From Candidatus Ozemibacter sibiricus (GTDB lineage Bacteria > Muiribacteriota > Ozemobacteria > Ozemobacterales > Ozemobacteraceae): a DNA stretch of 64,000 nucleotides. This document shows, one piece after another, positions 1 to 64,000 of this stretch. The stretch spans positions 62,001 through 126,000 of the forward strand of contig QOQW01000001.1 in assembly GCA_003327425.1 (NCBI GenBank). Reading direction: 5' to 3'. How positions within the stretch are numbered: position 1 is the stretch's first letter; each line of letters begins with the position of its first letter. Made by a program: the position numbers and the translations under genes. The notes beneath the pieces are model-generated. The model worked only from the letters and a program-made list of their open reading frames with translations. It did not search any database and was not told the origin of the DNA.

Positions 1-578
1 GGAAGGTTGGCTTCGGCCAGATGGCGGGTGGCGGCTCCAACGCCGCCGTGGGTGTCGCCGCCGTCCGTGAACAGGTAGAGGCGGCCCCGCCGGTCGGGGG
101 GGATCGCCTTCATTCCCTCTTCGAGCGCTCCTCCCAGGTCGGTGCTCGCTTCGCGGGGCAGTCTCGCCAGGGCAAGATCGACCGCTTCCCGCTCGGGAGG
201 CGACTCGGCCCAGCCCGCCGGCAGGCGGTCGATCGTCCCGCACGGCCCGCTGAAGAACAGGTAGGTCGGCTTCACGTGCGAGGGCAGGTCGCTGGTCAGA
301 CTGGCGACGGTTTTCAGCGCTCCGGCCAGACTGTCGAAATCGACGGAGGGGGAGACGTCGAACAGGAACACCGCTCGGTGATCTTCTTGGAACTTCTGGG
401 TTTCCCAGCGGGGGTCGAGGAGAGCGAGGACGAGCAGTCCGCACACGGCCAGTTTGAGCCAGAGCAGTACCCGTTTGCCGGCAGCGGTCACGAAGATCGG
501 GGTCCGGATCCAGAAGAGGGTCAGCCCCAGAACCGGAACCAGCCACACGATGCCGTACGGGTTGCCCAGGGTGATCAT
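1..578 (-). CDS. Membrane-anchored von Willebrand factor A protein, partial (C-terminus beyond window)
   Basis: The frame is open from an ATG at 578 to the window edge, giving about 192 residues. It shows an N-terminal membrane helix (residues 8-24), a second helix (about 38-54) and then a vWA-type core. The MIDAS start FDVSPSVD matches DxSxS, and LYLFTDGGDTHGG resembles the later VWA strand. This is the BatA/BatB-like layout of a membrane-anchored vWA domain exposed on one side of the inner membrane. It starts 2 bp after the stop of the preceding Bat-type gene, so it is the fourth gene of the operon read leftward from about 4.9 kb. The C-terminal part is not visible, so further domains cannot be excluded. 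The exact role of Bat proteins is poorly defined (aerotolerance and envelope stress in Bacteroides). Confidence 0.75.
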   Translation of the reverse strand, partial: MITLGNPYGIVWLVPVLGLTLFWIRTPIFVTAAGKRVLLWLKLAVCGLLVLALLDPRWETQKFQEDHRAVFLFDVSPSVDFDSLAGALKTVASLTSDLPSHVKPTYLFFSGPCGTIDRLPAGWAESPPEREAVDLALARLPREASTDLGGALEEGMKAIPPDRRGRLYLFTDGGDTHGGVGAATRHLAEANL

Positions 579-580
579 GG

Positions 581-2296
581 TCAATTGCGCCTCATGAACA
601 ACCACCACTCGCCCAGCAGGACCAGCAAGGCGGCTGACAGCAGCCCCGGCCACGGCGACCCCAGCAGGTGGCGGGTGGCTTGCGCCGCCAGTTGCGTGCT
701 GGTGGGGGCCTGCGGCCGGCCTGGGGTGAGACGGGCTTCCGACGGGGCCTGCAGGTTGATGGCTACCACTCGCCCGGCATCCCCCGGCAGGGGATGCCAG
801 CCGGCGATCACCGGGGCTTGGCCGCGCCACAGCGCAGCCAGGCCGGCATGGCCGACCGGATAGGCCAGTCGCGGGAACTTGTCGCGCAGCAGGTATTCGA
901 GGGTATTGAACAAGAGAATGGGCAGGAAGAAATTACCCTGCAAGGCCGGGTCGTCGGGCGCCACGCCGATCCAGACGTGCGGGACGGGACGGCCCGCGAC
1001 CAGCGTCGTCTCTTCGGCCAGCAGGATGCCTCCTACCGCCTCGATCAGCGGGGTGCCCGGCAGGAGCCCCGGTCGCAAGGCCGAGGGGGGGGCGGCATCC
1101 CAATCGGTGTAGGCCAGCAGAGGGTGCTCGCCTGCCCAGGGCAGGATCTCGCCCGGCTGCACGGGACGCGGGCCGGGCAGGAAGGCGGCGGTGGGCAGCC
1201 GCCGGGCGTCGTGGGGCAGCGAACCCAGCGCCAGCAGCGCATCGAGGGGGGGATCCGCCGAGGCGGTGTCGGTCGGCACGAACGAGATCAGCGGCATGGC
1301 GCGACCCAGGCGGTGCAGGATGGAGCCGCGGGGGGCCATCAGTCCGACGGTCGGCGGCCGCCCGGGATCGGCGAAGTACCAGGCGTCATCGGCCGGGTTC
1401 CGATTGCGATCGACCGAGGTGCTCAGCCGCAGGATGCCCTGGCGAACCGGCAAGGGGGGCAGCGTCACGGTATGCAGCCCGGGCTGCGGCAGTCGAACCG
1501 GCGGGAGCGGGGTCACCGTGCCGTCGGCTTTCTCGAGGCTGAGACCTGCTTCGAAGGCGGCTGGCACGGCGGAAAAGACGGCGACGGTGCCTTCCAGGAA
1601 ACGGCCCGCTTCGTCGAGCGAGAGGTCGGCGCCAACGAGGGCGACATTGGCGCTGTCGGTGCCGAAGATCTCCACCCGGATGCTGGTCTGCGGCATGAAA
1701 TCACGCGGCATCGGCAGCTCGAGCGTGTCGGTCAGCAGGTAGATCTCGTCGGGGCTGAGCCCTTCCAGGTCGCGCAGCAGGCGCAACACTCGTTCGGGGC
1801 TGGGGGTGGCCTGATGGCCGGAGGTGAGCTGGGCGGCCGCCTGGGCCGCCGCCGGCGCGTCGGTGAAGCGTCGCACGGGGGTCAGGGTGCTGCCCAGCGT
1901 ATAGAGGGCAACCTCGCCGCCCGCTGACCGACACAGCTCCACCGCGCGGTCGCGGGCCTGCGCGAAGCGCGATGGCCGGAGGTCCTGGGCTTGCATCGAC
2001 GCCGAGACGTCGAGGATGACGATGCGGCGGCCGGCCTGCCCCGAGGACCACCAGGGAATGAGGGGGCGGGCGGCCGCCAGCACGGCCAGCCCGATCGCCA
2101 CGATCTGCAACAGCAGGAAGAGCGACTGCTGGAAGCGCTGCAGGAAGGAGTTGGGGTTGAGGCGGGTGACTACGATCTGCCACAGCCGGTTCGACGACAC
2201 CGGTTGCACGCGCGGCCTGGTTTTCAAAAAGTACAAGGCGATCACCGGCCCCAGCAGCAGCAGGCCGGCCAGAAAGCCGGGGTTGAGGAAGGTCAT
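581..2296 (-). CDS. BatA-like protein with aerotolerance N-terminal domain and vWA domain
   Basis: 571 residues. The N-terminus (FLNPGFLAGLLLLGPVIALYF) is the BatA-type first membrane helix with the conserved short loop before RPVS-like residues; a second helix lies near residues 58-80. A vWA domain begins at VILDVSASM (DxSxS MIDAS) and includes IYLLTDTLE. The C-terminal half is a beta-rich region plus a dispensable glutamine-amidotransferase-like fold often seen in such proteins, and a last helix (LLSAALLVLLGEWWLF) ends at MRRN. The start overlaps the stop of the DUF58 gene by 4 bp (ATGA), so the two are translationally coupled. DUF58-BatA-vWA order is the classic Bat/MoxR operon arrangement; no MoxR ATPase is present within this window. 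Confidence 0.85.
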   Translation of the reverse strand: MTFLNPGFLAGLLLLGPVIALYFLKTRPRVQPVSSNRLWQIVVTRLNPNSFLQRFQQSLFLLLQIVAIGLAVLAAARPLIPWWSSGQAGRRIVILDVSASMQAQDLRPSRFAQARDRAVELCRSAGGEVALYTLGSTLTPVRRFTDAPAAAQAAAQLTSGHQATPSPERVLRLLRDLEGLSPDEIYLLTDTLELPMPRDFMPQTSIRVEIFGTDSANVALVGADLSLDEAGRFLEGTVAVFSAVPAAFEAGLSLEKADGTVTPLPPVRLPQPGLHTVTLPPLPVRQGILRLSTSVDRNRNPADDAWYFADPGRPPTVGLMAPRGSILHRLGRAMPLISFVPTDTASADPPLDALLALGSLPHDARRLPTAAFLPGPRPVQPGEILPWAGEHPLLAYTDWDAAPPSALRPGLLPGTPLIEAVGGILLAEETTLVAGRPVPHVWIGVAPDDPALQGNFFLPILLFNTLEYLLRDKFPRLAYPVGHAGLAALWRGQAPVIAGWHPLPGDAGRVVAINLQAPSEARLTPGRPQAPTSTQLAAQATRHLLGSPWPGLLSAALLVLLGEWWLFMRRN

Positions 2297-3174
2297 GCCG
2301 GAAGGGCGCCCGCGGCGCCTTCGAACAGGGTCAGCAAGGTGGATTCGAAGGGAGCCGTGGTCAGGCTCTGGTGGTAACGCATGCCCTGGCGGTGCAGGAA
2401 CCCCTTCAGTTCGTCGATGGTCTCGCGCAGCACCTCTTCATACAGGGTCAGCACCTGATTGTTGATGGTCAGGCGCACCCGCGACTGATCTTCGGCGTCG
2501 ACCAGTTCGAGCGGTCCGGCCAGGTCGGGGGTCATCTCTTCGGGGCTGAGGATCTGCACCAGGTTGGTCTCGAACCGCCGGTGAGCTAGCCGCTGCAGTC
2601 CACGATAGAGGTCTTCCCCGAACAACGCATCGGTGAGCAGGAAGACCACCCCCGGCCGCCGGTTCTTGAGCAGGAAGCGGGTGATCACCTCGTCGAACGA
2701 CGGCGTGCGACCGGCCGGGGCGCTCTTTTCGAGGAAGCCCATCAACCGGTGGATGTGTCCGCGTCGGAAGCCGCCTTCCGAAGACGGATCGAGCGATTGC
2801 GAGAAGGTGTAGAGACGGGCGTGGTCGTGGTGTTGCAGCGCGATATAGGCGATGGCGGCCGCGATCTTGCGGGCGTGGTCGAATTTCGTCGGGGTGCCGA
2901 AGGCCATCGACTGGCTGGCATCGAGCAGGATGGAGACGTTGAGTTCCTCTTCGTTGTGGAATTTCTTGATGTACAGCCGATCGAGCCGCGCGTAGAGGTT
3001 CCAGTCGATGAAGCGCAGGTCATCGCCGGGCAGGTATTCCTTGTATTCGGCGAATTCGGCGCTCGACCCGCGATTGGGGCTGCGCCGGTGCCCGATCTTC
3101 TCGCCGCGGAAATGCCGCTTGGCGATGATCGACAGCAGTTTCAGCGACTTGAAGAATTTCAGATCGAACAGCAT
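2293..3174 (-). CDS. DUF58 domain protein (Bat operon)
   Basis: 293 residues from ATG 3174; a TTG at 3192 overlapping the upstream stop is an alternative start. It has the DUF58 signature: a basic N-terminal segment, RRSPNRGSSAEFAEYKEY followed by PGDDLRFIDWN, then a degenerate vWA fold with ILLDASQSM. DUF58 proteins normally sit beside MoxR AAA+ ATPases and are thought to help metal insertion or assembly of partner complexes. The gene is embedded between the coiled-coil membrane protein (upstream, stop at 3189) and the BatA-like gene (4-bp overlap), so all are probably made from one message. No membrane helix is evident; a cytoplasmic location is likely. Confidence 0.88.
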   Translation of the reverse strand: MLFDLKFFKSLKLLSIIAKRHFRGEKIGHRRSPNRGSSAEFAEYKEYLPGDDLRFIDWNLYARLDRLYIKKFHNEEELNVSILLDASQSMAFGTPTKFDHARKIAAAIAYIALQHHDHARLYTFSQSLDPSSEGGFRRGHIHRLMGFLEKSAPAGRTPSFDEVITRFLLKNRRPGVVFLLTDALFGEDLYRGLQRLAHRRFETNLVQILSPEEMTPDLAGPLELVDAEDQSRVRLTINNQVLTLYEEVLRETIDELKGFLHRQGMRYHQSLTTAPFESTLLTLFEGAAGALPA

Positions 3175-3188
3175 GGGATCGGCCTGTC

Positions 3189-4898
3189 TCAACGACGAGG
3201 AGTCGGGGTTGGGCGCGAAGCACCCTCGTCCTGGCGTTCGCGGCTCGGCGGATGCGGGGGCGAGGCCGGCAGCGCGTAGAAATCGCGCAGGAAGCGGCGG
3301 AGGCGGGGGGCGGCGCGATGACGTTGGCAGAACTCGTCGATCTCACGGCTGCGCGCGGCGGTCTCCTGCCCGGCCTGCCAGCGGCGCCGTTCCTCCTCGG
3401 TCAGCAGGGCTCCCTTGTCGTAGTCGGCCAGCCATTGCGGGCTGGTGGCCTGTTCGGTCTGGCCGTTGAAATCGAGCACCCGCCCCGGCGGAGGCTTCTG
3501 GCCTTTCCCCTCTTTCACGATCTTCTGGGGGTCTTGCGTGACCTGGCCGCCGGCCTGCTTGCCCCCGGCCCCGGAGGTGGTGCCGGGCGTCGGGCCTTTC
3601 GCCTGGCCCGGCGGCGGTTGCCAGGGGACCTGACCGCTCTGGGGACCGCCGCCGGTTCCCGTCCCCTGCCCGGTTCGCTGCCCCGCGCCGGTCGTCGCGG
3701 TGGTTCCGGGGCCGGGCTCGCGGCCCTGGCCGGGGTTGGGGCCCTTACCGGTGCTTGAACCGGGGCGTTCGCCAGGATTCTGCCCCTCGCCGGCTGGACG
3801 GTCGAGGGAGCTGGTGCCGCCGCTCGGCCCGGATGGCCCGGGCTGGCCGTCCGAACCGGTCTGGCTGCCTGGTGTCGACGACGATGAAGGTGGTTGCAGG
3901 TTGGACAATCGTTGGTTGATGCGCTGCAGGCTCTCCTGCCGTCTGGCCAGCCGCTCGAGTTCTTTGGCCACCTGCTGCGCGGCCTGCTGCAACCGCTCGG
4001 GGTTGTCGAGATTGTTGCGCATTTCCTGCAGCGAGGCCCGCAGGTCCTGGGTGGCACCGTGATTCAGGCGCGCCTGGGCGTTGTCCAGCGCTTGTCGCAA
4101 TGACGCGGTCTGGGTTGGCGACAAGCCTGCCCCGAGCTGCGTCGCCAGGGCGGCGGCCGCTTTGGCCGCTTGCCCGGTCTCGCCGCGGGACAGGGGGAGA
4201 CCGACTCCCTGGCTGATGGGTGATTGGGCCAGGGCTTCGCCGGCCTGTCGCAGATCCTGGGACGGATCGGCTCCGCGCACCGACGCCTGCAATCGATCGG
4301 CCGCCTGCTGCCGCTCGTCGGTCGATCCGGCCTTCTGCAAGGCCTGGACCGCTCGTTCCAGTTCGCGGCGCTCGCGGGAATCGCCTTGAAAAGCTTTGAC
4401 GGCCTCCTGGACGGCGCGTATGGCGGCGGCCGATCCGTCGGCCGGCCGCCAGAGGTTCAGCCACAGCAGCGCCAGAAAGAGGGCGATCAGGATGATCGGC
4501 TCGAGGCGCTCCCAGCGGCCGGGGGGGGCGGACTCGACCCCCTGCACGCGGCGATCGGCCTCCATCATCAGCTCGGCCAGCACAGGGCTTTCCTGTTCTC
4601 GGGGGGCGAATTCCTGGGCGGTGGTCAGCAGTTCGTTCAGATGCTGGGCAGTGTCGACAGCTCGGGCGGCCTCCGCCAGCGACAGTCGCGGACGGCCGCG
4701 GCGCAGCCAGATCACGGCGGCCAGGGGCACGGCGACTCCCGCCAGCAGCAGGGTCCAGGTGCCGGTCCACCAGGCGGCTCCCAGCAGCAAGCTGGCCGGC
4801 AGCAACGTCGCCCGCCCGACCCGGGCCAGTCGGAAGACGAAGGCCCGCTCTTCCAGAGTCTGTTTCTCGCGTTCGAGAATGGCGAGAAAAGCGTGCAT
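3189..4898 (-). CDS. Membrane protein with coiled-coil and Gly/Pro/Gln-rich linker, first gene of Bat operon
   Basis: 569 residues. Two N-terminal membrane helices (about 30-65) and a third (about 134-147, [15 protein letters not shown]) flank a charged region; residues about 160-330 are Ala/Gln/Glu/Leu-rich with coiled-coil character (repeated [14 protein letters not shown] type heptads); residues about 335-470 are low-complexity Gly/Pro/Ser/Thr/Gln; a short basic C-terminus follows. The layout resembles the large poorly conserved membrane proteins (DUF4175-like) that accompany DUF58/BatA genes. I do not assign a molecular function. A strong -35/-10 lies so close upstream that the ATG at 4898 is the predicted transcription start (see the promoter at 4905-4933). 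Confidence 0.7.
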
Positions 4899-4904
4899 AC
4901 GCTC

Positions 4905-4933
4905 ATTCTAGGGGCCATTCCAGGCCCTGTCAA
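4905..4933 (-). promoter_or_regulatory. Sigma-70-type promoter of the Bat operon, apparently leaderless
   Basis: On the minus strand TTGACA (4933-4928) and TAGAAT (4910-4905) are separated by 17 bp. Only six bases separate the -10 from the ATG at 4898, so initiation at the usual distance would place the RNA 5' end on the start codon itself. There is no room for a Shine-Dalgarno site. A 5-bp inverted repeat (GGGCC/GGCCC, 4912-4927) sits in the spacer. Confidence 0.7.
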
Positions 4934-5036
4934 ACGACCTGCGCTCTCCCCCTTGCAAAAGTTCGGGGATCGGTATACATTCCCACCCGCGGACAAGGTC
5001 CGACATCTCGTGAATCAGATAAGGGGGTTTTCTTCG

Positions 5037-5696
5037 ATGCGAGTCAGGCATTTTGCCGTTGTGGCGCTGGTGTTGTTCCTGTGCTTGGCAGCCACCACCG
5101 TGCACGCGGGGGCGCTGTCCAAGATGACCGAGTGGTTCAAGACCAAGAAGGTGTCGACCACCGTTACCGGGAAGGTCGATTCGGTCGATGGCCGCAAAGT
5201 CATGTTCAAGACCGATGATGGCCAGCTTCTGCAGTTGACCGGCCGCAAGTCCGAAAAGATCGCCGAGCATCGCGGCGTTTCCATTCGTGTGTTCGGCAAT
5301 GTTCGCAAGCCCGATGCCCGGTTCCCCACCGGCGGCCTCGAAGTGCGCAATTTCAAGGTGCTCGAAGAAGCTCCGGCGCCGCAGCCTGCCCCCCAGCCCA
5401 CTCCCGAGCCTGAGCCGGCTCCCGAGCCGGTGGCGGAACCAGAGCCCGCTCCCGCTCCTGAGCCCGAGCCTGCTCCTGAGCCCGAGCCGATCGCCGAGCC
5501 CGAGCCGGTGCACGAGCCGGTCGCGGCCGAACCCGCTCCTGCCGACACCTACGTGGTGGAAAAAGGCGACACCCTGGCCAAGATCTCCAAGAAGGTCTAT
5601 GGCACCACCAAAGAGTGGAAGAAGATCGCCGAGGCCAATCACATCACCAATCCCAAAGCCCTCAAGGTCGGCATGACCCTCAAGATTCCGCGCTGA
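5037..5696 (+). CDS. Secreted LysM-domain protein with Pro-Glu repeat linker
   Basis: 219 residues from ATG 5037. A signal peptide (residues 1-24, ending TTVHA) precedes a small beta-rich domain (about 25-110: [19 protein letters not shown] and VSIRVFGNV suggest an OB-like fold). Residues about 115-165 are a proline/glutamate/alanine repeat (EPEPAPEP-type), a rigid wall-spanning or spacer segment. The C-terminus is one LysM domain ([19 protein letters not shown] to [11 protein letters not shown]), which binds GlcNAc-containing peptidoglycan. The predicted location is the periplasm, attached to the wall. The upstream region is shared divergently with the Bat operon, and a strong terminator follows the stop. 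The reading frame stays open further upstream, but those codons lie inside the opposing gene and precede the signal peptide. Confidence 0.85.
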
Positions 5697-5712
5697 TCAG
5701 AAATCGGCCCAA

Positions 5713-5750
5713 CCCTCCGGAGACCACCCTCTCCGGAGGGATTTTCTTTT
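5713..5750 (+). terminator. Intrinsic terminator after the LysM gene
   Basis: A perfect 11-bp stem (CCCTCCGGAGA with TCTCCGGAGGG, 6-base loop) is followed by ATTTTCTTTT. It lies 16 bp after the stop at 5696, between this gene and the convergent pgl. Confidence 0.9.
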
Positions 5751-5827
5751 CACAGGCACCTTGGGCGGTGGTGCAGACGCTGAGAAGACGCAGCCCGCCA
5801 ACAACCGTCTACAAAGCTCGGAACTGC

Positions 5828-6640
5828 CTACAAGGCTCGGGCGGCGGGTGGATCGAGCAGCCAGATGGCGGGCCGGCGGGCGGTCAAGGCCCCGGCCGGC
5901 AGGTCGTCGGCCCGGCCGGCCAGGAGGCGGGCCAGGAGGTCGGCCTTGCCGCTGCCGGTGACCAGGAAGACCAGCGCGGGGATGGCGACCAGGGCGGCGA
6001 ACGTCAAGGTATACCGTCGCCCTTTGCCGTGCGGGGCCTCATACGAGGCGACCCAGGCCTGGTTCTGACCCTCGAATCCGAGGGACGCTCCCGGAAAGAG
6101 TGAGGCCGTATGGCCGTCCTCGCCCAAGCCCAGCCAGGCCAGATCGGCCGGCGCGTCCTGACCGGCGCGCAGCTCACGCAAGTGCGCCTCATAGGTGGCG
6201 ACGACCCGGTGAGGGTTGCCTTCGCCTGCCCCGGCAAAGGGGAGCCAGGCGGTGTCGGGCCCTCGGTGGGCCAGCAGCGTCGTGCTGATCAAGCCCTGGT
6301 TGCTGTCGGGGTGAGAGGGAAGCACGTCGCGTTCGTCGACCTGGATCCAGGTGCCGGCCAACACCGTCGGGTCGCTCTGGGCGGCTTCGCCCAGACGGCG
6401 ATAGACCGGGCGTGGCGTGTTGCCGCCCGATAGGGCGGTGACCGGCGGGCGGCCCAGCTGGCGGGCCAGCTGCCGGCGCCGATCGGCCAGCCAGCCCGCG
6501 ACCGTATCGGCATACGACTCGGCGGACGTGGCGATCAGCACCAACCCGCGTGGAAACTGCTGCCCGGGAAGATTGGTAAAGGGCGGCGGGCTCGTACGAG
6601 CCCCCGTCGCTGAGCCTGGCGAACCGGTGGCGCTGTTCAT
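5828..6640 (-). CDS. pgl: 6-phosphogluconolactonase
   Basis: 270 residues, normal for the SugarP_isomerase/Pgl family. It hydrolyses 6-phosphoglucono-delta-lactone to 6-phosphogluconate in the oxidative pentose phosphate pathway. Visible motifs: the phosphate-loop SGGNTP, the VDERDVLPSHPDSN block, GLGEDGHTASLFPG with the catalytic region, RYTLTF, and FLVTGSGKA. The N-terminal 25 residues are Pro/Thr-rich and precede the domain, so the true start may be slightly later. It overlaps zwf by 4 bp (ATGA), the last gene of gnd-zwf-pgl. Confidence 0.93.
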   Translation of the reverse strand: MNSATGSPGSATGARTSPPPFTNLPGQQFPRGLVLIATSAESYADTVAGWLADRRRQLARQLGRPPVTALSGGNTPRPVYRRLGEAAQSDPTVLAGTWIQVDERDVLPSHPDSNQGLISTTLLAHRGPDTAWLPFAGAGEGNPHRVVATYEAHLRELRAGQDAPADLAWLGLGEDGHTASLFPGASLGFEGQNQAWVASYEAPHGKGRRYTLTFAALVAIPALVFLVTGSGKADLLARLLAGRADDLPAGALTARRPAIWLLDPPAARAL

Positions 6641-8205
6641 GGCGCATTCCCGGGATGGGGCTGGCGCCCGGCCGAACGGGGCGTCAGTGGTCGCCAGTGT
6701 CGGTGGTCAGCCGCCAGCAGCGCGGCGGCCCCGGCCGGACCTTCGGTTCCCGCTTCATACTCTTCGAGGCGGGCGGGCGCTTCGCGAGCCCACCCTTCCC
6801 GGATGGGGTCGATGAAGGCCCAGGCGGCCTCGATCTCATCGTGCTGCAGGAACAGCCCGTCGTCGTCATGCAACGCATCCAGCAGGAGGCGTTCGTAGGC
6901 GTCAGGGCGGTAGGTGGCAAACGATTCCTGATAGGAAAAATCGAGATCTACTGGCGCGAGGCGGAACTCCATGCCTGGCACCTTCGATTGCACGGTGAGA
7001 TGGATGCCTTCATCGGGCTGGACCCGGATGACCAGGACGTCAGGGGCGATCGTCGTTCGCCCCGTGGCGACTTCCGGAGGGAAGATATGGCCTGGTACTT
7101 CTTTGAAAATGATGGCGATCTCGGTCAAACTGGTCGATAGACGTTTGCCGGCTCGGAGGTAGAAGGGAATCCCGCTCCAGCGCCAGGTGTCGATCCAGAC
7201 GCGCAGCGCAGCGTAGGTTTCGGTGGTCGAATCGGGTGCGATGCCTGGCTCTTCGAGGTAGCCCGGCAGAGGCGGGCCGTCTCCCCGCTGGCGACGAGCA
7301 TAACGCCCTCGGCACGTCTGGGTGGGCGTGTCGGCGGCGGCGATCGGTCGCAAAGCGGCCAGCACCTTCTTCTTCTCGATTCGGATACAGGTGGGCCGGT
7401 GGGAGAGGGGCGGCTCCATGGCGGTCAGGCACAGGACCTGAAGCAGGTGGTTCTGGACGACATCGCGCAGGATGCCGGTGCGGTCGAAGTAGGCCGCTCG
7501 CGTGCCGACCCCGATGGTCTCGGCGAAACTGATCTGCACGTGGTCGATGAACTGGCGGTTCCAGACCGGTTCGAACATGACGTTGGCGAACCGCAGCGCC
7601 AGGATGTTCTGCACCGCTTCTTTGCCCAGGTAATGATCGATGCGCAGGATCTGGCTTTCATCGGCCACCTCCTGCAGCCGGCGATGGAGGACACGGGCGC
7701 TCGCCAGATCGGTGCCGAACGGCTTTTCGATCAGCAGCCGGGCCGGGCAGGACGTCTGCCGGTCGCGGGCCAGGAAGGGGGCGAGGACGGTCAGGAACGC
7801 GCCGATCTGTTCGGGAGGGATCGCCAGGTAGAATAGCCGGGCGGGGGCCGCCCCCTTCCCTTCGATGGCCTGTAGAGCCTCGGCGAAGGGGCCGCTGGCG
7901 CCGGGCGTGTTCGGGTCGAGCGGCACATAGTGGAACCGTTCGTACAGGGCCTCGAGGCCGCGGCGGGGCAAGGGGTCGGTCGTCGCTCCTGCCCCTTCCT
8001 GCAGGTGGCGGATCAGGTCTTCGCGGGGCAGCGGCCGGCGCCCCGTCAGCACGACATGCAGATCGGCGGGCAGGGCCCCGGCCGCCTGCAGACGCGCCAG
8101 GGCCGGAATCAGCTTGCGGCGGGCCAGATCGCCGGTGCCGCCGCAGATGACCAGGGACGACGTGCACCGCGGGGGCGTTGGTTTCAGGAGCGTGCTCAGA
8201 TCCAT
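6637..8205 (-). CDS. zwf: Glucose-6-phosphate 1-dehydrogenase
   Basis: 522 residues from ATG 8205 (MDLSTLLKPT). The frame is open further upstream, but that extension overlaps gnd and is Pro/Arg-rich noise. It oxidises glucose 6-phosphate to 6-phosphogluconolactone with NAD(P)+. Motifs: nucleotide-binding CGGTGDLARRKLIPAL (residues 21-36), EKPFGTD (160-166), substrate-binding RIDHYLGKEAVQN (188-200) and VVQNHLLQ (249-256). Length and motif spacing are standard. It lies 10 bp after gnd and overlaps pgl by 4 bp, so the three enzymes of the oxidative branch are made together. Confidence 0.95.
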   Translation of the reverse strand: MDLSTLLKPTPPRCTSSLVICGGTGDLARRKLIPALARLQAAGALPADLHVVLTGRRPLPREDLIRHLQEGAGATTDPLPRRGLEALYERFHYVPLDPNTPGASGPFAEALQAIEGKGAAPARLFYLAIPPEQIGAFLTVLAPFLARDRQTSCPARLLIEKPFGTDLASARVLHRRLQEVADESQILRIDHYLGKEAVQNILALRFANVMFEPVWNRQFIDHVQISFAETIGVGTRAAYFDRTGILRDVVQNHLLQVLCLTAMEPPLSHRPTCIRIEKKKVLAALRPIAAADTPTQTCRGRYARRQRGDGPPLPGYLEEPGIAPDSTTETYAALRVWIDTWRWSGIPFYLRAGKRLSTSLTEIAIIFKEVPGHIFPPEVATGRTTIAPDVLVIRVQPDEGIHLTVQSKVPGMEFRLAPVDLDFSYQESFATYRPDAYERLLLDALHDDDGLFLQHDEIEAAWAFIDPIREGWAREAPARLEEYEAGTEGPAGAAALLAADHRHWRPLTPRSAGRQPHPGNAP

Positions 8206-8215
8206 AATGGGAAGT

Positions 8216-9193
8216 TCAGGCGCGATTGGTCGAATGGCCTGCGGTCGGGGCGCCGGGGGCGGCCGCCCCGCTCCCGTCGGCCGGCGTGGGTGACGTGGCA
8301 GGGGTGATCGCATGCCCGCCGAACCGATGACGCAGGGCGGCCAGGAAGCGGTTGGCGAAGGCGTCCTCCTGGCGGGAGGCGAAGCGGGCGAAGAGGGCCG
8401 CGGCGAAAGCCGGGGCAGGAACCTCGGCGGCGATGGCTGTCTCGAGCGCCCAGCGGCCTTCCCCTGAGTCGTCGACCCGGCCACGCAGCCCCGACAGATG
8501 CGGGTCGTCGCGGAAGATGCCCTCGGCCAGCTCCAGGAGCCAGGAGCGGACCACGCTGCCGTGGTTCCACAGGGTGGCGATCCGGCCCAGATCCAGGCCC
8601 AGGCCGCTGCGCTCCATCAGCTCGAACCCTTCGGCGTAGGCCTGCATCATGCCGTATTCCACGGCGTTGTGCACCATCTTGACGAAATGTCCGGCACTGC
8701 CTGGCCCCACATGCGCCCAGCCATCGGTGCTGCCTGCCAGGGCGGTGAAGATGGGAGCCAGCCGGTTCACCGCTGCGGCGTCGCCGCCGATCATCAGGCA
8801 GTAGCCTTTTTCGAGCCCCCAGATGCCGCCGCTGGTGCCGACATCGAGAAAGTGGCGTGGGCGCCTGGCCATCTCGGCATGCCGGCGCCGGCTGTCGCGC
8901 CAGTCGGAGTTGCCGCCATCGACGATCAGATCGCCAGGTTCGAGGCTCTCGGCCAGGGCCTGCAGCGTCTCTTCGGTGGCCGAACCGGCCGGAACCATGC
9001 TCCAGACGGCGCGCGGGGCCGCCAGGACCGTTCGGAACGCGCCCAGCCCTTCCACCCACTGGGCGCCGGCCGCTTCGGCCTCGGAGCGCCGGGTCGCCGA
9101 TCGGGCCGTGCAGAAAACCCGATGCCCGTGCTTGACCAGCCGTTTGATCATATTCATGCCCATCTTTCCGACACCGACGAATCCGATGTCCAT
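8216..9193 (-). CDS. gnd: 6-phosphogluconate dehydrogenase, short decarboxylating type
   Basis: 325 residues from ATG 9193, preceded by GGAGG at good spacing; an upstream extension to 9445 is disfavoured. It converts 6-phosphogluconate to ribulose 5-phosphate. Visible: Rossmann MDIGFVGVGKMG (1-12), VDGGNSDWRDS (91-101), LDVGTSGGIWGLEKG (116-130) and the catalytic helix GHFVKMVHNAVEYGMMQA (168-185, with the Lys and the HNxxEY motif). Its length of about 325 residues matches the short YqeC/GndA-like class rather than the 470-residue enzyme. First gene of the gnd-zwf-pgl operon. Confidence 0.93.
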   Translation of the reverse strand: MDIGFVGVGKMGMNMIKRLVKHGHRVFCTARSATRRSEAEAAGAQWVEGLGAFRTVLAAPRAVWSMVPAGSATEETLQALAESLEPGDLIVDGGNSDWRDSRRRHAEMARRPRHFLDVGTSGGIWGLEKGYCLMIGGDAAAVNRLAPIFTALAGSTDGWAHVGPGSAGHFVKMVHNAVEYGMMQAYAEGFELMERSGLGLDLGRIATLWNHGSVVRSWLLELAEGIFRDDPHLSGLRGRVDDSGEGRWALETAIAAEVPAPAFAAALFARFASRQEDAFANRFLAALRHRFGGHAITPATSPTPADGSGAAAPGAPTAGHSTNRA

Positions 9194-9502
9194 GCTGACC
9201 TCCACTGACGTTGGCTGGCCGCTGGTTCGCGGCCTGATCTTGCCATTGTAGGGAAGTTCGGGGGGGGAATGCAACCGACGGCTTTCGGTTCTCCGGTCCT
9301 CTGGAGACAGGGCGCGACATCCGCCGTGGGCTCCTACCCCTCGCATCATGAAAGCTGGGGTCATTTTGCTTGAATCTGACGGGATGCTGCGTACGCTGTT
9401 CCAGGAGGGGGCGAAAATTCCTCCGAAATCCCCTCTGGATTCCATGAGAACTTTATGCTATCTTCTCTCCCGCCTTTTCTCAGAATCTCAGGGAGGTCAA
9501 CC
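9194..9502. other. Divergent intergenic region between gnd and the 58-residue protein gene
   Basis: 309 bp without a convincing gene. It holds the gnd promoter near 9245-9274, and a GGGAGG ribosome binding site at 9491-9496 for the rightward small gene. An AT-richer stretch around 9445-9470 may contain the promoter of the small gene, but no clear -35/-10 pair was found there. Confidence 0.5.
9245..9274 (-). promoter_or_regulatory. Sigma-70-type promoter of gnd-zwf-pgl
   Basis: TTGCAT (9274-9269) and TACAAT (9250-9245) on the minus strand are separated by 18 bp that include a C-rich run. The predicted start lies about 45 bases before the gnd ATG. Confidence 0.5.
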
Positions 9503-9679
9503 ATGAAGAACGTAGACATGACGGTCGAAGGCAACATGCTGATCATCAAGATCGATCTGACCAAGGAGTACGGGGCTTCATCCTCGGGCAAGTCGGTGAT
9601 CATCGCCACCACCGAAGGCAACTACACGATTCCGGGACGAGAAGAGAAGATCGGCCTCAACGTCTACCGGAAGAAGTAA
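9503..9679 (+). CDS. Conserved small protein, 58 residues, unknown function
   Basis: The ATG at 9503 follows GGGAGGT at 6-bp spacing, a strong start. The product (MKNVDMTVEGNMLIIKIDL to GLNVYRKK) resembles a widespread family of roughly 60-residue bacterial proteins with the pattern VEGNxLxIxIDL, SSGKSxxIATTEGN and a C-terminal GLNxYxKK. Members are single small beta-rich domains with no assigned function. There is no signal peptide or membrane helix, so it should be cytoplasmic. It stands alone between two minus-strand operons. Confidence 0.8.
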   Translation: MKNVDMTVEGNMLIIKIDLTKEYGASSSGKSVIIATTEGNYTIPGREEKIGLNVYRKK

Positions 9680-9756
9680 CCATCGTTTTTCCAGGGTCTA
9701 CCCGCTCCTGAACCTTCCCTCCTCCCTGGCTGGGAAAGCGCTTCAGGAAGGGTGTG

Positions 9757-9782
9757 CTCGGCAAACTGGCCGGTTTGCCGAG
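9757..9782 (+). terminator. Possible terminator hairpin downstream of the 58-residue protein gene
   Basis: A perfect 10-bp stem (CTCGGCAAAC with GTTTGCCGAG, loop TGGCCG) is followed by GGTCGTTTTG, a weak T tract. It lies about 80 bp after the stop at 9679. Rho-independent activity is uncertain. Confidence 0.4.
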
Positions 9783-9856
9783 GGTCGTTTTGCAAGGCCA
9801 GGCGCCCCGTTCGAAGGGCGCGGTTGGCGGCGTTGCCCCGACGACAAACGGGCGAA

Positions 9857-9911
9857 GGGAATCGCGACCGAGCCTGACAGTGATCAGATCAGGCGAGGTT
9901 GGTCGATTCCC
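9857..9911 (-). repeat. Imperfect long inverted repeat directly after a stop codon
   Basis: GGGAATCG (9857-9864) pairs with CGATTCCC (9904-9911), and an inner GCCTGA/TCAGGC pair continues the structure across the intervening bases. The outer arm abuts the stop codon of the minus-strand gene ending at 9911. No T run follows on either strand, so it may be an RNA-stabilising 3' structure or a factor-dependent terminator. Confidence 0.4.
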
Positions 9912-11923
9912 TAACGTTCTTCGTCCGGCGTCGATCCTTCTTCTGTGGATTCGGGGCGAAGTGCCGCCTCGCTGTCGGCGGGGATCGCCTCTGCACCTTC
10001 GCTGATTTCGCCTTCCGGCTCTCCATCCGGGGTTTCTTCTGCTTGCCCCTCTTCGTCGAAGGGAGCATCGGTCGTTTCTTCCGCTGCCTCCGCCTCTTCG
10101 GGAGCCTCTTCGGCTTCTGCGTCGCCTTCCTCCCCTGCTGCCTCGGTTTCTGAGCTTTCTTCGTTTTGCTCCGCTTCCTCTGCGGGCTGGTCTAAAGTCT
10201 CCCCGCCGGAAGATTCGGACGTGGCAGTTTCATCAGAGCCATCGGGATCGTTCCTCGAGGCAGACGCCGAGTCGTCTTCCTCGGGGGTGTCAGTTGCGGC
10301 GAGTTGTACTGCTGGAACTGCCTTGGGGGCTGATTCTATCGGCACGGCGGGGGGCTGACGGCGAAGACGGCCCATCAATCCGCTGAAGAAGGCCTTGACT
10401 TTCTGGGCCATGGTGGCCGGCGACGAGGCCCGCGGGCCCTCGCCCGCCCCACCACCTTGGCCAGGACCGGGGTTGGATGTCCCCGCGCTGGCCGCGCGGT
10501 CAGCGACCTTCGCGGTTTCGAGGCTCTCCAGTCCAGTGAGCGGCTGGTTCTGCGCCTGTTTTCGTTGTTTCCGCAGAGCATCTCCGCCGGCGACCAGGCC
10601 GCCGCCCAGAATCAGCAGCAGCAGCCAGTTCTTCTTCCCCCACAGGATGTAATACCGCATGGTCAGGCCCCCAGGGCCGTTCCTGGCAGCGCGCGCCTTG
10701 CCCAGATGCTCGAGGGCTTTGGCCAGGTCTGGTTTGCTGGCATTGGCCAGGGCTTCTCCCATGCCCCAGTGGCCATACGGGTGGTTGGGGTCTTTCTCCA
10801 GCAATTTCGTGGCCGCGTTGCGCACGCTGAGGTAGTTGATCTTGCGGGCGTTCATCAGTGCTTCAATGGTCATGGCCAGCCCTTCCACCGTGTTCCCGGC
10901 CTTCGGGTTGTCCTGGAAGAGTTGCAACAGCTCCTCCCATTTTCCCTTCTTCCGCAGGCCTTCGGCCTGTCCCAAAACTGCCTGGACGCCGGCTGAAGGC
11001 CCCTCCTCCTCTGATTCCCCTTCGGCAGACTCGCCGCCTTCGGCCGTCTGACCTTCTTCTTCAGAAGAAGCCGTAGGCTTGGCCTGTTCAGCAGGTTGAT
11101 CGTCGGTGGAGGGGGTTTCGGAGGTGGCCCCGCCATTCGCGTTAGAGGCTTCCTCAGCACCTTCATTCTGGGAAGGCGAATCTTGAACCGGCGAAGGAGC
11201 GGAATTCGATGCCGGGGTCGGCCCCCTGGCCACTAGCGTCGGAGAGGCTGCGGACGAGACGGTTTGGGAGGGAGAGCCGATGGCGACAGGAGCCGGCGGG
11301 CTGGCGGTCGGCTCGGCGGGCGACCTGGCGGTTGCCGTGGCGAGCGAGGCCGCGGGGGAGGCGCTGAGGGCAGGAGGGCGTTGTTCCTCCTTGGGAGGTG
11401 GCGAGGAGAGAGGGCGGGCCACCGATGCTACTGGAGACATGGGGGCTACGGCAGTTGCAATGGCGGGAGGCAGGGGTGGGGTGGCTCGACTCGCAGTGGC
11501 AGTGGTGGGGGGGCGGGCGCTGGGCGTAGCGGTTGTGGGTGAACCAGCACTGGGCGTGGCTAGGCCCGAAGGCGCTTTGACGGCCGCGTGACCCGAGGCT
11601 TTGCGAGCTGGATCTGCCTGTTCGATGGACATGGAACCTCGCTGCGGGGGCAAGCGTTGCGCAGGAGGGGGGGGCTTGGGGCCCCGAGGATGGGCTTTGG
11701 GGAGTTCTATGGGCTGGGGGAGGGGGATGGGAGCCTTCGCACCCAGATCGCTGGGAGAAGTCCCGATTCCAGGATAGTTGATGGTAGGAGGGGGAAGGGT
11801 TTGCAGCAGGCGTCGAGGGTCATCCTTGCCGGGAAAGGCTGCCTCAGCAATTTCGGCGGTGAGGATCAGGCCCACCGCCACCAGGCAGATGTCCAGTCGC
11901 CAGTCGCTTCGCAGGGTGGCCAC
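9911..11923 (-). CDS. Secreted or membrane protein with low-complexity region, one TM and acidic tail
   Basis: 670 residues from GTG 11923; starting further upstream would overlap rnhA. A signal-like segment (ICLVAVGLILTAEIAEA) opens the protein. Residues about 50-280 are Pro/Ala/Ser/Thr-rich, and about 280-350 are acidic. A helical region about 350-450 (VQAVLGQAEGLRKKGKWEEL; NPHYGH-like DPNHPYGHWGMGEALA) looks like degenerate TPRs. One membrane helix follows (NWLLLLILGGGLVAGGDAL), then a low-complexity tail of more than 100 residues dominated by Glu, Ala and Ser. No named family is recognised. It lies 56 bp downstream of rnhA. A tail this acidic and disordered could bind cations or basic partners, but that is inference. 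Confidence 0.6.
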   Translation of the reverse strand: MATLRSDWRLDICLVAVGLILTAEIAEAAFPGKDDPRRLLQTLPPPTINYPGIGTSPSDLGAKAPIPLPQPIELPKAHPRGPKPPPPAQRLPPQRGSMSIEQADPARKASGHAAVKAPSGLATPSAGSPTTATPSARPPTTATASRATPPLPPAIATAVAPMSPVASVARPLSSPPPKEEQRPPALSASPAASLATATARSPAEPTASPPAPVAIGSPSQTVSSAASPTLVARGPTPASNSAPSPVQDSPSQNEGAEEASNANGGATSETPSTDDQPAEQAKPTASSEEEGQTAEGGESAEGESEEEGPSAGVQAVLGQAEGLRKKGKWEELLQLFQDNPKAGNTVEGLAMTIEALMNARKINYLSVRNAATKLLEKDPNHPYGHWGMGEALANASKPDLAKALEHLGKARAARNGPGGLTMRYYILWGKKNWLLLLILGGGLVAGGDALRKQRKQAQNQPLTGLESLETAKVADRAASAGTSNPGPGQGGGAGEGPRASSPATMAQKVKAFFSGLMGRLRRQPPAVPIESAPKAVPAVQLAATDTPEEDDSASASRNDPDGSDETATSESSGGETLDQPAEEAEQNEESSETEAAGEEGDAEAEEAPEEAEAAEETTDAPFDEEGQAEETPDGEPEGEISEGAEAIPADSEAALRPESTEEGSTPDEER

Positions 11924-11979
11924 CCTGGATGGTCGCCCCCTGGCGCAGGTCGAATGAGGCGAGGTCGTCCGCGGGCCGT

Positions 11980-12534
11980 TCACGCCTTGCTGGTCTGGCC
12001 AGGTCGGCCGCCGCCGGGGCGCGTGGCTCTGGCCGCATGATCGCGGGCAGCCACCGCCAACCGGTCGCATCGCTCGTTCTCGGGGTGGCCGGCATGGCCT
12101 CTGATCCACCGCCAGGTGATCTGGTGGCGCGCGGTCAGGCGCAACAGCTCTTCCCACAGATCCCGATTTTTGACGGGGTGCCCTCCTGCCGCGCGCCATC
12201 CGTTCTGCTGCCACTTCTCGAGCCATCCGTCATTGAACGCCTTGGCGAGGTATTGACTGTCGGTCTGGATCACCACCCGGCAAGGTTCTTTCAAGCACCG
12301 GATCGCTTCCAGGCAGGCGGTCAGCTCCATCCGATTGTTGGTGGTGTCAGGTTCTCCGCCGCTGATCTCTTTCTCTGTGCCCTGGTACCGCAAAATCGCT
12401 CCCCAGCCGCCGGGCCCGGGATTGCCCTGGCAGGCGCCGTCGCAGAAGATCTCGACCACCTTGCGGGGCTCGGTCGTGCGGCCCGAAGAACCCTTCTTCT
12501 CGCTGCCCGTTGGATCAATCGGTCGACCAGACAT
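11980..12534 (-). CDS. rnhA: Ribonuclease HI
   Basis: 184 residues from ATG 12534. It cleaves the RNA strand of RNA-DNA hybrids. The RNase H fold is complete: [16 protein letters not shown] (catalytic D32), [12 protein letters not shown] (E70), [12 protein letters not shown] (D92), the handle region [11 protein letters not shown] typical of the E. coli HI type, [15 protein letters not shown] (H147 and D157). The N-terminal 23 residues and C-terminal 20 are flexible additions. The start lies 20 bp inside the end of the giant lipoprotein gene, so translation is probably coupled. Confidence 0.95.
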
Positions 12535-15500
12535 CGTTCGCGATCCCCCATTCCGTCTCGCCACCGATCAGCACCATCCGGCTGCGGTGGACGGCCGCCC
12601 CGCCGTCGGCCCGGGCTTCGAACCGCTGAGCGCCGGCCGGGGCGTTGTCGAGCACTCGGCTCCAGGTCTGGCCGTCCGAGGTGGCCCAGACGTCATTGTA
12701 GGGAATGTCCCAGCCAGACTCGTCACGCCCGCTGCCCCCGACCAGCCACAAACGGTTTTGATACATGAATAGGGCTGCGCCGGCCCGGGCGGGGAAACCC
12801 GCCTGCTCGGCCGCTCGAATCCAGGTCTGGCCGTTCGTGGTATACCACGCATCCGCCAGGGGGCCCTCGCTGCCCAGGGCGTCGGTGCCGTAGCCCCCGA
12901 ACACCCACAACCGGCCGCCGAAGACCGCAGCGGTGCTGCGCATGCGCGGCAAGAAGCTCACGGTCGCAGCGACCTCGGTCCAGGTCTGGCCGTCGGTCGA
13001 GGTCCAGGCATCATCGAGCAGTTGGGGCATCCCCTCCGAATCATAGGTCATGCCTCCCAGCAACCACATACGATTGCCGAAGACCACGGCCGAATGGTAG
13101 GCCCTGGCCCAGAAATCGGCGGCGGCGGTGGCCCGGGTCCAGTCGGTGCCGTTGGCCGTCCACCACACATCGTCGAGGGTGTCATACCCGGTGGCCGTCT
13201 CGGTTTCGCCACCGATCAGCCAGAGTTTGTTGTCGAAGACCAGGCAGGCGTGTCCGGCGCGCGGGCTGAAGCGGGCCGCCGCCGGATCGTCGGCCAGCAC
13301 TCGGGTCCAGGTCACGCCGTCGGTCGAGCGCCAGACGTCGTTGCGGAACTGCCCATCGTTGCCGCCGATCACCCACAGGTAGTCGAGGAACGAGACGACG
13401 ACATGGTTCTTGCGGGGCGAGAACTGGTTGCCATGGGGGTCATCGGCCAGATCGCGCCGCCAGTTGGCCCCTTCCAGACCGCGGGTGGTGAACTCCCAGG
13501 ATACCGGCGCCGCCAGCGCGTTGCCGCGCAGATCGCGGGCCGCGGTCGTCACCGTTACCCGATAGCGCTGCGCCATGGCCAATGGAAGCGCCGGTCGGAA
13601 TTCGAGGGTGCGCTCGTCGGTCCAGCTGAACGTGCCGCCCACCGTCGTTCCGGTGGGGGTCTGCACGCGCACGGCACCTTCGGTGGCTGAGCGGTCCATG
13701 GCCTTGGTGAAGGCGACCCGGATCGAGGTGTCGGTCGGCAGCCCTTCGCTTCCCGGCACCGGATACTCGCTGCCGGCGACGATGGCCGGCTGGGTTTCGG
13801 TGCGGAAGCCCGTGACGAACGCCTGCCCGAGTGCGATACCATGGCTGTCGCGCGCCGTAGCGCTGATGGTGGCCTCGTAGAGCGTGGCGAACGCCAGTGG
13901 ATCGGCGAAGGCGACCGACAGGGTTCGCTGATCGGTCGACCACGCGAATTGCGGGATCCCCGCCGATGGGGTCAGCGTGAAGGCGGCCTGGGTCGTGGCC
14001 CGGTCCATGGGGCGGTCGAAGGTGAACTGCAGGACGCTCGTCACCGGCGCCTCCAGGGTACCGGGAACGGGGAAGCAGGATGTGATCACGGGCGTGGTCA
14101 CGGTCTGGGTGACGAAGGAAAACCCGGTCGGGCCGGTCAGGGAGCTGCCGAAAACATCCCGGGTGTCGGGCGCCAGCGTGATCTGATGGCGCTGCCCACC
14201 GACCAGCGTTCCACCGAAGGTCACGGTCAGGCGGGTGTCGCCATTGCTCCAGGTCAGGGTCTTGCCGCCCGCCGGCGGTGGATCGATCAGCACATCGACG
14301 GTGGCTCGGGCCATCGGCGTGGAAAAATCCAGGACCAGAGGCGTGGTCACGCTCACTCCGGTCTGGCCGTCCGACGGCGTCGTGCCGGTCAGGCGGCAGG
14401 GCGGCGGCGGTACCGTCGTGAAGGTGCTGGAAAATCGGGCGGGCAACAGGTTGCCGCGGGTGTCGCGGGCGGTGGGAGCGATCGTCACCGTCAGGGTGGT
14501 CGAGGCGGGCAGTCCACCCGTCGCTCGGAAGGTCAGCCGGGTGCCCGCCCAGGAAAAGGTGCCGGTCAGGCTGGTCGACCCTGCCAGCAGGGTGAAGGCT
14601 TGCTCTACCGAGGCGCGGTCCATCTCTTTGGCAAAGGTCACCACCACGGGGCTGTCGGTGGCCACGTCGCGAGCGCCGGCCGCTGGTTCGACGGCGCTGA
14701 TCGACGGTACCACCTCGGTAACGAAAGTGCTCTCGAAGGGCAGGGCGAGCGTCAAGCCGCTCTGGCTGCGCGCTGTGGCGGCCAGTCGAGCGGTGTAGCT
14801 CTGCCCGAAGGCCAGCCCCTGGCTCCAGGTGAGAGTGGCGATCGTGCGGTCGGCCGACCAGCTCCAGATCGGGCTTTCCGGGGGCGCTGGCGTCAGCGCG
14901 AAGGCGGATTGCACCGTGGGTGTCGCCATCGGGGTGTCGAAGCGCAGTTCCAGGCGGGACCGGATCGGCACATCGGTGGAGCCGGCGCTGGGCAGGAAGC
15001 TGATCAGGCGCGGCCCGACCGGTGGTGCGACCGTGGTGAAGCCGCTGGTGAATGCCGATCCCAGGGCCAGACCAGAGGTGTCGCGGCTGGTGGCTGCGAC
15101 CGTCACCCCGTAGACGGTGCTGCCCGCCCACCCTTCAGGCACCGTCAAGGTCAAGGTTTTCCCATCGGCGGACCATTGTCGAACCACGGTGCCTCCAGGG
15201 GCTGGGGAAACGACGACGTCCACGGTCGGCGACGCCATGGCTTTGCTGAACACGATCACCACCGGACGGTCGAGGGGGATGTCGGTGGCTCCGTTTGCGG
15301 GAGTGATAGCGGTCACCGCTGGAAGCTCGGGAGGCGAGGTGGTGAACGAGGTCGCGAAGGCCGAGCCGAGCGGATGGCCGGCCAGATCTGTGGCAGTGCC
15401 GGCCAGCGCAAGGCCGATGGTCTTGCCTGGCGGCCATCCGCCAGCCGGCCGCAAGCGAAGCGTCGTCCCTTCCCAGGTCGCTCCCACCTCCAGGGGCGAC

Positions 15501-18500
15501 CCGTCGGCGGTGACGGTCAGCGCCGCCTGCACCGACGCCTGGTTCATGAGCCGCGAGAAGGGCAACGTCAGCACGGTGGTCGGCGTCACGTCGGTTGCCC
15601 CTGCGGCGGGCACCACCTGCGCGACCATCACCGCTGGCCGCGCAATGGTGGTGAATGGCAAGGTGAACCCCGTGGTCAGAGGAAGCCCCGCCGTGCTGCG
15701 GGCGCCGGTGTCGAGGGTCAGCGTGCACGCGGTGCCATAGGGAAGGGGCGTCGCGAATGTGATGGTCACCGATCGATCGGTGGTCCAGGTGAAGGTGGGG
15801 GCGTCCTCCGGGGCAGGCGTGCAACGGAACGCCGACGAGATCGAGGTCCGATCCATGTCCTGGTCGAAGGTCAGCCGCAGACCTTCGCGGGGGTCGACCT
15901 CCGTCTGCCCTGGCGCCGGCACCGTGGCCGTGACGCGTGCATTGGGGCGAGCGGCCGTGGTGAACGTGAAGCTGCCCGGCGGGATCACCAGATGGCCGCT
16001 CTGCGAGCGGGCTTCGGGAGCGATCGTCCAGGCCCAGGCGGTGCCGGGCGCCAACTCCAGCGGAAACGTCAAGGTCAACCGTCGCCCCTCATCCGTCCAG
16101 GCCGGTTCTGGCCGCTGCCCGGGATCGGGTTGCAGCAGCAGGCGCACGGTGGTGGGGTCCATCGGTTCGGAGAAGGCGGCGACCAGCGACACCGCCGGAT
16201 CGACCTCGCTGGCACCGCTGGCGGGGGCCACGGCGGTCACGGCGACCGACCGTTCGACCCGTGTGGTGAAACGGGTCGTGGCGGCGGCGGCCAGTGGCAT
16301 GCCGGCCTGGTCACGGGCGCTACGCCCGATCAGCACGGTGTAGACCTGCCCCGGACGCAACGGGCTGGCTGGCGTGAGCAGAAGGCGGGTGGGGCCGTCC
16401 CACTGCCGGGTGGTGGTGACGGGCTGGCCATCGAGCAGCAGGAGGCAGGCTTGCTCGGTGGTCCCGGGATCCATCGGCTTGCTGAAGGGAATGCGGATGA
16501 CCACGGTGCTGGCCACGTCGGTGGCGCCATCCGCAGGAATAAGCCCCGCGAGGACGACGGTGGGCGCCGGCTCGGTCGTGAATGATCGGCGGATGTCCTG
16601 GCCCAGGGCGACGCCCTGAGCATCGCGAGCGGCGCCAGACAGGGTGAATTGATACAGGGTGCCGGCCGTGAGCGTTCCCCGGCTGGTCACGACCGCAGCG
16701 GTCCTGGCTTCGTTCCATGTCCAGAGCAGGCCGCCCTCCGGCTCGGGGGCCAGGGTGGCCGCCCCCGCGACGCTGGCCTGGTCCATGGGCCGGTCGAAGG
16801 TCAGTTCCAAGCGCAGACTCAGGGTGGGTACCCGCTCGCCATCGGTGGGCAGGAAGGCGAGCAGCCGCGGGGTGTCGAGACTGCCGGTGCGGAACGACAG
16901 GCTGCGGGGCCCGGTCATGAGGAGGCCGAACCGATCGGCCGCGGTGCTGTCCAGCGTCGCCGCATAGGCCGTGTCGGGGGTCAGAGGCTCAGGGAAGGTC
17001 ACCGTCAGGGCTCGGAAGTCGGCGCTCCAGGTGAGGAGTGGTGCCCCCCCCGGCGGCGTTGGGGTCACGGTGACGGTCACGGTTTTCGGGTTCATGACCT
17101 TGGAAAAGACGAACCGCAAGGACGGTTGCCGCGGCAGCCCGGTGGTGCCATTGGACGGCGCGGTTTCGGTCAGGGTCGGTGGGGTGGTGTCGAACGTGGT
17201 GAATCGGCTCTCGAAGGGAACGGCCAGTCGGTTGCCCGCCGAATCGGTCAGCCCGGTGCCCACCCGCAACGTGTGCAAGGTATTGCCGGGCAACCCGCCT
17301 GCCCATTGGAAATGCACGGTCTGGTTGTTGATCCAGGTGAAGATCGGGCTGCTTGAAGGGGCAGGGCTGAGCGACAACGCCGCCTCCAAGGTGGCGCGGT
17401 CGACCGGCTCGTCGAAGGCCAGCTCGAACACCCCGTTGGGGTTCACGTCGATGGCTCCGGCGGCGGGAACCACGCGCACCAGCGCAGGAGGCTCGGTATC
17501 GGCGGTCGTGAACACGATCCGGACCGGTTGCGCCAGCGGCTCGCCCGCCGCGCTGCGGGCGGTCTGAGACACCAGCAGTTCATAGCGGGCGGCATTGGCC
17601 CAGAGCGTCGCTGGGCTGATCGTCAGCACCCGGTGGTCGTCCGCCCAGGTCAGGGTTCGGGAGCCCGGCTCGGTCGGCGACAGGCTCAGGGCGGCCTTCA
17701 CCGACTCGGGGTCCATGGGATGCGTGAACCGCAGACTTAGCGGGGCGGTTCGCGCCACCCCCGTCTGGCCGTTCTGGGGCGTGGCCCCCGCCAGGGCGGG
17801 AGCGGGCCCGGCCGCGGTGGTGAAGGTCAGGGTAAGGGCCTGGGTCAGCGCGTTGCCCTCCAGATCGACGGGCCCGGTGGCGAGGTGGAAGGTCACCCGG
17901 CTGGCGGCGGGCCAGGCGGGGCCGGGGTTGATCCAGACCTGGTCGCTGGTCGGCCCCCACAGGAACCACCGGGACGGCGTGGGGGGCGAACTGCTGCAAG
18001 CTCGTTCGACCGAGTCGCGGTTCATCGGCTCGCTGAACCGCAGGAAAATCGGGGCGTTGGTCGGCACACCGCTGGCGCCTTGGGCCGGGGTGAACGAGAC
18101 CACCTGCGGGGCGATCAGATCGGCCAGCGGGTATTCGAAGCGGGTCTGCCCGGCCAGGGGCACGCCGTCGGTATCGCGGGCCCGCGTCGTGAAGCTGGCG
18201 ATCAGCGGAGCGGATGGCGTCCAGACCGGATTCCATCCCACTACCAGCACGGTGCCATTCTCCTCCCACGAGATGGTCGGCGCGGGTGGGGCGGCGGCCG
18301 CGGTCGCGAGGCCCAGGGACAGCGCGGCTCCGACGCTGGTCGGATCCATCGGCCGGTCGAAGCGGAACCGCAGGGCGGACACCGGCGGGCGGAGCGGCAG
18401 ACCGGCCTCCGGCCGGGTTTCCACGATCATCGGGCCGGTTCGTTCCTGGGTGGTGAAGCGCACGGTCTCGACCTTCGCCAGCGGATTGCCTTCCAGATCC

Positions 18501-20098
18501 TGGCAGGCGGTTCCTACTTCGATTTCATGGGTCAGGCTGGCCAGCCACAGGCCGGTGGGCAGCACGCCCACCGTGGTGCGGTCGGCAGACCAGAACCACG
18601 ACAGGGAGCCGACCTCGGGGCTAATCACCCTGACTCCGCGTTCGACGCTGGGAGGCCACATCGGCTCGCTGAACCGCAAGGTGATCCAGGTGTTGCGCGG
18701 GAGCTGCCGCGCCCCATTCGAGGGTTGGGTGGCCTCCAGGAAGGGCGGGACGACATCGGCCGCCGCGCCTGTCGAAAACGCCCAGGCATACGGGGCCTCC
18801 AGGGTGACGCCGCGGATGTCTCGGGCGGTCGGGGCGATGGAGACCTGGAATTGCGTGTGCAGCGGCAGCGGGTCGAAGAACCAGAAGGTCGCCGTCCGCC
18901 CATTGCGCCATTGCCAGGTGCGAGGGCCGGGGTCAGGTGCCACCGACACCGCCTGCTCGACCGCGCCAGGATCCATCACGCGATCGAACCTGATCTCGAC
19001 GACGGGGCGTCGCCCGACGTCACGGGCCATATCGACGGGAATCGTGCTCAACACGCGGGGGCGCACCACCTGGCGGGCCGCGACCTGGGGTTGCAGCACC
19101 AGCCGGCCTTCCCGTACCAGGGGCGTTTCTTGCGGGCGTCGGGCGACGACCCGCCAGCCCAGCGTGTGGGGTGCCTGCGAAGAGGATTTTCCGATCAAAA
19201 CCAGCCGGAAGCTATAGGAAGCGGTGTTCTGGCCGAACACGCCTCGGACGAAGGAGCCGCCGCCCAATGGCACGCGCACGCCATAGGGATCCTGTGGGGC
19301 CAGAACCGTGCTGGGGCCGTCGCCCTCGGGGGCCGCCCCCTCGAGAGGCATCGCCGGCTCGGGGAACAACGTGAGTTCTGTCTTCCATTCCAGGGCGGAC
19401 GTGGTGGTGCCGGGCGCTCCTTCCCACCCGGTCTCGATGCGCAGATCCTCGATGAAGCGGCCATTCTCGTCGACGCGAGGGGACGTCGGCGTGATCTGCA
19501 CCACCGGGGCAGTCCGCAAGGCCGGTCCGCGTCCTGGCAGCCGCTGCAGGACCACCCAGTCCGACAACTGCCAGGTGTCGACCGCGGCTACCTGGGCGAG
19601 GAAATCTTGATCTGGGGAATAGTACCGCCAGGCACCGTCGCTGCCGCGCGCCGCCATGAAGACATCGGGGGCGCTCTCCGGTGACAGCCGGTGCGGCGGC
19701 GAGATGGGCAGCTCGAGCCGGGCGGGTTGCCGCAGTCGGCCGTCCTCGCCCCGCAGACGCAGCGAATAGACGGGGGTCAGAGGGATGGTATGCGAGGGAA
19801 TGAGGCGCGCCGCCGAGGCAGGATTCATCAGGGCGAGCAGCAGCATCCGGTCGGTCAGGACCGCTCCAGGTGCCACCTGGATCCGGAACCGGTTGAACCG
19901 GTAGTCGAGCCCGTCTTCGGCGCGCACCATCAAAACGCCGGCCAACCCGGGCGGGCCGGGCTCGTCGTGCAGCTTGCGGAACGGACTGACGATCGAGCAA
20001 CCCAGGGCCAGGAACGTCAGCAGCATCAGGAACACCAGCGGCAGTTCGGCGGCCCACCTCCACCGATGCTGATCGCCAGGAATCACGAGGACCTCCAT
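12515..20098 (-). CDS. Giant lipoprotein with 18 Big_5-type Ig-like repeats and six kelch repeats
   Basis: About 2,527 residues from ATG 20098 (a GTG at 20131 is possible). The N-terminus carries a lipoprotein signal ([14 protein letters not shown]), so it is probably anchored in the outer membrane. An N-terminal region of about 340 residues resembles a beta-sandwich/ZU5-like segment ([15 protein letters not shown]). I count 18 consecutive repeats of about 103 residues with the pattern PxxGATDVxxxxxxxxxFSxPMDxxSV ... FTT, the bacterial Ig-like Big_5/SbsA domain. The C-terminal 320 residues hold six kelch-like units ([54 protein letters not shown]), enough for a six-bladed propeller. Such a stalk-plus-propeller suggests surface adhesion or carbohydrate contact; the ligand is unknown. 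It has its own predicted promoter. Confidence 0.85.
13485..19060 (-). repeat. Eighteen tandem Big_5-type domain repeats within the giant lipoprotein
   Basis: Coding repeats of about 310 bp each. Every unit opens with a Pro-x-x-Gly-x-x-x-Val/Leu turn, has a central F(S/D)xxMDxxSV or FxxPM motif and ends in FTT or FxT. Sequence divergence between units is high, so these are old duplications rather than recent copies. Long frames on the opposite strand across this interval are by-products of the GC-rich repeat composition. Confidence 0.8.
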
Positions 20099-20142
20099 CT
20101 CCGAGGGAGATGCCGATGTCCCGATGGCCACCGGTCTCTGCC

Positions 20143-20171
20143 ATCATAATATTCCCGCTCGCCCCTGTAAA
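20143..20171 (-). promoter_or_regulatory. Sigma-70-type promoter upstream of the giant lipoprotein gene
   Basis: TTTACA (20171-20166) and TATGAT (20148-20143) on the minus strand are 17 bp apart, placing the start of transcription roughly 35-40 bases before ATG 20098. This suggests the Big_5/kelch-rnhA unit is transcribed separately from the HEAT/rhomboid genes. Confidence 0.55.
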
Positions 20172-20257
20172 CCCCAGCGCCGCCCGGCGCGAAGAAGGGT
20201 GGCCCCCTGTCCCTCCGCTCAGCGCCTGTGGCCTGGCCGCGCTCGGGGCGTGGCCGC

Positions 20258-21121
20258 TCAGCTGTGCTCTGGTCGGCCGGGCGTCCCAACGCTTGTTCCG
20301 ATGCCGGCGTTGATCGTCGCCGGGGATTGTTTGTGGCGTTCGAGGTCGTCCAGGCAGAACGCCCGACCTTCCGGGCCGCACTGCGCGCACGTGCAATATC
20401 GGAATTCCAGGTCGGGCCCATCTCGCTCGGTCCGGCCGCAGGCCGTGCAGCGGTGGCGCGGGGCGGCGGCGGCGACGGCGGCCAGGCGGTCGAGGCGGGC
20501 GGCTTGCCGGGCCCGCTTCGCCCGCCCCTGCACCCCTCGCCAGAAGGCCGGGCCGAAGAACAGGAGGTAGTTGCCGATGGCGGCGAGCGCGGCCGCTTTC
20601 AAAGCCCACGGCAGGGTCGCCACTCCCCAGAGGATGCCCAGGCCGCTCAACAGGGCCAGATATTTCGCTTTCACCGGCAGAATGAAGAAGATCAGGAACT
20701 CGTAGTCGGGAAACAACGTCGCGAACGCCAGGAACAGCGACAGGTTCAAGAAGTAGCTGCCCATCATGAAGAACGGGAAGAAGAACGCCAGTCCGAGAGT
20801 GCAGAACGCTCCTGTCAAGTAGTACAGAGTGAAGCGGAACGGCCCCCATTCCTCTTCCAGGGCATCTCCGGCCAGTACCAGCAGCATGGCTTCGAACAGG
20901 AAGAACAAGGGGTGCTGGCTGACCGGCACGAACACGAAGCTGGCCAGGCGCCAGATCTGGCCTTCCCACACGGCCTCGCCCTGCAGCAGGAAGGCTTCTC
21001 GGTCCAGGATTCCCATGAACTCGGCCCCGAAGATGATCAGCATGCCGCTGGCCACGATGCGGGTCAGGCCGGGAATGGCGATCCATCCCAGCGAACGCTC
21101 CAGGCGATCGATCAGCGCCAT
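20258..21121 (-). CDS. Rhomboid-like membrane protein lacking the catalytic serine motif, with C-terminal zinc ribbon
   Basis: 287 residues. Five to six membrane helices follow an amphipathic N-terminus. The block SQHPLFFLFEAMLLVLAG with ALEEEWGPFRF is the rhomboid-family loop and second helix (E/Q-x-x-W-G). Where active rhomboids have GxSG, this protein reads FMMGSYFLNLS, so it is likely a non-protease rhomboid homologue. After about residue 215 comes a basic stretch and a Cys cluster (CTACGRTE ... YCTCAQCG ... FC) that looks like a zinc-binding domain on the cytoplasmic side. It lies 43 bp downstream of the HEAT protein gene. Function unknown; a chaperone or adaptor role in the membrane is inference. 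Confidence 0.65.
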   Translation of the reverse strand: MALIDRLERSLGWIAIPGLTRIVASGMLIIFGAEFMGILDREAFLLQGEAVWEGQIWRLASFVFVPVSQHPLFFLFEAMLLVLAGDALEEEWGPFRFTLYYLTGAFCTLGLAFFFPFFMMGSYFLNLSLFLAFATLFPDYEFLIFFILPVKAKYLALLSGLGILWGVATLPWALKAAALAAIGNYLLFFGPAFWRGVQGRAKRARQAARLDRLAAVAAAAPRHRCTACGRTERDGPDLEFRYCTCAQCGPEGRAFCLDDLERHKQSPATINAGIGTSVGTPGRPEHS

Positions 21122-21164
21122 CGGCCAGCGGCCTCCCGTCCCCGGTCGGTCTTGCCCATCGTGA

Positions 21165-23651
21165 TCATGATCGGGGTTTGAAGCTGTGGCATTCGGCCAC
21201 GATGCTGCCGTCCTTCAGCTTCTGGTAGGGCAGCAGCTCGACCTCGACCTCGTCGTTGCCGACCAGGAAGGGCAAGGAGGCGATCCCTTCCAGGAGGTAG
21301 GTCTGTGCCTCATGCTCGATCGCGACCAGGCCATCCGGACGGACCTCCTTGACCCGGGCGATGATCCGCCCCATCCGGTTCATGCGCACCCCGTCCGGGA
21401 TCTCGGAACGGTGGATCAGCTCGGCATCTGCCTTGCGCGGATCGAAAGGTTCGGGCCGGGCGGGCAGCGAGCCGGTCTCGCTCGGGGTCAGCAGGCGCAG
21501 GAACATCGACGGGAGGAAGGCCAGCACCGTGATGAGGGCCAGCACCAAGGCATAGGTCCGCCACTCGCCGCCCGCGGCTTTGTCCTTGTTCAGCGCCTCT
21601 TCGCGCTTCGCCGTCTGGCGGCTGCGCATGGCCGCCCGGACCTGGGCTACCGCGTAGGGCTTGGGCGCGGCGGTCGCCTCGGGGGCGACGGGCTCCGCGC
21701 CGGTCACGGCGGGCGCCGGCGTACCGGTCTGTGACAGGGAACCTGCAGGGGGGGAAGAAGGTGGCGCCTGCCCCGCTGCCGTTTTTTCCGCCCGCGGCGC
21801 TCCACGTTTGGCCCGGGTCGCCCCGGCGGCTTCATCATCCAGGCCGAGCTGCAGGATCAGGTCGAACAGGTCCATGCGGGCCTGGGCGATGGTCATCGAG
21901 ACCGACGGATTGGAACGGGCATGGACGCGGTCGAGCTGATCGAGCAGTTCGACCGAGGGATTGGACAGCAGCACCACCAGGATCTGCCGGGCGATGGCCG
22001 AATGATCTTCCTTTTCCAGGGTCGTGAGCAGGAGGCTCGAGACCTTCTCGACGGGGAACAGGAAGAGGCTGCCGACGGCGTTGGCGCGGGTGGCGGGGTC
22101 GGGCGACGCCAGCATGCCGGCCAGGGCCTGCAGGGCCGCGGCTTCGTCGTGCTGGCGGGCGATCTTGATGCCCCGCGCCCGCAACCGGGTATCCGAGCTG
22201 GCCAGCATGGCCGGCAGGAAGGGCAGCAGCTTGCGGGCATCGGCTTTTTCGATGACTCGACTGGCGGCGGCCTGCAAGCTGGGGTCGCTTTCGCGCATCG
22301 CCGCTTCGGCGATCGGCAGGCTCTCATTGGTGGAATCGAGCCGGGCGAGCGCATGGAGCGCCGCCACCCGCACCATCGGGCTGCCGCTGCGCGCTTCCTC
22401 CCGCACCCAATCGGCCCAGAGCTTGAACCCCTCTTCATCGAGGGCCCGCAGGAACTGCCGCTTGTCTTCGTCGCCATACTGGCCGGGCGAGCCGGCCAGC
22501 GCCGCCAGCTGTTTTTCTTTGGCGTAGGCCTGCTGCAATTGCCGCGCCAGTTCTTCGGTGGCGGGGTTGAGGGCCAGCCGCTCCACCGTCGCCCGCACCT
22601 CGGGAAGGTCCATGTTCCGGGACAACCACGTGGCCAGCGCGTCGCGGCGCGGCCCCGCCGTCAGCGTGATCTGCACCTCCAGATCGGCCAGGAACTTCTT
22701 CAACCGCTCCTGCCGCCAGCGTGCCAGCATCGCCTCGGGGGTGGCTTCGGCCGCCGGCACCAGGCCGGTGGCGGCCAGGGCCTGGCACAGCACCTTGAAC
22801 AAGGTGGTCAGGGTGGCCGCCTGCTTCTTGTCGGCCGTGGTATCGATCAGGTCGAGCAGACGCAGGGCGCTGTCGACCTCCGGATTGGAGGCCAGCAAAG
22901 TGCCGCATCCCTTCAACACCTCGGGATCGGTCTCCTCCTGGAGGATGGCGAACAACAGCTCCCGAACCTTCGGAAACGGGAACAGGAAGGCGATCGACAG
23001 GCCGGCCAGCCGATCTTCTTGCCGCCGTGAGGCCAGCAGCTCGGCCAGGTGGGCCTCCGCCTCCTCGGGGTCGATGCGGCGCAGGGCGGTGATGGCGCGG
23101 CCGCGCACCAGCGGGTGGGTCGAGGCGAGCAGGTCGGGCAGCAGCGGCTGCAAGGCGGTGGGCGACAGCGCCTCCAGCGCTTCCAGGAACGGCAGCACCA
23201 GATTCGAATCGGTGGCCTTGAGCTGTTCGACCAGCCAGGGGACGTCTTCTTCTCCGCCGTTCTTGCTGAGGAAGACCGCCACCGCGGGCTTCACCTCGTC
23301 GGGAATCTGCGCGCGCCGCTCCCGGATCAGGGCGAGCAGGCGCGGGATCTCGACCTTGAGGGGCGCCAGCAGCGTCGTGCGGTCGAGGAAGGCGCCAGGC
23401 CCTGGGCTGGGCGCCGCCCCGCCGCTGCTCTCTTCCGGTTTCTGGCCGAGCCGGGCCTGGATCTTGGCGATGGCCTGGGCCGCGAAGAACGACAGCTCCC
23501 GGTCGTTGCTTTCGGCCAGCTTCCGCAAGCGATAGATCACTTCCGGATCGGTCGAGATCTTGGCGAGTTGCACCACCGCCCCGATGACGACCGACCGCTT
23601 GTCGGAGGCGAGCTGGGCGATCAGCCCCTGTTCAGGGGAGGTGTCGCTCAC
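21165..23651 (-). CDS. Large HEAT-repeat protein with C-terminal membrane segment
   Basis: 828 residues from GTG 23651, which overlaps the stop of the STAS gene by 4 bp (GTGA); the frame upstream of it is only a shadow of that gene. Nearly the whole N-terminal 560 residues consist of HEAT-type helical pairs (for example LASDKRSVVIGAVVQLAKI, LLASTHPLVRGRAITALRR, MLASPDPATRANAVGSLF). A Pro/Ala-rich linker is followed by one membrane helix (YALVLALITVLAFLPSMFL, about residue 705) and a small C-terminal beta domain ending FKPRS. HEAT solenoids are protein-protein scaffolds. Tight coupling to a STAS domain protein suggests they act together in signalling or envelope organisation. Confidence 0.8.
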   Translation of the reverse strand: MSDTSPEQGLIAQLASDKRSVVIGAVVQLAKISTDPEVIYRLRKLAESNDRELSFFAAQAIAKIQARLGQKPEESSGGAAPSPGPGAFLDRTTLLAPLKVEIPRLLALIRERRAQIPDEVKPAVAVFLSKNGGEEDVPWLVEQLKATDSNLVLPFLEALEALSPTALQPLLPDLLASTHPLVRGRAITALRRIDPEEAEAHLAELLASRRQEDRLAGLSIAFLFPFPKVRELLFAILQEETDPEVLKGCGTLLASNPEVDSALRLLDLIDTTADKKQAATLTTLFKVLCQALAATGLVPAAEATPEAMLARWRQERLKKFLADLEVQITLTAGPRRDALATWLSRNMDLPEVRATVERLALNPATEELARQLQQAYAKEKQLAALAGSPGQYGDEDKRQFLRALDEEGFKLWADWVREEARSGSPMVRVAALHALARLDSTNESLPIAEAAMRESDPSLQAAASRVIEKADARKLLPFLPAMLASSDTRLRARGIKIARQHDEAAALQALAGMLASPDPATRANAVGSLFLFPVEKVSSLLLTTLEKEDHSAIARQILVVLLSNPSVELLDQLDRVHARSNPSVSMTIAQARMDLFDLILQLGLDDEAAGATRAKRGAPRAEKTAAGQAPPSSPPAGSLSQTGTPAPAVTGAEPVAPEATAAPKPYAVAQVRAAMRSRQTAKREEALNKDKAAGGEWRTYALVLALITVLAFLPSMFLRLLTPSETGSLPARPEPFDPRKADAELIHRSEIPDGVRMNRMGRIIARVKEVRPDGLVAIEHEAQTYLLEGIASLPFLVGNDEVEVELLPYQKLKDGSIVAECHSFKPRS

Positions 23652-24001
23652 GACCCGAAGTAGGCTTTGGCTTCTTCCACAGTGGCGAACAACGTGCCGA
23701 CCTGGTTCATCCCGGCGATCTGGAAGGCCTCGAGCACCAGGTTCGACATCTTGCAGAAGCCGATCTCCAGATGGTGGGTGTCTTGCAGGTTCTCGCAGAT
23801 ATCGATCAGGGCGGCCAGCCCGTTGCTGTTGACCACGGGAGCTTCGCTGAAATCGAAGATCACGTATTTCAACCCCTGCAGATTCACGGCCTTCACCGAC
23901 TCGGTCAGCTTCTTTCCGAGCGCTTCGGCAAAGTACCCCACGGGGTTGATCATCAACCAGGGCGGATCGACCCTGATGTGGCATTCGACAGGTTTGTTCA
24001 C
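23648..24001 (-). CDS. STAS-domain anti-sigma factor antagonist-like protein
   Basis: 117 residues if started at GTG 24001, which has GGAGGA nine bases upstream; ATG 24031 would add ten residues. The fold is STAS: a first strand (IRVDPPWLMINPVGYF), then LKYVIFDFSEAPVVNSNGLAALIDIC. In the SpoIIAA family this last block carries a phosphorylatable Ser after D-S/N-x-G; here it is VNSNGLA, with Ser next to Asn, so phosphorylation by an anti-sigma kinase is plausible. SpoIIE-type phosphatase genes for such systems exist elsewhere in the window (49.7-51.3 kb). The following HEAT gene overlaps it by 4 bp. Confidence 0.8.
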   Translation of the reverse strand: MNKPVECHIRVDPPWLMINPVGYFAEALGKKLTESVKAVNLQGLKYVIFDFSEAPVVNSNGLAALIDICENLQDTHHLEIGFCKMSNLVLEAFQIAGMNQVGTLFATVEEAKAYFGS

Positions 24002-24145
24002 GGTTCCGGATCCTCCGGCGACATCATACATGGATCGACCCGCTTCCGGCAAGAGCGTGCGTCACCCGCTCGCCTCGCCGGTCGACGAACGACGCTTCAC
24101 CCTCTGCCCTGCGGGGGCGCGGGCGGCGTCCCCCGATGGCGCCGA

Positions 24146-26161
24146 TCAGGGTTGCAGACTCAAGCGGGGCGCTCCGGCCTCGTCCTGCCGCAGGCGGGCG
24201 CTGGTGTGGCCTTGCTGGCGGACGATGTGCGGGGTGATGAAGATGATCAATTCCGTCCGGGATTCCTTCCAGGTTTTCTTCCGGAAGAGCTGGCCGATGC
24301 CCGGCAGATCGCCCAGGAAGGGAACCTTGGCGACCGTCTCATTCTTGTCGGTCTTGATCATGCCACCGATCACGATCGTGTGGTTGTTCTTGATGATGAC
24401 CTGGGTCTGGGCGCTGCGATTGCTGAGGTTCGGCGTGGAGTTGCCCCCCAGGGTGGTGAACCCCAGCACGCTGCTGATGGTCGGATTGATGTCGAGGAAG
24501 ACCTCGTCGTTCCCGGTGACCGAGGGGGTGACTTGCAGCGTGATGTTGGCGTTGGCCTGAGAGATGGTATTGGTGACGTTGCCGGTCTGGGCGTTCACCT
24601 GCGAGGCCGACACATACGGAATCGCCTGCCCGACCGTGATGTTGGCCTGGCGGTTGTTCAAGGTGGTGATGACCGGATTGCTCAGCACCTTGGCGAACGA
24701 CTTGGTCTTGAGCATCGCCAGCAACGCCCGGAACTGCTGGACGTTCAAGCTGCCCCACCGGAAGACCCCGGTGCCGCCGGCATCCGACGTCTCGGGGGCG
24801 ACCGACATGTCGAACACGTTCTCGTCGGTGCCGGGAATGGGGATCTGCTTCTGCCAATTGATGCCGAGCCGCTCTTCCTCGTTGAGATCGATCTCATAGA
24901 TGTGGGCATCGATCGTCACCTGGATCGGCGCGACATCGAGCTTGCCGATCAGCTCCCTGATCCGATCGAGGTTCGATTGGGTGTCGGTGATGATCATCAT
25001 GTCCATCCGGCCACCGCCCGCCCCGCCGCCGCCCCCCACCGCCGCCATCGAGGCCTGGCTCGAGGAGTAGGGCTGGATCTGGGCCGCCGGGGCGATCATG
25101 CGGATGGGCTCGGTGAGATTGCCGGCATCGACGTAATCGAGGTAGAACACCTCGGTGACAGGTCGGGAAGTGACTTCCACGGCCTGTTCCTTGACGTCGA
25201 TCTGGGGCAGCAGCTTCCGGATCTTATCCAGGACATGCTGTGTGTCCGTCACCATCAGGGAGTTGGTGCGGGCATCGACTTCCGATTTGCCGCGATCAGG
25301 AGTCAGCAACCGATCGATGATCTCCTTGACCTGGGCCGCATTGGTGTTCTGGATGTTGAAGATCGTGGTGACCAGGGGCGCATTGGCGATCGGGAAGATG
25401 CTCAGGATGTTGCCCTGCCAGGTGAACGCCAGGTCGTAGTTCCGCAGCAGGGTATTGAAGGCTTCTTCGACTGTGATGTTGCTGAACAGGATGGTGACAT
25501 TCCCCTGGATGGCCGAATGCAGCATCAGGTTGATGTTGACCAGTTGCGCCAGGGAACGCAGCGCATCGGCCAGGGCGGTGTCGCGGAAGTCGAGCTGCCG
25601 GATCTGCATGTCGACGCCGGGGGGGAGCTTGAGGTTGCCGCCCAGGATGTATTCCGGATTGGCATTGGGGTCGGTTGGCGGCGCCGGTGGCGTAAGCCCC
25701 TGCGGTTGAGCCCCAGTCACCGGGCCGCTCGGCGTCGAGGTCGCCGGGGGCGGCGTGAGCTGGAAGAGGGGTGACATCTCCGGGCGCTTCATGGCCGGCG
25801 GGGCGGCCGGAATGGGCCACGGCGAGAGCAGGTCAGGCTTCGGCAGGGGGGCGCCTCCGGGGGGCGCATGCCGGATGCGGACGCCGTTCCCCAGATCGAT
25901 CCAGTCCATGCTGCGGGAAAAGCTGCGCGCCGAGGCGGTCGGGCCCGGGCTGGGACGGCTCATGGATGGGCCGACCATCCCTACAGGGGGGGGGACCTTG
26001 ATCGATCCGCTCGGCTCGCGACGAGGCATGGGCTGCCACCCTCCGTTGGCCGCCGGCGCGCGGGGCGACCGGGCCTGGACGACCGGAGCGGTGCCGGCCG
26101 ACAGCAGAAGCCCGACCAGGATGGCGCACAGCAACGCCTTCCGATCCCCCAGGATCGCCAC
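24146..26161 (-). CDS. pilQ: Type IV pilus secretin PilQ
   Basis: 671 residues from GTG 26161 with AGGAGG five bases upstream. It forms the outer-membrane channel through which the pilus passes. A signal peptide (LLCAILVGLLLSAGTAPVVQA) is followed by a Pro-rich linker, then an N0/STN domain (about 170-245: IRQLDFRDTALADALRSLA). Next come N1/secretin_N repeats (FNIQNTNAAQVKEIIDRLL; a Gly-rich loop near residue 370), and the secretin barrel domain with LSNPVITTLNNRQANI, VTPSVTGNDEVFLDINP and the C-terminal VPFLGDLPGIGQLFRKK signature. No AMIN domain is obvious. It is the last gene of the PilMN-PilO-PilP-lipoprotein-PilQ series. Confidence 0.93.
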   Translation of the reverse strand: MAILGDRKALLCAILVGLLLSAGTAPVVQARSPRAPAANGGWQPMPRREPSGSIKVPPPVGMVGPSMSRPSPGPTASARSFSRSMDWIDLGNGVRIRHAPPGGAPLPKPDLLSPWPIPAAPPAMKRPEMSPLFQLTPPPATSTPSGPVTGAQPQGLTPPAPPTDPNANPEYILGGNLKLPPGVDMQIRQLDFRDTALADALRSLAQLVNINLMLHSAIQGNVTILFSNITVEEAFNTLLRNYDLAFTWQGNILSIFPIANAPLVTTIFNIQNTNAAQVKEIIDRLLTPDRGKSEVDARTNSLMVTDTQHVLDKIRKLLPQIDVKEQAVEVTSRPVTEVFYLDYVDAGNLTEPIRMIAPAAQIQPYSSSQASMAAVGGGGGAGGGRMDMMIITDTQSNLDRIRELIGKLDVAPIQVTIDAHIYEIDLNEEERLGINWQKQIPIPGTDENVFDMSVAPETSDAGGTGVFRWGSLNVQQFRALLAMLKTKSFAKVLSNPVITTLNNRQANITVGQAIPYVSASQVNAQTGNVTNTISQANANITLQVTPSVTGNDEVFLDINPTISSVLGFTTLGGNSTPNLSNRSAQTQVIIKNNHTIVIGGMIKTDKNETVAKVPFLGDLPGIGQLFRKKTWKESRTELIIFITPHIVRQQGHTSARLRQDEAGAPRLSLQP

Positions 26162-26304
26162 ATTCGCCTCCTGATGATGATTCCCTTATTTCATCGGCAT
26201 CTTCCCGGGGAACCCAAAGAATCGCCATCTTGCTCGGACAAGGCCGCTTCCTGGGTCAGGAGGTCGGGAATCCCGGGCCGATGCTTGAAGGTGGCAGGGG
26301 CGCC

Positions 26305-26328
26305 GCCGCTCTCGTCATCAAGAGCGGC
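26305..26328. repeat. 8-bp inverted repeat in the pilQ leader region
   Basis: GCCGCTCT and AGAGCGGC pair across an 8-base loop, between the small lipoprotein gene (stop 26385) and pilQ (start 26161). No T run follows, so termination is unlikely. It could be a regulatory or mRNA-processing structure. The 223-bp gap has no further recognisable feature. Confidence 0.3.
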
Positions 26329-26384
26329 CGTTCGTCACGCGTTCGACACGATGATTCCTCGGCCGTGATGGGCCGATGAAGGCT

Positions 26385-26843
26385 CTAGAGCAGTCGACAA
26401 TAGACTTCTTTGACGATCAGATTGTCATTGGCGTCGCGGAACGTGAGTCTGATCGTCGCTGTAATAGGGGTGATCAGAGAGGGAGTCAGCTTGACCAGAT
26501 CCAGGAGCTGGGCCGAAAATGGGGTGATGACGACGGTGACGGAATCGGACTCCCATCGGCCATGGATCGGCGTTTCAGGAAGGCGGACGCTGGTCAGTGC
26601 TTGTCCTGTATTGGTGCGGTAGCTGACGGAATACGAGACGGGATTGGCGTAGATTTTGTTTTCCAGGGCACAGGTGATGGTCACCTGCGAAAGAGCGGTG
26701 GTCGTCGAGGCGACGAAATCGGCAGGTTCAACCTTGGAAATATGGATCTCGGCTCTCGGCAGCAGCGTTTTTTCCAGGCAGCCGGTTCCGAACAGCCCCA
26801 ACCCTAGGGCCAGACCGAAGAAGAGGACCATCCGCCATCCCAT
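26385..26843 (-). CDS. Small lipoprotein encoded between pilP and pilQ
   Basis: 152 residues. The N-terminus MGWRMVLFFGLALGLGLFGTGC is a lipoprotein signal; the mature protein is beta-rich (ALSQVTITCALENKIYANPV, ITATIRLTFRDANDN) and contains no helix-rich TPR as classical pilotins PilF/PilW do. It resembles an Ig-like or C2-like sandwich that could sit on the periplasmic face of the outer membrane. The position directly upstream of the secretin gene suggests a pilotin or secretin-associated role, but that is inference from context. No family was recognised. Confidence 0.65.
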   Translation of the reverse strand: MGWRMVLFFGLALGLGLFGTGCLEKTLLPRAEIHISKVEPADFVASTTTALSQVTITCALENKIYANPVSYSVSYRTNTGQALTSVRLPETPIHGRWESDSVTVVITPFSAQLLDLVKLTPSLITPITATIRLTFRDANDNLIVKEVYCRLL

Positions 26844-27064
26844 GATCCTTCACATCGGCTGCATGCATGGAAGTGTTGACCCATCGCCAGGTCATTTGAT
26901 GCCACGAAGCGAGCGAAAGGCGGAATGTTCCCTTCACACGTGGTGGCGCCGTTCTGCTGGCGTGGATATGCGGAGCGGTTTGCCGGCTGGAACCATGAAT
27001 CAACCATCCTGCCGCTGAAAGAGATGGGGAAGGTTGTGGCAAGGGGTCTGGCGTGCGAAATGGC

Positions 27065-27757
27065 TCACCGGGATTTTCTGAAGGTATCGGCAAACGTGTA
27101 GGTGCCATCCGAGGCGATGTTGACCACTACCCCTTTTTTGGGGATGATGAACTTTCCTGATTCATTCTCGAGGAGGATCAGCTCTTTTTCCACCTTGATG
27201 ATGGGGATGTCATTGAACAGGTCTCCTGCTTTGTACAGGCGACTGTCGACGATGGCGAGCAGGGCGTTGGGAGTTTCGATGGTGCCCAGGAAATCGCCAG
27301 GCATCAAAGAGGTGGGCTTGGTCGGTTTCTTCTCGCCGCCTTCCACCACCTCCTCTTTCGATTTGCCCGCTGCTTCCATCATGGCGATGAAAGGTGAAGG
27401 TTCGAAGGGTGTCCGGGTCAGTCGAGAAAAGGCGAGAATGATCGGATCGCCCTCTTCTTTCGGCTGGGCCGCTTGATTGGCTTCAGAGGGGGCACTGGCC
27501 ACCAGGTTGGCAGGTTGCTCGCCGTCGCCCGGCTCGTCTGACGCTTCAGGGGGCGGGGTGGACGTTGCCACCTCGGCTGGCTCCGTGGCGGGGTCCGGGG
27601 ATGGGCGTGGCGTAGCGACCTCGAGGTCGTCCAGGTTGACGGCTACCGCCACTTTTCTCGGGGGCCTGGGAGGAGACTTGGGGCGGTTCTTGAACCATTG
27701 AAACCCCATGGCCGCCGAGAGAATGATCAAGCTCAGGAAGAACAATCGCTTTCCCAT
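27065..27757 (-). CDS. pilP: Type IV pilus inner-membrane lipoprotein-like protein PilP
   Basis: 230 residues from ATG 27757; the frame extends 17 codons upstream into pilO territory without a better start. One N-terminal membrane helix (LFFLSLIILSAAMGF) is followed by a long Pro/Glu/Ala linker. A C-terminal beta domain comes next: GDFLGTIETPNALLAIVDSRL, then IPIIKVEKELILLENESG. It has the PilP/GspC homology-region pattern (PilP links the PilMNO platform to PilQ). It lacks the lipobox of Pseudomonas PilP and is anchored by a helix instead, like GspC. It follows pilO by 10 bp. Confidence 0.75.
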   Translation of the reverse strand: MGKRLFFLSLIILSAAMGFQWFKNRPKSPPRPPRKVAVAVNLDDLEVATPRPSPDPATEPAEVATSTPPPEASDEPGDGEQPANLVASAPSEANQAAQPKEEGDPIILAFSRLTRTPFEPSPFIAMMEAAGKSKEEVVEGGEKKPTKPTSLMPGDFLGTIETPNALLAIVDSRLYKAGDLFNDIPIIKVEKELILLENESGKFIIPKKGVVVNIASDGTYTFADTFRKSR

Positions 27758-27767
27758 CGGCTGGGCT

Positions 27768-28385
27768 CTATTCCGTTGGCTCGGCAGGCGGAGGAGCTTC
27801 CCGCACATCGGGAATGACGATGGCGGTTGGCATCAGATCGAATTTGAAGGTGCCGCTGGCATCGGGAGCCAGGGGAGGAAGTTGAACCTTGATCAGCTTG
27901 GGTTGTGTTTCCAAAATCCGCAAGAAGATCCCAAGTTGGCTGAATGTCCCTTGGAAGGTGATTTTGACGGGAAATTCCTCATACGTCAGCGTCTCGTAAC
28001 TCTTCTGGACCATCGGTTGCGGGGTGATGCTCTTGATCTCGAGTTGGGCTTGTTTCCCAAGATTTCGGAGGTGCTGGAGGAACAGGGGGGCTTCGGATTT
28101 CTTGTAGCACATTTTTTCCGCTGCCTCCATGGCCTTCCGATAATCGTTGACCTCCAGGGCGATCTTGTCTTTGTCGGTGACGGCGGCTTCGAGGGCAGCG
28201 ATCTGGTCCTGGATTCCTTTATTTTTCTTGAGCTCTTTGGCCAGGGTGACCTGGTAGGGGGAATAGATGAACTTCCATCCGAGGAAAAGGAGGGCGCCAA
28301 TGATCAGAAAAGGCTGCGCGGCGACCTTCTGGTCGGTCTTGGCGTTTTCAAGCCATTCTGTGATCGAAAAACCTTCTCCGGCCAT
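27768..28385 (-). CDS. pilO: Type IV pilus assembly protein PilO
   Basis: 205 residues from ATG 28385 with AGGAGA upstream. A short cytoplasmic tail, one membrane helix (PFLIIGALLFLGWKFIY), a coiled coil (KELKKNKGIQDQIAALEAAV) and a ferredoxin-like periplasmic domain (VKITFQGTFSQLGIFLRILE) give the standard PilO order. PilO pairs with PilN to form the inner-membrane alignment subcomplex. It is separated by 14 bp from the PilMN gene and by 10 bp from pilP. The C-terminal Pro/Glu end is a common feature. Confidence 0.88.
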   Translation of the reverse strand: MAGEGFSITEWLENAKTDQKVAAQPFLIIGALLFLGWKFIYSPYQVTLAKELKKNKGIQDQIAALEAAVTDKDKIALEVNDYRKAMEAAEKMCYKKSEAPLFLQHLRNLGKQAQLEIKSITPQPMVQKSYETLTYEEFPVKITFQGTFSQLGIFLRILETQPKLIKVQLPPLAPDASGTFKFDLMPTAIVIPDVREAPPPAEPTE

Positions 28386-28399
28386 GGGAACTTCTCCTG

Positions 28400-30256
28400 T
28401 CAGCCATCTTGGGGTGGGGGGGAATCCTCGGCGGCTGGCTCTTCGCTCGGTGATTCTTCTGGCGGCGGGGGCGGGGGAGGAATTTCTATCCTGCCGTTCA
28501 GAGCGAACCGAATGAAAAAATGACTCTCATCGATGGTGACTTCTTCGGTTGATTCGAGGGCAGGATTCTTGAAAAATTTCGATTGTCCCAGCGTTTTCAA
28601 GAATTCGAACACCCGATCTGAGGTATCCGTGTGCCCGGACAGGCGAAACGTTTTCGGTTCGGCTGCGACTTGAATGGAGGCATTCTGTAGAAAGACCTGG
28701 CGTGGTGTCAAGCTGGCCAGCTCCAGAAGAATCTCCGAGAGGGGAACTTTGGATGCTCGCAATTCATCGGCGAACCCGGCCTCCTTCCCGAGGCGCTCTT
28801 TATCGGCCAGCAATTGGGTGACTTCTTCCTGGGAAGTGGTCAATTCTTTGAGCTGGGATTCCAGTTTCGTATAATCCTTCTTGGCCTTTTCGACCTGCCC
28901 ACGGATCTTGACAATCGGATAGGACCCCAGCAGAAGGATCAGCCCCAGGAGGCACCCGGCGAGAATGCGAAGCTTCGTTTCGTCAAGCTTGGCAAGCCCT
29001 GCTCCCAGCTTCGAGCTGACCCCAGAGAGATCCATTGTTGTGGATCGGCGGTGGGGGAAGAGGATATCGATGAAATTGATCACCTTGGTGTCGCGCAGGG
29101 CATCGTAGCGGGCGATACCAACGGCTGGGGCAAGGGCGGGCCCTTCCTGTGGGAGGCGGTCGGGGGGAAAATTGGTGGAGGCAGGCGAGAGGTTTTTGAA
29201 TGGATCGCCGATGTCGGCCGGAACCTCGAGGCTTTCCTGGATGAATTCCTTGAAATTTTTCATGGCGGCCGAGCCGCCCGTCAGAATGATGCGGTCGATG
29301 GCCGATTCGCCAAACTGTGAGATATAGAAGCTGACGGACAATTGGATATGCTGGAAGATCTTTTCAACGGTAGAAAAGATCTGCTGTGCGGCCCACTTTT
29401 CAACCCCCTTCAGCGCTTGGATCTCGTCAGGAGGGAGGACGCCGATTTTGTGTTTCAGCTCGATGGCTTCATCGAGATTCTTGAATTCGACCTTTTGACC
29501 ATCGATCTCGCCGCCCGCATAGATGGCTTCGGTGATGGTTTCCCCGCCCATGTTGATGTCGCGGTAGAAATTCAAGACCCCCCCTTTGTAGATCATGATC
29601 GAGGTGGTTTTGTGGCCGCAGTGGATCAGAGCCACCTTGCCCTTGTCCCCGGCTGATTTCAGGGCGGGGCCGAGGGCCAGTTCCAGGCTTTGCGGCAGGG
29701 TCAAGATGCCCTCGATGCTCATGCCCCCGCCCTTCAGGTTGTCGGTCATGATTTTGACGATATCTTGCTGAAGGGCCGCCACCATGACCTGCTTGAGGGC
29801 TTTTTCCTCTTTGACCACTTCCCCGATTTCCTGCCACCCGAGGACGGCCTTCTCCATGGAAAAGGGCATCTGTTTGGCGGCCTCGGCATTGACGGCGGCC
29901 GCAAAGGCCTCTTTCTCAGGGGTGGGCGGAAGTTCGAAATACCGGATGGTCACCGGTCGCCCGCTGGCCAGGGTGATGCCGCGTTTGGTCTGGATCTGGT
30001 TGTCGTACAGAAGCTCGGTCAGATGCTTCGTGAGGAATTTCTGAAGCTTCTGAATGGCATCGTTCTCGATATCTTCGCGACTCATCTTCTCCCGTTCTTC
30101 GGGAGTGAGAAGGTGCGTAAATGGCGGAATGCGAAGGTGAGCCAAGGCTTTCAACACGGGCTGCCCGGCCCCCTCATTGCTGATGTGTACGAACTTTAGG
30201 GAAAAACTCCCTATGTCGACCGCAACGATCGGTTCGAATGTTCCTTTGTCTGCCAC
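28400..30256 (-). CDS. pilM: PilM-PilN fusion protein of the type IV pilus assembly platform
   Basis: 618 residues from GTG 30256 (GAGGAA upstream). Residues 1-385 are PilM, an actin-like ATPase fold: VAVDIGSFSLKFVHI, KVALIHCGHKTTSIMIYKGG (phosphate-loop-like), NMGGETITEAI and ILTGGSAAMKNF. Residues 393-404 (INFIDILFPHRR) resemble the INLLP-type N-terminal tail by which PilN docks onto PilM. A membrane helix (about 430-448, ILAGCLLGLILLLGSYPIV), a coiled coil and the periplasmic PilN domain follow, ending with a poly-Pro/Glu/Ser tail. In most species PilM and PilN are separate polypeptides; here a single chain crosses the membrane. No frameshift is needed: one continuous frame runs through the junction near 29,080. 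Confidence 0.9.
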   Translation of the reverse strand: MADKGTFEPIVAVDIGSFSLKFVHISNEGAGQPVLKALAHLRIPPFTHLLTPEEREKMSREDIENDAIQKLQKFLTKHLTELLYDNQIQTKRGITLASGRPVTIRYFELPPTPEKEAFAAAVNAEAAKQMPFSMEKAVLGWQEIGEVVKEEKALKQVMVAALQQDIVKIMTDNLKGGGMSIEGILTLPQSLELALGPALKSAGDKGKVALIHCGHKTTSIMIYKGGVLNFYRDINMGGETITEAIYAGGEIDGQKVEFKNLDEAIELKHKIGVLPPDEIQALKGVEKWAAQQIFSTVEKIFQHIQLSVSFYISQFGESAIDRIILTGGSAAMKNFKEFIQESLEVPADIGDPFKNLSPASTNFPPDRLPQEGPALAPAVGIARYDALRDTKVINFIDILFPHRRSTTMDLSGVSSKLGAGLAKLDETKLRILAGCLLGLILLLGSYPIVKIRGQVEKAKKDYTKLESQLKELTTSQEEVTQLLADKERLGKEAGFADELRASKVPLSEILLELASLTPRQVFLQNASIQVAAEPKTFRLSGHTDTSDRVFEFLKTLGQSKFFKNPALESTEEVTIDESHFFIRFALNGRIEIPPPPPPPEESPSEEPAAEDSPPPQDG

Positions 30257-30372
30257 TTAGAGTTCCTCGAACAACAATTCAGCCATAGCGCTTTTGCAGA
30301 ATTTCAATCCATGGTTTTTCAGGAACTCCTTCCCCCCTGGGATTCTCGGAACCCATGAAATAACCGAGGAAA

Positions 30373-30399
30373 ATGCGCCTCCAGAAACTGGAGGCGCAT
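30373..30399 (-). terminator. Intrinsic terminator after the GspG-like pseudopilin gene
   Basis: A perfect 12-bp stem (ATGCGCCTCCAG with CTGGAGGCGCAT, 3-base loop) on the minus strand is followed by TTTTCCTCGG. It lies about 45 bp after the stop at 30445 and separates this gene from the PilMN operon. Confidence 0.85.
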
Positions 30400-30444
30400 A
30401 GGATGCCAATATTTTTCGAAAAGGGAATGTTTAGAATTGCCCTC

Positions 30445-31005
30445 TTAGAACTTCACGCGGGACAAGGAGGTGATGAGGTCGTCGCCGGAATACCCGGTTA
30501 CCGTAACATCGGCGGCATTGTTGAATTGGCCATCCGGACCGCCTGACTGGAGCCAGATCTGTTTGTTGTGATGGAAATATTTGATTTTCAAATCCCACGC
30601 ATCTTGCATGAAGGCTGACGCATCGCTATCCATATATGGTCCTTTCCATCGCTTGGCGTAGGCATTGATTCCCATATTGGTAAAGGTGCCACCGACAGAA
30701 TTTTCGACAAGAACATTTTGGTTCGATTGATTAAGCAATGCTGCAGTGTCGGCGTTATTTACGTTAGCGCTTATATAGGCATTGGCAGTATGAGGGAATC
30801 GACCAAGATCATTATTGTAATTCACCAAAGCAGTCTTCAAGTTATTTATGGAAGCTTTGGTTGCGGAGGATTTCCCCTGGTCGGTGATGCTCCCGATCAT
30901 CGGGCCGGCTACCGAGGCCAGAACGGCAATGACGATGATGACCACCATGATTTCCATCAAGGTGAAGCCCCTTCGTAGTTGGGCCTTACATTGTTGTGCA
31001 GGCAT
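30445..31005 (-). CDS. Type II secretion/type IV pilus GspG-like major pseudopilin
   Basis: 186 residues from ATG 31005 (AGGAGG upstream). A basic leader ending RRG precedes FTLMEIMVVIIVIAVLASVA, the type III/GspG prepilin cleavage site and N-terminal methylation helix. The cleavage is between Gly and Phe; Glu5 is present. The head is small, with the GspG-typical C-terminal block WDLKIKYFHHN and GGPDGQFNNAADVTVTGYSGDD, where Asp residues bind calcium in GspG. The gene stands alone with promoter and terminator, as expected for an abundant pilin subunit. Whether it is the major subunit of the type IV pilus or a T2SS pseudopilin cannot be decided. Confidence 0.9.
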   Translation of the reverse strand: MPAQQCKAQLRRGFTLMEIMVVIIVIAVLASVAGPMIGSITDQGKSSATKASINNLKTALVNYNNDLGRFPHTANAYISANVNNADTAALLNQSNQNVLVENSVGGTFTNMGINAYAKRWKGPYMDSDASAFMQDAWDLKIKYFHHNKQIWLQSGGPDGQFNNAADVTVTGYSGDDLITSLSRVKF

Positions 31006-31041
31006 GGTTCTTTATCCTCCTCGTACCTGTTTGTTGATGCT

Positions 31042-31070
31042 AATATAGAGATACTTATCGGCACCGTCAA
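31042..31070 (-). promoter_or_regulatory. Sigma-70-type promoter of the pseudopilin gene
   Basis: TTGACG (31070-31065) and TATATT (31047-31042) on the minus strand are exactly 17 bp apart. The predicted start lies about 30 bases before ATG 31005, with AGGAGG in between. Confidence 0.75.
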
Positions 31071-31089
31071 GGGTTTCCCGAACCCTTGA
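31067..31089. repeat. 9-bp inverted repeat overlapping the pseudopilin -35 box
   Basis: TCAAGGGTT and AACCCTTGA form a perfect inverted repeat around TCCCG and include part of the TTGACG -35. It may be an operator. No T run follows on either strand, so a terminator for the upstream methyltransferase is less likely. Confidence 0.45.
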
Positions 31090-31167
31090 GGGGAAATTGC
31101 CCGGATCCGACCGGGGCGAGGCTTGAATCCCAGCCTAGGGTCTCTCATTTTGAAGGCAGAGGAAGTC

Positions 31168-31848
31168 CTAGGGAGTAGGATTTGCACGGACCACCAGCAG
31201 ATTTTCAAAGGACAGGGGCGTGTGTCGTTTAACGAAAGAAAACCTATCCTTTGTTCTGAGAATCTTTTTGAGCTGGGGGAGGAAAAAATCGAAAAATCGG
31301 GAATGCATTTCCTCTTCATGTGTCTGGACGAAATTTCGTGGACCTATGAACCACGGGAACAAAAATTGAGTGACAGAAGATTTGATCATTCCATTATAAA
31401 TGCGATAAAACATCCCATTGCGGAGTTCTTTGATGAATACAAGCCCGCCAGGTTTCATGATGTAGTGGAGATTGTAAAAAAAGGCTTCGAATTCTTCCAA
31501 AGTCTCAAGATGGTGAAGCGTATTGAAGACTGTTGCTGCTTGGAATTGCCCTTGCTGGAAATGCGACCTGACGTTCAAATAGTTGTCGCATATCACTGGA
31601 ATGTTTTTATCGGGTATTCGATCCAAGAGTATGCTTGCGGCATCTATTCCATACAGGTTTTTGAATCCTCGCCGTTGGAGAAGAGTCAAAAGCACCCCCC
31701 CGCCACAACCAAGATCCAAGAGAGGGCTTTCCGGCTCGAGGTATTTCAGGAGAATGGGAACGATGACCTTGTCGTAGTAAGCCATGATGGCTAAATTGTC
31801 TGTGCTGGCCAATCGTACGAATCGCTCAGTTAACTCGGGTGAATCCAT
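31168..31848 (-). CDS. Class I SAM-dependent methyltransferase
   Basis: 226 residues from ATG 31848 (a TTG at 31893 would add 15). The Rossmann SAM-binding motif I is LLDLGCGGGVLLTLLQRRG, followed by LYGIDAA (acidic residue for the SAM ribose). VFNTLHHLETLEEF and YIMKPGGLVFIKEL follow, as in UbiE/Methyltransf_11-type enzymes. The substrate is unknown. Base composition is visibly AT-richer than nearly all neighbours (many AAAA/TTTT runs), suggesting a different origin. It sits between the pseudopilin gene and the STT3-like gene, in an isolated position. Confidence 0.88.
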   Translation of the reverse strand: MDSPELTERFVRLASTDNLAIMAYYDKVIVPILLKYLEPESPLLDLGCGGGVLLTLLQRRGFKNLYGIDAASILLDRIPDKNIPVICDNYLNVRSHFQQGQFQAATVFNTLHHLETLEEFEAFFYNLHYIMKPGGLVFIKELRNGMFYRIYNGMIKSSVTQFLFPWFIGPRNFVQTHEEEMHSRFFDFFLPQLKKILRTKDRFSFVKRHTPLSFENLLVVRANPTP

Positions 31849-32026
31849 AAGCTGCTTGGAATGGTGACAGTCTGGGGAAAATTTCCCTGGCAATCCCTGA
31901 GTTCTATCAAGATCCCCTGTTCCGTCCTACTCGGTGGAAAAAATCTACCATGGGCACCCTCCGTTGGCAAGCTCCCGGATGGGAAAGTAATGGACTTTCC
32001 TGTAGTCACCCCCCTCCTAGGAAATC

Positions 32027-34408
32027 ATGGGTAGTTGCAATTTTCCTCCCTCTGAAGTAAAGAAGGGCAAGATTAGTATGGCGAGGCTTGGGGAATCGCC
32101 TGTCGAACGAGCGATGGCAATTCAAGGTTCAGTGAAACCGAGGGGTTGGGCTGGCTGGGAAATTCTGCTGGTCCTGGGGATTCTATGGGGGACTGCCTTG
32201 GTGTGGCAGTTCTCCTCTATCGAAGCACACTACCCCTGGTTGGGGCGTTATCCCATGTTCGACCCCGATGCGGTCCTCTACCTTCGCTGGACAGAACAAG
32301 CTCTTTTGCGCGGAGCGTCATTGTCGGTCGATCACTACCACTGCTTTCCAGAACCTTATGTGATCGATTTCCCTCCTTACTATCGCAAGATCCTCCTTCA
32401 GTTTGTCTGGCTGACGTACCGATTCTTCCCCGATTGCTCCCTTCGCCCCGAATTTGTTGTCGGGATTCTTCCTCCGCTGGCCGCTGGGTTCCTTTCGATG
32501 GCCATCATTCTGTGGTTTTGGCTTCGCCGCAGGGAGAAAACCTTCCTTCTGCTCCTAGGCATCGGAATGTTTCCGGGATTTTCTCTCAGCGCGGCGTTTG
32601 CGTTCATGAACCTCGACCATCACTGGCTAGAAGTGAGTTGCATCTGGATCTGGATCATTCTCGCCGCCGAATTCCTGGAAACGGGGAGGCCATGGGCCGA
32701 AATTGCCGGTGGGCTGGCGATGACCCTGTTCCTTGGCACCTGGAATGGAGCGCCGCTGTGGCATTTCATCATTTGCCTCCTGGCGCTTCGATGGTTCTTG
32801 CGAGGGGGACTGGCTGGCGAGCGGTTCTGTGAGTTCGCCTCCAGTACCTTATTGATCGCCGGCTTTCTGATGTTGGGCCATTTGTACTTCGTGCAGCCAG
32901 GCCCGAAGAGTTGGGCTATCAACCATTTCGGTTGGTTGCAACCGACTCTGGCTACGATGGGTGGTTTTTTTTGTTGGCTCCTGCGGGCCACGATCAATCA
33001 TGAAAAGGTCACTTGGCGGGTCATTCTGAGCGGATCGGCCATAGTTCTCTCAGGCATTGGCATCCTCGGTTGGGTATTCCGGGAACCCATTTTGGCCGCC
33101 AGAAGTTTTTTGTTCCGGCAGCACCCAATCATCTCTGCGATTACCGAAATGCAACCCATCATTCGCTCGGTTAATTCCTCGGCAACTTGGCGTACGCTTG
33201 TAGGAATTTTTGGGCTTAATATCTGTGGTGTCCCTTTGCTATGGTCTGTTCACGCCGAACGCTGGTTGGGAAATTCGGGCCGGGTTGTTCGCGATGCAAC
33301 GATCTTATTTTTGGCGCTAGCGCTCTGGCAAATTCGCTTCATTCGTTGGTTGGCCATCGGGATGGGAGTCCTCAATGGCTGTGTTCTCGCCAATGTCTGG
33401 CACCTTGTGAAGATATCGCATGGCGGAGAGTCCAAACGTTGGGTTGCTCCTCTAATGGTAGGAATTTTTCTGATGGCCCAGCTGGGAGTTGGATTCAGTT
33501 CCTTCTGGCCGCCAGCGAAGCAACCGCCACCTGTTGGGGAAGCCTTGACTTGGCTCAGAGAGAAGACCCCGCCCACCTCTGGATATGTTGACGACCACGC
33601 TCCCCCTGAATACGGAGTATTAACCTTCTGGGATCTTGGGAATTTCATCGCTTATTACGCCCAACGCCCTCCAGTCACCAGCAATACGTTGCTAGGTGTT
33701 CGCCTGATGGCTCAGCTTTTTACCGCTGAATCCGAAGAGGAAGCCTTTGAGCGCTTTCGCGCAGCGCGGGTGCGGTATTTTTTCGTCTATTCGGGGAGCC
33801 CAGTTGATCAAGAATTCCACAGGATGATGGCGCTCTTGAAAAATTCCCCTTCAGGCGTGGAATTCGATCATGTCCCACCAACCCCGCCGCCTGATTTCCG
33901 GTGCATTCCTTTCTGGGAGGCCTTCTACGCTTGGGTGGTGCATGGAATGACCTTCATCGCCACTGGAAAATTCCCGGAAATGCCTAGCCGGTGCCGTTGG
34001 GTTTATGTATCCAAGGAAACTGAGCAGCGACTTCCTGTCTGTCGAATTCTGGAGATCGTCCCTGGGGCAGAGGTTGTCGGGCAGGGGGATCCGGGCACGA
34101 AAGTTCAGGGTTATCTCTCTCTGGTCCTCGGGAAATTCCCTATTCTGTTTACTGCCTCGGCCACGGTTGATGCTGGTGGAAAATATCGGTTGAGGGTCCC
34201 TTATGCCACGAGCAGCCGTTCTGGGCGGGTGCAAACTGGGGCCCACTTCTTGGTCCACTACCTTTCCCATGGGGCGACCCAAACGGCGAAGATTCAAATT
34301 CCTGAAGAGATGGTTCTCGCTGGCGCCGAAATCCGGGTGGATGGCAAGATCAATGAGCTTGCAACCGGTTCCGCAGGGGTGACCAAGGTTGACAACCCCT
34401 CCCGGTGA
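32027..34408 (+). CDS. STT3-family oligosaccharyltransferase-like membrane protein
   Basis: 793 residues; the ATG at 32027 has TAGGAA six bases upstream (ATG 32078 is an alternative). About 11-13 hydrophobic helices and a C-terminal soluble domain. Motif order follows the STT3/AglB/PglB family. First comes the first-loop FDPDAVLYLRWTEQALLRG (residues 78-96, FDP with metal-binding Asp). Second is LDHHWLEV (196-203, DxH...E motif), then ITEMQP (372-377, the TIxE/SVSE-like Glu). Fourth is FWDLGNFIAYYAQRPP (534-549), matching the WWDYG sequon-binding site with conservative changes. It would transfer a lipid-linked glycan to protein acceptors on the outer face of the inner membrane. The radical SAM cluster starts 47 bp downstream. 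Base composition is lower in GC than the far flanks. Confidence 0.75.
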   Translation: MGSCNFPPSEVKKGKISMARLGESPVERAMAIQGSVKPRGWAGWEILLVLGILWGTALVWQFSSIEAHYPWLGRYPMFDPDAVLYLRWTEQALLRGASLSVDHYHCFPEPYVIDFPPYYRKILLQFVWLTYRFFPDCSLRPEFVVGILPPLAAGFLSMAIILWFWLRRREKTFLLLLGIGMFPGFSLSAAFAFMNLDHHWLEVSCIWIWIILAAEFLETGRPWAEIAGGLAMTLFLGTWNGAPLWHFIICLLALRWFLRGGLAGERFCEFASSTLLIAGFLMLGHLYFVQPGPKSWAINHFGWLQPTLATMGGFFCWLLRATINHEKVTWRVILSGSAIVLSGIGILGWVFREPILAARSFLFRQHPIISAITEMQPIIRSVNSSATWRTLVGIFGLNICGVPLLWSVHAERWLGNSGRVVRDATILFLALALWQIRFIRWLAIGMGVLNGCVLANVWHLVKISHGGESKRWVAPLMVGIFLMAQLGVGFSSFWPPAKQPPPVGEALTWLREKTPPTSGYVDDHAPPEYGVLTFWDLGNFIAYYAQRPPVTSNTLLGVRLMAQLFTAESEEEAFERFRAARVRYFFVYSGSPVDQEFHRMMALLKNSPSGVEFDHVPPTPPPDFRCIPFWEAFYAWVVHGMTFIATGKFPEMPSRCRWVYVSKETEQRLPVCRILEIVPGAEVVGQGDPGTKVQGYLSLVLGKFPILFTASATVDAGGKYRLRVPYATSSRSGRVQTGAHFLVHYLSHGATQTAKIQIPEEMVLAGAEIRVDGKINELATGSAGVTKVDNPSR

Positions 34409-34455
34409 CCTAAATTGTACTCAACCTCACTCGGAATTGTCGGAAGGTGTGGTGA

Positions 34456-35871
34456 ATGAGCATTCTCCTTTTGGATCCGCCGCCCACCAACCCTTTCGGG
34501 AACATGCGGCATTTCGGAAGCATTGGCACGTTCAAAGCACGCATCGCCTACCCCCCGATCGACCTCCTGAAAATTGCCGGATTTCTTCGTCAGGAAGGCG
34601 TTGGTTTCAAGCTTCTCGATGCCAATGCCTTGCGACTCCCGCCCGAAACCGTCCTGGCCACCATCGCGGCTGATCCGCCTCAGGCCATCGTTTTTCCAAC
34701 CAGCACGACCAGTCTTCCGCAGGACATGGCCTTGGCCGCGCGGGTCAAAGCGGCCTTCCCCACCACCTTGACAGTGGCTTTCGGAGCCCATGTTCGGGCT
34801 GTTCCTGCTCAGACCCTCCAGGAATACCCTGGTCTCGATGTCGCAATCGTGGGTGATCAGGAATGGGTCGCGAGGGAACTGGCCCGGTGCCATTTCCAGC
34901 TCAGCAAAGTCCGGGGAGTTTGGTACCGCGAGGGTTCGACAATCCGGGGAAATCCTCCTCACCCCCCGGTAGAGGATCTCGATGTTTACGGCATCGCCGC
35001 CCACGACTTGATAGATCCCCGGCTCTATGGCGACCCTCTGGCTCGTCGACGTCCGATGACCATCACCTATGGTCAGATCGGGTGCCCTAACCGCTGTCGC
35101 TTTTGCATGTCTCAGGTGTATGGGCCAGTTCGACGACGCTCGGCCGACCATTTGGTGCAAGAGCTTCGATTCATCGCCGATTGCGGCTTCAAGGAAGTCT
35201 TTTTCATCGACTGCGGGCTGACCGACAGCCGAACCTGGGCGGTGTCCTTCCTGGCTGCTCTCGAGCGTGCTCATCTCGATCTGACCTGGTGGGCGCTGTC
35301 GAGGGCCGATCGTCTCGATGAAGACCTCCTCGACCGCATGCACCGCACTGGGTGCCATTCCATTGGTATCGGGGTCGAGAGCGCCAATGCCGAGGTCATT
35401 CGGCGGGTAGGGAAAGGAGTCGATCTGCGGCAAGTCAAAAAACTGGTGCGCCAGATCCATCGACGCCGGATGCGCGTCTTGCTCTATTTCCAATTCGGGT
35501 TACCGGGCGAAACTCGCCAGAGCATGCAAGAGACCCTTGATTTCGCCTTGGCGAGCCAAGCCGATTTTGTCACCTTCGGAATCGCCACCCCCGTTCCTGG
35601 CACCCCTTTCTATGATGAGCTACGTGAGCGTAGGTGGCTCCACACTCAAGACTGGGCCTCCTATGATCCTACCCGACCGCCGGTCTATTCTTACCCGGGT
35701 CTCTCCTCCCAGGAAATCTTCGCCTTCGCTCAAGAAGCCTACCGACGCTTCTACTTTCGGCCTGGGTATATTCTTCGCCGTCTTGCCTCCCAGCGTTCGT
35801 GGCAGGAGGTGCGAACCAATGTCGTCAATTTTGTCGCGTTGCTCCAGCGTTACGTATTCGGTTGGGCCTGA
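34456..35871 (+). CDS. B12-binding-type radical SAM enzyme RS1
   Basis: 471 residues; ATG 34456 follows GGAAGGTG. An N-terminal Rossmann-like cobalamin-binding domain (ILLLDPPPTN; VAIVGDQE, about 1-160) is followed by a radical SAM TIM barrel with CxxxCxxC at C210, C214 and C217 (GCPNRCRFC), then IGIGVESANAEVIRRVGKG (SAM region) and FQFGLPGETRQSM. A C-terminal helical extension contains YRRFYFRPGYILRRL. Class B cobalamin-dependent radical SAM enzymes commonly methylate unactivated carbons or phosphorus, but other chemistries exist in the family. First of four such genes in the cluster; spacing to the next is 12 bp. Confidence 0.9.
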   Translation: MSILLLDPPPTNPFGNMRHFGSIGTFKARIAYPPIDLLKIAGFLRQEGVGFKLLDANALRLPPETVLATIAADPPQAIVFPTSTTSLPQDMALAARVKAAFPTTLTVAFGAHVRAVPAQTLQEYPGLDVAIVGDQEWVARELARCHFQLSKVRGVWYREGSTIRGNPPHPPVEDLDVYGIAAHDLIDPRLYGDPLARRRPMTITYGQIGCPNRCRFCMSQVYGPVRRRSADHLVQELRFIADCGFKEVFFIDCGLTDSRTWAVSFLAALERAHLDLTWWALSRADRLDEDLLDRMHRTGCHSIGIGVESANAEVIRRVGKGVDLRQVKKLVRQIHRRRMRVLLYFQFGLPGETRQSMQETLDFALASQADFVTFGIATPVPGTPFYDELRERRWLHTQDWASYDPTRPPVYSYPGLSSQEIFAFAQEAYRRFYFRPGYILRRLASQRSWQEVRTNVVNFVALLQRYVFGWA

Positions 35872-35883
35872 GGAGGAGAGACG

Positions 35884-37284
35884 ATGCACGTTTTGCTTGT
35901 CATACCTCCGCGGCCTCGTCTGACGATCTTGCCAGCTCCGGACATCGGGGTGGCTTACGTCGCCCAGGCAGCTCGCCAGGCGGGCGTCGTCGTCGAGGTG
36001 CTCGATGCCCACCTAGAAGGGTTCGATACTGAACAAACCATCCAGGCCATTACCCGTCGTCGCCCTGATGTGGTTGGTTTCAAGTGCTTGACCATGGACC
36101 ACGATGAAGTCCAGCGGGTCGCCAGGGGGGTCAAACGGGCCCACCCGTCATCGGTGGTGGTGGCTGGGGGGCCCCACCCGAGTGCCCTGCCCGACCTGGT
36201 CCTGGTGGAGGGAGCCATCGATGCCTTGCTGATCGGGGAAGGGGAGCCCGGCATTCAGGCCCTGCTAAACTGCCTAAAAGCAGGAACCTCAATGGCTCGA
36301 CTTCTCGCCGCGGAACCTCGGGTGCCAGGCTTGGTCTGTCGAAGAGATGGGGAAATTCTCCGCACCCCTCCGGGTCTGGTAGAAGACCTCGACGGATTGG
36401 GTTTCCCCGCATGGGATCTCTTTCCCCTGGCCCGCTACCCGGTTCTTCCAGGTTCCGGTGGGCGGTTCTTGCCGGTGTTGACCAGTCGGGGCTGCCCTTG
36501 TTCCTGCCGCTTCTGTGCTTCGCCCCGACTGCATGGTCGCGTCTTGCGTTGGCGATCCATCGAAGGGGTGATCGCCGAGATTCGATGGCTGGTCGATCGA
36601 TTCGAACTCCAAACGGTCAGTATTTTTGATGATAATTTCGCCGCCAACCCCGACCACGCGATTCGATTTTGCCGGGCGTTCCGGGCCGCCCGCTTGCCTG
36701 TCCCCTTTGACGTTCCCCAGGGGCTGCGCTTGGATACCCTGTCCGACGCAGTGGCTGACGAGCTCGCGATGGCCGGCTGCCGGTTGATCGGTCTTGGGCT
36801 GGAAAGCGGCGTCCAGAAAAGTCTCGACCGCATGGGGAAGGGGTTGCGGGTCGATCAGATCGAGGCGCGCGTGCGAAGGGTGAAACAACGGACGGGTATT
36901 CCTCTCAACGGGTTTTTCATTTTGGGTTTTCCCCATGAGACCATTCGCGATGTATGGCAGACGATTCGCTTCGCCTTGCGCCTACCGCTCGATTATGCGG
37001 CTTTTACCCTGTTTACTCCCTTCCCGGGGACTCCGATATTTGACGACATGGTCGCTGCTGGCTATTTCCACCCCCATCAGCTCCCATGGAGTAATCTGGT
37101 CCTCGATCGGCCGGTATTTGCCCACCCCAAGATTTCCCAGATCACGCTCAAGCGCCTGCAAACCTTAGCGTATCTATTGTTCTATCTGCATCCACGGCGC
37201 TGGCGGTTTTTTCACCGAATCTTCTGGCAAGAAGCCAGCTTTCTGTCGTATGCCCGGCGGTTCCTGTCGATCGCCGGTTGCTAG
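35884..37284 (+). CDS. B12-binding-type radical SAM enzyme RS2
   Basis: 466 residues; AGGAGG lies eight bases upstream of ATG 35884. An N-terminal cobalamin-binding-like domain (MHVLLVIPPRPRLTILP; VVVAGGPHPSALPDL) precedes the radical SAM core with C204, C208 and C211 (RGCPCSCRFC), LGLESGVQKSLDRMGKG and GFFILGFPHETI. The C-terminus is rich in aromatic and basic residues (YLHPRRWRFFHRIF). The BchE/HpnP-like arrangement is typical of class B. The gap to the following AsnB gene is 17 bp. The substrate is unknown. Confidence 0.9.
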   Translation: MHVLLVIPPRPRLTILPAPDIGVAYVAQAARQAGVVVEVLDAHLEGFDTEQTIQAITRRRPDVVGFKCLTMDHDEVQRVARGVKRAHPSSVVVAGGPHPSALPDLVLVEGAIDALLIGEGEPGIQALLNCLKAGTSMARLLAAEPRVPGLVCRRDGEILRTPPGLVEDLDGLGFPAWDLFPLARYPVLPGSGGRFLPVLTSRGCPCSCRFCASPRLHGRVLRWRSIEGVIAEIRWLVDRFELQTVSIFDDNFAANPDHAIRFCRAFRAARLPVPFDVPQGLRLDTLSDAVADELAMAGCRLIGLGLESGVQKSLDRMGKGLRVDQIEARVRRVKQRTGIPLNGFFILGFPHETIRDVWQTIRFALRLPLDYAAFTLFTPFPGTPIFDDMVAAGYFHPHQLPWSNLVLDRPVFAHPKISQITLKRLQTLAYLLFYLHPRRWRFFHRIFWQEASFLSYARRFLSIAGC

Positions 37285-37301
37285 GGAAAGGAGGGTAAAG
37301 C

Positions 37302-39182
37302 ATGTGCGGAATCGCCGGATTCCATGGCCCGGGCGGCCTCGAAGATCTGCAGGCCATGCTCGCTGCCCTGGCCCACCGGGGGCCCGATGACGCCGGAACC
37401 TATGTCGCGAGCCCTCTCTACCTGGGACACCGCCGTCTATCCATCATCGACCTGTCTGAGCAAGGGCGCCAGCCTATGGCCAATGAGGATGGCACCGTTT
37501 GGTTGGTCTTCAACGGCGAGGTCTACAATTTTCCGGTGCTGCGGGCCGAGCTGGAGAGAGCGGGGCATCGGTTTCGTAGCCGGACCGACACCGAGGTCAT
37601 CATCCATCTCTACGAAGAGCACGGGCCAGCGGCGTTCACCCGGTTGAACGGAATGTTCGCCCTGGCCCTGTGGGATGCTCGCTGTCGCCGATTGCTGTTG
37701 GCTCGGGACCGCCATGGCCAGAAACCGTTGTTCTATGTGGCTCGCGATGGTTTGTTCGCCTTCGCGTCAGAAGCGGCCGCCTTGACCCGCCATTCGCGGA
37801 TCCCAGGGAATCTGCACCTGCCGGCCCTGGCCAGATTCCTTTTCTATGAGCACATTCCTGCCCCCGATTGCATTTGGGAAGGAATCCGGAAGCTTGCGCC
37901 AGCTTCCTGCCTCGAGTTCGATCCGGAGCAGCAGAGTGTTCGGGTTGAACGATACTGGTCGGTGCAGTTCTTGCCTCGCCATCCGATATCTGCTGGAGAG
38001 GCGGTGTCTGCCCTCGAAGAACGTCTGGAGGCAGCGGTACGTCGCCATCTGATCGCGGATGTTCCCGTGGGTTTGTTCCTCAGCGGCGGACTCGATTCCT
38101 CGACTCTCGCATGGTTCGCCCAGCGAGCTTTGGGTGGCAGGCTACGTACGTTCACCATCGCCTTTTCCGAAACGAGCTTTGGTGAGCAGGATCTGGCTCG
38201 GGCGACTGCCCACCAACTCGGCACCCGACACGAAGAGATCTTCTTTGGCCGGGAAGATTTCTGGGCGACGGCCCAGGAGGTGGTGGGCCGGCTCGATGAG
38301 CCTTTCGCCGATTCGTCGATCATACCTGCCTACCATTTGTGCCGGATGGCTCGCTCGAAGATCAAAGTCGCTTTGGGTGGAGAAGGCGGCGACGAATTGT
38401 TCCTTGGTTACCCTTGGTTTCAGGCAGTTCAAGTCGCGCGCATGCTTCAGGCCTTTCCTCGGGCGGTGCGCCGGAATCTGCTGCTTCCCTTGGTCGACTG
38501 GCTGCCCTGTTCCCACCGGAATGAAACCTGGGAATACAGGGTCAAAAAGTTCTTCGAAGCAGAACCTTGGCTGGATGATCCGATCCAAGCTCAGCAGGTA
38601 TGGGTTGGGGCGTTCGGCCCCGAACGTTTGCGGAAGCTTTTCCGTCCCGAGGTGCACCCCCACCTTGGCTTGGAATCGCTGTTTGCTCCGCTCGAGTATT
38701 ATCGGACCGATGCCCAACCAGGCGAAACCGCGTTTGATGGGGTCGTGCGCTTGACCCAGCATCGCTACCTTATGGATGATGGACTGACCAAGACCGATCG
38801 GGCTTCCATGTTCCATGGACTGGAACTGCGAGCTCCGCTGCTCGACGTCGAACTGGCCGATTGGGTGAACCGGCTTCCCCATGCGCTCAAACGGAGAGGC
38901 GGGCGGACCAAGCTTCTGCTGCGACGGCTGATGGCCGGACGTCTTCCTCCAGAAGTTCTGGGGGGGCGGAAACGCGGGTTCACCCCCCCGATTTCTCAAT
39001 GGTTTTGCGAGGATTTTCGGGATCGAGTGCAGGAGATGTTGTTCCGCCCCGGGCCTTGGTTCGATCCGCATTACATTCGCCAACTCTGGGATGAGCATGT
39101 CCGCCACCGGCAGAACCACCGAAAGCTGTTATGGACGCTCTTCATGTGGAATTGGTGGAGCAGTATTCACCTCAGGGTCTGA
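37302..39182 (+). CDS. asnB: AsnB-type glutamine-dependent amidotransferase
   Basis: 626 residues with AGGAGG before ATG 37302. The N-terminal class II glutaminase domain starts with the catalytic Cys2 (MCGIAGFHG), with HRGPDDAG and FNGEVYNF as glutamine-site motifs. The C-terminal synthetase domain has the ATP-pyrophosphatase loop SGGLDSS (261-267) and GGEGGDELFLGYPW. It uses glutamine-derived ammonia and ATP to amidate a carboxylate, as in asparagine synthetase. In envelope-glycan clusters such enzymes often amidate uronic acids, which is the more likely role between radical SAM and glycosyltransferase genes, rather than housekeeping asparagine synthesis. Confidence 0.93.
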   Translation: MCGIAGFHGPGGLEDLQAMLAALAHRGPDDAGTYVASPLYLGHRRLSIIDLSEQGRQPMANEDGTVWLVFNGEVYNFPVLRAELERAGHRFRSRTDTEVIIHLYEEHGPAAFTRLNGMFALALWDARCRRLLLARDRHGQKPLFYVARDGLFAFASEAAALTRHSRIPGNLHLPALARFLFYEHIPAPDCIWEGIRKLAPASCLEFDPEQQSVRVERYWSVQFLPRHPISAGEAVSALEERLEAAVRRHLIADVPVGLFLSGGLDSSTLAWFAQRALGGRLRTFTIAFSETSFGEQDLARATAHQLGTRHEEIFFGREDFWATAQEVVGRLDEPFADSSIIPAYHLCRMARSKIKVALGGEGGDELFLGYPWFQAVQVARMLQAFPRAVRRNLLLPLVDWLPCSHRNETWEYRVKKFFEAEPWLDDPIQAQQVWVGAFGPERLRKLFRPEVHPHLGLESLFAPLEYYRTDAQPGETAFDGVVRLTQHRYLMDDGLTKTDRASMFHGLELRAPLLDVELADWVNRLPHALKRRGGRTKLLLRRLMAGRLPPEVLGGRKRGFTPPISQWFCEDFRDRVQEMLFRPGPWFDPHYIRQLWDEHVRHRQNHRKLLWTLFMWNWWSSIHLRV

Positions 39183-39203
39183 GGTGAATTGGGGGTTGAG
39201 GGA

Positions 39204-40091
39204 ATGAGACGTGTAAACTTAGGTCGCACGGGGTTGACGATGTCGTGGGTTGGGCTGGGAACCTCGGCTGCCTATGATGGTGTGCTGTGTCCGGCCAAAG
39301 TGGCCGTGACCGATTACCCCCGGCTTCTCGAATACGGGTTTCGCCAGGGGATCACCTGGTGGGATGCCTCGCCGACCTACGGCACCCATGGTGCCATCCG
39401 TTGCGCTCTCCGGCGGGTCCCTAGACGGGAGGTGGTCCTTTGTTCGAAAACCGTGGCGGTTTCGGGGCGCGGAGCCCGGGCCGATGTCGAGCGGGCCTTG
39501 CGCCAGATGGGAGTGGAGGAAATCGACATCTTCCTCCTCCAGACCATGCGCAGTGGCTTGGAATTTCGCATTCGGAGGGGGGCGTGGCAGGCGTTGCAGG
39601 ATCTGAAACGAGAAGGGCGGATCAGGGCCATCGGGGTGGCCGCTCATGGGTTGGGAGTGCTGCAGGCGGCCTTGCACGAACCAGCTCTCGACGTGGTGTT
39701 GGGCCGGATCAATTACGCCGGCGACCTCATGGATCGGTGGCAGGAAGATCTGCCCTCCCTTCTCGCGGGGTTGCCGCCCGTCAAACGACTGCTGTTGGAT
39801 CTTCTCCCTCGCTCTTTGTTCGCCAGGCTGGCTGGGCGAGTGCACCACTTGCGCGCCAGTCCCCAAGAACAAGCGATGGCCCGGGAGCTGTTCGCTCGTC
39901 TGGCCGCCGCCGGGAAAGAAGTGCTCGGTATGAAGATCTTCGGGGAAGGGGCGCTGGCGGGGGACGTGCCGCGTGCGGTCGCCTATGCCGCCGGGTTGCC
40001 CTGGCTGCGGGCGATCCTGGTCGGTGCGTGCTCGGAAGCGGAAATTGATGCCGTGGTCGCAGCGGCCAGCCAAGCCCAGGGAGGTCGATGA
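39204..40091 (+). CDS. Aldo/keto reductase-like protein with altered catalytic His
   Basis: 295 residues from ATG 39204 (GAGGG upstream). Family features are LGRTGLTMSWVGLGTS and WDASPTYG with D54 and Y59, CSKT with K82, and DIFLLQTM with Q113, where active AKRs have the tetrad His. Region IRAIGVAAHG fits the family barrel. The C-terminus AYAAGLPWLRAILVGACS is the usual NADPH-binding end. The conserved Asp, Tyr and Lys with a His-to-Gln change suggests altered or lost reductase activity. It abuts the next gene with no gap. Confidence 0.85.
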   Translation: MRRVNLGRTGLTMSWVGLGTSAAYDGVLCPAKVAVTDYPRLLEYGFRQGITWWDASPTYGTHGAIRCALRRVPRREVVLCSKTVAVSGRGARADVERALRQMGVEEIDIFLLQTMRSGLEFRIRRGAWQALQDLKREGRIRAIGVAAHGLGVLQAALHEPALDVVLGRINYAGDLMDRWQEDLPSLLAGLPPVKRLLLDLLPRSLFARLAGRVHHLRASPQEQAMARELFARLAAAGKEVLGMKIFGEGALAGDVPRAVAYAAGLPWLRAILVGACSEAEIDAVVAAASQAQGGR

Positions 40092-41555
40092 ATGGCGTTG
40101 TCGATCCGGGTTGCCCTGCTGAACGGCCCTGCCACTCCCCATTTCGCCCGAACCGGGCGTTGGCAGGCCACCGCACGGGGCGCCAGCTTGTGGTATCCCA
40201 TCTGGCTGGCGGCGGCCGGGGCTCGACTCGAAGCGGCGGGAGTGCCCGTGACGTTGATCGACGCCCCGGCTGAAGGACTCGACCTGCCGGCGACGTTGAC
40301 TCGGTTGCAAGCCTTCCACCCCGATCTCGTGGTCATCGATACTTCCACGGCCAGCATCACCTACGACCTGCAGACCGCGCAAGCCGTAAAATCCAGTCTG
40401 CGGCCGCCTCCCCGGACCTGTCTGGTCGGGCCTCATGCCTCGGCCCTGCCAGAATCGGTGCTGTCGGCGGCTGGAGTCGATTTTGTGGCGATCGGCGAAT
40501 ACGACGAGACGCTGTATGAGCTGGCGGTCCGTTTACAGGAGGATCCGTCCACCGACGGGGCCAATCTTGCGGGTCTGTGGGGCAAGAATGCCGGTGGCGA
40601 GGTGCGGAATCCGCCGCGACCGCTCATTGCCGATCTCGATGCCCTGCCGTTCGCCTCGAGCTTTTTGGCTCGCCACCTCGATGTGCATTGGTACGGCCTC
40701 GATTTCACCTTGCATCCTTATATGACCATCATGACCTCGCGCGGATGTCCCTTCCGTTGCACCTATTGTTTGTGGCCGCAAACCTTGTCGCGGGGAACCT
40801 TTCGCGAGCGCAGTCTCGACCACGTCTTCAAGGAGATAGAGAGCGTCTGCCATCTTCGCCCTGCCATTCGCGAGATCTTCTTCGATGATGATACGTTCTG
40901 TGTGAGACCAGAGCGGGTCCGCGAGTTTGTCGACCGCTATCGGCTTGGAAGGTACGGGCTGCCTTTCTCGGTGAATGCGCGGGCCGATATCACCGATGCC
41001 TCGTTGCTCGAGGCCATGCGGGATGCCGGTCTACGGTGTGTGGTCGTGGGCTTCGAGTCCGGAACGCAGGCGATCCTCGATGCCGTTCGGAAAGGCACCC
41101 GCCTCGATCGCATGCGAGAATTCGCCAGGATCTGTCGCGCATTGGGCATTCAGGTGCATGGGGATTTCGTCATCGGGTTGCCGGGAGAAACCAAAGAGAC
41201 CATCAGGCGCACCGTGGCTTTTGCCAAGCGGCTGGGCTTGTCAACCTTCCAGATTGCCATCGCCCAGCCTCTCCCTGGAACGGCATTCTACGACTGGGTA
41301 AAGAGCCATGGCTATCTGACGACCTCGGATTTCAGGGAATGGGTCGATGCCGATGGCCGGCAACGCTGTGTCATATCTTATCCTGATCTGACCGCTGCCG
41401 AAATGGACGTGGCGGTCCGCCAGGCGATCAGGGAGTTCTACCTCTCCGCTTCCTTCCTGGCGAGCGCCCTGCGCAATATTCTGCGAAATCCTCGCGAAAT
41501 CTGGCGCTATGCCTGGGGGGGGATGCGCCTCTTCCGCTTCTTTTTCGGGGGGTAG
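40092..41555 (+). CDS. HpnJ-like B12-binding radical SAM enzyme RS3
   Basis: 487 residues starting right after the preceding stop (TGA/ATG adjacent). The N-terminal region (RWQATARGASLWYPIWLA, VTLIDAPAEGLDL, LVVIDTSTASITYDLQTA) resembles hopanoid-associated HpnJ. The Fe-S motif is C219, C223, C226 in RGCPFRCTYC, followed by LWPQT and by IFFDDDTF. VGFESGTQAILDAVRKGTR and FVIGLPGETKET complete the core. HpnJ itself closes the bacteriohopanetetrol cyclitol ether; here no other hopanoid genes are seen, so the similarity suggests fold and possibly a sugar-derived substrate rather than the same reaction. Confidence 0.85.
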   Translation: MALSIRVALLNGPATPHFARTGRWQATARGASLWYPIWLAAAGARLEAAGVPVTLIDAPAEGLDLPATLTRLQAFHPDLVVIDTSTASITYDLQTAQAVKSSLRPPPRTCLVGPHASALPESVLSAAGVDFVAIGEYDETLYELAVRLQEDPSTDGANLAGLWGKNAGGEVRNPPRPLIADLDALPFASSFLARHLDVHWYGLDFTLHPYMTIMTSRGCPFRCTYCLWPQTLSRGTFRERSLDHVFKEIESVCHLRPAIREIFFDDDTFCVRPERVREFVDRYRLGRYGLPFSVNARADITDASLLEAMRDAGLRCVVVGFESGTQAILDAVRKGTRLDRMREFARICRALGIQVHGDFVIGLPGETKETIRRTVAFAKRLGLSTFQIAIAQPLPGTAFYDWVKSHGYLTTSDFREWVDADGRQRCVISYPDLTAAEMDVAVRQAIREFYLSASFLASALRNILRNPREIWRYAWGGMRLFRFFFGG

Positions 41556-41557
41556 CC

Positions 41558-42613
41558 ATGGATGTAACGGTGGCAGTGGTTGCTTTCAATGAAGAGGCCA
41601 ACATTTCCGATTGTCTCAAGGCCATCCAAGCACAGACCTACCGCTTGGGTGCGATCGAGATTCTGGTGATCGATGGCCGTTCCACCGATCGGACCCGTGA
41701 ACTGGTCGCCGAGGCGGCTCGAAACGATTCCCGCATCAGGCTTCTCGACAACCCTGCCCGCCAGATCGCGGCTGGAAGGAATATCGCTCTGCTGGGTGCT
41801 CGCTTCCCCTTTCTCGCTTTCACCGACGCGGATTGTCGCCCCCCGTCCCATTGGCTGGAAACCTTGGTGGCAGGTTGGAAGCGGGTGCAAAGAGATCACC
41901 CACGTCTGGCTGGGGTAGGGGGCGGAAATCGGCCGCCTTTGGAAGAAAGTGAATTTCTCAATGCTTTAGGACTCTATCTCGATTCGACGCTGGGATCTCT
42001 CGGGTCGGTCCAGGGACGCAATTTTCCTTTCGCTTGTCCAGTGGCCAGCGTGGGGTGCTTCAATGCCCTGTTCGATCGGCAAGTCCTGCAGGAGGTCGGT
42101 GGGTTCGACGCCTCCCTCGGGAACATGGGTGAAGACCTCGAGATCGGGTGCCGACTGAGGCGCGCCGGATTCGAGCTGTGGTATGTTCCGGGGGCCGAGG
42201 TCATCCACCGGTTGCGCTCTGACCTATTTGCCTGGGGGCGCAACATGTTCGCCTATGGTCAAGGCCGGGCCGAGGTTTCTCTTCGCCACCACCAGCTCGG
42301 CAATCGATTTTTCCTGGCAGCCTGGGCGTATGCGCTGACCCTGATGGGAGCAGCGCAAGGGCGATGGCCGAAGGCTCGTGCTCTCCTGACCCTATATGTC
42401 GGACTGGTGGTTGCGTATACGGGAGGCTTGGCTTGGCTGGCTAAACGCAGCCACCTCTGGCCGAGGGTGGCCGTCATTTTTCTAGTTACCCACTTTGCTT
42501 ATGGTTGTGGAATGGTCCTGGGGACCATCCGTGGAGCCGTCAAGGCTGTTCTGGGTGATGGCCCCCTCGCTTGGGTCCGATCGCCAAGGCTGCAGGCGAT
42601 TGCCAAACGATGA
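41558..42613 (+). CDS. Family 2 glycosyltransferase with C-terminal membrane helices
   Basis: 351 residues. The GT-A domain has VAVVAFNEEANISDCL, VIDGRSTDRT (nucleotide binding), LAFTDADCRP (DxD-type metal site) and GGFDASLGNMGEDLEIGCR (catalytic ED). Two or three membrane helices follow (LTLYVGLVVAYTGGLAWL, VIFLVTHFAYGCGMV). This architecture resembles ExoA/WcaA-type enzymes that add sugars to a polyprenyl-linked intermediate on the inner face of the membrane. Start 2 bp after RS3; its stop overlaps the RS4 start by 4 bp (ATGA). Confidence 0.9.
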   Translation: MDVTVAVVAFNEEANISDCLKAIQAQTYRLGAIEILVIDGRSTDRTRELVAEAARNDSRIRLLDNPARQIAAGRNIALLGARFPFLAFTDADCRPPSHWLETLVAGWKRVQRDHPRLAGVGGGNRPPLEESEFLNALGLYLDSTLGSLGSVQGRNFPFACPVASVGCFNALFDRQVLQEVGGFDASLGNMGEDLEIGCRLRRAGFELWYVPGAEVIHRLRSDLFAWGRNMFAYGQGRAEVSLRHHQLGNRFFLAAWAYALTLMGAAQGRWPKARALLTLYVGLVVAYTGGLAWLAKRSHLWPRVAVIFLVTHFAYGCGMVLGTIRGAVKAVLGDGPLAWVRSPRLQAIAKR

Positions 42614-44031
42614 AGATCCTTCTGGTAAATCCACCTTCACGCTCGCCCCAGCCCGTCATCCCTCTCGGCCTGGCCTATCTGGCCGCCGCCCTTGAAGCGG
42701 CCGGGGAACGGGTGCAAGTTCTCGATGCCTGGGCGGAGAGATTCTCCCTGCCAGATCTTGAACGTTGGTTGGCTCGCCACGGTCCGTGGGGATTGATCGG
42801 CGTCACCATCATGGCTCCCACCTGGGAGGTCGGTCGCGAAACGGTGCAGGCCATTCGTCGCCAGGTGCCTGGTGGCGCCATCATCATCGGTGGTACGTAT
42901 CCTTCCGCTTTGCCGGAAGACGCCATGGCGGCTTGTGCCGAAATCGATTTCGCGGCGATCGGAGAGGGTGACCAACTGATCGTCGATCTTGTCCGCTCTT
43001 TGCGCACCGGAACGCCGGCCCTGTCCGCCATTCCCGGCTTGGTCTACCGGACCCCGACCGGGATTCGACGAAATCCTGGTCGGGGACTTGTTCGCCATCT
43101 TGACCACCTCCCCATGCTTGCTTGGCATCTTTTTCCCCTGAAGCGCTATATTCCCCATCCCCCCTATCGCTTGCTACGGTCGTTTGCCACCCTTATCACC
43201 AGCCGTGGATGTCCTTTCCATTGTATATATTGCACGAAGGCCGTCTCCGGATCTGACTTCCGAGTCCAAGGGGTTCCTCGAATTTTGGAGGAATTGCGCC
43301 ATCTCTCACGGACCTATGGGATTAAACAGGTTCATTTTTACGATGATGATTTTCCCCGTCCCCGGCATCGCCTCCTGGAATTCTGCCGAACCTTGCGGCA
43401 GAGCGGGTTGCCTCTCCTCTGGTCCTGTGTTGCGCGCGTCGATTCGGTTGATGAGGAAGTCGTCCGGGAAATGAAGGCGGCCGGTTGCTGGTTGATCGCC
43501 TTTGGGGTCGAATCAGGGTCCCAGGCGATTCTCGATCGGGCGCTCAAGGGCTATACCCTGGCCCAGGTCCGCCGGGCATTCGCCGTCACTCGGCAAGCTG
43601 GGCTCCAGACTCTCGGGTATTTCATGGCAGGGCTTCCCGGCGAGACACGGGAAACGCTCGAACAAACGGTACGGTTGTCGCTCGAACTCGATCCTGACTA
43701 CGTCTCCTGGAGCATCACAGCCCTCTATCCAGGAAGTCGACTTCACGAACAAGCTCGGGAGCAATGGTCTTCCCATCCTGGGGGACCAGGCCATTTGCCA
43801 CGATTCGGAGTTTCCAGCCAATCCCCCTATGCGCATGGTCACGTCGCTCTTTTGGAGGAAAATCTCCCGGCGGCGGAGATTCAAGCAGCGGTGGCTGCCG
43901 CCTACCGGCGGTTCTACCTGCGGCCCGGCTATCTGCTGCGCTTTCCGTCCAAATGGCAAACCCTGACCCAGGCGCTTTCATTTTTCAAGGCGGGTGGAGA
44001 TTTCTTGCGTTGGGTGTGGTCGCGAGGGTAG
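42610..44031 (+). CDS. B12-binding-type radical SAM enzyme RS4
   Basis: 473 residues from ATG 42610, overlapping the glycosyltransferase stop by 4 bp. The N-terminal cobalamin-binding-like domain (MKILLVNPPSRSPQPVIPLG, IIIGGTYPSALPED) precedes C201, C205 and C208 (SRGCPFHCIYC), then FYDDDFPRPRHRLLEF, FGVESGSQAILDRALKG and FMAGLPGETRETL. The C-terminus (YRRFYLRPGYLLRF) is nearly the same as in RS1, marking the two as paralogues. Last gene of the cluster; its stop faces the convergent DUF2304 gene 21 bp away. Confidence 0.9.
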   Translation: MKILLVNPPSRSPQPVIPLGLAYLAAALEAAGERVQVLDAWAERFSLPDLERWLARHGPWGLIGVTIMAPTWEVGRETVQAIRRQVPGGAIIIGGTYPSALPEDAMAACAEIDFAAIGEGDQLIVDLVRSLRTGTPALSAIPGLVYRTPTGIRRNPGRGLVRHLDHLPMLAWHLFPLKRYIPHPPYRLLRSFATLITSRGCPFHCIYCTKAVSGSDFRVQGVPRILEELRHLSRTYGIKQVHFYDDDFPRPRHRLLEFCRTLRQSGLPLLWSCVARVDSVDEEVVREMKAAGCWLIAFGVESGSQAILDRALKGYTLAQVRRAFAVTRQAGLQTLGYFMAGLPGETRETLEQTVRLSLELDPDYVSWSITALYPGSRLHEQAREQWSSHPGGPGHLPRFGVSSQSPYAHGHVALLEENLPAAEIQAAVAAAYRRFYLRPGYLLRFPSKWQTLTQALSFFKAGGDFLRWVWSRG

Positions 44032-44052
44032 GAGGAACAATCGAAGAACTCC

Positions 44053-44454
44053 TCATTCGTCAGAGGCATCAGCGGACAGTCGGGAGGCGAGGTTCTCAAG
44101 ATCCCATCTGAGGAGGGTGATCTCTTGGATCACATTCTTCAGATTCCTGAAGGTATCAGCATTCCGCATGGATGTCTGCATGGCGAGCAGCATCAGGAAG
44201 ATCTGTCCGAAGAAGAAGATGGTGGAAGTCGGAGTTACAATCCCCAGCGCCTGGCTGATCCGTTGCAAAAGCCTGTAATGCATGCCTAGAACGAACGTGA
44301 CTACCCCGACCAGCAGCCAGATCCACGAGTCTTCTTCCCGCACTTTTCGCCGACGAACCAAGTCGAGGGTCAGAAGGAGGATGCCCGAACTGAGAAGGAC
44401 AACCCACCGTTTTTGTTTCGGCGGCAGGGAGGTTGGTTGTGGGGCTTCAGTCAT
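44053..44454 (-). CDS. DUF2304 family small membrane protein
   Basis: 133 residues from ATG 44454 with GGAGG five bases upstream. Three membrane helices (VVLLSSGILLLTLDLV, WIWLLVGVVTFVLGM, FFFGQIFLMLLAMQ) and a charged C-terminal helix (LKNVIQEITLLRWDLENL) match DUF2304. These proteins commonly sit immediately beside a DPM1-like glycosyltransferase, as here, and are thought to assist polyprenyl-phosphate sugar synthesis. The start overlaps the end of that gene by 8 bp. Confidence 0.85.
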   Translation of the reverse strand: MTEAPQPTSLPPKQKRWVVLLSSGILLLTLDLVRRRKVREEDSWIWLLVGVVTFVLGMHYRLLQRISQALGIVTPTSTIFFFGQIFLMLLAMQTSMRNADTFRNLKNVIQEITLLRWDLENLASRLSADASDE

Positions 44455-45178
44455 GGGGGCCTCCAAGCTGGCGTAACAATACCATCAAGATGGATAGCAA
44501 GATCTTCCCCGAATACCGAATGGGGTGGAAAAAACCCGCATGCATGCTGGTTTTTTCGGGGGAGGGCCACATTCGGACGTTGACCTCCCGAAAGCGGATG
44601 CCGCAGTAATGCATCATGATGAACACGTCAGCATCGGGAAAATCGAGAGGAAAACCCTCTTTGACCAGCAGGGCAAGGGTTTTCCGGTTGAGGGCTTTGA
44701 ACCCTGACGTCGGGTCGCGCAAGGCGAAACCCGTCAGACCTCGACAGAGAATCGCGAAAAATCGGCGTCCGATGTCTCGGACCAGGGGTGAAGGGTAATC
44801 ATACTCTTCATGGAATCGGTTGCCGATGACCAGATCGGCTTCCCCTGCCAACAAGGGGGCAAGCAGGGCGGGGATCCCTGCCGGGTCGTGCTGGCCATCG
44901 GCATCCAATTGAACAAGGAATTCATACCGACGGCGCAGGGCAAATTTATATCCGGTTTGCAAGGCACCGCCATAGCCTAGATGGATGGGGAGCCGGAGGC
45001 ACATCGCACCGCACGCCTGTGCAACCTCCGCGGTGTTGTCGGTGGAGCCGTCGTCGACCACCAGGACATCAAAGTCGGGAGGTCGGTGCTTTGCCAGAAG
45101 GTGCAACGTGCGTGGCAAACGGGGGGCCTCATTGAGCGCCGGAATGCAGATGAGGCCTCGGGGGGAGGTTGGAGGCAC
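44447..45178 (-). CDS. Polyprenyl-phosphate glycosyltransferase (DPM1-like GT2)
   Basis: 243 residues from GTG 45178. GT2 core: ICIPALNEAPRLPRTL, VLVVDDGSTDNTAEVA, LVQLDADGQHDP (metal-binding DADGQ) and DPTSGFKALNRKTL. A short hydrophobic C-terminus (GKILLSILMVLLRQLG) may contact the membrane. Such enzymes transfer a hexose to a polyprenyl phosphate, providing a donor for STT3/GT-C-type enzymes. It is transcribed with pilC (11 bp gap) but lies next to the radical SAM and STT3-like genes, so it may supply that pathway. Confidence 0.88.
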   Translation of the reverse strand: MPPTSPRGLICIPALNEAPRLPRTLHLLAKHRPPDFDVLVVDDGSTDNTAEVAQACGAMCLRLPIHLGYGGALQTGYKFALRRRYEFLVQLDADGQHDPAGIPALLAPLLAGEADLVIGNRFHEEYDYPSPLVRDIGRRFFAILCRGLTGFALRDPTSGFKALNRKTLALLVKEGFPLDFPDADVFIMMHYCGIRFREVNVRMWPSPEKTSMHAGFFHPIRYSGKILLSILMVLLRQLGGPHD

Positions 45179-45189
45179 AGTCCTTCGAC

Positions 45190-46395
45190 CTATTTCATCT
45201 GCTGGACGATCGAGAACAGCGGCATGAACACCGATAGGGCGATACCGCCGATGATGATGCCCATGACCACTGTCAGAATAGGAGTCAAGGCAGAGGTCAG
45301 ACCGTCAAGGGCTTCGGCCACTTCCTGGTCGAAGAAGTCAGCGGCTTTTTCCAGCATCTTGTCGAGGTTGCCCGAGTTTTCGCCGACCTCGATCATCTTC
45401 TGGACCATGGTGGGAAACAGGGGATTGCCTTTGATGGTGGCGGCGAGTCGCTTCCCTTGCTGGACACCGACAGCCATCTCCATGATCATGTTTTCGAACA
45501 GCTTATTGCCCATGACCGAGGCGGTGATCTTGAGCGCGTTCAGAATCGGCACGCCGGCGGCCAGCAGCGAGCAGAAGGTGCGGCAGAAGCGGCTGACGGC
45601 GACCTTCTTGGTCAAATTGCCGACAATGGGGGCGCGCACCGCGATATGGTTCATCAGACTCTCTCCCAGGTCGGTCTGCAGGAAGAGGTACCCGCCAACA
45701 CCTACTCCCGCAGTGCCGATCAACCACATCATCCAATTTTCGATCAGACTGTCGGACAAAAAGATCAGGAATTTGGTGATGCCGGGCAGATCGGCCTTCA
45801 TCTTCTTGAACATCTTGGTGAAGTTCGGGAAGATCTTGACCAGCAGGAAGACCACGCAACCGATGGCCAGCACGAGCTGGACGACGGGCATGGTCAGGGC
45901 GCTCTTCACCTTGCCGCGCATCTTGGAATCGGCTTCGGCGAACGAGGCCAGCCGCTTCAGCACCGAATCGAGCATGCCGCCCGCTTCGCCGGCTTCGACC
46001 ATGTTGCAGAAGATGTGATTGAACACCTTGGGAAATTTGCGAAGAGAAGAGGAGAACGTCTGGCCGCTCTGCAGGTCTTTCCCGATCTTTTCGAGGACGC
46101 TTTTGAAATACGGATTCTCGGTCTGGTCCATCATGATGCCGATCGCTTCGACCAGCGGAATGGCCGACCCCACCAAGGTGGAAAGCTGCACCGTGAACAC
46201 CATCAACTCCTTGCTGGAGACGCTGCCGCCGAAGAACCCGCCGAAGCCGCCACCTTCCTTGGCGGCGGTGGCCTTGACCAGGTAGAAGCCTTTTTCCGAA
46301 AGAAGCGACGCCAGCTTCTGGATGCTTTCCGCTTCGATCGTCGTCTTGAGGATTTCGCCCTTCGAATTCTTGACCTCGCAATCGTATTTGGGCAT
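45190..46395 (-). CDS. pilC: Type IV pilus/type II secretion inner-membrane platform protein PilC/GspF
   Basis: 401 residues. An N-terminal extension (YDCEVKNSKGEILKTTIEA) is followed by two T2SSF domains: ELMVFTVQLSTLVGSAIPLVEA with GEAGGMLDSVLKRLASF, and VSRFCRTFCSLLAAGVPILNAL with GENSGNLDKMLEKAADFFDQE. Three membrane helices follow the domains. PilC anchors the extension and retraction ATPases. It lies downstream of pilB by 38 bp. Confidence 0.93.
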   Translation of the reverse strand: MPKYDCEVKNSKGEILKTTIEAESIQKLASLLSEKGFYLVKATAAKEGGGFGGFFGGSVSSKELMVFTVQLSTLVGSAIPLVEAIGIMMDQTENPYFKSVLEKIGKDLQSGQTFSSSLRKFPKVFNHIFCNMVEAGEAGGMLDSVLKRLASFAEADSKMRGKVKSALTMPVVQLVLAIGCVVFLLVKIFPNFTKMFKKMKADLPGITKFLIFLSDSLIENWMMWLIGTAGVGVGGYLFLQTDLGESLMNHIAVRAPIVGNLTKKVAVSRFCRTFCSLLAAGVPILNALKITASVMGNKLFENMIMEMAVGVQQGKRLAATIKGNPLFPTMVQKMIEVGENSGNLDKMLEKAADFFDQEVAEALDGLTSALTPILTVVMGIIIGGIALSVFMPLFSIVQQMK

Positions 46396-46433
46396 GGTTC
46401 CTCCTCAGTGGCGAAGTGAGCGCGACGAGCCGG

Positions 46434-48113
46434 TCAATCGGATCGGCACAGGGCGAAGACCTCGTCAGGAGTGGTCAACCCCTGGGTGAATTTCAGCACG
46501 ATGTCTTCCTTGAGCGTTTTCATGCCATTTTTGATCGCCGCGGCCATCAGATCGTCGCCTGATGCTTTCTGGATGATCAACCGCCGGATGGTCTCGCTGG
46601 TATACATGACCTCGTGCACCCCGACGCGACCTTTGTAGCCGGTATTGCCGCATTTTTCGCAGCCTTTTCCCCGGTAGTAGGTGTTGTTGATCGCTTCGGG
46701 GGGCAACCCCAGGGTGGCCAGCACTTCCGGAGTGATCGAAGTGTCGACATCCTTGCAGAACTTGCAGATGCGCCGCGCCAGACGCTGGGAGACCACGCAC
46801 AGCAACGCCGCCGAGACCAGGAACGGTTCGACGCCCATGTCGATCAGTCGGGAGGCGGTGCTGGGGGCATCGTTGGTGTGCAGCGTGGCGAAGACCAGGT
46901 GGCCGGTCAAGGCCGCTTCGACGGCGATGGTGGCCGTCTCCTCGTCGCGGATCTCGCCCAGCATGATGACATCCGGATCCTGTCGCAGGAAGGCGCGCAG
47001 CACCTTGGCGAAATCCAGGTCGATCTCGGGCCGCACCTGGACCTGATTGATCAATTTCAGCTTGTACTCGACCGGGTTTTCGACCGTGCAGATGTTGACA
47101 TCGACTCCCTTGATGGCATTCAGGCACGCATACAGCGTCGTCGTCTTCCCTGAACCGGTCGGCCCGGTGACCAGCACCATGCCGTTGGGGGCGGCGATGG
47201 CTTTCTTGACCATCTCGAAATTGTGCGGAGTGAAGCCCATCATGTCGAGATCGACCTGCACATTGGACTTGTCGAGGATCCGCAGGCAGACCTTCTCCCC
47301 GTAGGCGACGGGAATGGTATTGACCCGGAAGTCGATCGGCTTGTCCATGATCGTCATCTGGATACGGCCATCCTGGGGGATGCGCCGCTCGGAGATGTCC
47401 ATGGAAGCCAGGATCTTGAGGCGTGAGACGAGCGAGGCCTGCGCTTCGGGCTGCAGCGTCATCGCCACCATCAGGCTGCCGTCGATGCGCAGGCGGACCC
47501 GCAGCTCCCCTTCGTCGGGCTCGATGTGGATGTCGCTGGCGCCTTTCTGCACGGCCTGGGTCAGAATCAGGTTGCACAGCTTGATGATCGGGGTGTCGTC
47601 GCTGGCTTTCTTCAGCGCATCGAGTTCGCTGGCCGACGCCTGGCCATCCCCGCTCATCCCTTGCAGGGCTTCGGCCATGGCCCCGGCGACATACAGTTTG
47701 TCGAGGTTTTCCAGGATCTGGTTTTCCGAGCAGATGGCGCGCACCACTTCGCAGTTGTTCTGGAACTGGATCTCGTCGATGATGAACACGTCGAGAGGAT
47801 CGGCCATGCCGATCATCAGGCTCTTGCCGTCGAAGCTGATGGGGATCAGCAGGTGCTTGCGCGCGATCTTCTCGGGCACCATCTTCAGCACTTCAGGTTT
47901 GATCTCGACCTTGCTGAGATCGACGAATGGCACCTTGAGCTGTTTCCCGAGAATGGGCAGCAGCTTGTCTTCCGTCAGATAGCCAAGTTCGATGAGCACC
48001 TGCCCGATGCGTTTGCCGCGCTTCTTCTGCTCGGCGAGCGCGATGTTCAGCTCCTTTTCGCCGATATGGCCGGCTTCGATGAGCATCTCCCCGATCTTCT
48101 TGCGCTTGAACAT
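46434..48113 (-). CDS. pilB: Type IV pilus extension ATPase PilB/GspE
   Basis: 559 residues. An N-terminal MshEN/T2SSE_N domain (about 1-150: KRKKIGEMLIEAGHIGEKE) precedes the GspE ATPase core. Core motifs are GASDIHIEPDEGELRVRLRI (Asp box region), Walker A GPTGSGKTTTLY (317-328), VIMLGEIRDEETATIAVEAALTGH (Walker B/Asp box, 382-405) and HTNDAPSTASRLIDMGVEP. The metal-binding CxxC pairs (C450-x2-C453 and the later GCEKCG) mark PilB/GspE-type proteins. It powers pilin polymerisation. Confidence 0.94.
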   Translation of the reverse strand: MFKRKKIGEMLIEAGHIGEKELNIALAEQKKRGKRIGQVLIELGYLTEDKLLPILGKQLKVPFVDLSKVEIKPEVLKMVPEKIARKHLLIPISFDGKSLMIGMADPLDVFIIDEIQFQNNCEVVRAICSENQILENLDKLYVAGAMAEALQGMSGDGQASASELDALKKASDDTPIIKLCNLILTQAVQKGASDIHIEPDEGELRVRLRIDGSLMVAMTLQPEAQASLVSRLKILASMDISERRIPQDGRIQMTIMDKPIDFRVNTIPVAYGEKVCLRILDKSNVQVDLDMMGFTPHNFEMVKKAIAAPNGMVLVTGPTGSGKTTTLYACLNAIKGVDVNICTVENPVEYKLKLINQVQVRPEIDLDFAKVLRAFLRQDPDVIMLGEIRDEETATIAVEAALTGHLVFATLHTNDAPSTASRLIDMGVEPFLVSAALLCVVSQRLARRICKFCKDVDTSITPEVLATLGLPPEAINNTYYRGKGCEKCGNTGYKGRVGVHEVMYTSETIRRLIIQKASGDDLMAAAIKNGMKTLKEDIVLKFTQGLTTPDEVFALCRSD

Positions 48114-48146
48114 GGCTGTGCGAGGCCTTTCCGCTCTGGGTGCCGC

Positions 48147-48896
48147 TTAGCTGGCGGCTTCCCAGTATTTGCGACGAGCTTCCATATAATGGGGATTCAA
48201 CTTGATCGCGAGCCGGAACTCATCCATCGCTTCATCGGCTTTGCCCTGCTTCTTCAGGATCATGCCCAGATGGTAGTGCAGGTCGGCGTACTCCGGATGC
48301 TCTTTTAGCAACCGTCGATACTCCCGCTCGGCCAGGTCGAGCAGACCCAGATCGGTGAAGATCAGACCGCAATCGATGGTGACCGAGCCAGGGCCGAGGC
48401 GCTGGCTGAGATGGTCCTCTACGACCTGGCGATACTCCTGCATGGCGCGGTTGAACGCGCCCTGATCTTGATAGATGCGGCCGATGTAGTAGCGGGCGGC
48501 CGCATAGCGCGGGTTGATGGCCAGGGCGTTGGAGAAGCTGGCCAGGGCCTTGTCGAGGGCGCGGCTCTCGTAGAAGATCAACCCGATGTTGAAGTGGGCA
48601 TCGGCGAACCGGGGATTCAAGGTCAGGACCGATTCGTAAGCGGCGATGGCTTGATCGCGATCGCCCAGCTGGCGGTAGGCGTGTCCCAGATGGTTGAAAT
48701 AGACCGGGTTTTTGGGGTTCAGATTGACCGCCTTCACGAAACAGAACGACGCCTTGTCGAGCTGTCCTTTCAGGAAAAAGGCATTTCCCAGATGGAACAG
48801 GACTTCCGGGTCTTTGGGGTGGTCCCGGAGGTGTTTGATGCAGGCGTCCACCACCTCGTCGAGGAGGTTGGGGTCATAAAGCGTTTCAGGAGGCAT
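48147..48896 (-). CDS. Tetratricopeptide repeat protein
   Basis: 249 residues consisting of about six TPR units (LFHLGNAFFLKGQLDKASF, YFNHLGHAYRQLGDRDQAIA, HFNIGLIFYESRALDKALA, YYIGRIYQDQGAFNRAM, LIFTDLGLLDLAEREYRR, LHYHLGMILKKQGKADEAM). No signal peptide is evident, so it is probably cytoplasmic, unlike the outer-membrane pilotin PilF. It is positioned between an unrecognised protein and pilB and may scaffold assembly of the pilus ATPase machinery or an adaptor for the adjacent phosphatase. Confidence 0.88.
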   Translation of the reverse strand: MPPETLYDPNLLDEVVDACIKHLRDHPKDPEVLFHLGNAFFLKGQLDKASFCFVKAVNLNPKNPVYFNHLGHAYRQLGDRDQAIAAYESVLTLNPRFADAHFNIGLIFYESRALDKALASFSNALAINPRYAAARYYIGRIYQDQGAFNRAMQEYRQVVEDHLSQRLGPGSVTIDCGLIFTDLGLLDLAEREYRRLLKEHPEYADLHYHLGMILKKQGKADEAMDEFRLAIKLNPHYMEARRKYWEAAS

Positions 48897-48942
48897 GGAC
48901 CTTCTTCCGTCCGTTCGCGGAGGACTCCCACAGGATACCGCG

Positions 48943-49665
48943 TCACCGGCGATCCGACAAGATGGCTTTGATGTCTCGACCGATCTTGGTGCGGGGTTCG
49001 AGCCGTCGGAAGGCGGGCTTGTCGGTGCAGTAGAGGTGAAGCACCTCCAGCCCCTCCAGCATCCGTTTGCGCAGGGATTCCCCCAGGGCCATGAACAGGG
49101 GGGCCAGCAAGCGGAATCCTTCGTCCATGGTCATTTCCTCGCGGGTGAAGAAGCGGAACTTGTAGATGATGCCGTCATCCCGCCGGAAGATATCGATCTC
49201 CGGTTCTTCCAGGTGCTGGCTGCGGGCGGTGAAGACCCGCGATTCGAAGAACAGCTCGCGCGAATAGTCTTCGTAGAGGTCGACCCCCCAGATGTAGGGG
49301 TTCTGAAAGACGCACGTTGGAAACACAGGCGACAGGAACCGTTTCATGTTGTCGACCAGCTCGAAATTGTACTGATCGGAGGGGATGGTGATGGTCAGGA
49401 CGCCCCCTCGCAACTCGAACACTCCACCGTCGGTGAAAACCCCTTGCAACGATTCGATCTTCTCGGGATCAGGATGATTGAGAAGAATCTTGCGGGTGCG
49501 GTCGTTGATGTGGTTGAAGAACTCGTCGGGGCGATCGGAATAGGTGATGGTGATCTCATCGACGGACAGGGTCAGCAGGTTCCCCAGCACATTGCCCCAG
49601 ACCTCTCTGACCTTGCGTGTGCTGAAGAAGGCGTATTTTTCGAAGACCTGTTCCGGATCGCTCAT
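48943..49665 (-). CDS. Unrecognised cytoplasmic protein coupled to the SpoIIE-type phosphatase
   Basis: 240 residues from ATG 49665, overlapping the phosphatase stop by 4 bp (ATGA). No signal peptide or membrane helix. The protein is a mixed alpha/beta chain with KYAFFSTRKVREVWGNVLGN, ITITYSDRPDEFFNHIND and a long beta-rich middle (GGVLTITIPSDQYNFELVDNM). I do not recognise a family. Tight coupling to the phosphatase upstream and the TPR-pilB-pilC genes downstream suggests it works between the signalling phosphatase and pilus assembly, but there is no motif for binding or catalysis. Confidence 0.7.
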   Translation of the reverse strand: MSDPEQVFEKYAFFSTRKVREVWGNVLGNLLTLSVDEITITYSDRPDEFFNHINDRTRKILLNHPDPEKIESLQGVFTDGGVFELRGGVLTITIPSDQYNFELVDNMKRFLSPVFPTCVFQNPYIWGVDLYEDYSRELFFESRVFTARSQHLEEPEIDIFRRDDGIIYKFRFFTREEMTMDEGFRLLAPLFMALGESLRKRMLEGLEVLHLYCTDKPAFRRLEPRTKIGRDIKAILSDRR

Positions 49666-51281
49666 ACGCGTGAAGGTTCCCATCTGAAATACACGATCGT
49701 CGTGTCATCTTCAAGGGGGACCGGGCCTTTGAAGCGATGCAGATCGGCCATCAGGTGGTCGACGAACTCGGCGGCTCGCTGGGTCGGCGCCCGTTCAGCC
49801 GAGAGCTTCAGCCGTTCGTGGCCGTAGCGTTCTCGCGCCGGGTTGGTGGCATCGGTCAAACCGTCGGTGAAGAGCAGCACGCCATCGCCGGGCATCAGGT
49901 CGAGGACCATGTCGAGATATTCCCCGTCAGGGGTATCGAACAGGCCGAGAGGAATGCCGACGTCGGTCTGGACATCCTCGACGAAGCCTTGGCGGGTATG
50001 CACGACCAGGGGTCGACAATGGCCGGCACTGGCGAAGACGATCCGTGGGGAATTGGGCCGCAGGAAGGCGACCACCATGGTGGCGAACAGAGTCCCGAGG
50101 TTTTCGCGGGCGATCTGCCGGGACAGCAGGGTCAGGAGGGCACCAGGACTGGCCACGGCGTCGACCGAAGCCCGGACCAGCGTCTGGATCTTGGACAAAA
50201 ACAAGGCCGCCGGCAGACCCTTTCCGGAGACATCGGCGACGGCCACGGCCAACGACCCGTCGGCGCGGGGGATGAGGTCGTAGTAATCGCCTGAAATCTC
50301 GCGACTGGGCGTGCAGATGCCGCAGATCTCGAATCCTGGGAAGGCCGGCGACGAGGGGGGCAGGGCCGCGCTCTGCACAGAACGGGCGATCTCGACCTCC
50401 TGAAGCAAGCGCTGCTGGGTCAGGTGGTCCTGGTAGAGCAGGTGGTTCTCCAGGAACAGGGCGATCTGGCGGCAGAGCAGGGAGGCCAGCACCAGATCGT
50501 CGGCGGTGAACGCCCGGCCGCGCAGGGAATGCAGCACCAGAATCCCGCGGATCCGGTTCCAGACGGCCAGCGGCAGAATGCTTTGCAGGGCGGGGGAACG
50601 GCCGGCGCGGCGCGGCAGGCTGAAGGTCTGCCAGTCGCTGACGTGCAGACGGTCCAGATCGATCTGATCGCGGACGACCGCCAGCAATTCGTCGAGCAGC
50701 GGAGCGCCCGGCGTCAGGAACTGCACTCCCCCCGCCGGATCGGGCTGGCTGGCGATCTCGACCCGGACATCGGCGCCTTCCGGCAGGAAGATGGCCAGCA
50801 CCGCGTCCGGAAAGATCTCCTGGCCGAAATGGAGAGCCACCTTCAGTTGTCGGGGCAGCTCTCGCGAATAATCCATGAAACTGAGCAATTGGGAGATGCG
50901 CTCGAGCGTGGTGCACCGATCGCGATAGCGGGCGAGGTTGGTTTCATACCAGCGAACCACCGCCTGGGGCTGCAAAACCAGGTCGGAAAAATCCAGGGAG
51001 GGCAGATGGTCGGCCTGGGGTGATGGGTCGCTATCGGTGGCCTGTTGCCTTGCCTGCCAGCAGGAATAGGTCCAATAGGAGATGATGCCGACAAGCAGGG
51101 AGGAGAACACCACCACCGCCAGGGAAAACAGCCGCAAGGGGGCGAACCGCGTGCCCGGCGGATCGTGGAGAAACAGCAGGCCGATGGCCGTTCCCAAAAC
51201 CAGAATGCCCCCGGCGAGGTAGGTCGCGGGAATGTGCCACCGGGGCCGGCCGCGGTTGTCGCTGTCCTGCTCGGGTGCCAT
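49662..51281 (-). CDS. Membrane-anchored GAF/SpoIIE-type PP2C phosphatase
   Basis: 539 residues. Two N-terminal membrane helices (YLAGGILVLGTAIGLLFL, LFSLAVVVFSSLLVGIISYW) are followed by a GAF-like region (about 125-290) and a C-terminal PP2C/SpoIIE domain with EISGDYYDLIPRADG (metal-binding Asp), VAVADVSGKGLPAALFLSKI, FASAGHCRPLV and GVLLFTDGLTDATN. SpoIIE-type phosphatases dephosphorylate STAS-domain anti-anti-sigma proteins in partner switching. A STAS protein is encoded at 23.6-24.0 kb, though far from here. It has a predicted promoter and begins the operon down to DUF2304. Confidence 0.92.
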   Translation of the reverse strand: MAPEQDSDNRGRPRWHIPATYLAGGILVLGTAIGLLFLHDPPGTRFAPLRLFSLAVVVFSSLLVGIISYWTYSCWQARQQATDSDPSPQADHLPSLDFSDLVLQPQAVVRWYETNLARYRDRCTTLERISQLLSFMDYSRELPRQLKVALHFGQEIFPDAVLAIFLPEGADVRVEIASQPDPAGGVQFLTPGAPLLDELLAVVRDQIDLDRLHVSDWQTFSLPRRAGRSPALQSILPLAVWNRIRGILVLHSLRGRAFTADDLVLASLLCRQIALFLENHLLYQDHLTQQRLLQEVEIARSVQSAALPPSSPAFPGFEICGICTPSREISGDYYDLIPRADGSLAVAVADVSGKGLPAALFLSKIQTLVRASVDAVASPGALLTLLSRQIARENLGTLFATMVVAFLRPNSPRIVFASAGHCRPLVVHTRQGFVEDVQTDVGIPLGLFDTPDGEYLDMVLDLMPGDGVLLFTDGLTDATNPARERYGHERLKLSAERAPTQRAAEFVDHLMADLHRFKGPVPLEDDTTIVYFRWEPSRV

Positions 51282-51326
51282 GCTTTGCGTCAGGCGGGAA
51301 TGAGGGGCCGCTCCCGTCCCGGGGTC

Positions 51327-51355
51327 AGTCTACCGGAGGGCTTCCCCCCCGTCAA
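51327..51355 (-). promoter_or_regulatory. Sigma-70-type promoter of the phosphatase-pilB-pilC operon
   Basis: TTGACG (51355-51350) and TAGACT (51332-51327) on the minus strand are 17 bp apart, about 45 bases before ATG 51281. Confidence 0.6.
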
Positions 51356-51403
51356 TCTCAGACAGTCGGAACTGGCCATCGGCACCCGCACCGCCTGAAG
51401 CCG

Positions 51404-51433
51404 CGCGCCCCGCGCTGATCGGCGCGGGGCGCG
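51404..51433. repeat. GC-rich perfect inverted repeat between HEAT and phosphatase genes
   Basis: CGCGCCCCGCGC and GCGCGGGGCGCG (12 bp, loop TGATCG) lie between the stop of the small HEAT protein gene (51455) and the phosphatase promoter. No T run follows on the minus strand, so if it terminates transcription it is not of the classic type. Confidence 0.5.
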
Positions 51434-51454
51434 GGGGAATCTGGGGAAGGCCGC

Positions 51455-51895
51455 TCAGGCGGCGCGGAAGCGCTCGTAGGTATGGTCGAGGCGTTGATCG
51501 AGGGTTCGCACGTGCTCGGACAGGGCATTGATCGCGGCCGGATCGCCGATCTTGGCCAGGGCTTCGCCGGCGGCGATGCTGACTTCTTCCTTGGGATCAT
51601 TCAGGGCTTCGATCAGGGCCTGCACGACCGCCGTGCCCCGCTTGTCGCCCAGTTGGATGCACGAAATCCGGCGGATCCGCCAGTCGGGGCTTTTCAGGCC
51701 CCGGATGTAGCGCCAGGTCTGGTCGAGGGGCGTGACCGAAGCCAAGGGGGGCACCCGAGCCCGGGGGGCGCCCTTCCCGCCGGAGGCGGCCGGGGCGAAT
51801 CGCTCCCAGGCGGCCGAGAACACTTTCTCGAACAGGAACCACCCCATGAAATAGACCATCGTGAGCAACAGGATCTTCAGTTCCAACTCCAGCAT
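51455..51895 (-). CDS. Membrane-anchored small HEAT-repeat protein
   Basis: 146 residues from ATG 51895 with AGGAGGC eight bases upstream. One N-terminal membrane helix (IKILLLTMVYFMGWFLFE-like) is followed by an Ala/Pro linker and two HEAT units (IRRISCIQLGDKRGTAVVQA, VSIAAGEALAKIGDPAAINA). The C-terminal helix EHVRTLDQRLDHTYERF ends the protein. PBS-lyase/HEAT repeats act as scaffolds; with the larger HEAT-TM protein at 21.2-23.7 kb, this is a second membrane HEAT protein of the window. It is separated from the phosphatase gene by a GC-rich inverted repeat. Confidence 0.75.
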   Translation of the reverse strand: MLELELKILLLTMVYFMGWFLFEKVFSAAWERFAPAASGGKGAPRARVPPLASVTPLDQTWRYIRGLKSPDWRIRRISCIQLGDKRGTAVVQALIEALNDPKEEVSIAAGEALAKIGDPAAINALSEHVRTLDQRLDHTYERFRAA

Positions 51896-52162
51896 GGAAA
51901 GTGCCTCCTGAACAGTGCTTTCCTGATGTATCGGCATCCCCCGGGGAAACCTTGACCGTTGATCGGCTCATGAGCCCTTGGAAGGGCTTCAGGTTGCCAG
52001 TCGTCGGGGAAACCACCGGCCAGATCAGCCCGACCGGCTTCGGAGAGGAGAGTACCAGGAGGCCCCTTCACGTAGGGTCACAGCCAAGGATCGCGGGGCA
52101 GGCGTGGGCCCTCGGCCTGGCGGCCGAGGTGTTGGCAGGAGCGACCGGGAGGGGGAAGGCGG

Positions 52163-53746
52163 TCAGGTCGTGGCCGGGCTGGTATGGGAAGCCAGCGCGA
52201 GGTCGACGGGCCAGGGGCCCTGCCCAGGAGCGGCCGCCCCGGTCAGCACGTCGAGGCACGCGCGCAACGCCGGGGTTCGGAAGCCGAAGGTGGCGAGCCC
52301 TGCTCCCGCTTCGGGAAACAACCCCAGATCGTAGGGGTTGCGGACCGCCACGACGATGGCCTGCGGCCGCCGCGCCAGAATCCGCCGGATGGCCTTCGCC
52401 TGCCCGTCGAACAAGTGGGCGTTGTAGGTGAACAGGAGCAGCGGCGCGTCGGCCGGGGCAGGCGCGGCGAGCGCTTCGAACTCGGCCACGATCTCGTCGG
52501 CTGTGCCCCTGGGATCGAAGCTGGCGCCCTGCGCGCCGGGGAGGCGTTCTTTGATCAGGGCCAACAGTCCGTCGCCTTGGTGCGTCTCTTCGACCTGCAC
52601 CAAGGAGGCGATCTGCGGGCAGAACGCCAGGCAGGGCCGTCCGACCGACACGGGCAGCACGCCCGGACGCTGGTGCGACACCAGAACCGCCTGGCGGTGG
52701 GTTTTCTCGATGAGAGGGCGGTGGCGGGCGGCCAGCTCGGCCAGCGTGGCGGTTCCGATCGGGGCGGCCAGATGCCGCCGCGCGCGTTCGATGCGGGCCA
52801 GGCTGGCGTCGAGTCGGCGGCGCGCTTCCGGATTGGCCTGGACCTCGGCGAGCAGGGTCTCGGCGGCTTGCCGCTCGCGGCCCAGATCGTGGCAGATGAG
52901 CAGCAGGTCGGCGCCGGCCAGGAAGGCCAGGCGGGCGGCTTCAGGCACGCCGTAGGTCTCGGTGATGGCCCCCATCTCCAGGTCATCGGTGATCACCAAC
53001 CCTTCGAACCCCATGTCGTGACGCAGCAGGTCGGTCAGCACCGCGCGCGAGAGCGTGGCCGGCAGGTTGGGGGTCGTTTCGAACGCGGGAAAAAAGACGT
53101 GCGAGGTCATGATGGCGCCCACTCCGGCTTCGATGGCGGCCCGGAAGGGGACCAGTTCGAACGTCTGCAGCCGTTCGCGATCATAGGGGATGGTCGGCAG
53201 TCGAAGGTGGGTGTCGGCGCGGGCATGGCCAAGGCCGGGGAAATGCTTGGCGCAGGCCAGCACTCCTCCCTGCTGGAGTCCCCGAATGAAGGGGACGCCG
53301 AAACGAGCGACCTGTTCAGGGGTCTCGCCGAACGAACGGGCGCCGATGCCGGGATTCTGGGCATGATTGATGTCGAGCACCGGGGCCAGGTTCCAATTGA
53401 TGCCGAGCGCTCGCAGTTCTCGCCCCATGGCGGCTCCCACCTGTTCGGCCAGCTCGGGACGACCGGTGGCGGCCAGGGCCATGGCGCCAGGGAACAGGCT
53501 GCCGCCGCTCAGGATGCGCATCACCAGCCCGCCTTCCTGATCGATGGACGTGAACTGGACCTGGCCGGCGGCCTCCGCCAGCGTGCGCAGCACCGCCGGC
53601 AGGCGCTGGGGGTCGCCGATGTTGCGGACGAACACGATGATGCCGCCGATGCCCCACTCGTGGACGAACTCGAGGAACTCGGGCGTCGGCTCGAGGCCTT
53701 GATAGCCGACGACGAACAGTTGGCCGATCTGCTTTTTCAGGTCCAT
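52163..53746 (-). CDS. nagZ: Beta-N-acetylhexosaminidase (glycoside hydrolase family 3, NagZ-like)
   Basis: 527 residues from ATG 53746 with AGGAGG upstream; the frame continues upstream but those codons lie in the promoter region. The GH3 N-terminal domain is complete: GQLFVVGYQG, FTSIDQEGGLVMRI (substrate Asp/Glu), LAPVLDINHAQNPGIGARSFG, CAKHFPGLGHARADTH (the NagZ KHFPGHGxxxxDSH loop with the catalytic His-Asp pair) and LVITDDLEMGAI (nucleophile Asp). Unlike E. coli NagZ (341 residues), it has a C-terminal extension similar to the GH3 C domain. Role: removal of GlcNAc from muropeptides or other GlcNAc glycans in cell-wall recycling. Confidence 0.9.
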   Translation of the reverse strand: MDLKKQIGQLFVVGYQGLEPTPEFLEFVHEWGIGGIIVFVRNIGDPQRLPAVLRTLAEAAGQVQFTSIDQEGGLVMRILSGGSLFPGAMALAATGRPELAEQVGAAMGRELRALGINWNLAPVLDINHAQNPGIGARSFGETPEQVARFGVPFIRGLQQGGVLACAKHFPGLGHARADTHLRLPTIPYDRERLQTFELVPFRAAIEAGVGAIMTSHVFFPAFETTPNLPATLSRAVLTDLLRHDMGFEGLVITDDLEMGAITETYGVPEAARLAFLAGADLLLICHDLGRERQAAETLLAEVQANPEARRRLDASLARIERARRHLAAPIGTATLAELAARHRPLIEKTHRQAVLVSHQRPGVLPVSVGRPCLAFCPQIASLVQVEETHQGDGLLALIKERLPGAQGASFDPRGTADEIVAEFEALAAPAPADAPLLLFTYNAHLFDGQAKAIRRILARRPQAIVVAVRNPYDLGLFPEAGAGLATFGFRTPALRACLDVLTGAAAPGQGPWPVDLALASHTSPATT

Positions 53747-53875
53747 GCTCCCCTCCTGGCCGGAATACCTCTTCCTACCATTGTTCGGGCGCGCCTGCAA
53801 GCGCGTGCCGGTCGGTTCCTCCCAGGGAGGCGCTGGCTGATGGTCGGTGGGCTTCCCCTGCCTGGGCGATTCCGG

Positions 53876-53881
53876 TATAAT
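53876..53881 (+). promoter_or_regulatory. -10 element TATAAT upstream of the zinc-ribbon propeller gene
   Basis: A perfect TATAAT occurs 25 bp before ATG 53906. No good -35 was found at 16-18 bp upstream, so only the -10 supports the call. Divergent with nagZ. Confidence 0.35.
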
Positions 53882-53905
53882 CCAGGAATCTTCGTGGAGG
53901 ATTCT

Positions 53906-55324
53906 ATGTACTGTTACCGGTGCGGACATCAGCTCCCCTCCCGGGGCACGACCTGTCCGGTGTGCGATACCCCCCAGAAACGACGGCAACGGTCACGGCA
54001 GCGCCTCTTCCTCGGCTTGTTCATCTTTCTGGCCGGCGCCCTCGTCGGCAGCCTCGTCGACAGTTTCCTGTTCAAGGGCAGAGCCTGGGATCACTCCATC
54101 CTCGGTCCCCTGGCGTCCGACCAAGGGAGACCTGCGGTGGGAGCGGGCCAGCCTGCCACCGGGGGGAACGGGAATCAGAGCTCATCGGCTTCCGTCGCGC
54201 CGCCGCCGCCACATCCATCGCCAGGGCCAGGTGCCGTCGGTCAGGTTCCCGCCCCCGAGGCCGATCTGCCGGCGTCCCCTGCCGCGGCGGTGACCAGCCT
54301 GTCGCCCGCTCCTCCTGGCCCAGGGTCGGAACCGGTGGCCGCGCTGGCTTCGCCTTCTCCCTCCCAGATTCCCGTTCCCACGGCCACCGTCGCCGCCGCC
54401 GCCGAACCGTCGGCGGGAGAGGTGCTGACCCCCTCTCTGCCGTCTCCCCCCCAGTGGCCCGCCGTGAAATTGTCGTTCGAGGCGGCCACCGAGCTGGAGG
54501 GCGGGGCCGACATCGATTTCCATGGCTCTCTCTCTCCCGATGGCCGAACCTTGATCTTTTCCTCCAATCGTGCCGCCGACGGCAAGACCGGGCCTCTGCA
54601 ATGCTATGTGAAAGAACCGACCCCGGGCGCGCCGGCGGTGCTGGCCTTCCCCTGGCCCGGCCAGGTCTGGACGCCCGAGCTGCTGCCCGATGGGCGCACC
54701 ATCGTCTTTTCGAGCGATAGCCAGAAGCCGGAACACCTGTTCCTGATCGATCGCGAGACCCGCCAGTCGCGTCAGCTCACCACCGGCACGGCCAAGAACA
54801 TGATGCCTGCCGTGTCTCCCGACGGACGATTCGTGGCGTTCGTGTCCAATCGCCGGGGCAACAACGACATCTGGATCATGGGACTCGATGGCGCCAATCT
54901 GATCCAGATCACCAGCGGGCCCGAGGACGATCGCGAACCGCGCTGGTGGCCGGACGGCCGCTCCCTGATCTTCACCCGCATCAAGGAGCGGTACAAGGAT
55001 TCGATGATCATGCGGGTCCCGCTCGATCCGCAGGGCCCGCCGCAACCGCTGATCGCCGGCGGCGGGCGCCACTGGCTGGCCGATCCCTCGCCCGATGGGC
55101 GGTATGTCGCCTTCGTGCGGTCGAAGCAGGCCGACGGCAGCGGGAATGGCATCTTCGTGCGCCGGCTCGAGTCCGGCGACGAGTTCGCGGTGGCGCCGCC
55201 CGGCCTGGGCGAGTGCTACCGCCCGATCTGGACGCGCGACATGACCGGCCTCATCTTCCATGCCGAGCGGGCCAATCGCAAAAATCTCTTCCTGGCCCGT
55301 CTGCGCCAGACGCCCCTTGATTGA
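53906..55324 (+). CDS. Zinc-ribbon membrane protein with TolB-like beta-propeller
   Basis: 472 residues from ATG 53906, GGAGG five bases upstream. An N-terminal zinc ribbon (MYCYRCGHQLPSRGTTCPVC, two CxxC pairs) is followed by one membrane helix (LFLGLFIFLAGALVGSLV), a Pro/Ala/Ser-rich linker of about 110 residues and a C-terminal propeller. Propeller repeats carry the WD40/PD40 TolB motif (FHGSLSPDGRTLIFSSNR, MMPAVSPDGRFVAFVSNRRG, EPRWWPDGRSLIFTRI, LADPSPDGRYVAFVRS). TolB-type propellers act in the periplasm, so the zinc ribbon would be cytoplasmic. The stop overlaps the PrsW-like gene by 4 bp (TTGA), so both are translated together. Confidence 0.85.
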   Translation: MYCYRCGHQLPSRGTTCPVCDTPQKRRQRSRQRLFLGLFIFLAGALVGSLVDSFLFKGRAWDHSILGPLASDQGRPAVGAGQPATGGNGNQSSSASVAPPPPHPSPGPGAVGQVPAPEADLPASPAAAVTSLSPAPPGPGSEPVAALASPSPSQIPVPTATVAAAAEPSAGEVLTPSLPSPPQWPAVKLSFEAATELEGGADIDFHGSLSPDGRTLIFSSNRAADGKTGPLQCYVKEPTPGAPAVLAFPWPGQVWTPELLPDGRTIVFSSDSQKPEHLFLIDRETRQSRQLTTGTAKNMMPAVSPDGRFVAFVSNRRGNNDIWIMGLDGANLIQITSGPEDDREPRWWPDGRSLIFTRIKERYKDSMIMRVPLDPQGPPQPLIAGGGRHWLADPSPDGRYVAFVRSKQADGSGNGIFVRRLESGDEFAVAPPGLGECYRPIWTRDMTGLIFHAERANRKNLFLARLRQTPLD

Positions 55325-56130
55325 TTCCTGACTGGCTGAGCGTCCTGATCTTGACCGCAGCCCCCTTCGCCTTTCTCGGCGTCGGGTTCCGGCGGTCGTG
55401 GGCCGATCCCGTCCTGGCCCAGGTGGCCGTGGTCAGCACCCTGGCCGGCGGCGCGGTCGCCCTGGTCGTCAAGTTCCTGCTCTATCCTGGCTTGCAGACC
55501 GCCATGGGAGTCGATCTGCGCACAGCTCTCGCCGACACCGATTCCTGGCTGGTCAAAGGCACCATCAGCATCTTCCTGGTTGGCGCCCTCGAGGAAGGGG
55601 GCAAACTGGCCGGGGCTCTGGGAAGCCTGGCCCAATCGCAGGCGTTGCATCGCCCGCCCGCCGCCTTCCTCGCCTGCCTCGGAGCGGGACTGGGGTTCGC
55701 CACCCTCGAGAATCTCGATTACTTCGTGCAGTTCGGGCCCGCCACCCTGCTGCTGCGGTCGCTGGTGAGCACGACGGGGCATCTCGTGTTTTCCGGGCTG
55801 ATCGGCGTGGCCATGGGCGCCGCCCTGCAGGCCAGCGCCCGTCGGCCGATGACCGGCTACCTGCTGCTGCTGGGGGGCTATTTGGGGGGGGCCATCTTGC
55901 ATGGGGCGTTCAATCTGGTGGCGCTCGAGACGGCGGGCGAGACGGCCGTTCCCATCCTGCTCAGCGTGCTGGCGGTGGGCCTGGTCGTCCTCCACGAAGG
56001 CTGGCACCGTCTGTTGCGCAGCGACCGGGCCCGGGGCGACCTCCCCTGGATCTGCGAAGGGTGCGGCGCCCACAATGAGGCGCCGGGACGGTTCTGCCCA
56101 GCTTGCGGTCGGCGCCAGGGCGTGGGTTGA
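55321..56130 (+). CDS. PrsW-like intramembrane protease with C-terminal zinc ribbon
   Basis: 269 residues; a TTG at 55321 overlaps the preceding stop by 4 bp. Six or more membrane helices contain the PrsW/RskP-family motifs: EEGGK (E91-E92, K95 in ALEEGGKLAG), E130-N131 with Y134 in GFATLENLDYF, H154 (STTGHLVF) and H194 (ILHGAFN). PrsW proteins act as membrane glutamic/metallo-like proteases in anti-sigma factor degradation. After the last helix comes a CxxC zinc ribbon (CEGCGAHNEAPGRFCPACG). Its partner encoded upstream also has a zinc ribbon, suggesting a complex. Confidence 0.8.
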   Translation: MIPDWLSVLILTAAPFAFLGVGFRRSWADPVLAQVAVVSTLAGGAVALVVKFLLYPGLQTAMGVDLRTALADTDSWLVKGTISIFLVGALEEGGKLAGALGSLAQSQALHRPPAAFLACLGAGLGFATLENLDYFVQFGPATLLLRSLVSTTGHLVFSGLIGVAMGAALQASARRPMTGYLLLLGGYLGGAILHGAFNLVALETAGETAVPILLSVLAVGLVVLHEGWHRLLRSDRARGDLPWICEGCGAHNEAPGRFCPACGRRQGVG

Positions 56131-56180
56131 GCCCATTCGAAGAACGTCGGACGACCCGGTCAGAGTAAGGAGGGGAACGA

Positions 56181-57482
56181 GTGGAAAAGAAGTTCGTCGG
56201 TCGCCAGCCCATGATCCAGTGGACGGGGCACGAGCCGCCGGCCCTGCTCGGCGTGGCCATCCAACTGCCTGAGCAGTCGGATGAAGAGGTGGCGGCGTCG
56301 CTGGCCGAGCTGGGCGAACTGGTGACCACCGCCGGCGGTCGACTGGTCAAGACGCTGGTTCAGAAGCGAGATCGCGCCGACCGCCAATCCTACCTGGGCA
56401 AAGGCAAGATGAGCGAGGCGAGCGCCCTCGCCAAGGCGGTGGGGGCCATCCAGATCGTCGCCGACGATGAGCTGACCGGCCTGCAGATCCGGCGCATGGA
56501 GGAAGGGACCGGCTTGCCGGTCATCGATCGCACGCGAGTCATTCTGGAGATCTTCGCCCGGCATGCCACCACCCGCGAGGGCCTCCTCCAGGTCGAACTG
56601 GCCCAGGTGCAGTATGTGCTGCTGCGACTGGCCGGGGGGTATGAGGGGTTTTCCCGACAGCGGGGCGGCATCGGCACCAAGGGCCCCGGCGAAACCCAGA
56701 TCGAGACCGATCGCCGGGTGCTCCGCCTGCGGGCCAGGAAGCTGCTCGAAGAACTGGAAGAGGTGGTGCGCACGCGCGAACTCCAGCGTCGCAAGCGGGC
56801 CGAGCGCTTCACCCCCCTGTTCTCCTTGGTCGGTTACACCAACGCCGGGAAATCGACCTTGCTCAATGCCCTGAGCGGCAGTCAGGTGCTCACCAACGAT
56901 GGCCTGTTCACCACGCTCGATCCCACCACCCGCAAGGTCGAGCTGCCGGGCGGCCGGCCGGCGATCCTCTCCGATACCGTCGGGTTCATCCGCAAGCTGC
57001 CGCACGGTCTGGTCAAGGCCTTCCGGGCCACCTTGGAAAGCGTGCGGCAATCCCAGGTGATTCTCCACGTCTGCGATGTGTCCAACCCCGCCGTCCGCGA
57101 GCAGATCGCTGCGGTCGAAGAGGTCCTGCGCGAAATGGACGTCCTGAGCCTGGAGCGGCTGATGGTATTCAACAAGATCGACCTCACTCCCGGCCAGACG
57201 TTCGAAGCTTTGCGACATGCCTATCCCGGGGCGATCTTCCTGTCGGCGCGCACGGGCGAGGGACTCGACGAGCTCAAGGAACGCATGGCCGCGATTCTCG
57301 CGCGCGACGTGGAGGAAGTAGAGCTGGCCATTCCGCCAGGTGAACCCTTGTTGCGGGAAATTCTGGCCATCGGGCGTCCTCGCGACCAGCATTGGGAGCC
57401 ATCGGTGGTGCGGGTTCGGGTCGCCCTGCCGCGTCGGTTCCTGCCAGTGGTCGAGCGGTTCCGGGTGGCAAGCCCGCGGTGA
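56181..57482 (+). CDS. hflX: HflX-type ribosome-associated GTPase
   Basis: 433 residues from GTG 56181, AAGGAGG eight bases upstream. The HflX N-terminal ND1/ND2 domain has VDRTRVILEIFARHATTREG-like residues and the glycine-rich ND2 motif GIGTKGPGETQIETDRR (163-179). The G domain follows: G1 GYTNAGKSTLLN (218-229), G3 SDTVGFIRKLP (264-274) and G4 NKID. HflX splits stalled or hibernating ribosomes under stress. All key motifs are intact and length is typical. Confidence 0.95.
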   Translation: MEKKFVGRQPMIQWTGHEPPALLGVAIQLPEQSDEEVAASLAELGELVTTAGGRLVKTLVQKRDRADRQSYLGKGKMSEASALAKAVGAIQIVADDELTGLQIRRMEEGTGLPVIDRTRVILEIFARHATTREGLLQVELAQVQYVLLRLAGGYEGFSRQRGGIGTKGPGETQIETDRRVLRLRARKLLEELEEVVRTRELQRRKRAERFTPLFSLVGYTNAGKSTLLNALSGSQVLTNDGLFTTLDPTTRKVELPGGRPAILSDTVGFIRKLPHGLVKAFRATLESVRQSQVILHVCDVSNPAVREQIAAVEEVLREMDVLSLERLMVFNKIDLTPGQTFEALRHAYPGAIFLSARTGEGLDELKERMAAILARDVEEVELAIPPGEPLLREILAIGRPRDQHWEPSVVRVRVALPRRFLPVVERFRVASPR

Positions 57483-57617
57483 GCGGGGCTTCCCCACTAT
57501 GATCAAGGTCAGGAGCCGAGAGGCGGTGCACGCCGCGCTTCGTGATCGGTGCCAGATCGCGGCGCGCGAGATGCCTGGCTGATCTGGTCGAGGGGTGCAA
57601 CCCGATGGATGATGCGT

Positions 57618-57686
57618 TACAATGCCACCGGGCAAACCCGGAAGATCAGTTTTTCGAGGTTTGTCGCAGCGGAAGGTGACGCCTTC
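57618..57686 (+). promoter_or_regulatory. Candidate promoter and structured 5' leader of the secreted protein gene
   Basis: TACAAT (57618-57623) with a poor GTGCAA 17 bp upstream could be a promoter. Two small hairpins follow in the about 95-base leader: CCGGG-CAAA-CCCGG (57628-57641) and GAAGG-TGACG-CCTTC (57672-57686). A GGGAGAGG site precedes ATG 57723. Leader structure is visible but a known riboswitch class was not recognised. Confidence 0.3.
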
Positions 57687-57722
57687 GGTACTTAGCGAAA
57701 GACAGGGAGAGGTAAGGAACGC

Positions 57723-58418
57723 ATGAAGCGACGCAACTTCGGGTGGGTGGTCTGGCTGGTGACAATCTGGGGGATCGGGCTGGCTGGATCGGTGCTGGCG
57801 CAGAGCGCCGATGTCTGGGAAGCCTACGAGATCAATGCCCAGTATCGGGGCGGGGTCAAGAAGGGCTTCGAGGAGCTGGGCTGCGCGGTGGCCGGGTTCC
57901 TGCCCCAACCGGACGGTTCGCGCGAAGTGGTCTTCCATGCCTGTGTCCGCGATCCCGAGCATCGCAAGAAATTCTACGGGATCCGCTTGAAGCTGGCCTA
58001 TTCCTTCGATCCCAAAGGGCAGGTCAAGACCATCAGCGAGAGGTATGCCTGGTTCGACAACTTCGAACCCCAGCACCAGGACCAGATCAAAGACATGATT
58101 CTTCTATTGGCGACCATCAAGGATGGTTCCCTGTTGCAGTCAGCCTTCAAGGAACTCCTGATCAACGCTACCACGGTCAAGATCACGGGGCGGACCGGCT
58201 CGGCCGGCAAGTCGATGGAACTGGACATCGAACGCCCTGGGGACCCCCGTCTGGAGGGGAAATTCTTCCTGAAAGCCGCCAGCCCGGCCTGGAATCTGAC
58301 CAAGTTCCGCATGAAGCGGGGGAAGATCTCGGTGTCGTTCGTGACCAACCCCCTGGCGCAGATTCAAGCGGAGTACCAGACCAAGGAGCCGTTCTCGCGG
58401 GTCGTGTTCGGACGCTGA
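57723..58418 (+). CDS. Secreted protein of unknown function
   Basis: 231 residues with a signal peptide (VVWLVTIWGIGLAGSVLA|QS). The mature protein is mixed alpha/beta: DVWEAYEINAQYRGGVKKGF, then FYGIRLKLAYSFDPKGQVKT, and FRMKRGKISVSFVTNP near the end. Two Cys (GCAVAG, HACVRD) could form a disulfide. No family was recognised, and the pattern does not clearly match LolA or other periplasmic carriers. It precedes the spermidine-synthase-like gene by 24 bp, so the two are likely co-transcribed. Confidence 0.7.
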   Translation: MKRRNFGWVVWLVTIWGIGLAGSVLAQSADVWEAYEINAQYRGGVKKGFEELGCAVAGFLPQPDGSREVVFHACVRDPEHRKKFYGIRLKLAYSFDPKGQVKTISERYAWFDNFEPQHQDQIKDMILLLATIKDGSLLQSAFKELLINATTVKITGRTGSAGKSMELDIERPGDPRLEGKFFLKAASPAWNLTKFRMKRGKISVSFVTNPLAQIQAEYQTKEPFSRVVFGR

Positions 58419-58442
58419 TGCTGAGGGTTCCTGGGCAGATCG

Positions 58443-60992
58443 ATGCAGCCGCCGGCCCCCCCTCCGGGTGACGGCCCGCCGGGGGCGTCGATTCCCCAGA
58501 AGAGCGGTCGGCGGGCTGGGATCTTCGCAGAGCCGGCGCGGGCCGACTCCCAACGGGCTCCTCCTGCCCCCCAAGGAAAGATCGCTTTCTGGATTCGGGG
58601 CCTCTATGCGCTGACCATGTTCGCCAGCGCATTTTTGCTCTTTGTCATCCAGCCTGCCGCCGGCAAACGCCTGCTGCCCGCCCTGGGCGGCGCCGTCGCG
58701 GTCTGGACGAGCTGCCAGGCATTCTTCCAGATTCTTCTGGTGGCCGGCTACGTGGCGGCCCACCTGGCGATCACCCGGCTCGGGCTGGCCCGCCACCCCT
58801 TGCTCCAGGGGCTGATGGGCGCGTTCGGCCTCCTGGCCCCCGTCGGGGCCGTGGCCCTGCAGGTGCCGGCCGACGCCCATCGGCGACCCGTCAGCTACAT
58901 TCTGGGAGAGCTGGCCTCGACGCTGGGCTGGCCGGTATTCCTCCTGGCCACTCTGGCCCCCACCTTGCAGGCCTGGTATTGTGCCATCCGGGCGGCCCCT
59001 CTCCCGCCAGAAGCACCCCCCCACTGGAGCCCGGGAACGGAGATCCCCTCCGGATCGGCTGAGCCTGCTACGGGGCAGGCGCCTTCACTGTCAAGGGAAG
59101 GGAGCTGGTCTGCCGACCATGCCACGGCGCCCATCCTTTCCCCGTTGGGCCCGCCTTGCCCTGATCGACCGCTGGACCGGAAGGCCCAGGACGGGCAGGA
59201 TCCTTTCACTCTCTATGCCGCCAGCAATCTCGGCAGTCTGGCCGGGTTGCTCGCGTACCCGCTCCTGATCGAACCCTGGCTGCCATTGTCACGGCAGTTC
59301 ACCTGGTGGAAGACGGCCTATGTCGTGGTTGCCCTGATGGTGCTGGGGTGCGGGTTCCTGGTACCGGCCGCCAGCCCCTGCAGAGACCCGATCCACGAGT
59401 CTGGGGCCTTTCCTGCCCGCCCTTCCTGGCGGCGATGGCTGACCTGGCTCGGATGGGCCTTCGTGCCCAGCAGTCTGACGCTCGGTCTGACCACCCAGAT
59501 CACCATGGATGTCGCCCCCATGCCCCTGCTATGGGTCCTGCCGCTGGCCATGTATCTCTTGAGCTGGGTCCTCCCATTTTCCGGGGCGCTGGCCTGGGTC
59601 CAACCTTCTTGGCTGGAATGGGCATTTCCCGGATTGTTCGGTGTGGCGGCCGTCGTTCACATCCTGTCGGTGGTCTCGCCGGCCTGGCTTCTCGTTTCGC
59701 TGGCGCTGGCGCTGGTCTTCGTCATAGGGCTCGAGTGCCATGGCCGGCTGTTCGGCGACCGCCCGGCGCCCTCCCACCTCACCGGCTTCTATCTCGCGAC
59801 CGCTCTCGGCGGCATGCTGGGCGGAGGATTCAACACCTGGGCGGCCCCCTTGCTCTTCACCAGGTTGCATGAGGTGCCCCTGGGCCTGATGCTTGCGGCG
59901 TTCGTCTTTTCCCTGGCTCGCCCGGCCGCGCCTGGGTCAGGGCGTCGCGCCCGACGAGCCGCGGCCCTGGCCATCATGCTGATCGCCCTGCTCTGGCACC
60001 TGAATTCCCTGGAGATGGGGGAAGAAACCTGGTTCAAGCTGACGGTCCTCGGCTGCGCCGTGACGGTCAGCGGCCTGGGAGGATGGCATCCGGGGTTGCT
60101 GGGTCCGTTCTTCGCGTTCCTGCTGCTGGGAGGCAGTTCCATTGCCTCTACCCCATCGGGCCAGATCCTGGCCGAAGCCCGGAGCTTCTACGGCATCTAC
60201 AGGGTGCAGGCATCGCGGGCGGGCGCCTTCCATCATCTGAGGCATGGGAACATCCATCACGGTGGTCAGAAGCGGCTTCCTCCGGAAGCCCAGAGGCGAC
60301 CGATGTTCTACTACATTCGGGAAGGCCCGGTGGGCGACCTCTTCGCCGAACTTCGCCGCCGCCGCGCCTCCCGGATCGCGGTGGTCGGGCTGGGGGTCGG
60401 GACGCTGGCTTCGTACCTGAGACCCTGGCAGGAGATGGTCTTCTTCGAGATCGATCCGCTGGTCACCCGGCTCGCCTCGAACCCGGATTGGTTCAGCTTT
60501 CTGGCCAGCGCCCCCGGGCGGGTGCGCGTGGTCGAGGGCGATGCTCGCCTGGCGTTGCGCGATCGCGAACTCGAGCCATTCGATGCTCTCATTCTCGATG
60601 CCTACTCATCGGATGCCATCCCTCTTCATTTGCTGACCAAAGAGGCATTCGAGCTGTTCGCCTCTCGCCTGCGCCCAGGTGGAATGATCGGTCTGCATGT
60701 CTCGCAGCGGTATCTCGACCTGGAGCCTGTGGTGGGGAACCTGGTCGAGGCCCTGGGATGGACGGGGCTGGCGTGTTCGTTCCGGCCGGATTCTGCCGCC
60801 TTGCGCTTGAAATACGACGATGAAGACATGCCCTTCGTGTTCAGTTCGACCTGGCTGGTGGTCGCTCCGACCCCAGAACCGGTGCGGGGTCTGCGGGCGC
60901 ACGCGCGCTGGCGACCGTTGCGGCGGGCGCCGGGCGGGCCGCTCTGGACCGATGACCATTCCAGCATTCTTTCCTGCTACGGTTGGGAATGA
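58443..60992 (+). CDS. Membrane-fused spermidine/spermine synthase-like protein
   Basis: 849 residues. Residues 1-50 are Pro-rich and disordered. About 8-10 membrane helices follow in the fused form of the family: SAFLLFVIQPAAGKRLLPALGG and AVWTSCQAFFQILLVAGYV are typical of the N-terminal TM block. The C-terminal 200 residues are a spermidine-synthase-like SAM fold: IAVVGLGVGTLASYLR, VFFEIDPLV, ALILDAYSSDAIPLHLLTKEA and RLRPGGMIGLHVS. DAYSSDAIPxHLLT is the hallmark of this family. Whether it makes polyamines is unclear, since classical active-site Asp placement differs in fused members. Linked to two secreted proteins. Confidence 0.85.
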   Translation: MQPPAPPPGDGPPGASIPQKSGRRAGIFAEPARADSQRAPPAPQGKIAFWIRGLYALTMFASAFLLFVIQPAAGKRLLPALGGAVAVWTSCQAFFQILLVAGYVAAHLAITRLGLARHPLLQGLMGAFGLLAPVGAVALQVPADAHRRPVSYILGELASTLGWPVFLLATLAPTLQAWYCAIRAAPLPPEAPPHWSPGTEIPSGSAEPATGQAPSLSREGSWSADHATAPILSPLGPPCPDRPLDRKAQDGQDPFTLYAASNLGSLAGLLAYPLLIEPWLPLSRQFTWWKTAYVVVALMVLGCGFLVPAASPCRDPIHESGAFPARPSWRRWLTWLGWAFVPSSLTLGLTTQITMDVAPMPLLWVLPLAMYLLSWVLPFSGALAWVQPSWLEWAFPGLFGVAAVVHILSVVSPAWLLVSLALALVFVIGLECHGRLFGDRPAPSHLTGFYLATALGGMLGGGFNTWAAPLLFTRLHEVPLGLMLAAFVFSLARPAAPGSGRRARRAAALAIMLIALLWHLNSLEMGEETWFKLTVLGCAVTVSGLGGWHPGLLGPFFAFLLLGGSSIASTPSGQILAEARSFYGIYRVQASRAGAFHHLRHGNIHHGGQKRLPPEAQRRPMFYYIREGPVGDLFAELRRRRASRIAVVGLGVGTLASYLRPWQEMVFFEIDPLVTRLASNPDWFSFLASAPGRVRVVEGDARLALRDRELEPFDALILDAYSSDAIPLHLLTKEAFELFASRLRPGGMIGLHVSQRYLDLEPVVGNLVEALGWTGLACSFRPDSAALRLKYDDEDMPFVFSSTWLVVAPTPEPVRGLRAHARWRPLRRAPGGPLWTDDHSSILSCYGWE

Positions 60993-61017
60993 CCATCGCG
61001 GGCCGGCACTGACCGGA

Positions 61018-61046
61018 TTGACGACGGAGGGTTGGTCTCGTATAGT
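61018..61046 (+). promoter_or_regulatory. Sigma-70-type promoter of the gene at 61.1 kb
   Basis: TTGACG (61018-61023) and TATAGT (61041-61046) with 17-bp spacing, about 27-30 bases ahead of the TTG start with GGGAGGG in between. Confidence 0.6.
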
Positions 61047-61078
61047 GCGAAGGAACGTCATCGACGGGAGGGCGCGCG

Positions 61079-61915
61079 TTGAAAGGCCGGCAACGGATCA
61101 TGTGGATGGTGATGGCGGGAGCCCTGGCGCTGGGCGGGTCTCCGCTTCTGGCGGAACCCGTGGGCGAGGTCGCGCCCTCCCCCCTGGAGCAACTGGAGAA
61201 CAGATTCTTCGAGGCCTTGGGCGGGGGGCAGGCCACCGCCGCCGAATCCTTGCTTCTGGAAGGCCTGCGGAATGGCCTCCTCACGGGAAAGGACCCGGTG
61301 GAAGCCACCCTGATGGTCAGCCTGGGCAATGAGATGTGTGAATTGGGTCTGATCGCCTCGGCAGCCTTCTGGCTCAAGCAGGTGCAGACCCGGTTCGGCA
61401 ACGAGCCTGCCGGGGAAAACAGCGATCAGACCTGGGCGCAGCTGCTGGCCCCCAAAATCGCCTGGCTGGAGCAGGGCGGTCACCGGACCTGGGTGGAACC
61501 CACCGCCGAGAATCTGGCCCGCAAGATCTTTCGCGCGCTGCAACCCTATGATCGAACGGCGCTGGACGCCCTTCTGGTGCCATTCGACGTCTACATCGGA
61601 TGGTGGCAGAGCGAACTCGAACCGGTGAAACGCGATGAGCTGCTGAGCTTCCTGGAATCTCATCGGGCCGGCCTCTTGACCTGGGTGAATGAAAAGCATC
61701 TTCCAGCCCTGCCCGGGGGCGGCGAGGCTGTGGTCTACCTGAAAACCAAGGGATGGAGCACGCCAGACGGGTATACCACGCTGCAGTTCGCCTTGCATCA
61801 ACTGGCGGCCGGGGGATGGGAATGGCGAGGAGTCGTCCTGGGGGAAGAAGGCGAACTGCCGATGGATGGCGGACCTCGGCCAGGTTCGGAAGGAAGATCA
61901 TTGACCTCCCCTTGA
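61079..61915 (+). CDS. Secreted protein of unknown function
   Basis: 278 residues; TTG 61079 has GGGAGGG seven bases upstream and gives a signal peptide (MKGRQRIMWMVMAGALALGG, cleaved near LLA). The mature protein is largely helical (LEQLENRFFEALGGG, LGNEMCELGLIASAAFWLKQV), with an aromatic-rich C-terminal half (TLQFALHQLAAGGWEWRGV). No family recognised. It has its own promoter, so it is not simply part of the upstream gene pair. Predicted to be periplasmic. Confidence 0.65.
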   Translation: MKGRQRIMWMVMAGALALGGSPLLAEPVGEVAPSPLEQLENRFFEALGGGQATAAESLLLEGLRNGLLTGKDPVEATLMVSLGNEMCELGLIASAAFWLKQVQTRFGNEPAGENSDQTWAQLLAPKIAWLEQGGHRTWVEPTAENLARKIFRALQPYDRTALDALLVPFDVYIGWWQSELEPVKRDELLSFLESHRAGLLTWVNEKHLPALPGGGEAVVYLKTKGWSTPDGYTTLQFALHQLAAGGWEWRGVVLGEEGELPMDGGPRPGSEGRSLTSP

Positions 61916-62123
61916 AACCCGTGCCTCGTACCCGATTCCCGCATGCTCTGAGGCGTTGACCGCCTTGGGCGAGAGGCGCCCTGCTTGTCGATGGGCTAGG
62001 AAACTCTCGTTTCAGTCTTACCCGCGGTCTGGGGGAAGAGCATGATGGTGCCCCCTGAGAAAATCGATCGCCGCTGATCGATCTCCCCAGGACGATCGGA
62101 TCGGAGGTGCAGAACCCTCGGCG

Positions 62124-63089
62124 TCAGAACTGGAGGTTGTCCTCCCGCGTCCAGCCTTCTTTGCGGCCTTGGTGGTAGCTGATCTGGAACCAGTGATACT
62201 TGCCGATCTTTTTGCAGCTCTTGATCTTGACCACTACCCCTTTGGGAATACGGCCGAGCAAAGCGGCTTTCGTGCTGGGGGCGTCACGAACCTTGGCGCC
62301 GGCATCGCTGCAGATGGTTCCCTCGGAGGGGAGTTTATCGAGAGAAGCGAACCCTTTCACAGTCTGGTCCGGCGGAACGGGCTTGGCCATGGCCACGCTG
62401 ACCGTCTGCAGCACCGCCGGTGCTTTGGCGCCCGCTTTGGCTTCGGTTCCGATGGCCATTTTCCCGCCGGGGCCGGGGGCAGGGGCGGCGGTGCCCGAGG
62501 CGGCTGACGTCGTAGGAAGGCCGGTCAGCGTGTCTTTGGGGCCGATGATGAGCAGGTCATCACGAGTCCAGCCGATTTTTTTGTTGAAATCCCATTTGAC
62601 CTTGGTCCAGCCATCCTTCTGTTCGAGGACGTGCCCCCTTGTACCATTCCCGATTTTCATGATGACCTTGGAATCGAGCGTGGGCTGATCGCGAACGTTG
62701 ATGCCGTTCCCATTGGCGAACGCGACCAGGGGCACTTTCGACGCAGCGGCTGCCGAGAGAGGCCCCGTAGGCGACGATGACGAGGGGAGGCCCTTATCAG
62801 GATTCGTCGCAGGAAGAGGGCCGCCCGATTTTGCAGGCGAAGCGTTGGACACAGAGGTGAGGGGTAGCGGTTCGGTCCCCTGCGCGGTATACAGCACCTG
62901 GCTGGTGCCCTGTGCAGGGGCCGCCTCGACGGTGCTCAGCAATCCCTGGTTGGTTGGTGCCCCGGCCGGTGCAGCTGGCGGAGCCGCTCGAGATTCGAGA
63001 TAGGCGAACATCTGCTTGCCCATGAAGATCCCGACGGTGACAACGGAAACAATGATCACCAGAACGGATACCAGCTTGATTTTCTTCAC
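62124..63089 (-). CDS. Membrane-anchored protein with two bacterial SH3 domains
   Basis: 321 residues. One N-terminal membrane helix (LVSVLVIIVSVVTVGIFMG), a Pro/Ala/Ser/Thr-rich linker, then two SH3b domains: NGNGINVRDQPTLDSKVIMKIGNG, and ICSDAGAKVRDAPSTKAALLGRIP. SH3b domains bind peptidoglycan or other envelope partners in the periplasm. The two are separated by a Gly/Ala/Pro linker. The gene lies between convergent genes to the left and the Flp pilin gene to the right; a promoter at 63119-63147 precedes it. Confidence 0.85.
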   Translation of the reverse strand: MKKIKLVSVLVIIVSVVTVGIFMGKQMFAYLESRAAPPAAPAGAPTNQGLLSTVEAAPAQGTSQVLYTAQGTEPLPLTSVSNASPAKSGGPLPATNPDKGLPSSSSPTGPLSAAAASKVPLVAFANGNGINVRDQPTLDSKVIMKIGNGTRGHVLEQKDGWTKVKWDFNKKIGWTRDDLLIIGPKDTLTGLPTTSAASGTAAPAPGPGGKMAIGTEAKAGAKAPAVLQTVSVAMAKPVPPDQTVKGFASLDKLPSEGTICSDAGAKVRDAPSTKAALLGRIPKGVVVKIKSCKKIGKYHWFQISYHQGRKEGWTREDNLQF

Positions 63090-63118
63090 TGCGGTGCTCC
63101 TGCGGATAACTCTCGCCT

Positions 63119-63147
63119 ATCATAGTACTCCCTGGGGGTGGTGTCAA
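63119..63147 (-). promoter_or_regulatory. Sigma-70-type promoter of the SH3b gene
   Basis: TTGACA (63147-63142) and TATGAT (63124-63119) on the minus strand are 17 bp apart, a near-consensus pair, about 30 bases before ATG 63089. Confidence 0.75.
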
Positions 63148-63244
63148 TACCATGTTGCTCGGCTTGGAATAACTACTGCTACGTCCTGAATGGGAAGCGC
63201 TGGATTTACCCCCCAGGCATGATCTAAGAGCTGGCCGCAGGGAC

Positions 63245-63276
63245 AAAAAAACCGCCCCGACCTTAAAGCCGGGCGG
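63245..63276 (-). terminator. Intrinsic terminator after the Flp pilin gene
   Basis: On the minus strand CCGCCCGGC and GTCGGGGCGG form a nine-pair stem with a bulged G, followed by seven or more T. It lies 30 bp after the stop at 63306. The same region read on the plus strand also ends in a T run, so it may be bidirectional. Confidence 0.85.
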
Positions 63277-63305
63277 CGAGCGGTTTTTCTGAATGTGGCC
63301 TGCGG

Positions 63306-63479
63306 TCAGGGGTTGAACGCGATTCCCAGTTGTGTGGTGATCTTCTGCCAATTGCCTCCCATGACGCCAGAAACCGAGGTCATGGCGGCAATGCAGACGA
63401 TGGCGATCAACGCGATGATCATCGCATATTCGACCAACCCCTGGCCTCTTCGGGCATGGAGCAGAATCAAAGTGTTCAT
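63306..63479 (-). CDS. Flp/Fap-type pilin (class IVb-like)
   Basis: 57 residues from ATG 63479 with GGAGG eight bases upstream. Flp signature: basic leader RRGQGLVEYAMIIALIAIV, with prepilin cleavage after the Gly (G|QGLVEY) and a hydrophobic helix that polymerises the pilus. The C-terminal end is short (SGVMGGNWQKITTQLGIAF). It is preceded by a sigma-54 promoter and followed by a strong terminator. None of the Tad assembly genes (cpaF, tadB, tadC) are in the window. Confidence 0.85.
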   Translation of the reverse strand: MNTLILLHARRGQGLVEYAMIIALIAIVCIAAMTSVSGVMGGNWQKITTQLGIAFNP

Positions 63480-63510
63480 GCAGGTTCCTCCAACCGACTC
63501 ACCATTCTCA

Positions 63511-63526
63511 AGCAATTATCCTGCCA
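63511..63526 (-). promoter_or_regulatory. Sigma-54 promoter of the Flp pilin gene at 63.3 kb
   Basis: TGGCAGG-ATAA-TTGCT on the minus strand, with the -24 GG and -12 GC separated by exactly 10 bases, fits the sigma-54 consensus TGGCACG-N4-TTGCA/T. It lies about 30 bases upstream of ATG 63479. Confidence 0.8.
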
Positions 63527-63609
63527 AGCAGGGGCTCTCCGTTGTGTCGGAGGATCAACATTCCCGCTTTCAGGGCATGCCCGGGATTCTGAATGCTGAA
63601 GATACCAGT

Positions 63610-63620
63610 CTGTCAGACAG
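63610..63620. promoter_or_regulatory. Palindromic CTGTC/GACAG site, possible sigma-54 activator site
   Basis: CTGTC-A-GACAG is a perfect 11-base palindrome about 85-95 bp upstream of the sigma-54 promoter at 63511. Distance and symmetry fit an NtrC/PilR-type enhancer, and TGTC is a half-site reported for PilR. It is a single short motif, so it could be coincidental. Confidence 0.3.
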
Positions 63621-63635
63621 GCGGGCAGATTTGGG

Positions 63636-63661
63636 AAAAAAGAATGGGGCCTTGCGGCCCC
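63636..63661 (-). terminator. Intrinsic terminator after the second Flp pilin gene
   Basis: GGGGCC-GCAA-GGCCCC on the minus strand, with a GNRA-type loop, is followed by ATTCTTTTTT. It lies about 70 bp downstream of the stop at 63732. Confidence 0.8.
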
Positions 63662-63731
63662 GGAATCTTCTGCCTTCCTCTAGGCTTCCAGGTCGGAAGC
63701 TCCAGCGGAAGGGAATGTCACGCGAAATGGC

Positions 63732-63893
63732 TTACTGCAGCTGCTGCCCGATGTTGCTGAGCATGCCGCTCACGCCACTGCCGGCGAACTGCAGAGCGAC
63801 GATCGCCACGATGGCGATCAGGGCGATGATCAGGGCGTACTCAACCAGGCCTTGTCCCTCTTCTTCGCGAACAAACCGCTTGATCAGTTCCAT
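63732..63893 (-). CDS. Flp-type pilin, second copy
   Basis: 53 residues from ATG 63893 with AGGAGG six bases upstream. Flp pilin: the leader ends REEEG before QGLVEYALIIALIAIVAIV, then a short extracellular part (LQFAGSGVSGMLSNIGQQLQ). It differs in sequence from the pilin at 63.3 kb, so the two are paralogues rather than a recent duplicate. It has a sigma-54 promoter upstream and a terminator downstream. Confidence 0.88.
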   Translation of the reverse strand: MELIKRFVREEEGQGLVEYALIIALIAIVAIVALQFAGSGVSGMLSNIGQQLQ

Positions 63894-63937
63894 GGTAGTC
63901 CTCCTATCGATGTTTGGCCACTGGCCACGCTCATTAT

Positions 63938-63953
63938 AGCAATAGCCATGCCA
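63938..63953 (-). promoter_or_regulatory. Sigma-54 promoter of the second Flp pilin gene
   Basis: TGGCATG-GCTA-TTGCT on the minus strand with GG-N10-GC spacing fits the sigma-54 consensus, 45 bases before ATG 63893. A TATAAT overlaps its downstream end (63938-63933), so a sigma-70 contribution is not excluded. An enhancer would lie beyond the window edge. Confidence 0.8.
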
Positions 63954-64000
63954 GAATGCCACTCCTTCCTTCCCCGCATCTGGCCTGCATTGGCCAAGCA

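Follow-up and report, generated by a model that had tools for sequence, protein, structure and literature searches.

In type IV filament machines PilM provides a socket for the PilB ATPase and is docked to PilN at the cytoplasmic tip of the latter; PilN in turn is the partner of PilO, and PilP makes the connection to the secretin (PMC4471445, PMC11656802). In M. xanthus PilM is the last to join, being diffuse beforehand (PMC10653833). In the window analyzed here (a stretch of 64,000 nucleotides from a draft genome of Candidatus Riflebacteria/Ozemobacteraceae, assembled in 58 contigs) PilM and PilN are encoded in one frame, raising the questions of whether the join is real, to what kind of machine the product belongs, and what would change when PilM is tethered to PilN. 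The gene very probably encodes a PilM-PilN fusion that acts at the inner membrane as assembly stator for a machine of the type IV filament kind; it shares its topology with T2SS GspL, but its sequence is of the PilM/PilN type.

The fused gene and its product

The pilMN frame (Table 1) is uninterrupted, with no internal stop in ORF analysis, and starts with a GTG codon preceded by a GAGGAA-type ribosome-binding site. As an earlier note on this DNA had proposed, it holds both proteins, each scoring above its Pfam cut-off: PilM_2 at 95.6 bits (E 3.7e-27; cut-off 27) and PilN at 35.8 bits (E 8.4e-9; cut-off 22.8). The score against TIGR01175 (PilM), 114.8 bits, is below that model's own cut-off of 133. 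Along the chain the PilM actin-like domain is followed by the linker motif, a membrane helix, a coiled coil and the PilN domain; the PilN part is therefore complete, as the same note had it, with helix, coiled coil and ferredoxin-like domain all present, and the PilN domain aligns, at an hhalign probability of 93.4, with one of the genome's split PilN proteins. The predicted nucleotide-site signatures of PilM (D14, G16, K21, G214, T218, G327 and G328) are invariant in 17 orthologues.

Table 1. Coordinates of the fused gene, its parts and the surrounding filament genes in the window.
Feature	Position	Strand	Evidence
pilMN, fused PilM-PilN, 618 aa	28400..30256	(-)	ORF; Pfam PilM_2 and PilN; fused orthologues in family
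PilM actin-like domain, residues 13-382	29111..30220	(-)	PF11104; Foldseek best matches PilM 5eou, 5eoy, 2ych
INLLP-like motif INFIDILFPHRR, residues 393-404, putative docking	29045..29080	(-)	Orthologue alignment
Single transmembrane helix, residues ~431-449	28910..28966	(-)	Hydropathy 2.3 over 19 residues; helix in AlphaFold model
PilN periplasmic domain, residues 509-584	28505..28732	(-)	PF05137; modelled secondary structure
PilO/GspM-like protein, 205 aa	27768..28385	(-)	PF04350, E 1.1e-10
PilP/GspC-like protein	27065..27757	(-)	Position, N-terminal helix, C-terminal HR-like sequence; order kept in relatives
Small lipoprotein-like protein, 152 aa	26385..26843	(-)	LFGTGC lipobox-like start; place kept in relatives
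Secretin, 671 aa	24146..26161	(-)	PF00263, E 1.7e-49
Type IV pilin, GspG-like, 186 aa	30445..31005	(-)	N_methyl, T2SSG; TIGR01710 63.9 bits, under cut-off
PilB/GspE extension ATPase with MshEN domain	46434..48113	(-)	T2SSE, E 1.2e-131
PilC/GspF platform protein	45190..46395	(-)	T2SSF, E 7.2e-59

AlphaFold modelling of the whole chain (11 sequences) gave a mean pLDDT of 63, with block means of 27-28 over residues 391-420; for residues 1-410 the mean was 76.9, with only 54 at residues 391-400, so that confidence in the linker is low in both models. The motif itself is at about 54 and may or may not sit in the groove of its own PilM. The PilN domain is modelled as a long helix followed by helix-strand-strand-helix-strand-strand, the order expected of PilN, at a pLDDT mostly of 74-89. 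In Foldseek comparisons (TM score normalized by target) PilN-bound PilM structures scored 0.79 (5eou_B), 0.74 (5eou_A) and 0.80 (2ych), and free PilM with ADP or AMP-PNP scored 0.67-0.70, a hint from the model which suggests that the PilM part may be in a state like that of PilN-bound PilM. The best fold match, 5eou, is the crystal structure of PilM:PilN1-12, a laboratory construct containing only a peptide of PilN, and its PDB sequence entry lists a single chain under the names of both.

The kind of machine encoded at the locus

Downstream of pilMN lie genes for PilO, the PilP-like, lipoprotein-like and secretin proteins, a STAS protein and a HEAT-repeat protein, and upstream lies the GspG-like pilin, in an order that is mostly kept in relatives. 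The PilP-like protein, which probably starts at the second Met in its ORF as listed, has no significant match to a Pfam family and owes its label to its position. PilC and PilB (45190-48113) are separated from the rest by a 13-kb island on the opposite strand; with these two included, the locus holds a set of the T4aP type, namely PilB, PilC, pilin, PilMNOP and secretin. No PilT-like ATPase adjoins it (29 T2SSE matches, several in PilT-sized frames, are found in the genome), nor was GspK (T2SSK) found there. The extension ATPase scores better as PilB (626 bits) than as GspE (549 bits), and the secretin slightly better as GspD (264.7 bits) than as PilQ (246.9 bits); because these preferences point in opposite directions and all of the equivalog models score under their cut-offs, the machine has no firm placement as T4aP or T2SS. 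Judged by its sequences the locus is type IV filament-like, and its product may be either a pilus or the pseudopilus of a secretion system.

A single chain comprising an actin-like cytoplasmic domain, one helix and a periplasmic ferredoxin-like domain is also the architecture of T2SS GspL (PF05134), which is one chain in every T2SS and of which the PilMN complex is the orthologue (PMC4471445). The gene might then be a true GspL whose docking motif is a relic and whose machine secretes proteins, a reading with which the identical topology, the secretin and pilin scores and the lack of an adjoining PilT all agree. We regard it as unlikely, since sequence support from either the T2SSL profile or hhalign is lacking: T2SSL has no match in the 618-residue protein, in its own genome or in any genome of the family, and alignment to E. 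coli GspL by hhalign, in a single-sequence test, was negative. GspL structures are likewise absent from the best 50 Foldseek matches, which are of PilM, FtsA and MreB types; the ATPase scores better as PilB, and the sole T2SSK match of the genome is on another contig (C25). Unlike GspL, with which it has no detectable sequence match, the window protein has PilM/PilN-type sequence and keeps the PilN docking motif.

The island (32027-44031) carries beside the pilin gene an STT3-like oligosaccharyltransferase (32027-34408 (+); TIGR04154, E 1.9e-37, under cut-off) and, by sequence, also radical-SAM-like, asparagine synthase-like and glycosyltransferase-like genes; it possibly serves glycosylation of the pilin. 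The locus is flanked by a SpoIIE-type phosphatase with a GAF domain (49662-51281 (-)) and by the STAS protein (23648-24052 (-)), and partner-switching control of the filament machine is a possibility.

The linker motif

The linker was said in the earlier note to retain the INLLP-like docking motif of PilN, and the motif is indeed found there and is conserved: N394, F395 and P401 of INFIDILFPHRR are invariant, and I393 and I398 nearly so, in 17 aligned orthologues. Most other fused proteins have an INLLP-like motif at the equivalent place: INLL or INLLP at the junction in a second family of this phylum and, in other phyla, INILPEKYRP, INLLPPDY or VDFLP. These fusions carry such a motif, and the genome's own split PilN proteins begin similarly (MIKINLI on contig C38, MRFHFDLLPPEYK and MKHLLNFEPP); the simplest reading is thus that the linker motif is the N-terminus of PilN kept inside the chain.

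A rival possibility is that translation gives the fusion and that separate PilM and PilN also arise, either because GTG392 acts as an internal start or because the chain is cleaved, in which case nothing is hard-wired. The codon before the motif is in fact GTG in the window gene and in one more orthologue, but most orthologues have ATC, ATA, ATT, ACA, GTC or others there, two have no start codon of any kind nearby, and no ribosome-binding site precedes GTG392. With the start codon not conserved at the junction, an internal start yielding free PilN was rejected, and production of separate proteins by either route is highly improbable.

Conservation of the fusion in the family

Related genomes, where the earlier note proposed to look for the same join, contain it: full-length fused orthologues are present in 18 of the 24 genomes of the Candidatus Ozemobacteraceae/Riflebacteria family, the 17 others being 41-86% identical to the 618-residue protein. 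One further orthologue runs off the end of its contig, and all five genomes with no match are assemblies of at most 82% completeness; no split version of the pilMN orthologue was seen among the 24. An assembly or sequencing error joining two genes, such as one that hides a stop/start pair at the junction, might be suspected in a draft of 58 contigs, yet it is refuted for practical purposes by the same open frame in 18 separately assembled family genomes, the conserved linker, and a codon bias that continues across the junction, where codon-position GC is fairly even. The PilM-PilN fusion is real and old within the phylum.

Proposed consequences of tethering PilM to PilN

In the fused protein the cytoplasmic PilM part would serve as the socket for PilB, and the conserved motif INFxDIL.P.R would dock on the PilM of its own or a neighboring chain, the tether adding to this docking. 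Anchored by one helix, the chain would pair with PilO through its periplasmic PilN part, and that part would reach the secretin by way of the PilP-like protein. Recruitment of PilM to the membrane would become obligatory through the fusion and no longer reversible; by analogy with M. xanthus we infer that fusion alters recruitment, in that PilM would be unable to leave PilN or to join last.

The proposal that the fusion hard-wires the PilM:PilN link is sound as an idea, although not without precedent. PilM and PilN are also fused in C. difficile (PMC6916266, citing Melville and Craig 2013), and as this natural fusion exists and the PilMN complex is orthologous to the one-chain GspL, the fusion in the window is not exceptional. 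The 1:1 stoichiometry that the earlier note saw fixed by the fusion is not new, since a dodecameric ring shared by split PilM and PilN has been modelled before (PMC8389850); the fused chains may assemble likewise.

From its description (PMC6916266) PilMN of the Clostridioides difficile type IVa pilus resembles the window protein in being a natural PilM-PilN fusion. C. difficile, however, is a monoderm without a secretin, and for monoderm PilN a different, C-terminal motif has been proposed (PMC6916266), whereas the window protein keeps an INLLP-like motif of the diderm type. Long PilM-like proteins at a diderm pilus locus are known in the Amuc_1101 family (NF045709, 608 positions), against which the window PilMN scores 97.6 bits, below the equivalog cut-off of 650. 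Among the papers searched none was found on a PilM-PilN fusion in Riflebacteria. PilM-PilN in one chain is thus already known, and what is new here is a phylum-wide diderm member that keeps the diderm docking motif.

Should tethered PilM support a working machine, then release or late recruitment of PilM is not essential for assembly of a type IV filament. This would be consistent with GspL and with C. difficile PilMN, and would carry the point over to pilus-type machines of diderms in which the docking motif is kept.

Other PilM and PilN systems in the genome and phylum

The same genome encodes on contig C47 a second fused PilMN, of 572 aa, which is accompanied by a separate set of PilB, PilC, PilO and secretin. 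It also has split PilM/PilN pairs on three contigs (C38, C29 and C39), and with two fused and three split systems the genome allows free PilM to be compared with tethered PilM in a natural setting. The C47 protein aligns over its full length with the window PilMN family (hhalign probability 98.9), and its match to NF045709 extends beyond PilM into the PilN region. The split pair of the T4aP-like locus on C38 has the same domains as the window protein, but in two genes and on a separate branch of the PilM tree. The C47 secretin (L030:2853-6731) is read across two neighboring frames, of 955 aa for the N-domain part and 331 aa for the pore part, and is either truly split or frameshifted. The genome as a whole has 29 matches to type II/IV secretion ATPases, 7 to PilN and 5 secretins, which indicates many type IV filament systems existing side by side.

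Across the phylum most genomes have a canonical PilM of 350-385 aa together with one or more frames of 500-660 aa, in several of which Pfam finds PilN. A branch of the PilM tree with support 95/90 has 30 fused proteins on one side; most fused proteins of the phylum form one deep group, and others fall elsewhere on long branches, so that between one and four fusion events have to be allowed for (the tree requires four changes, and several long branches meet in it). It is conceivable, if rather unlikely, that the one-chain stators form a deep phylum-wide lineage, marked by the docking motif and the PilM nucleotide-site signatures, which is a living intermediate between pili with split PilM and PilN and GspL of T2SS and belongs to a class of filaments distinct from both T4aP and T2SS. 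A 575-aa fused protein from another phylum (G051; L071:1931-3655) scores with PilM_2, PilN and, near the cut-off, T2SSL, and has INLLPPDY at its junction; by its sequence it might form a bridge linking GspL with PilMN.
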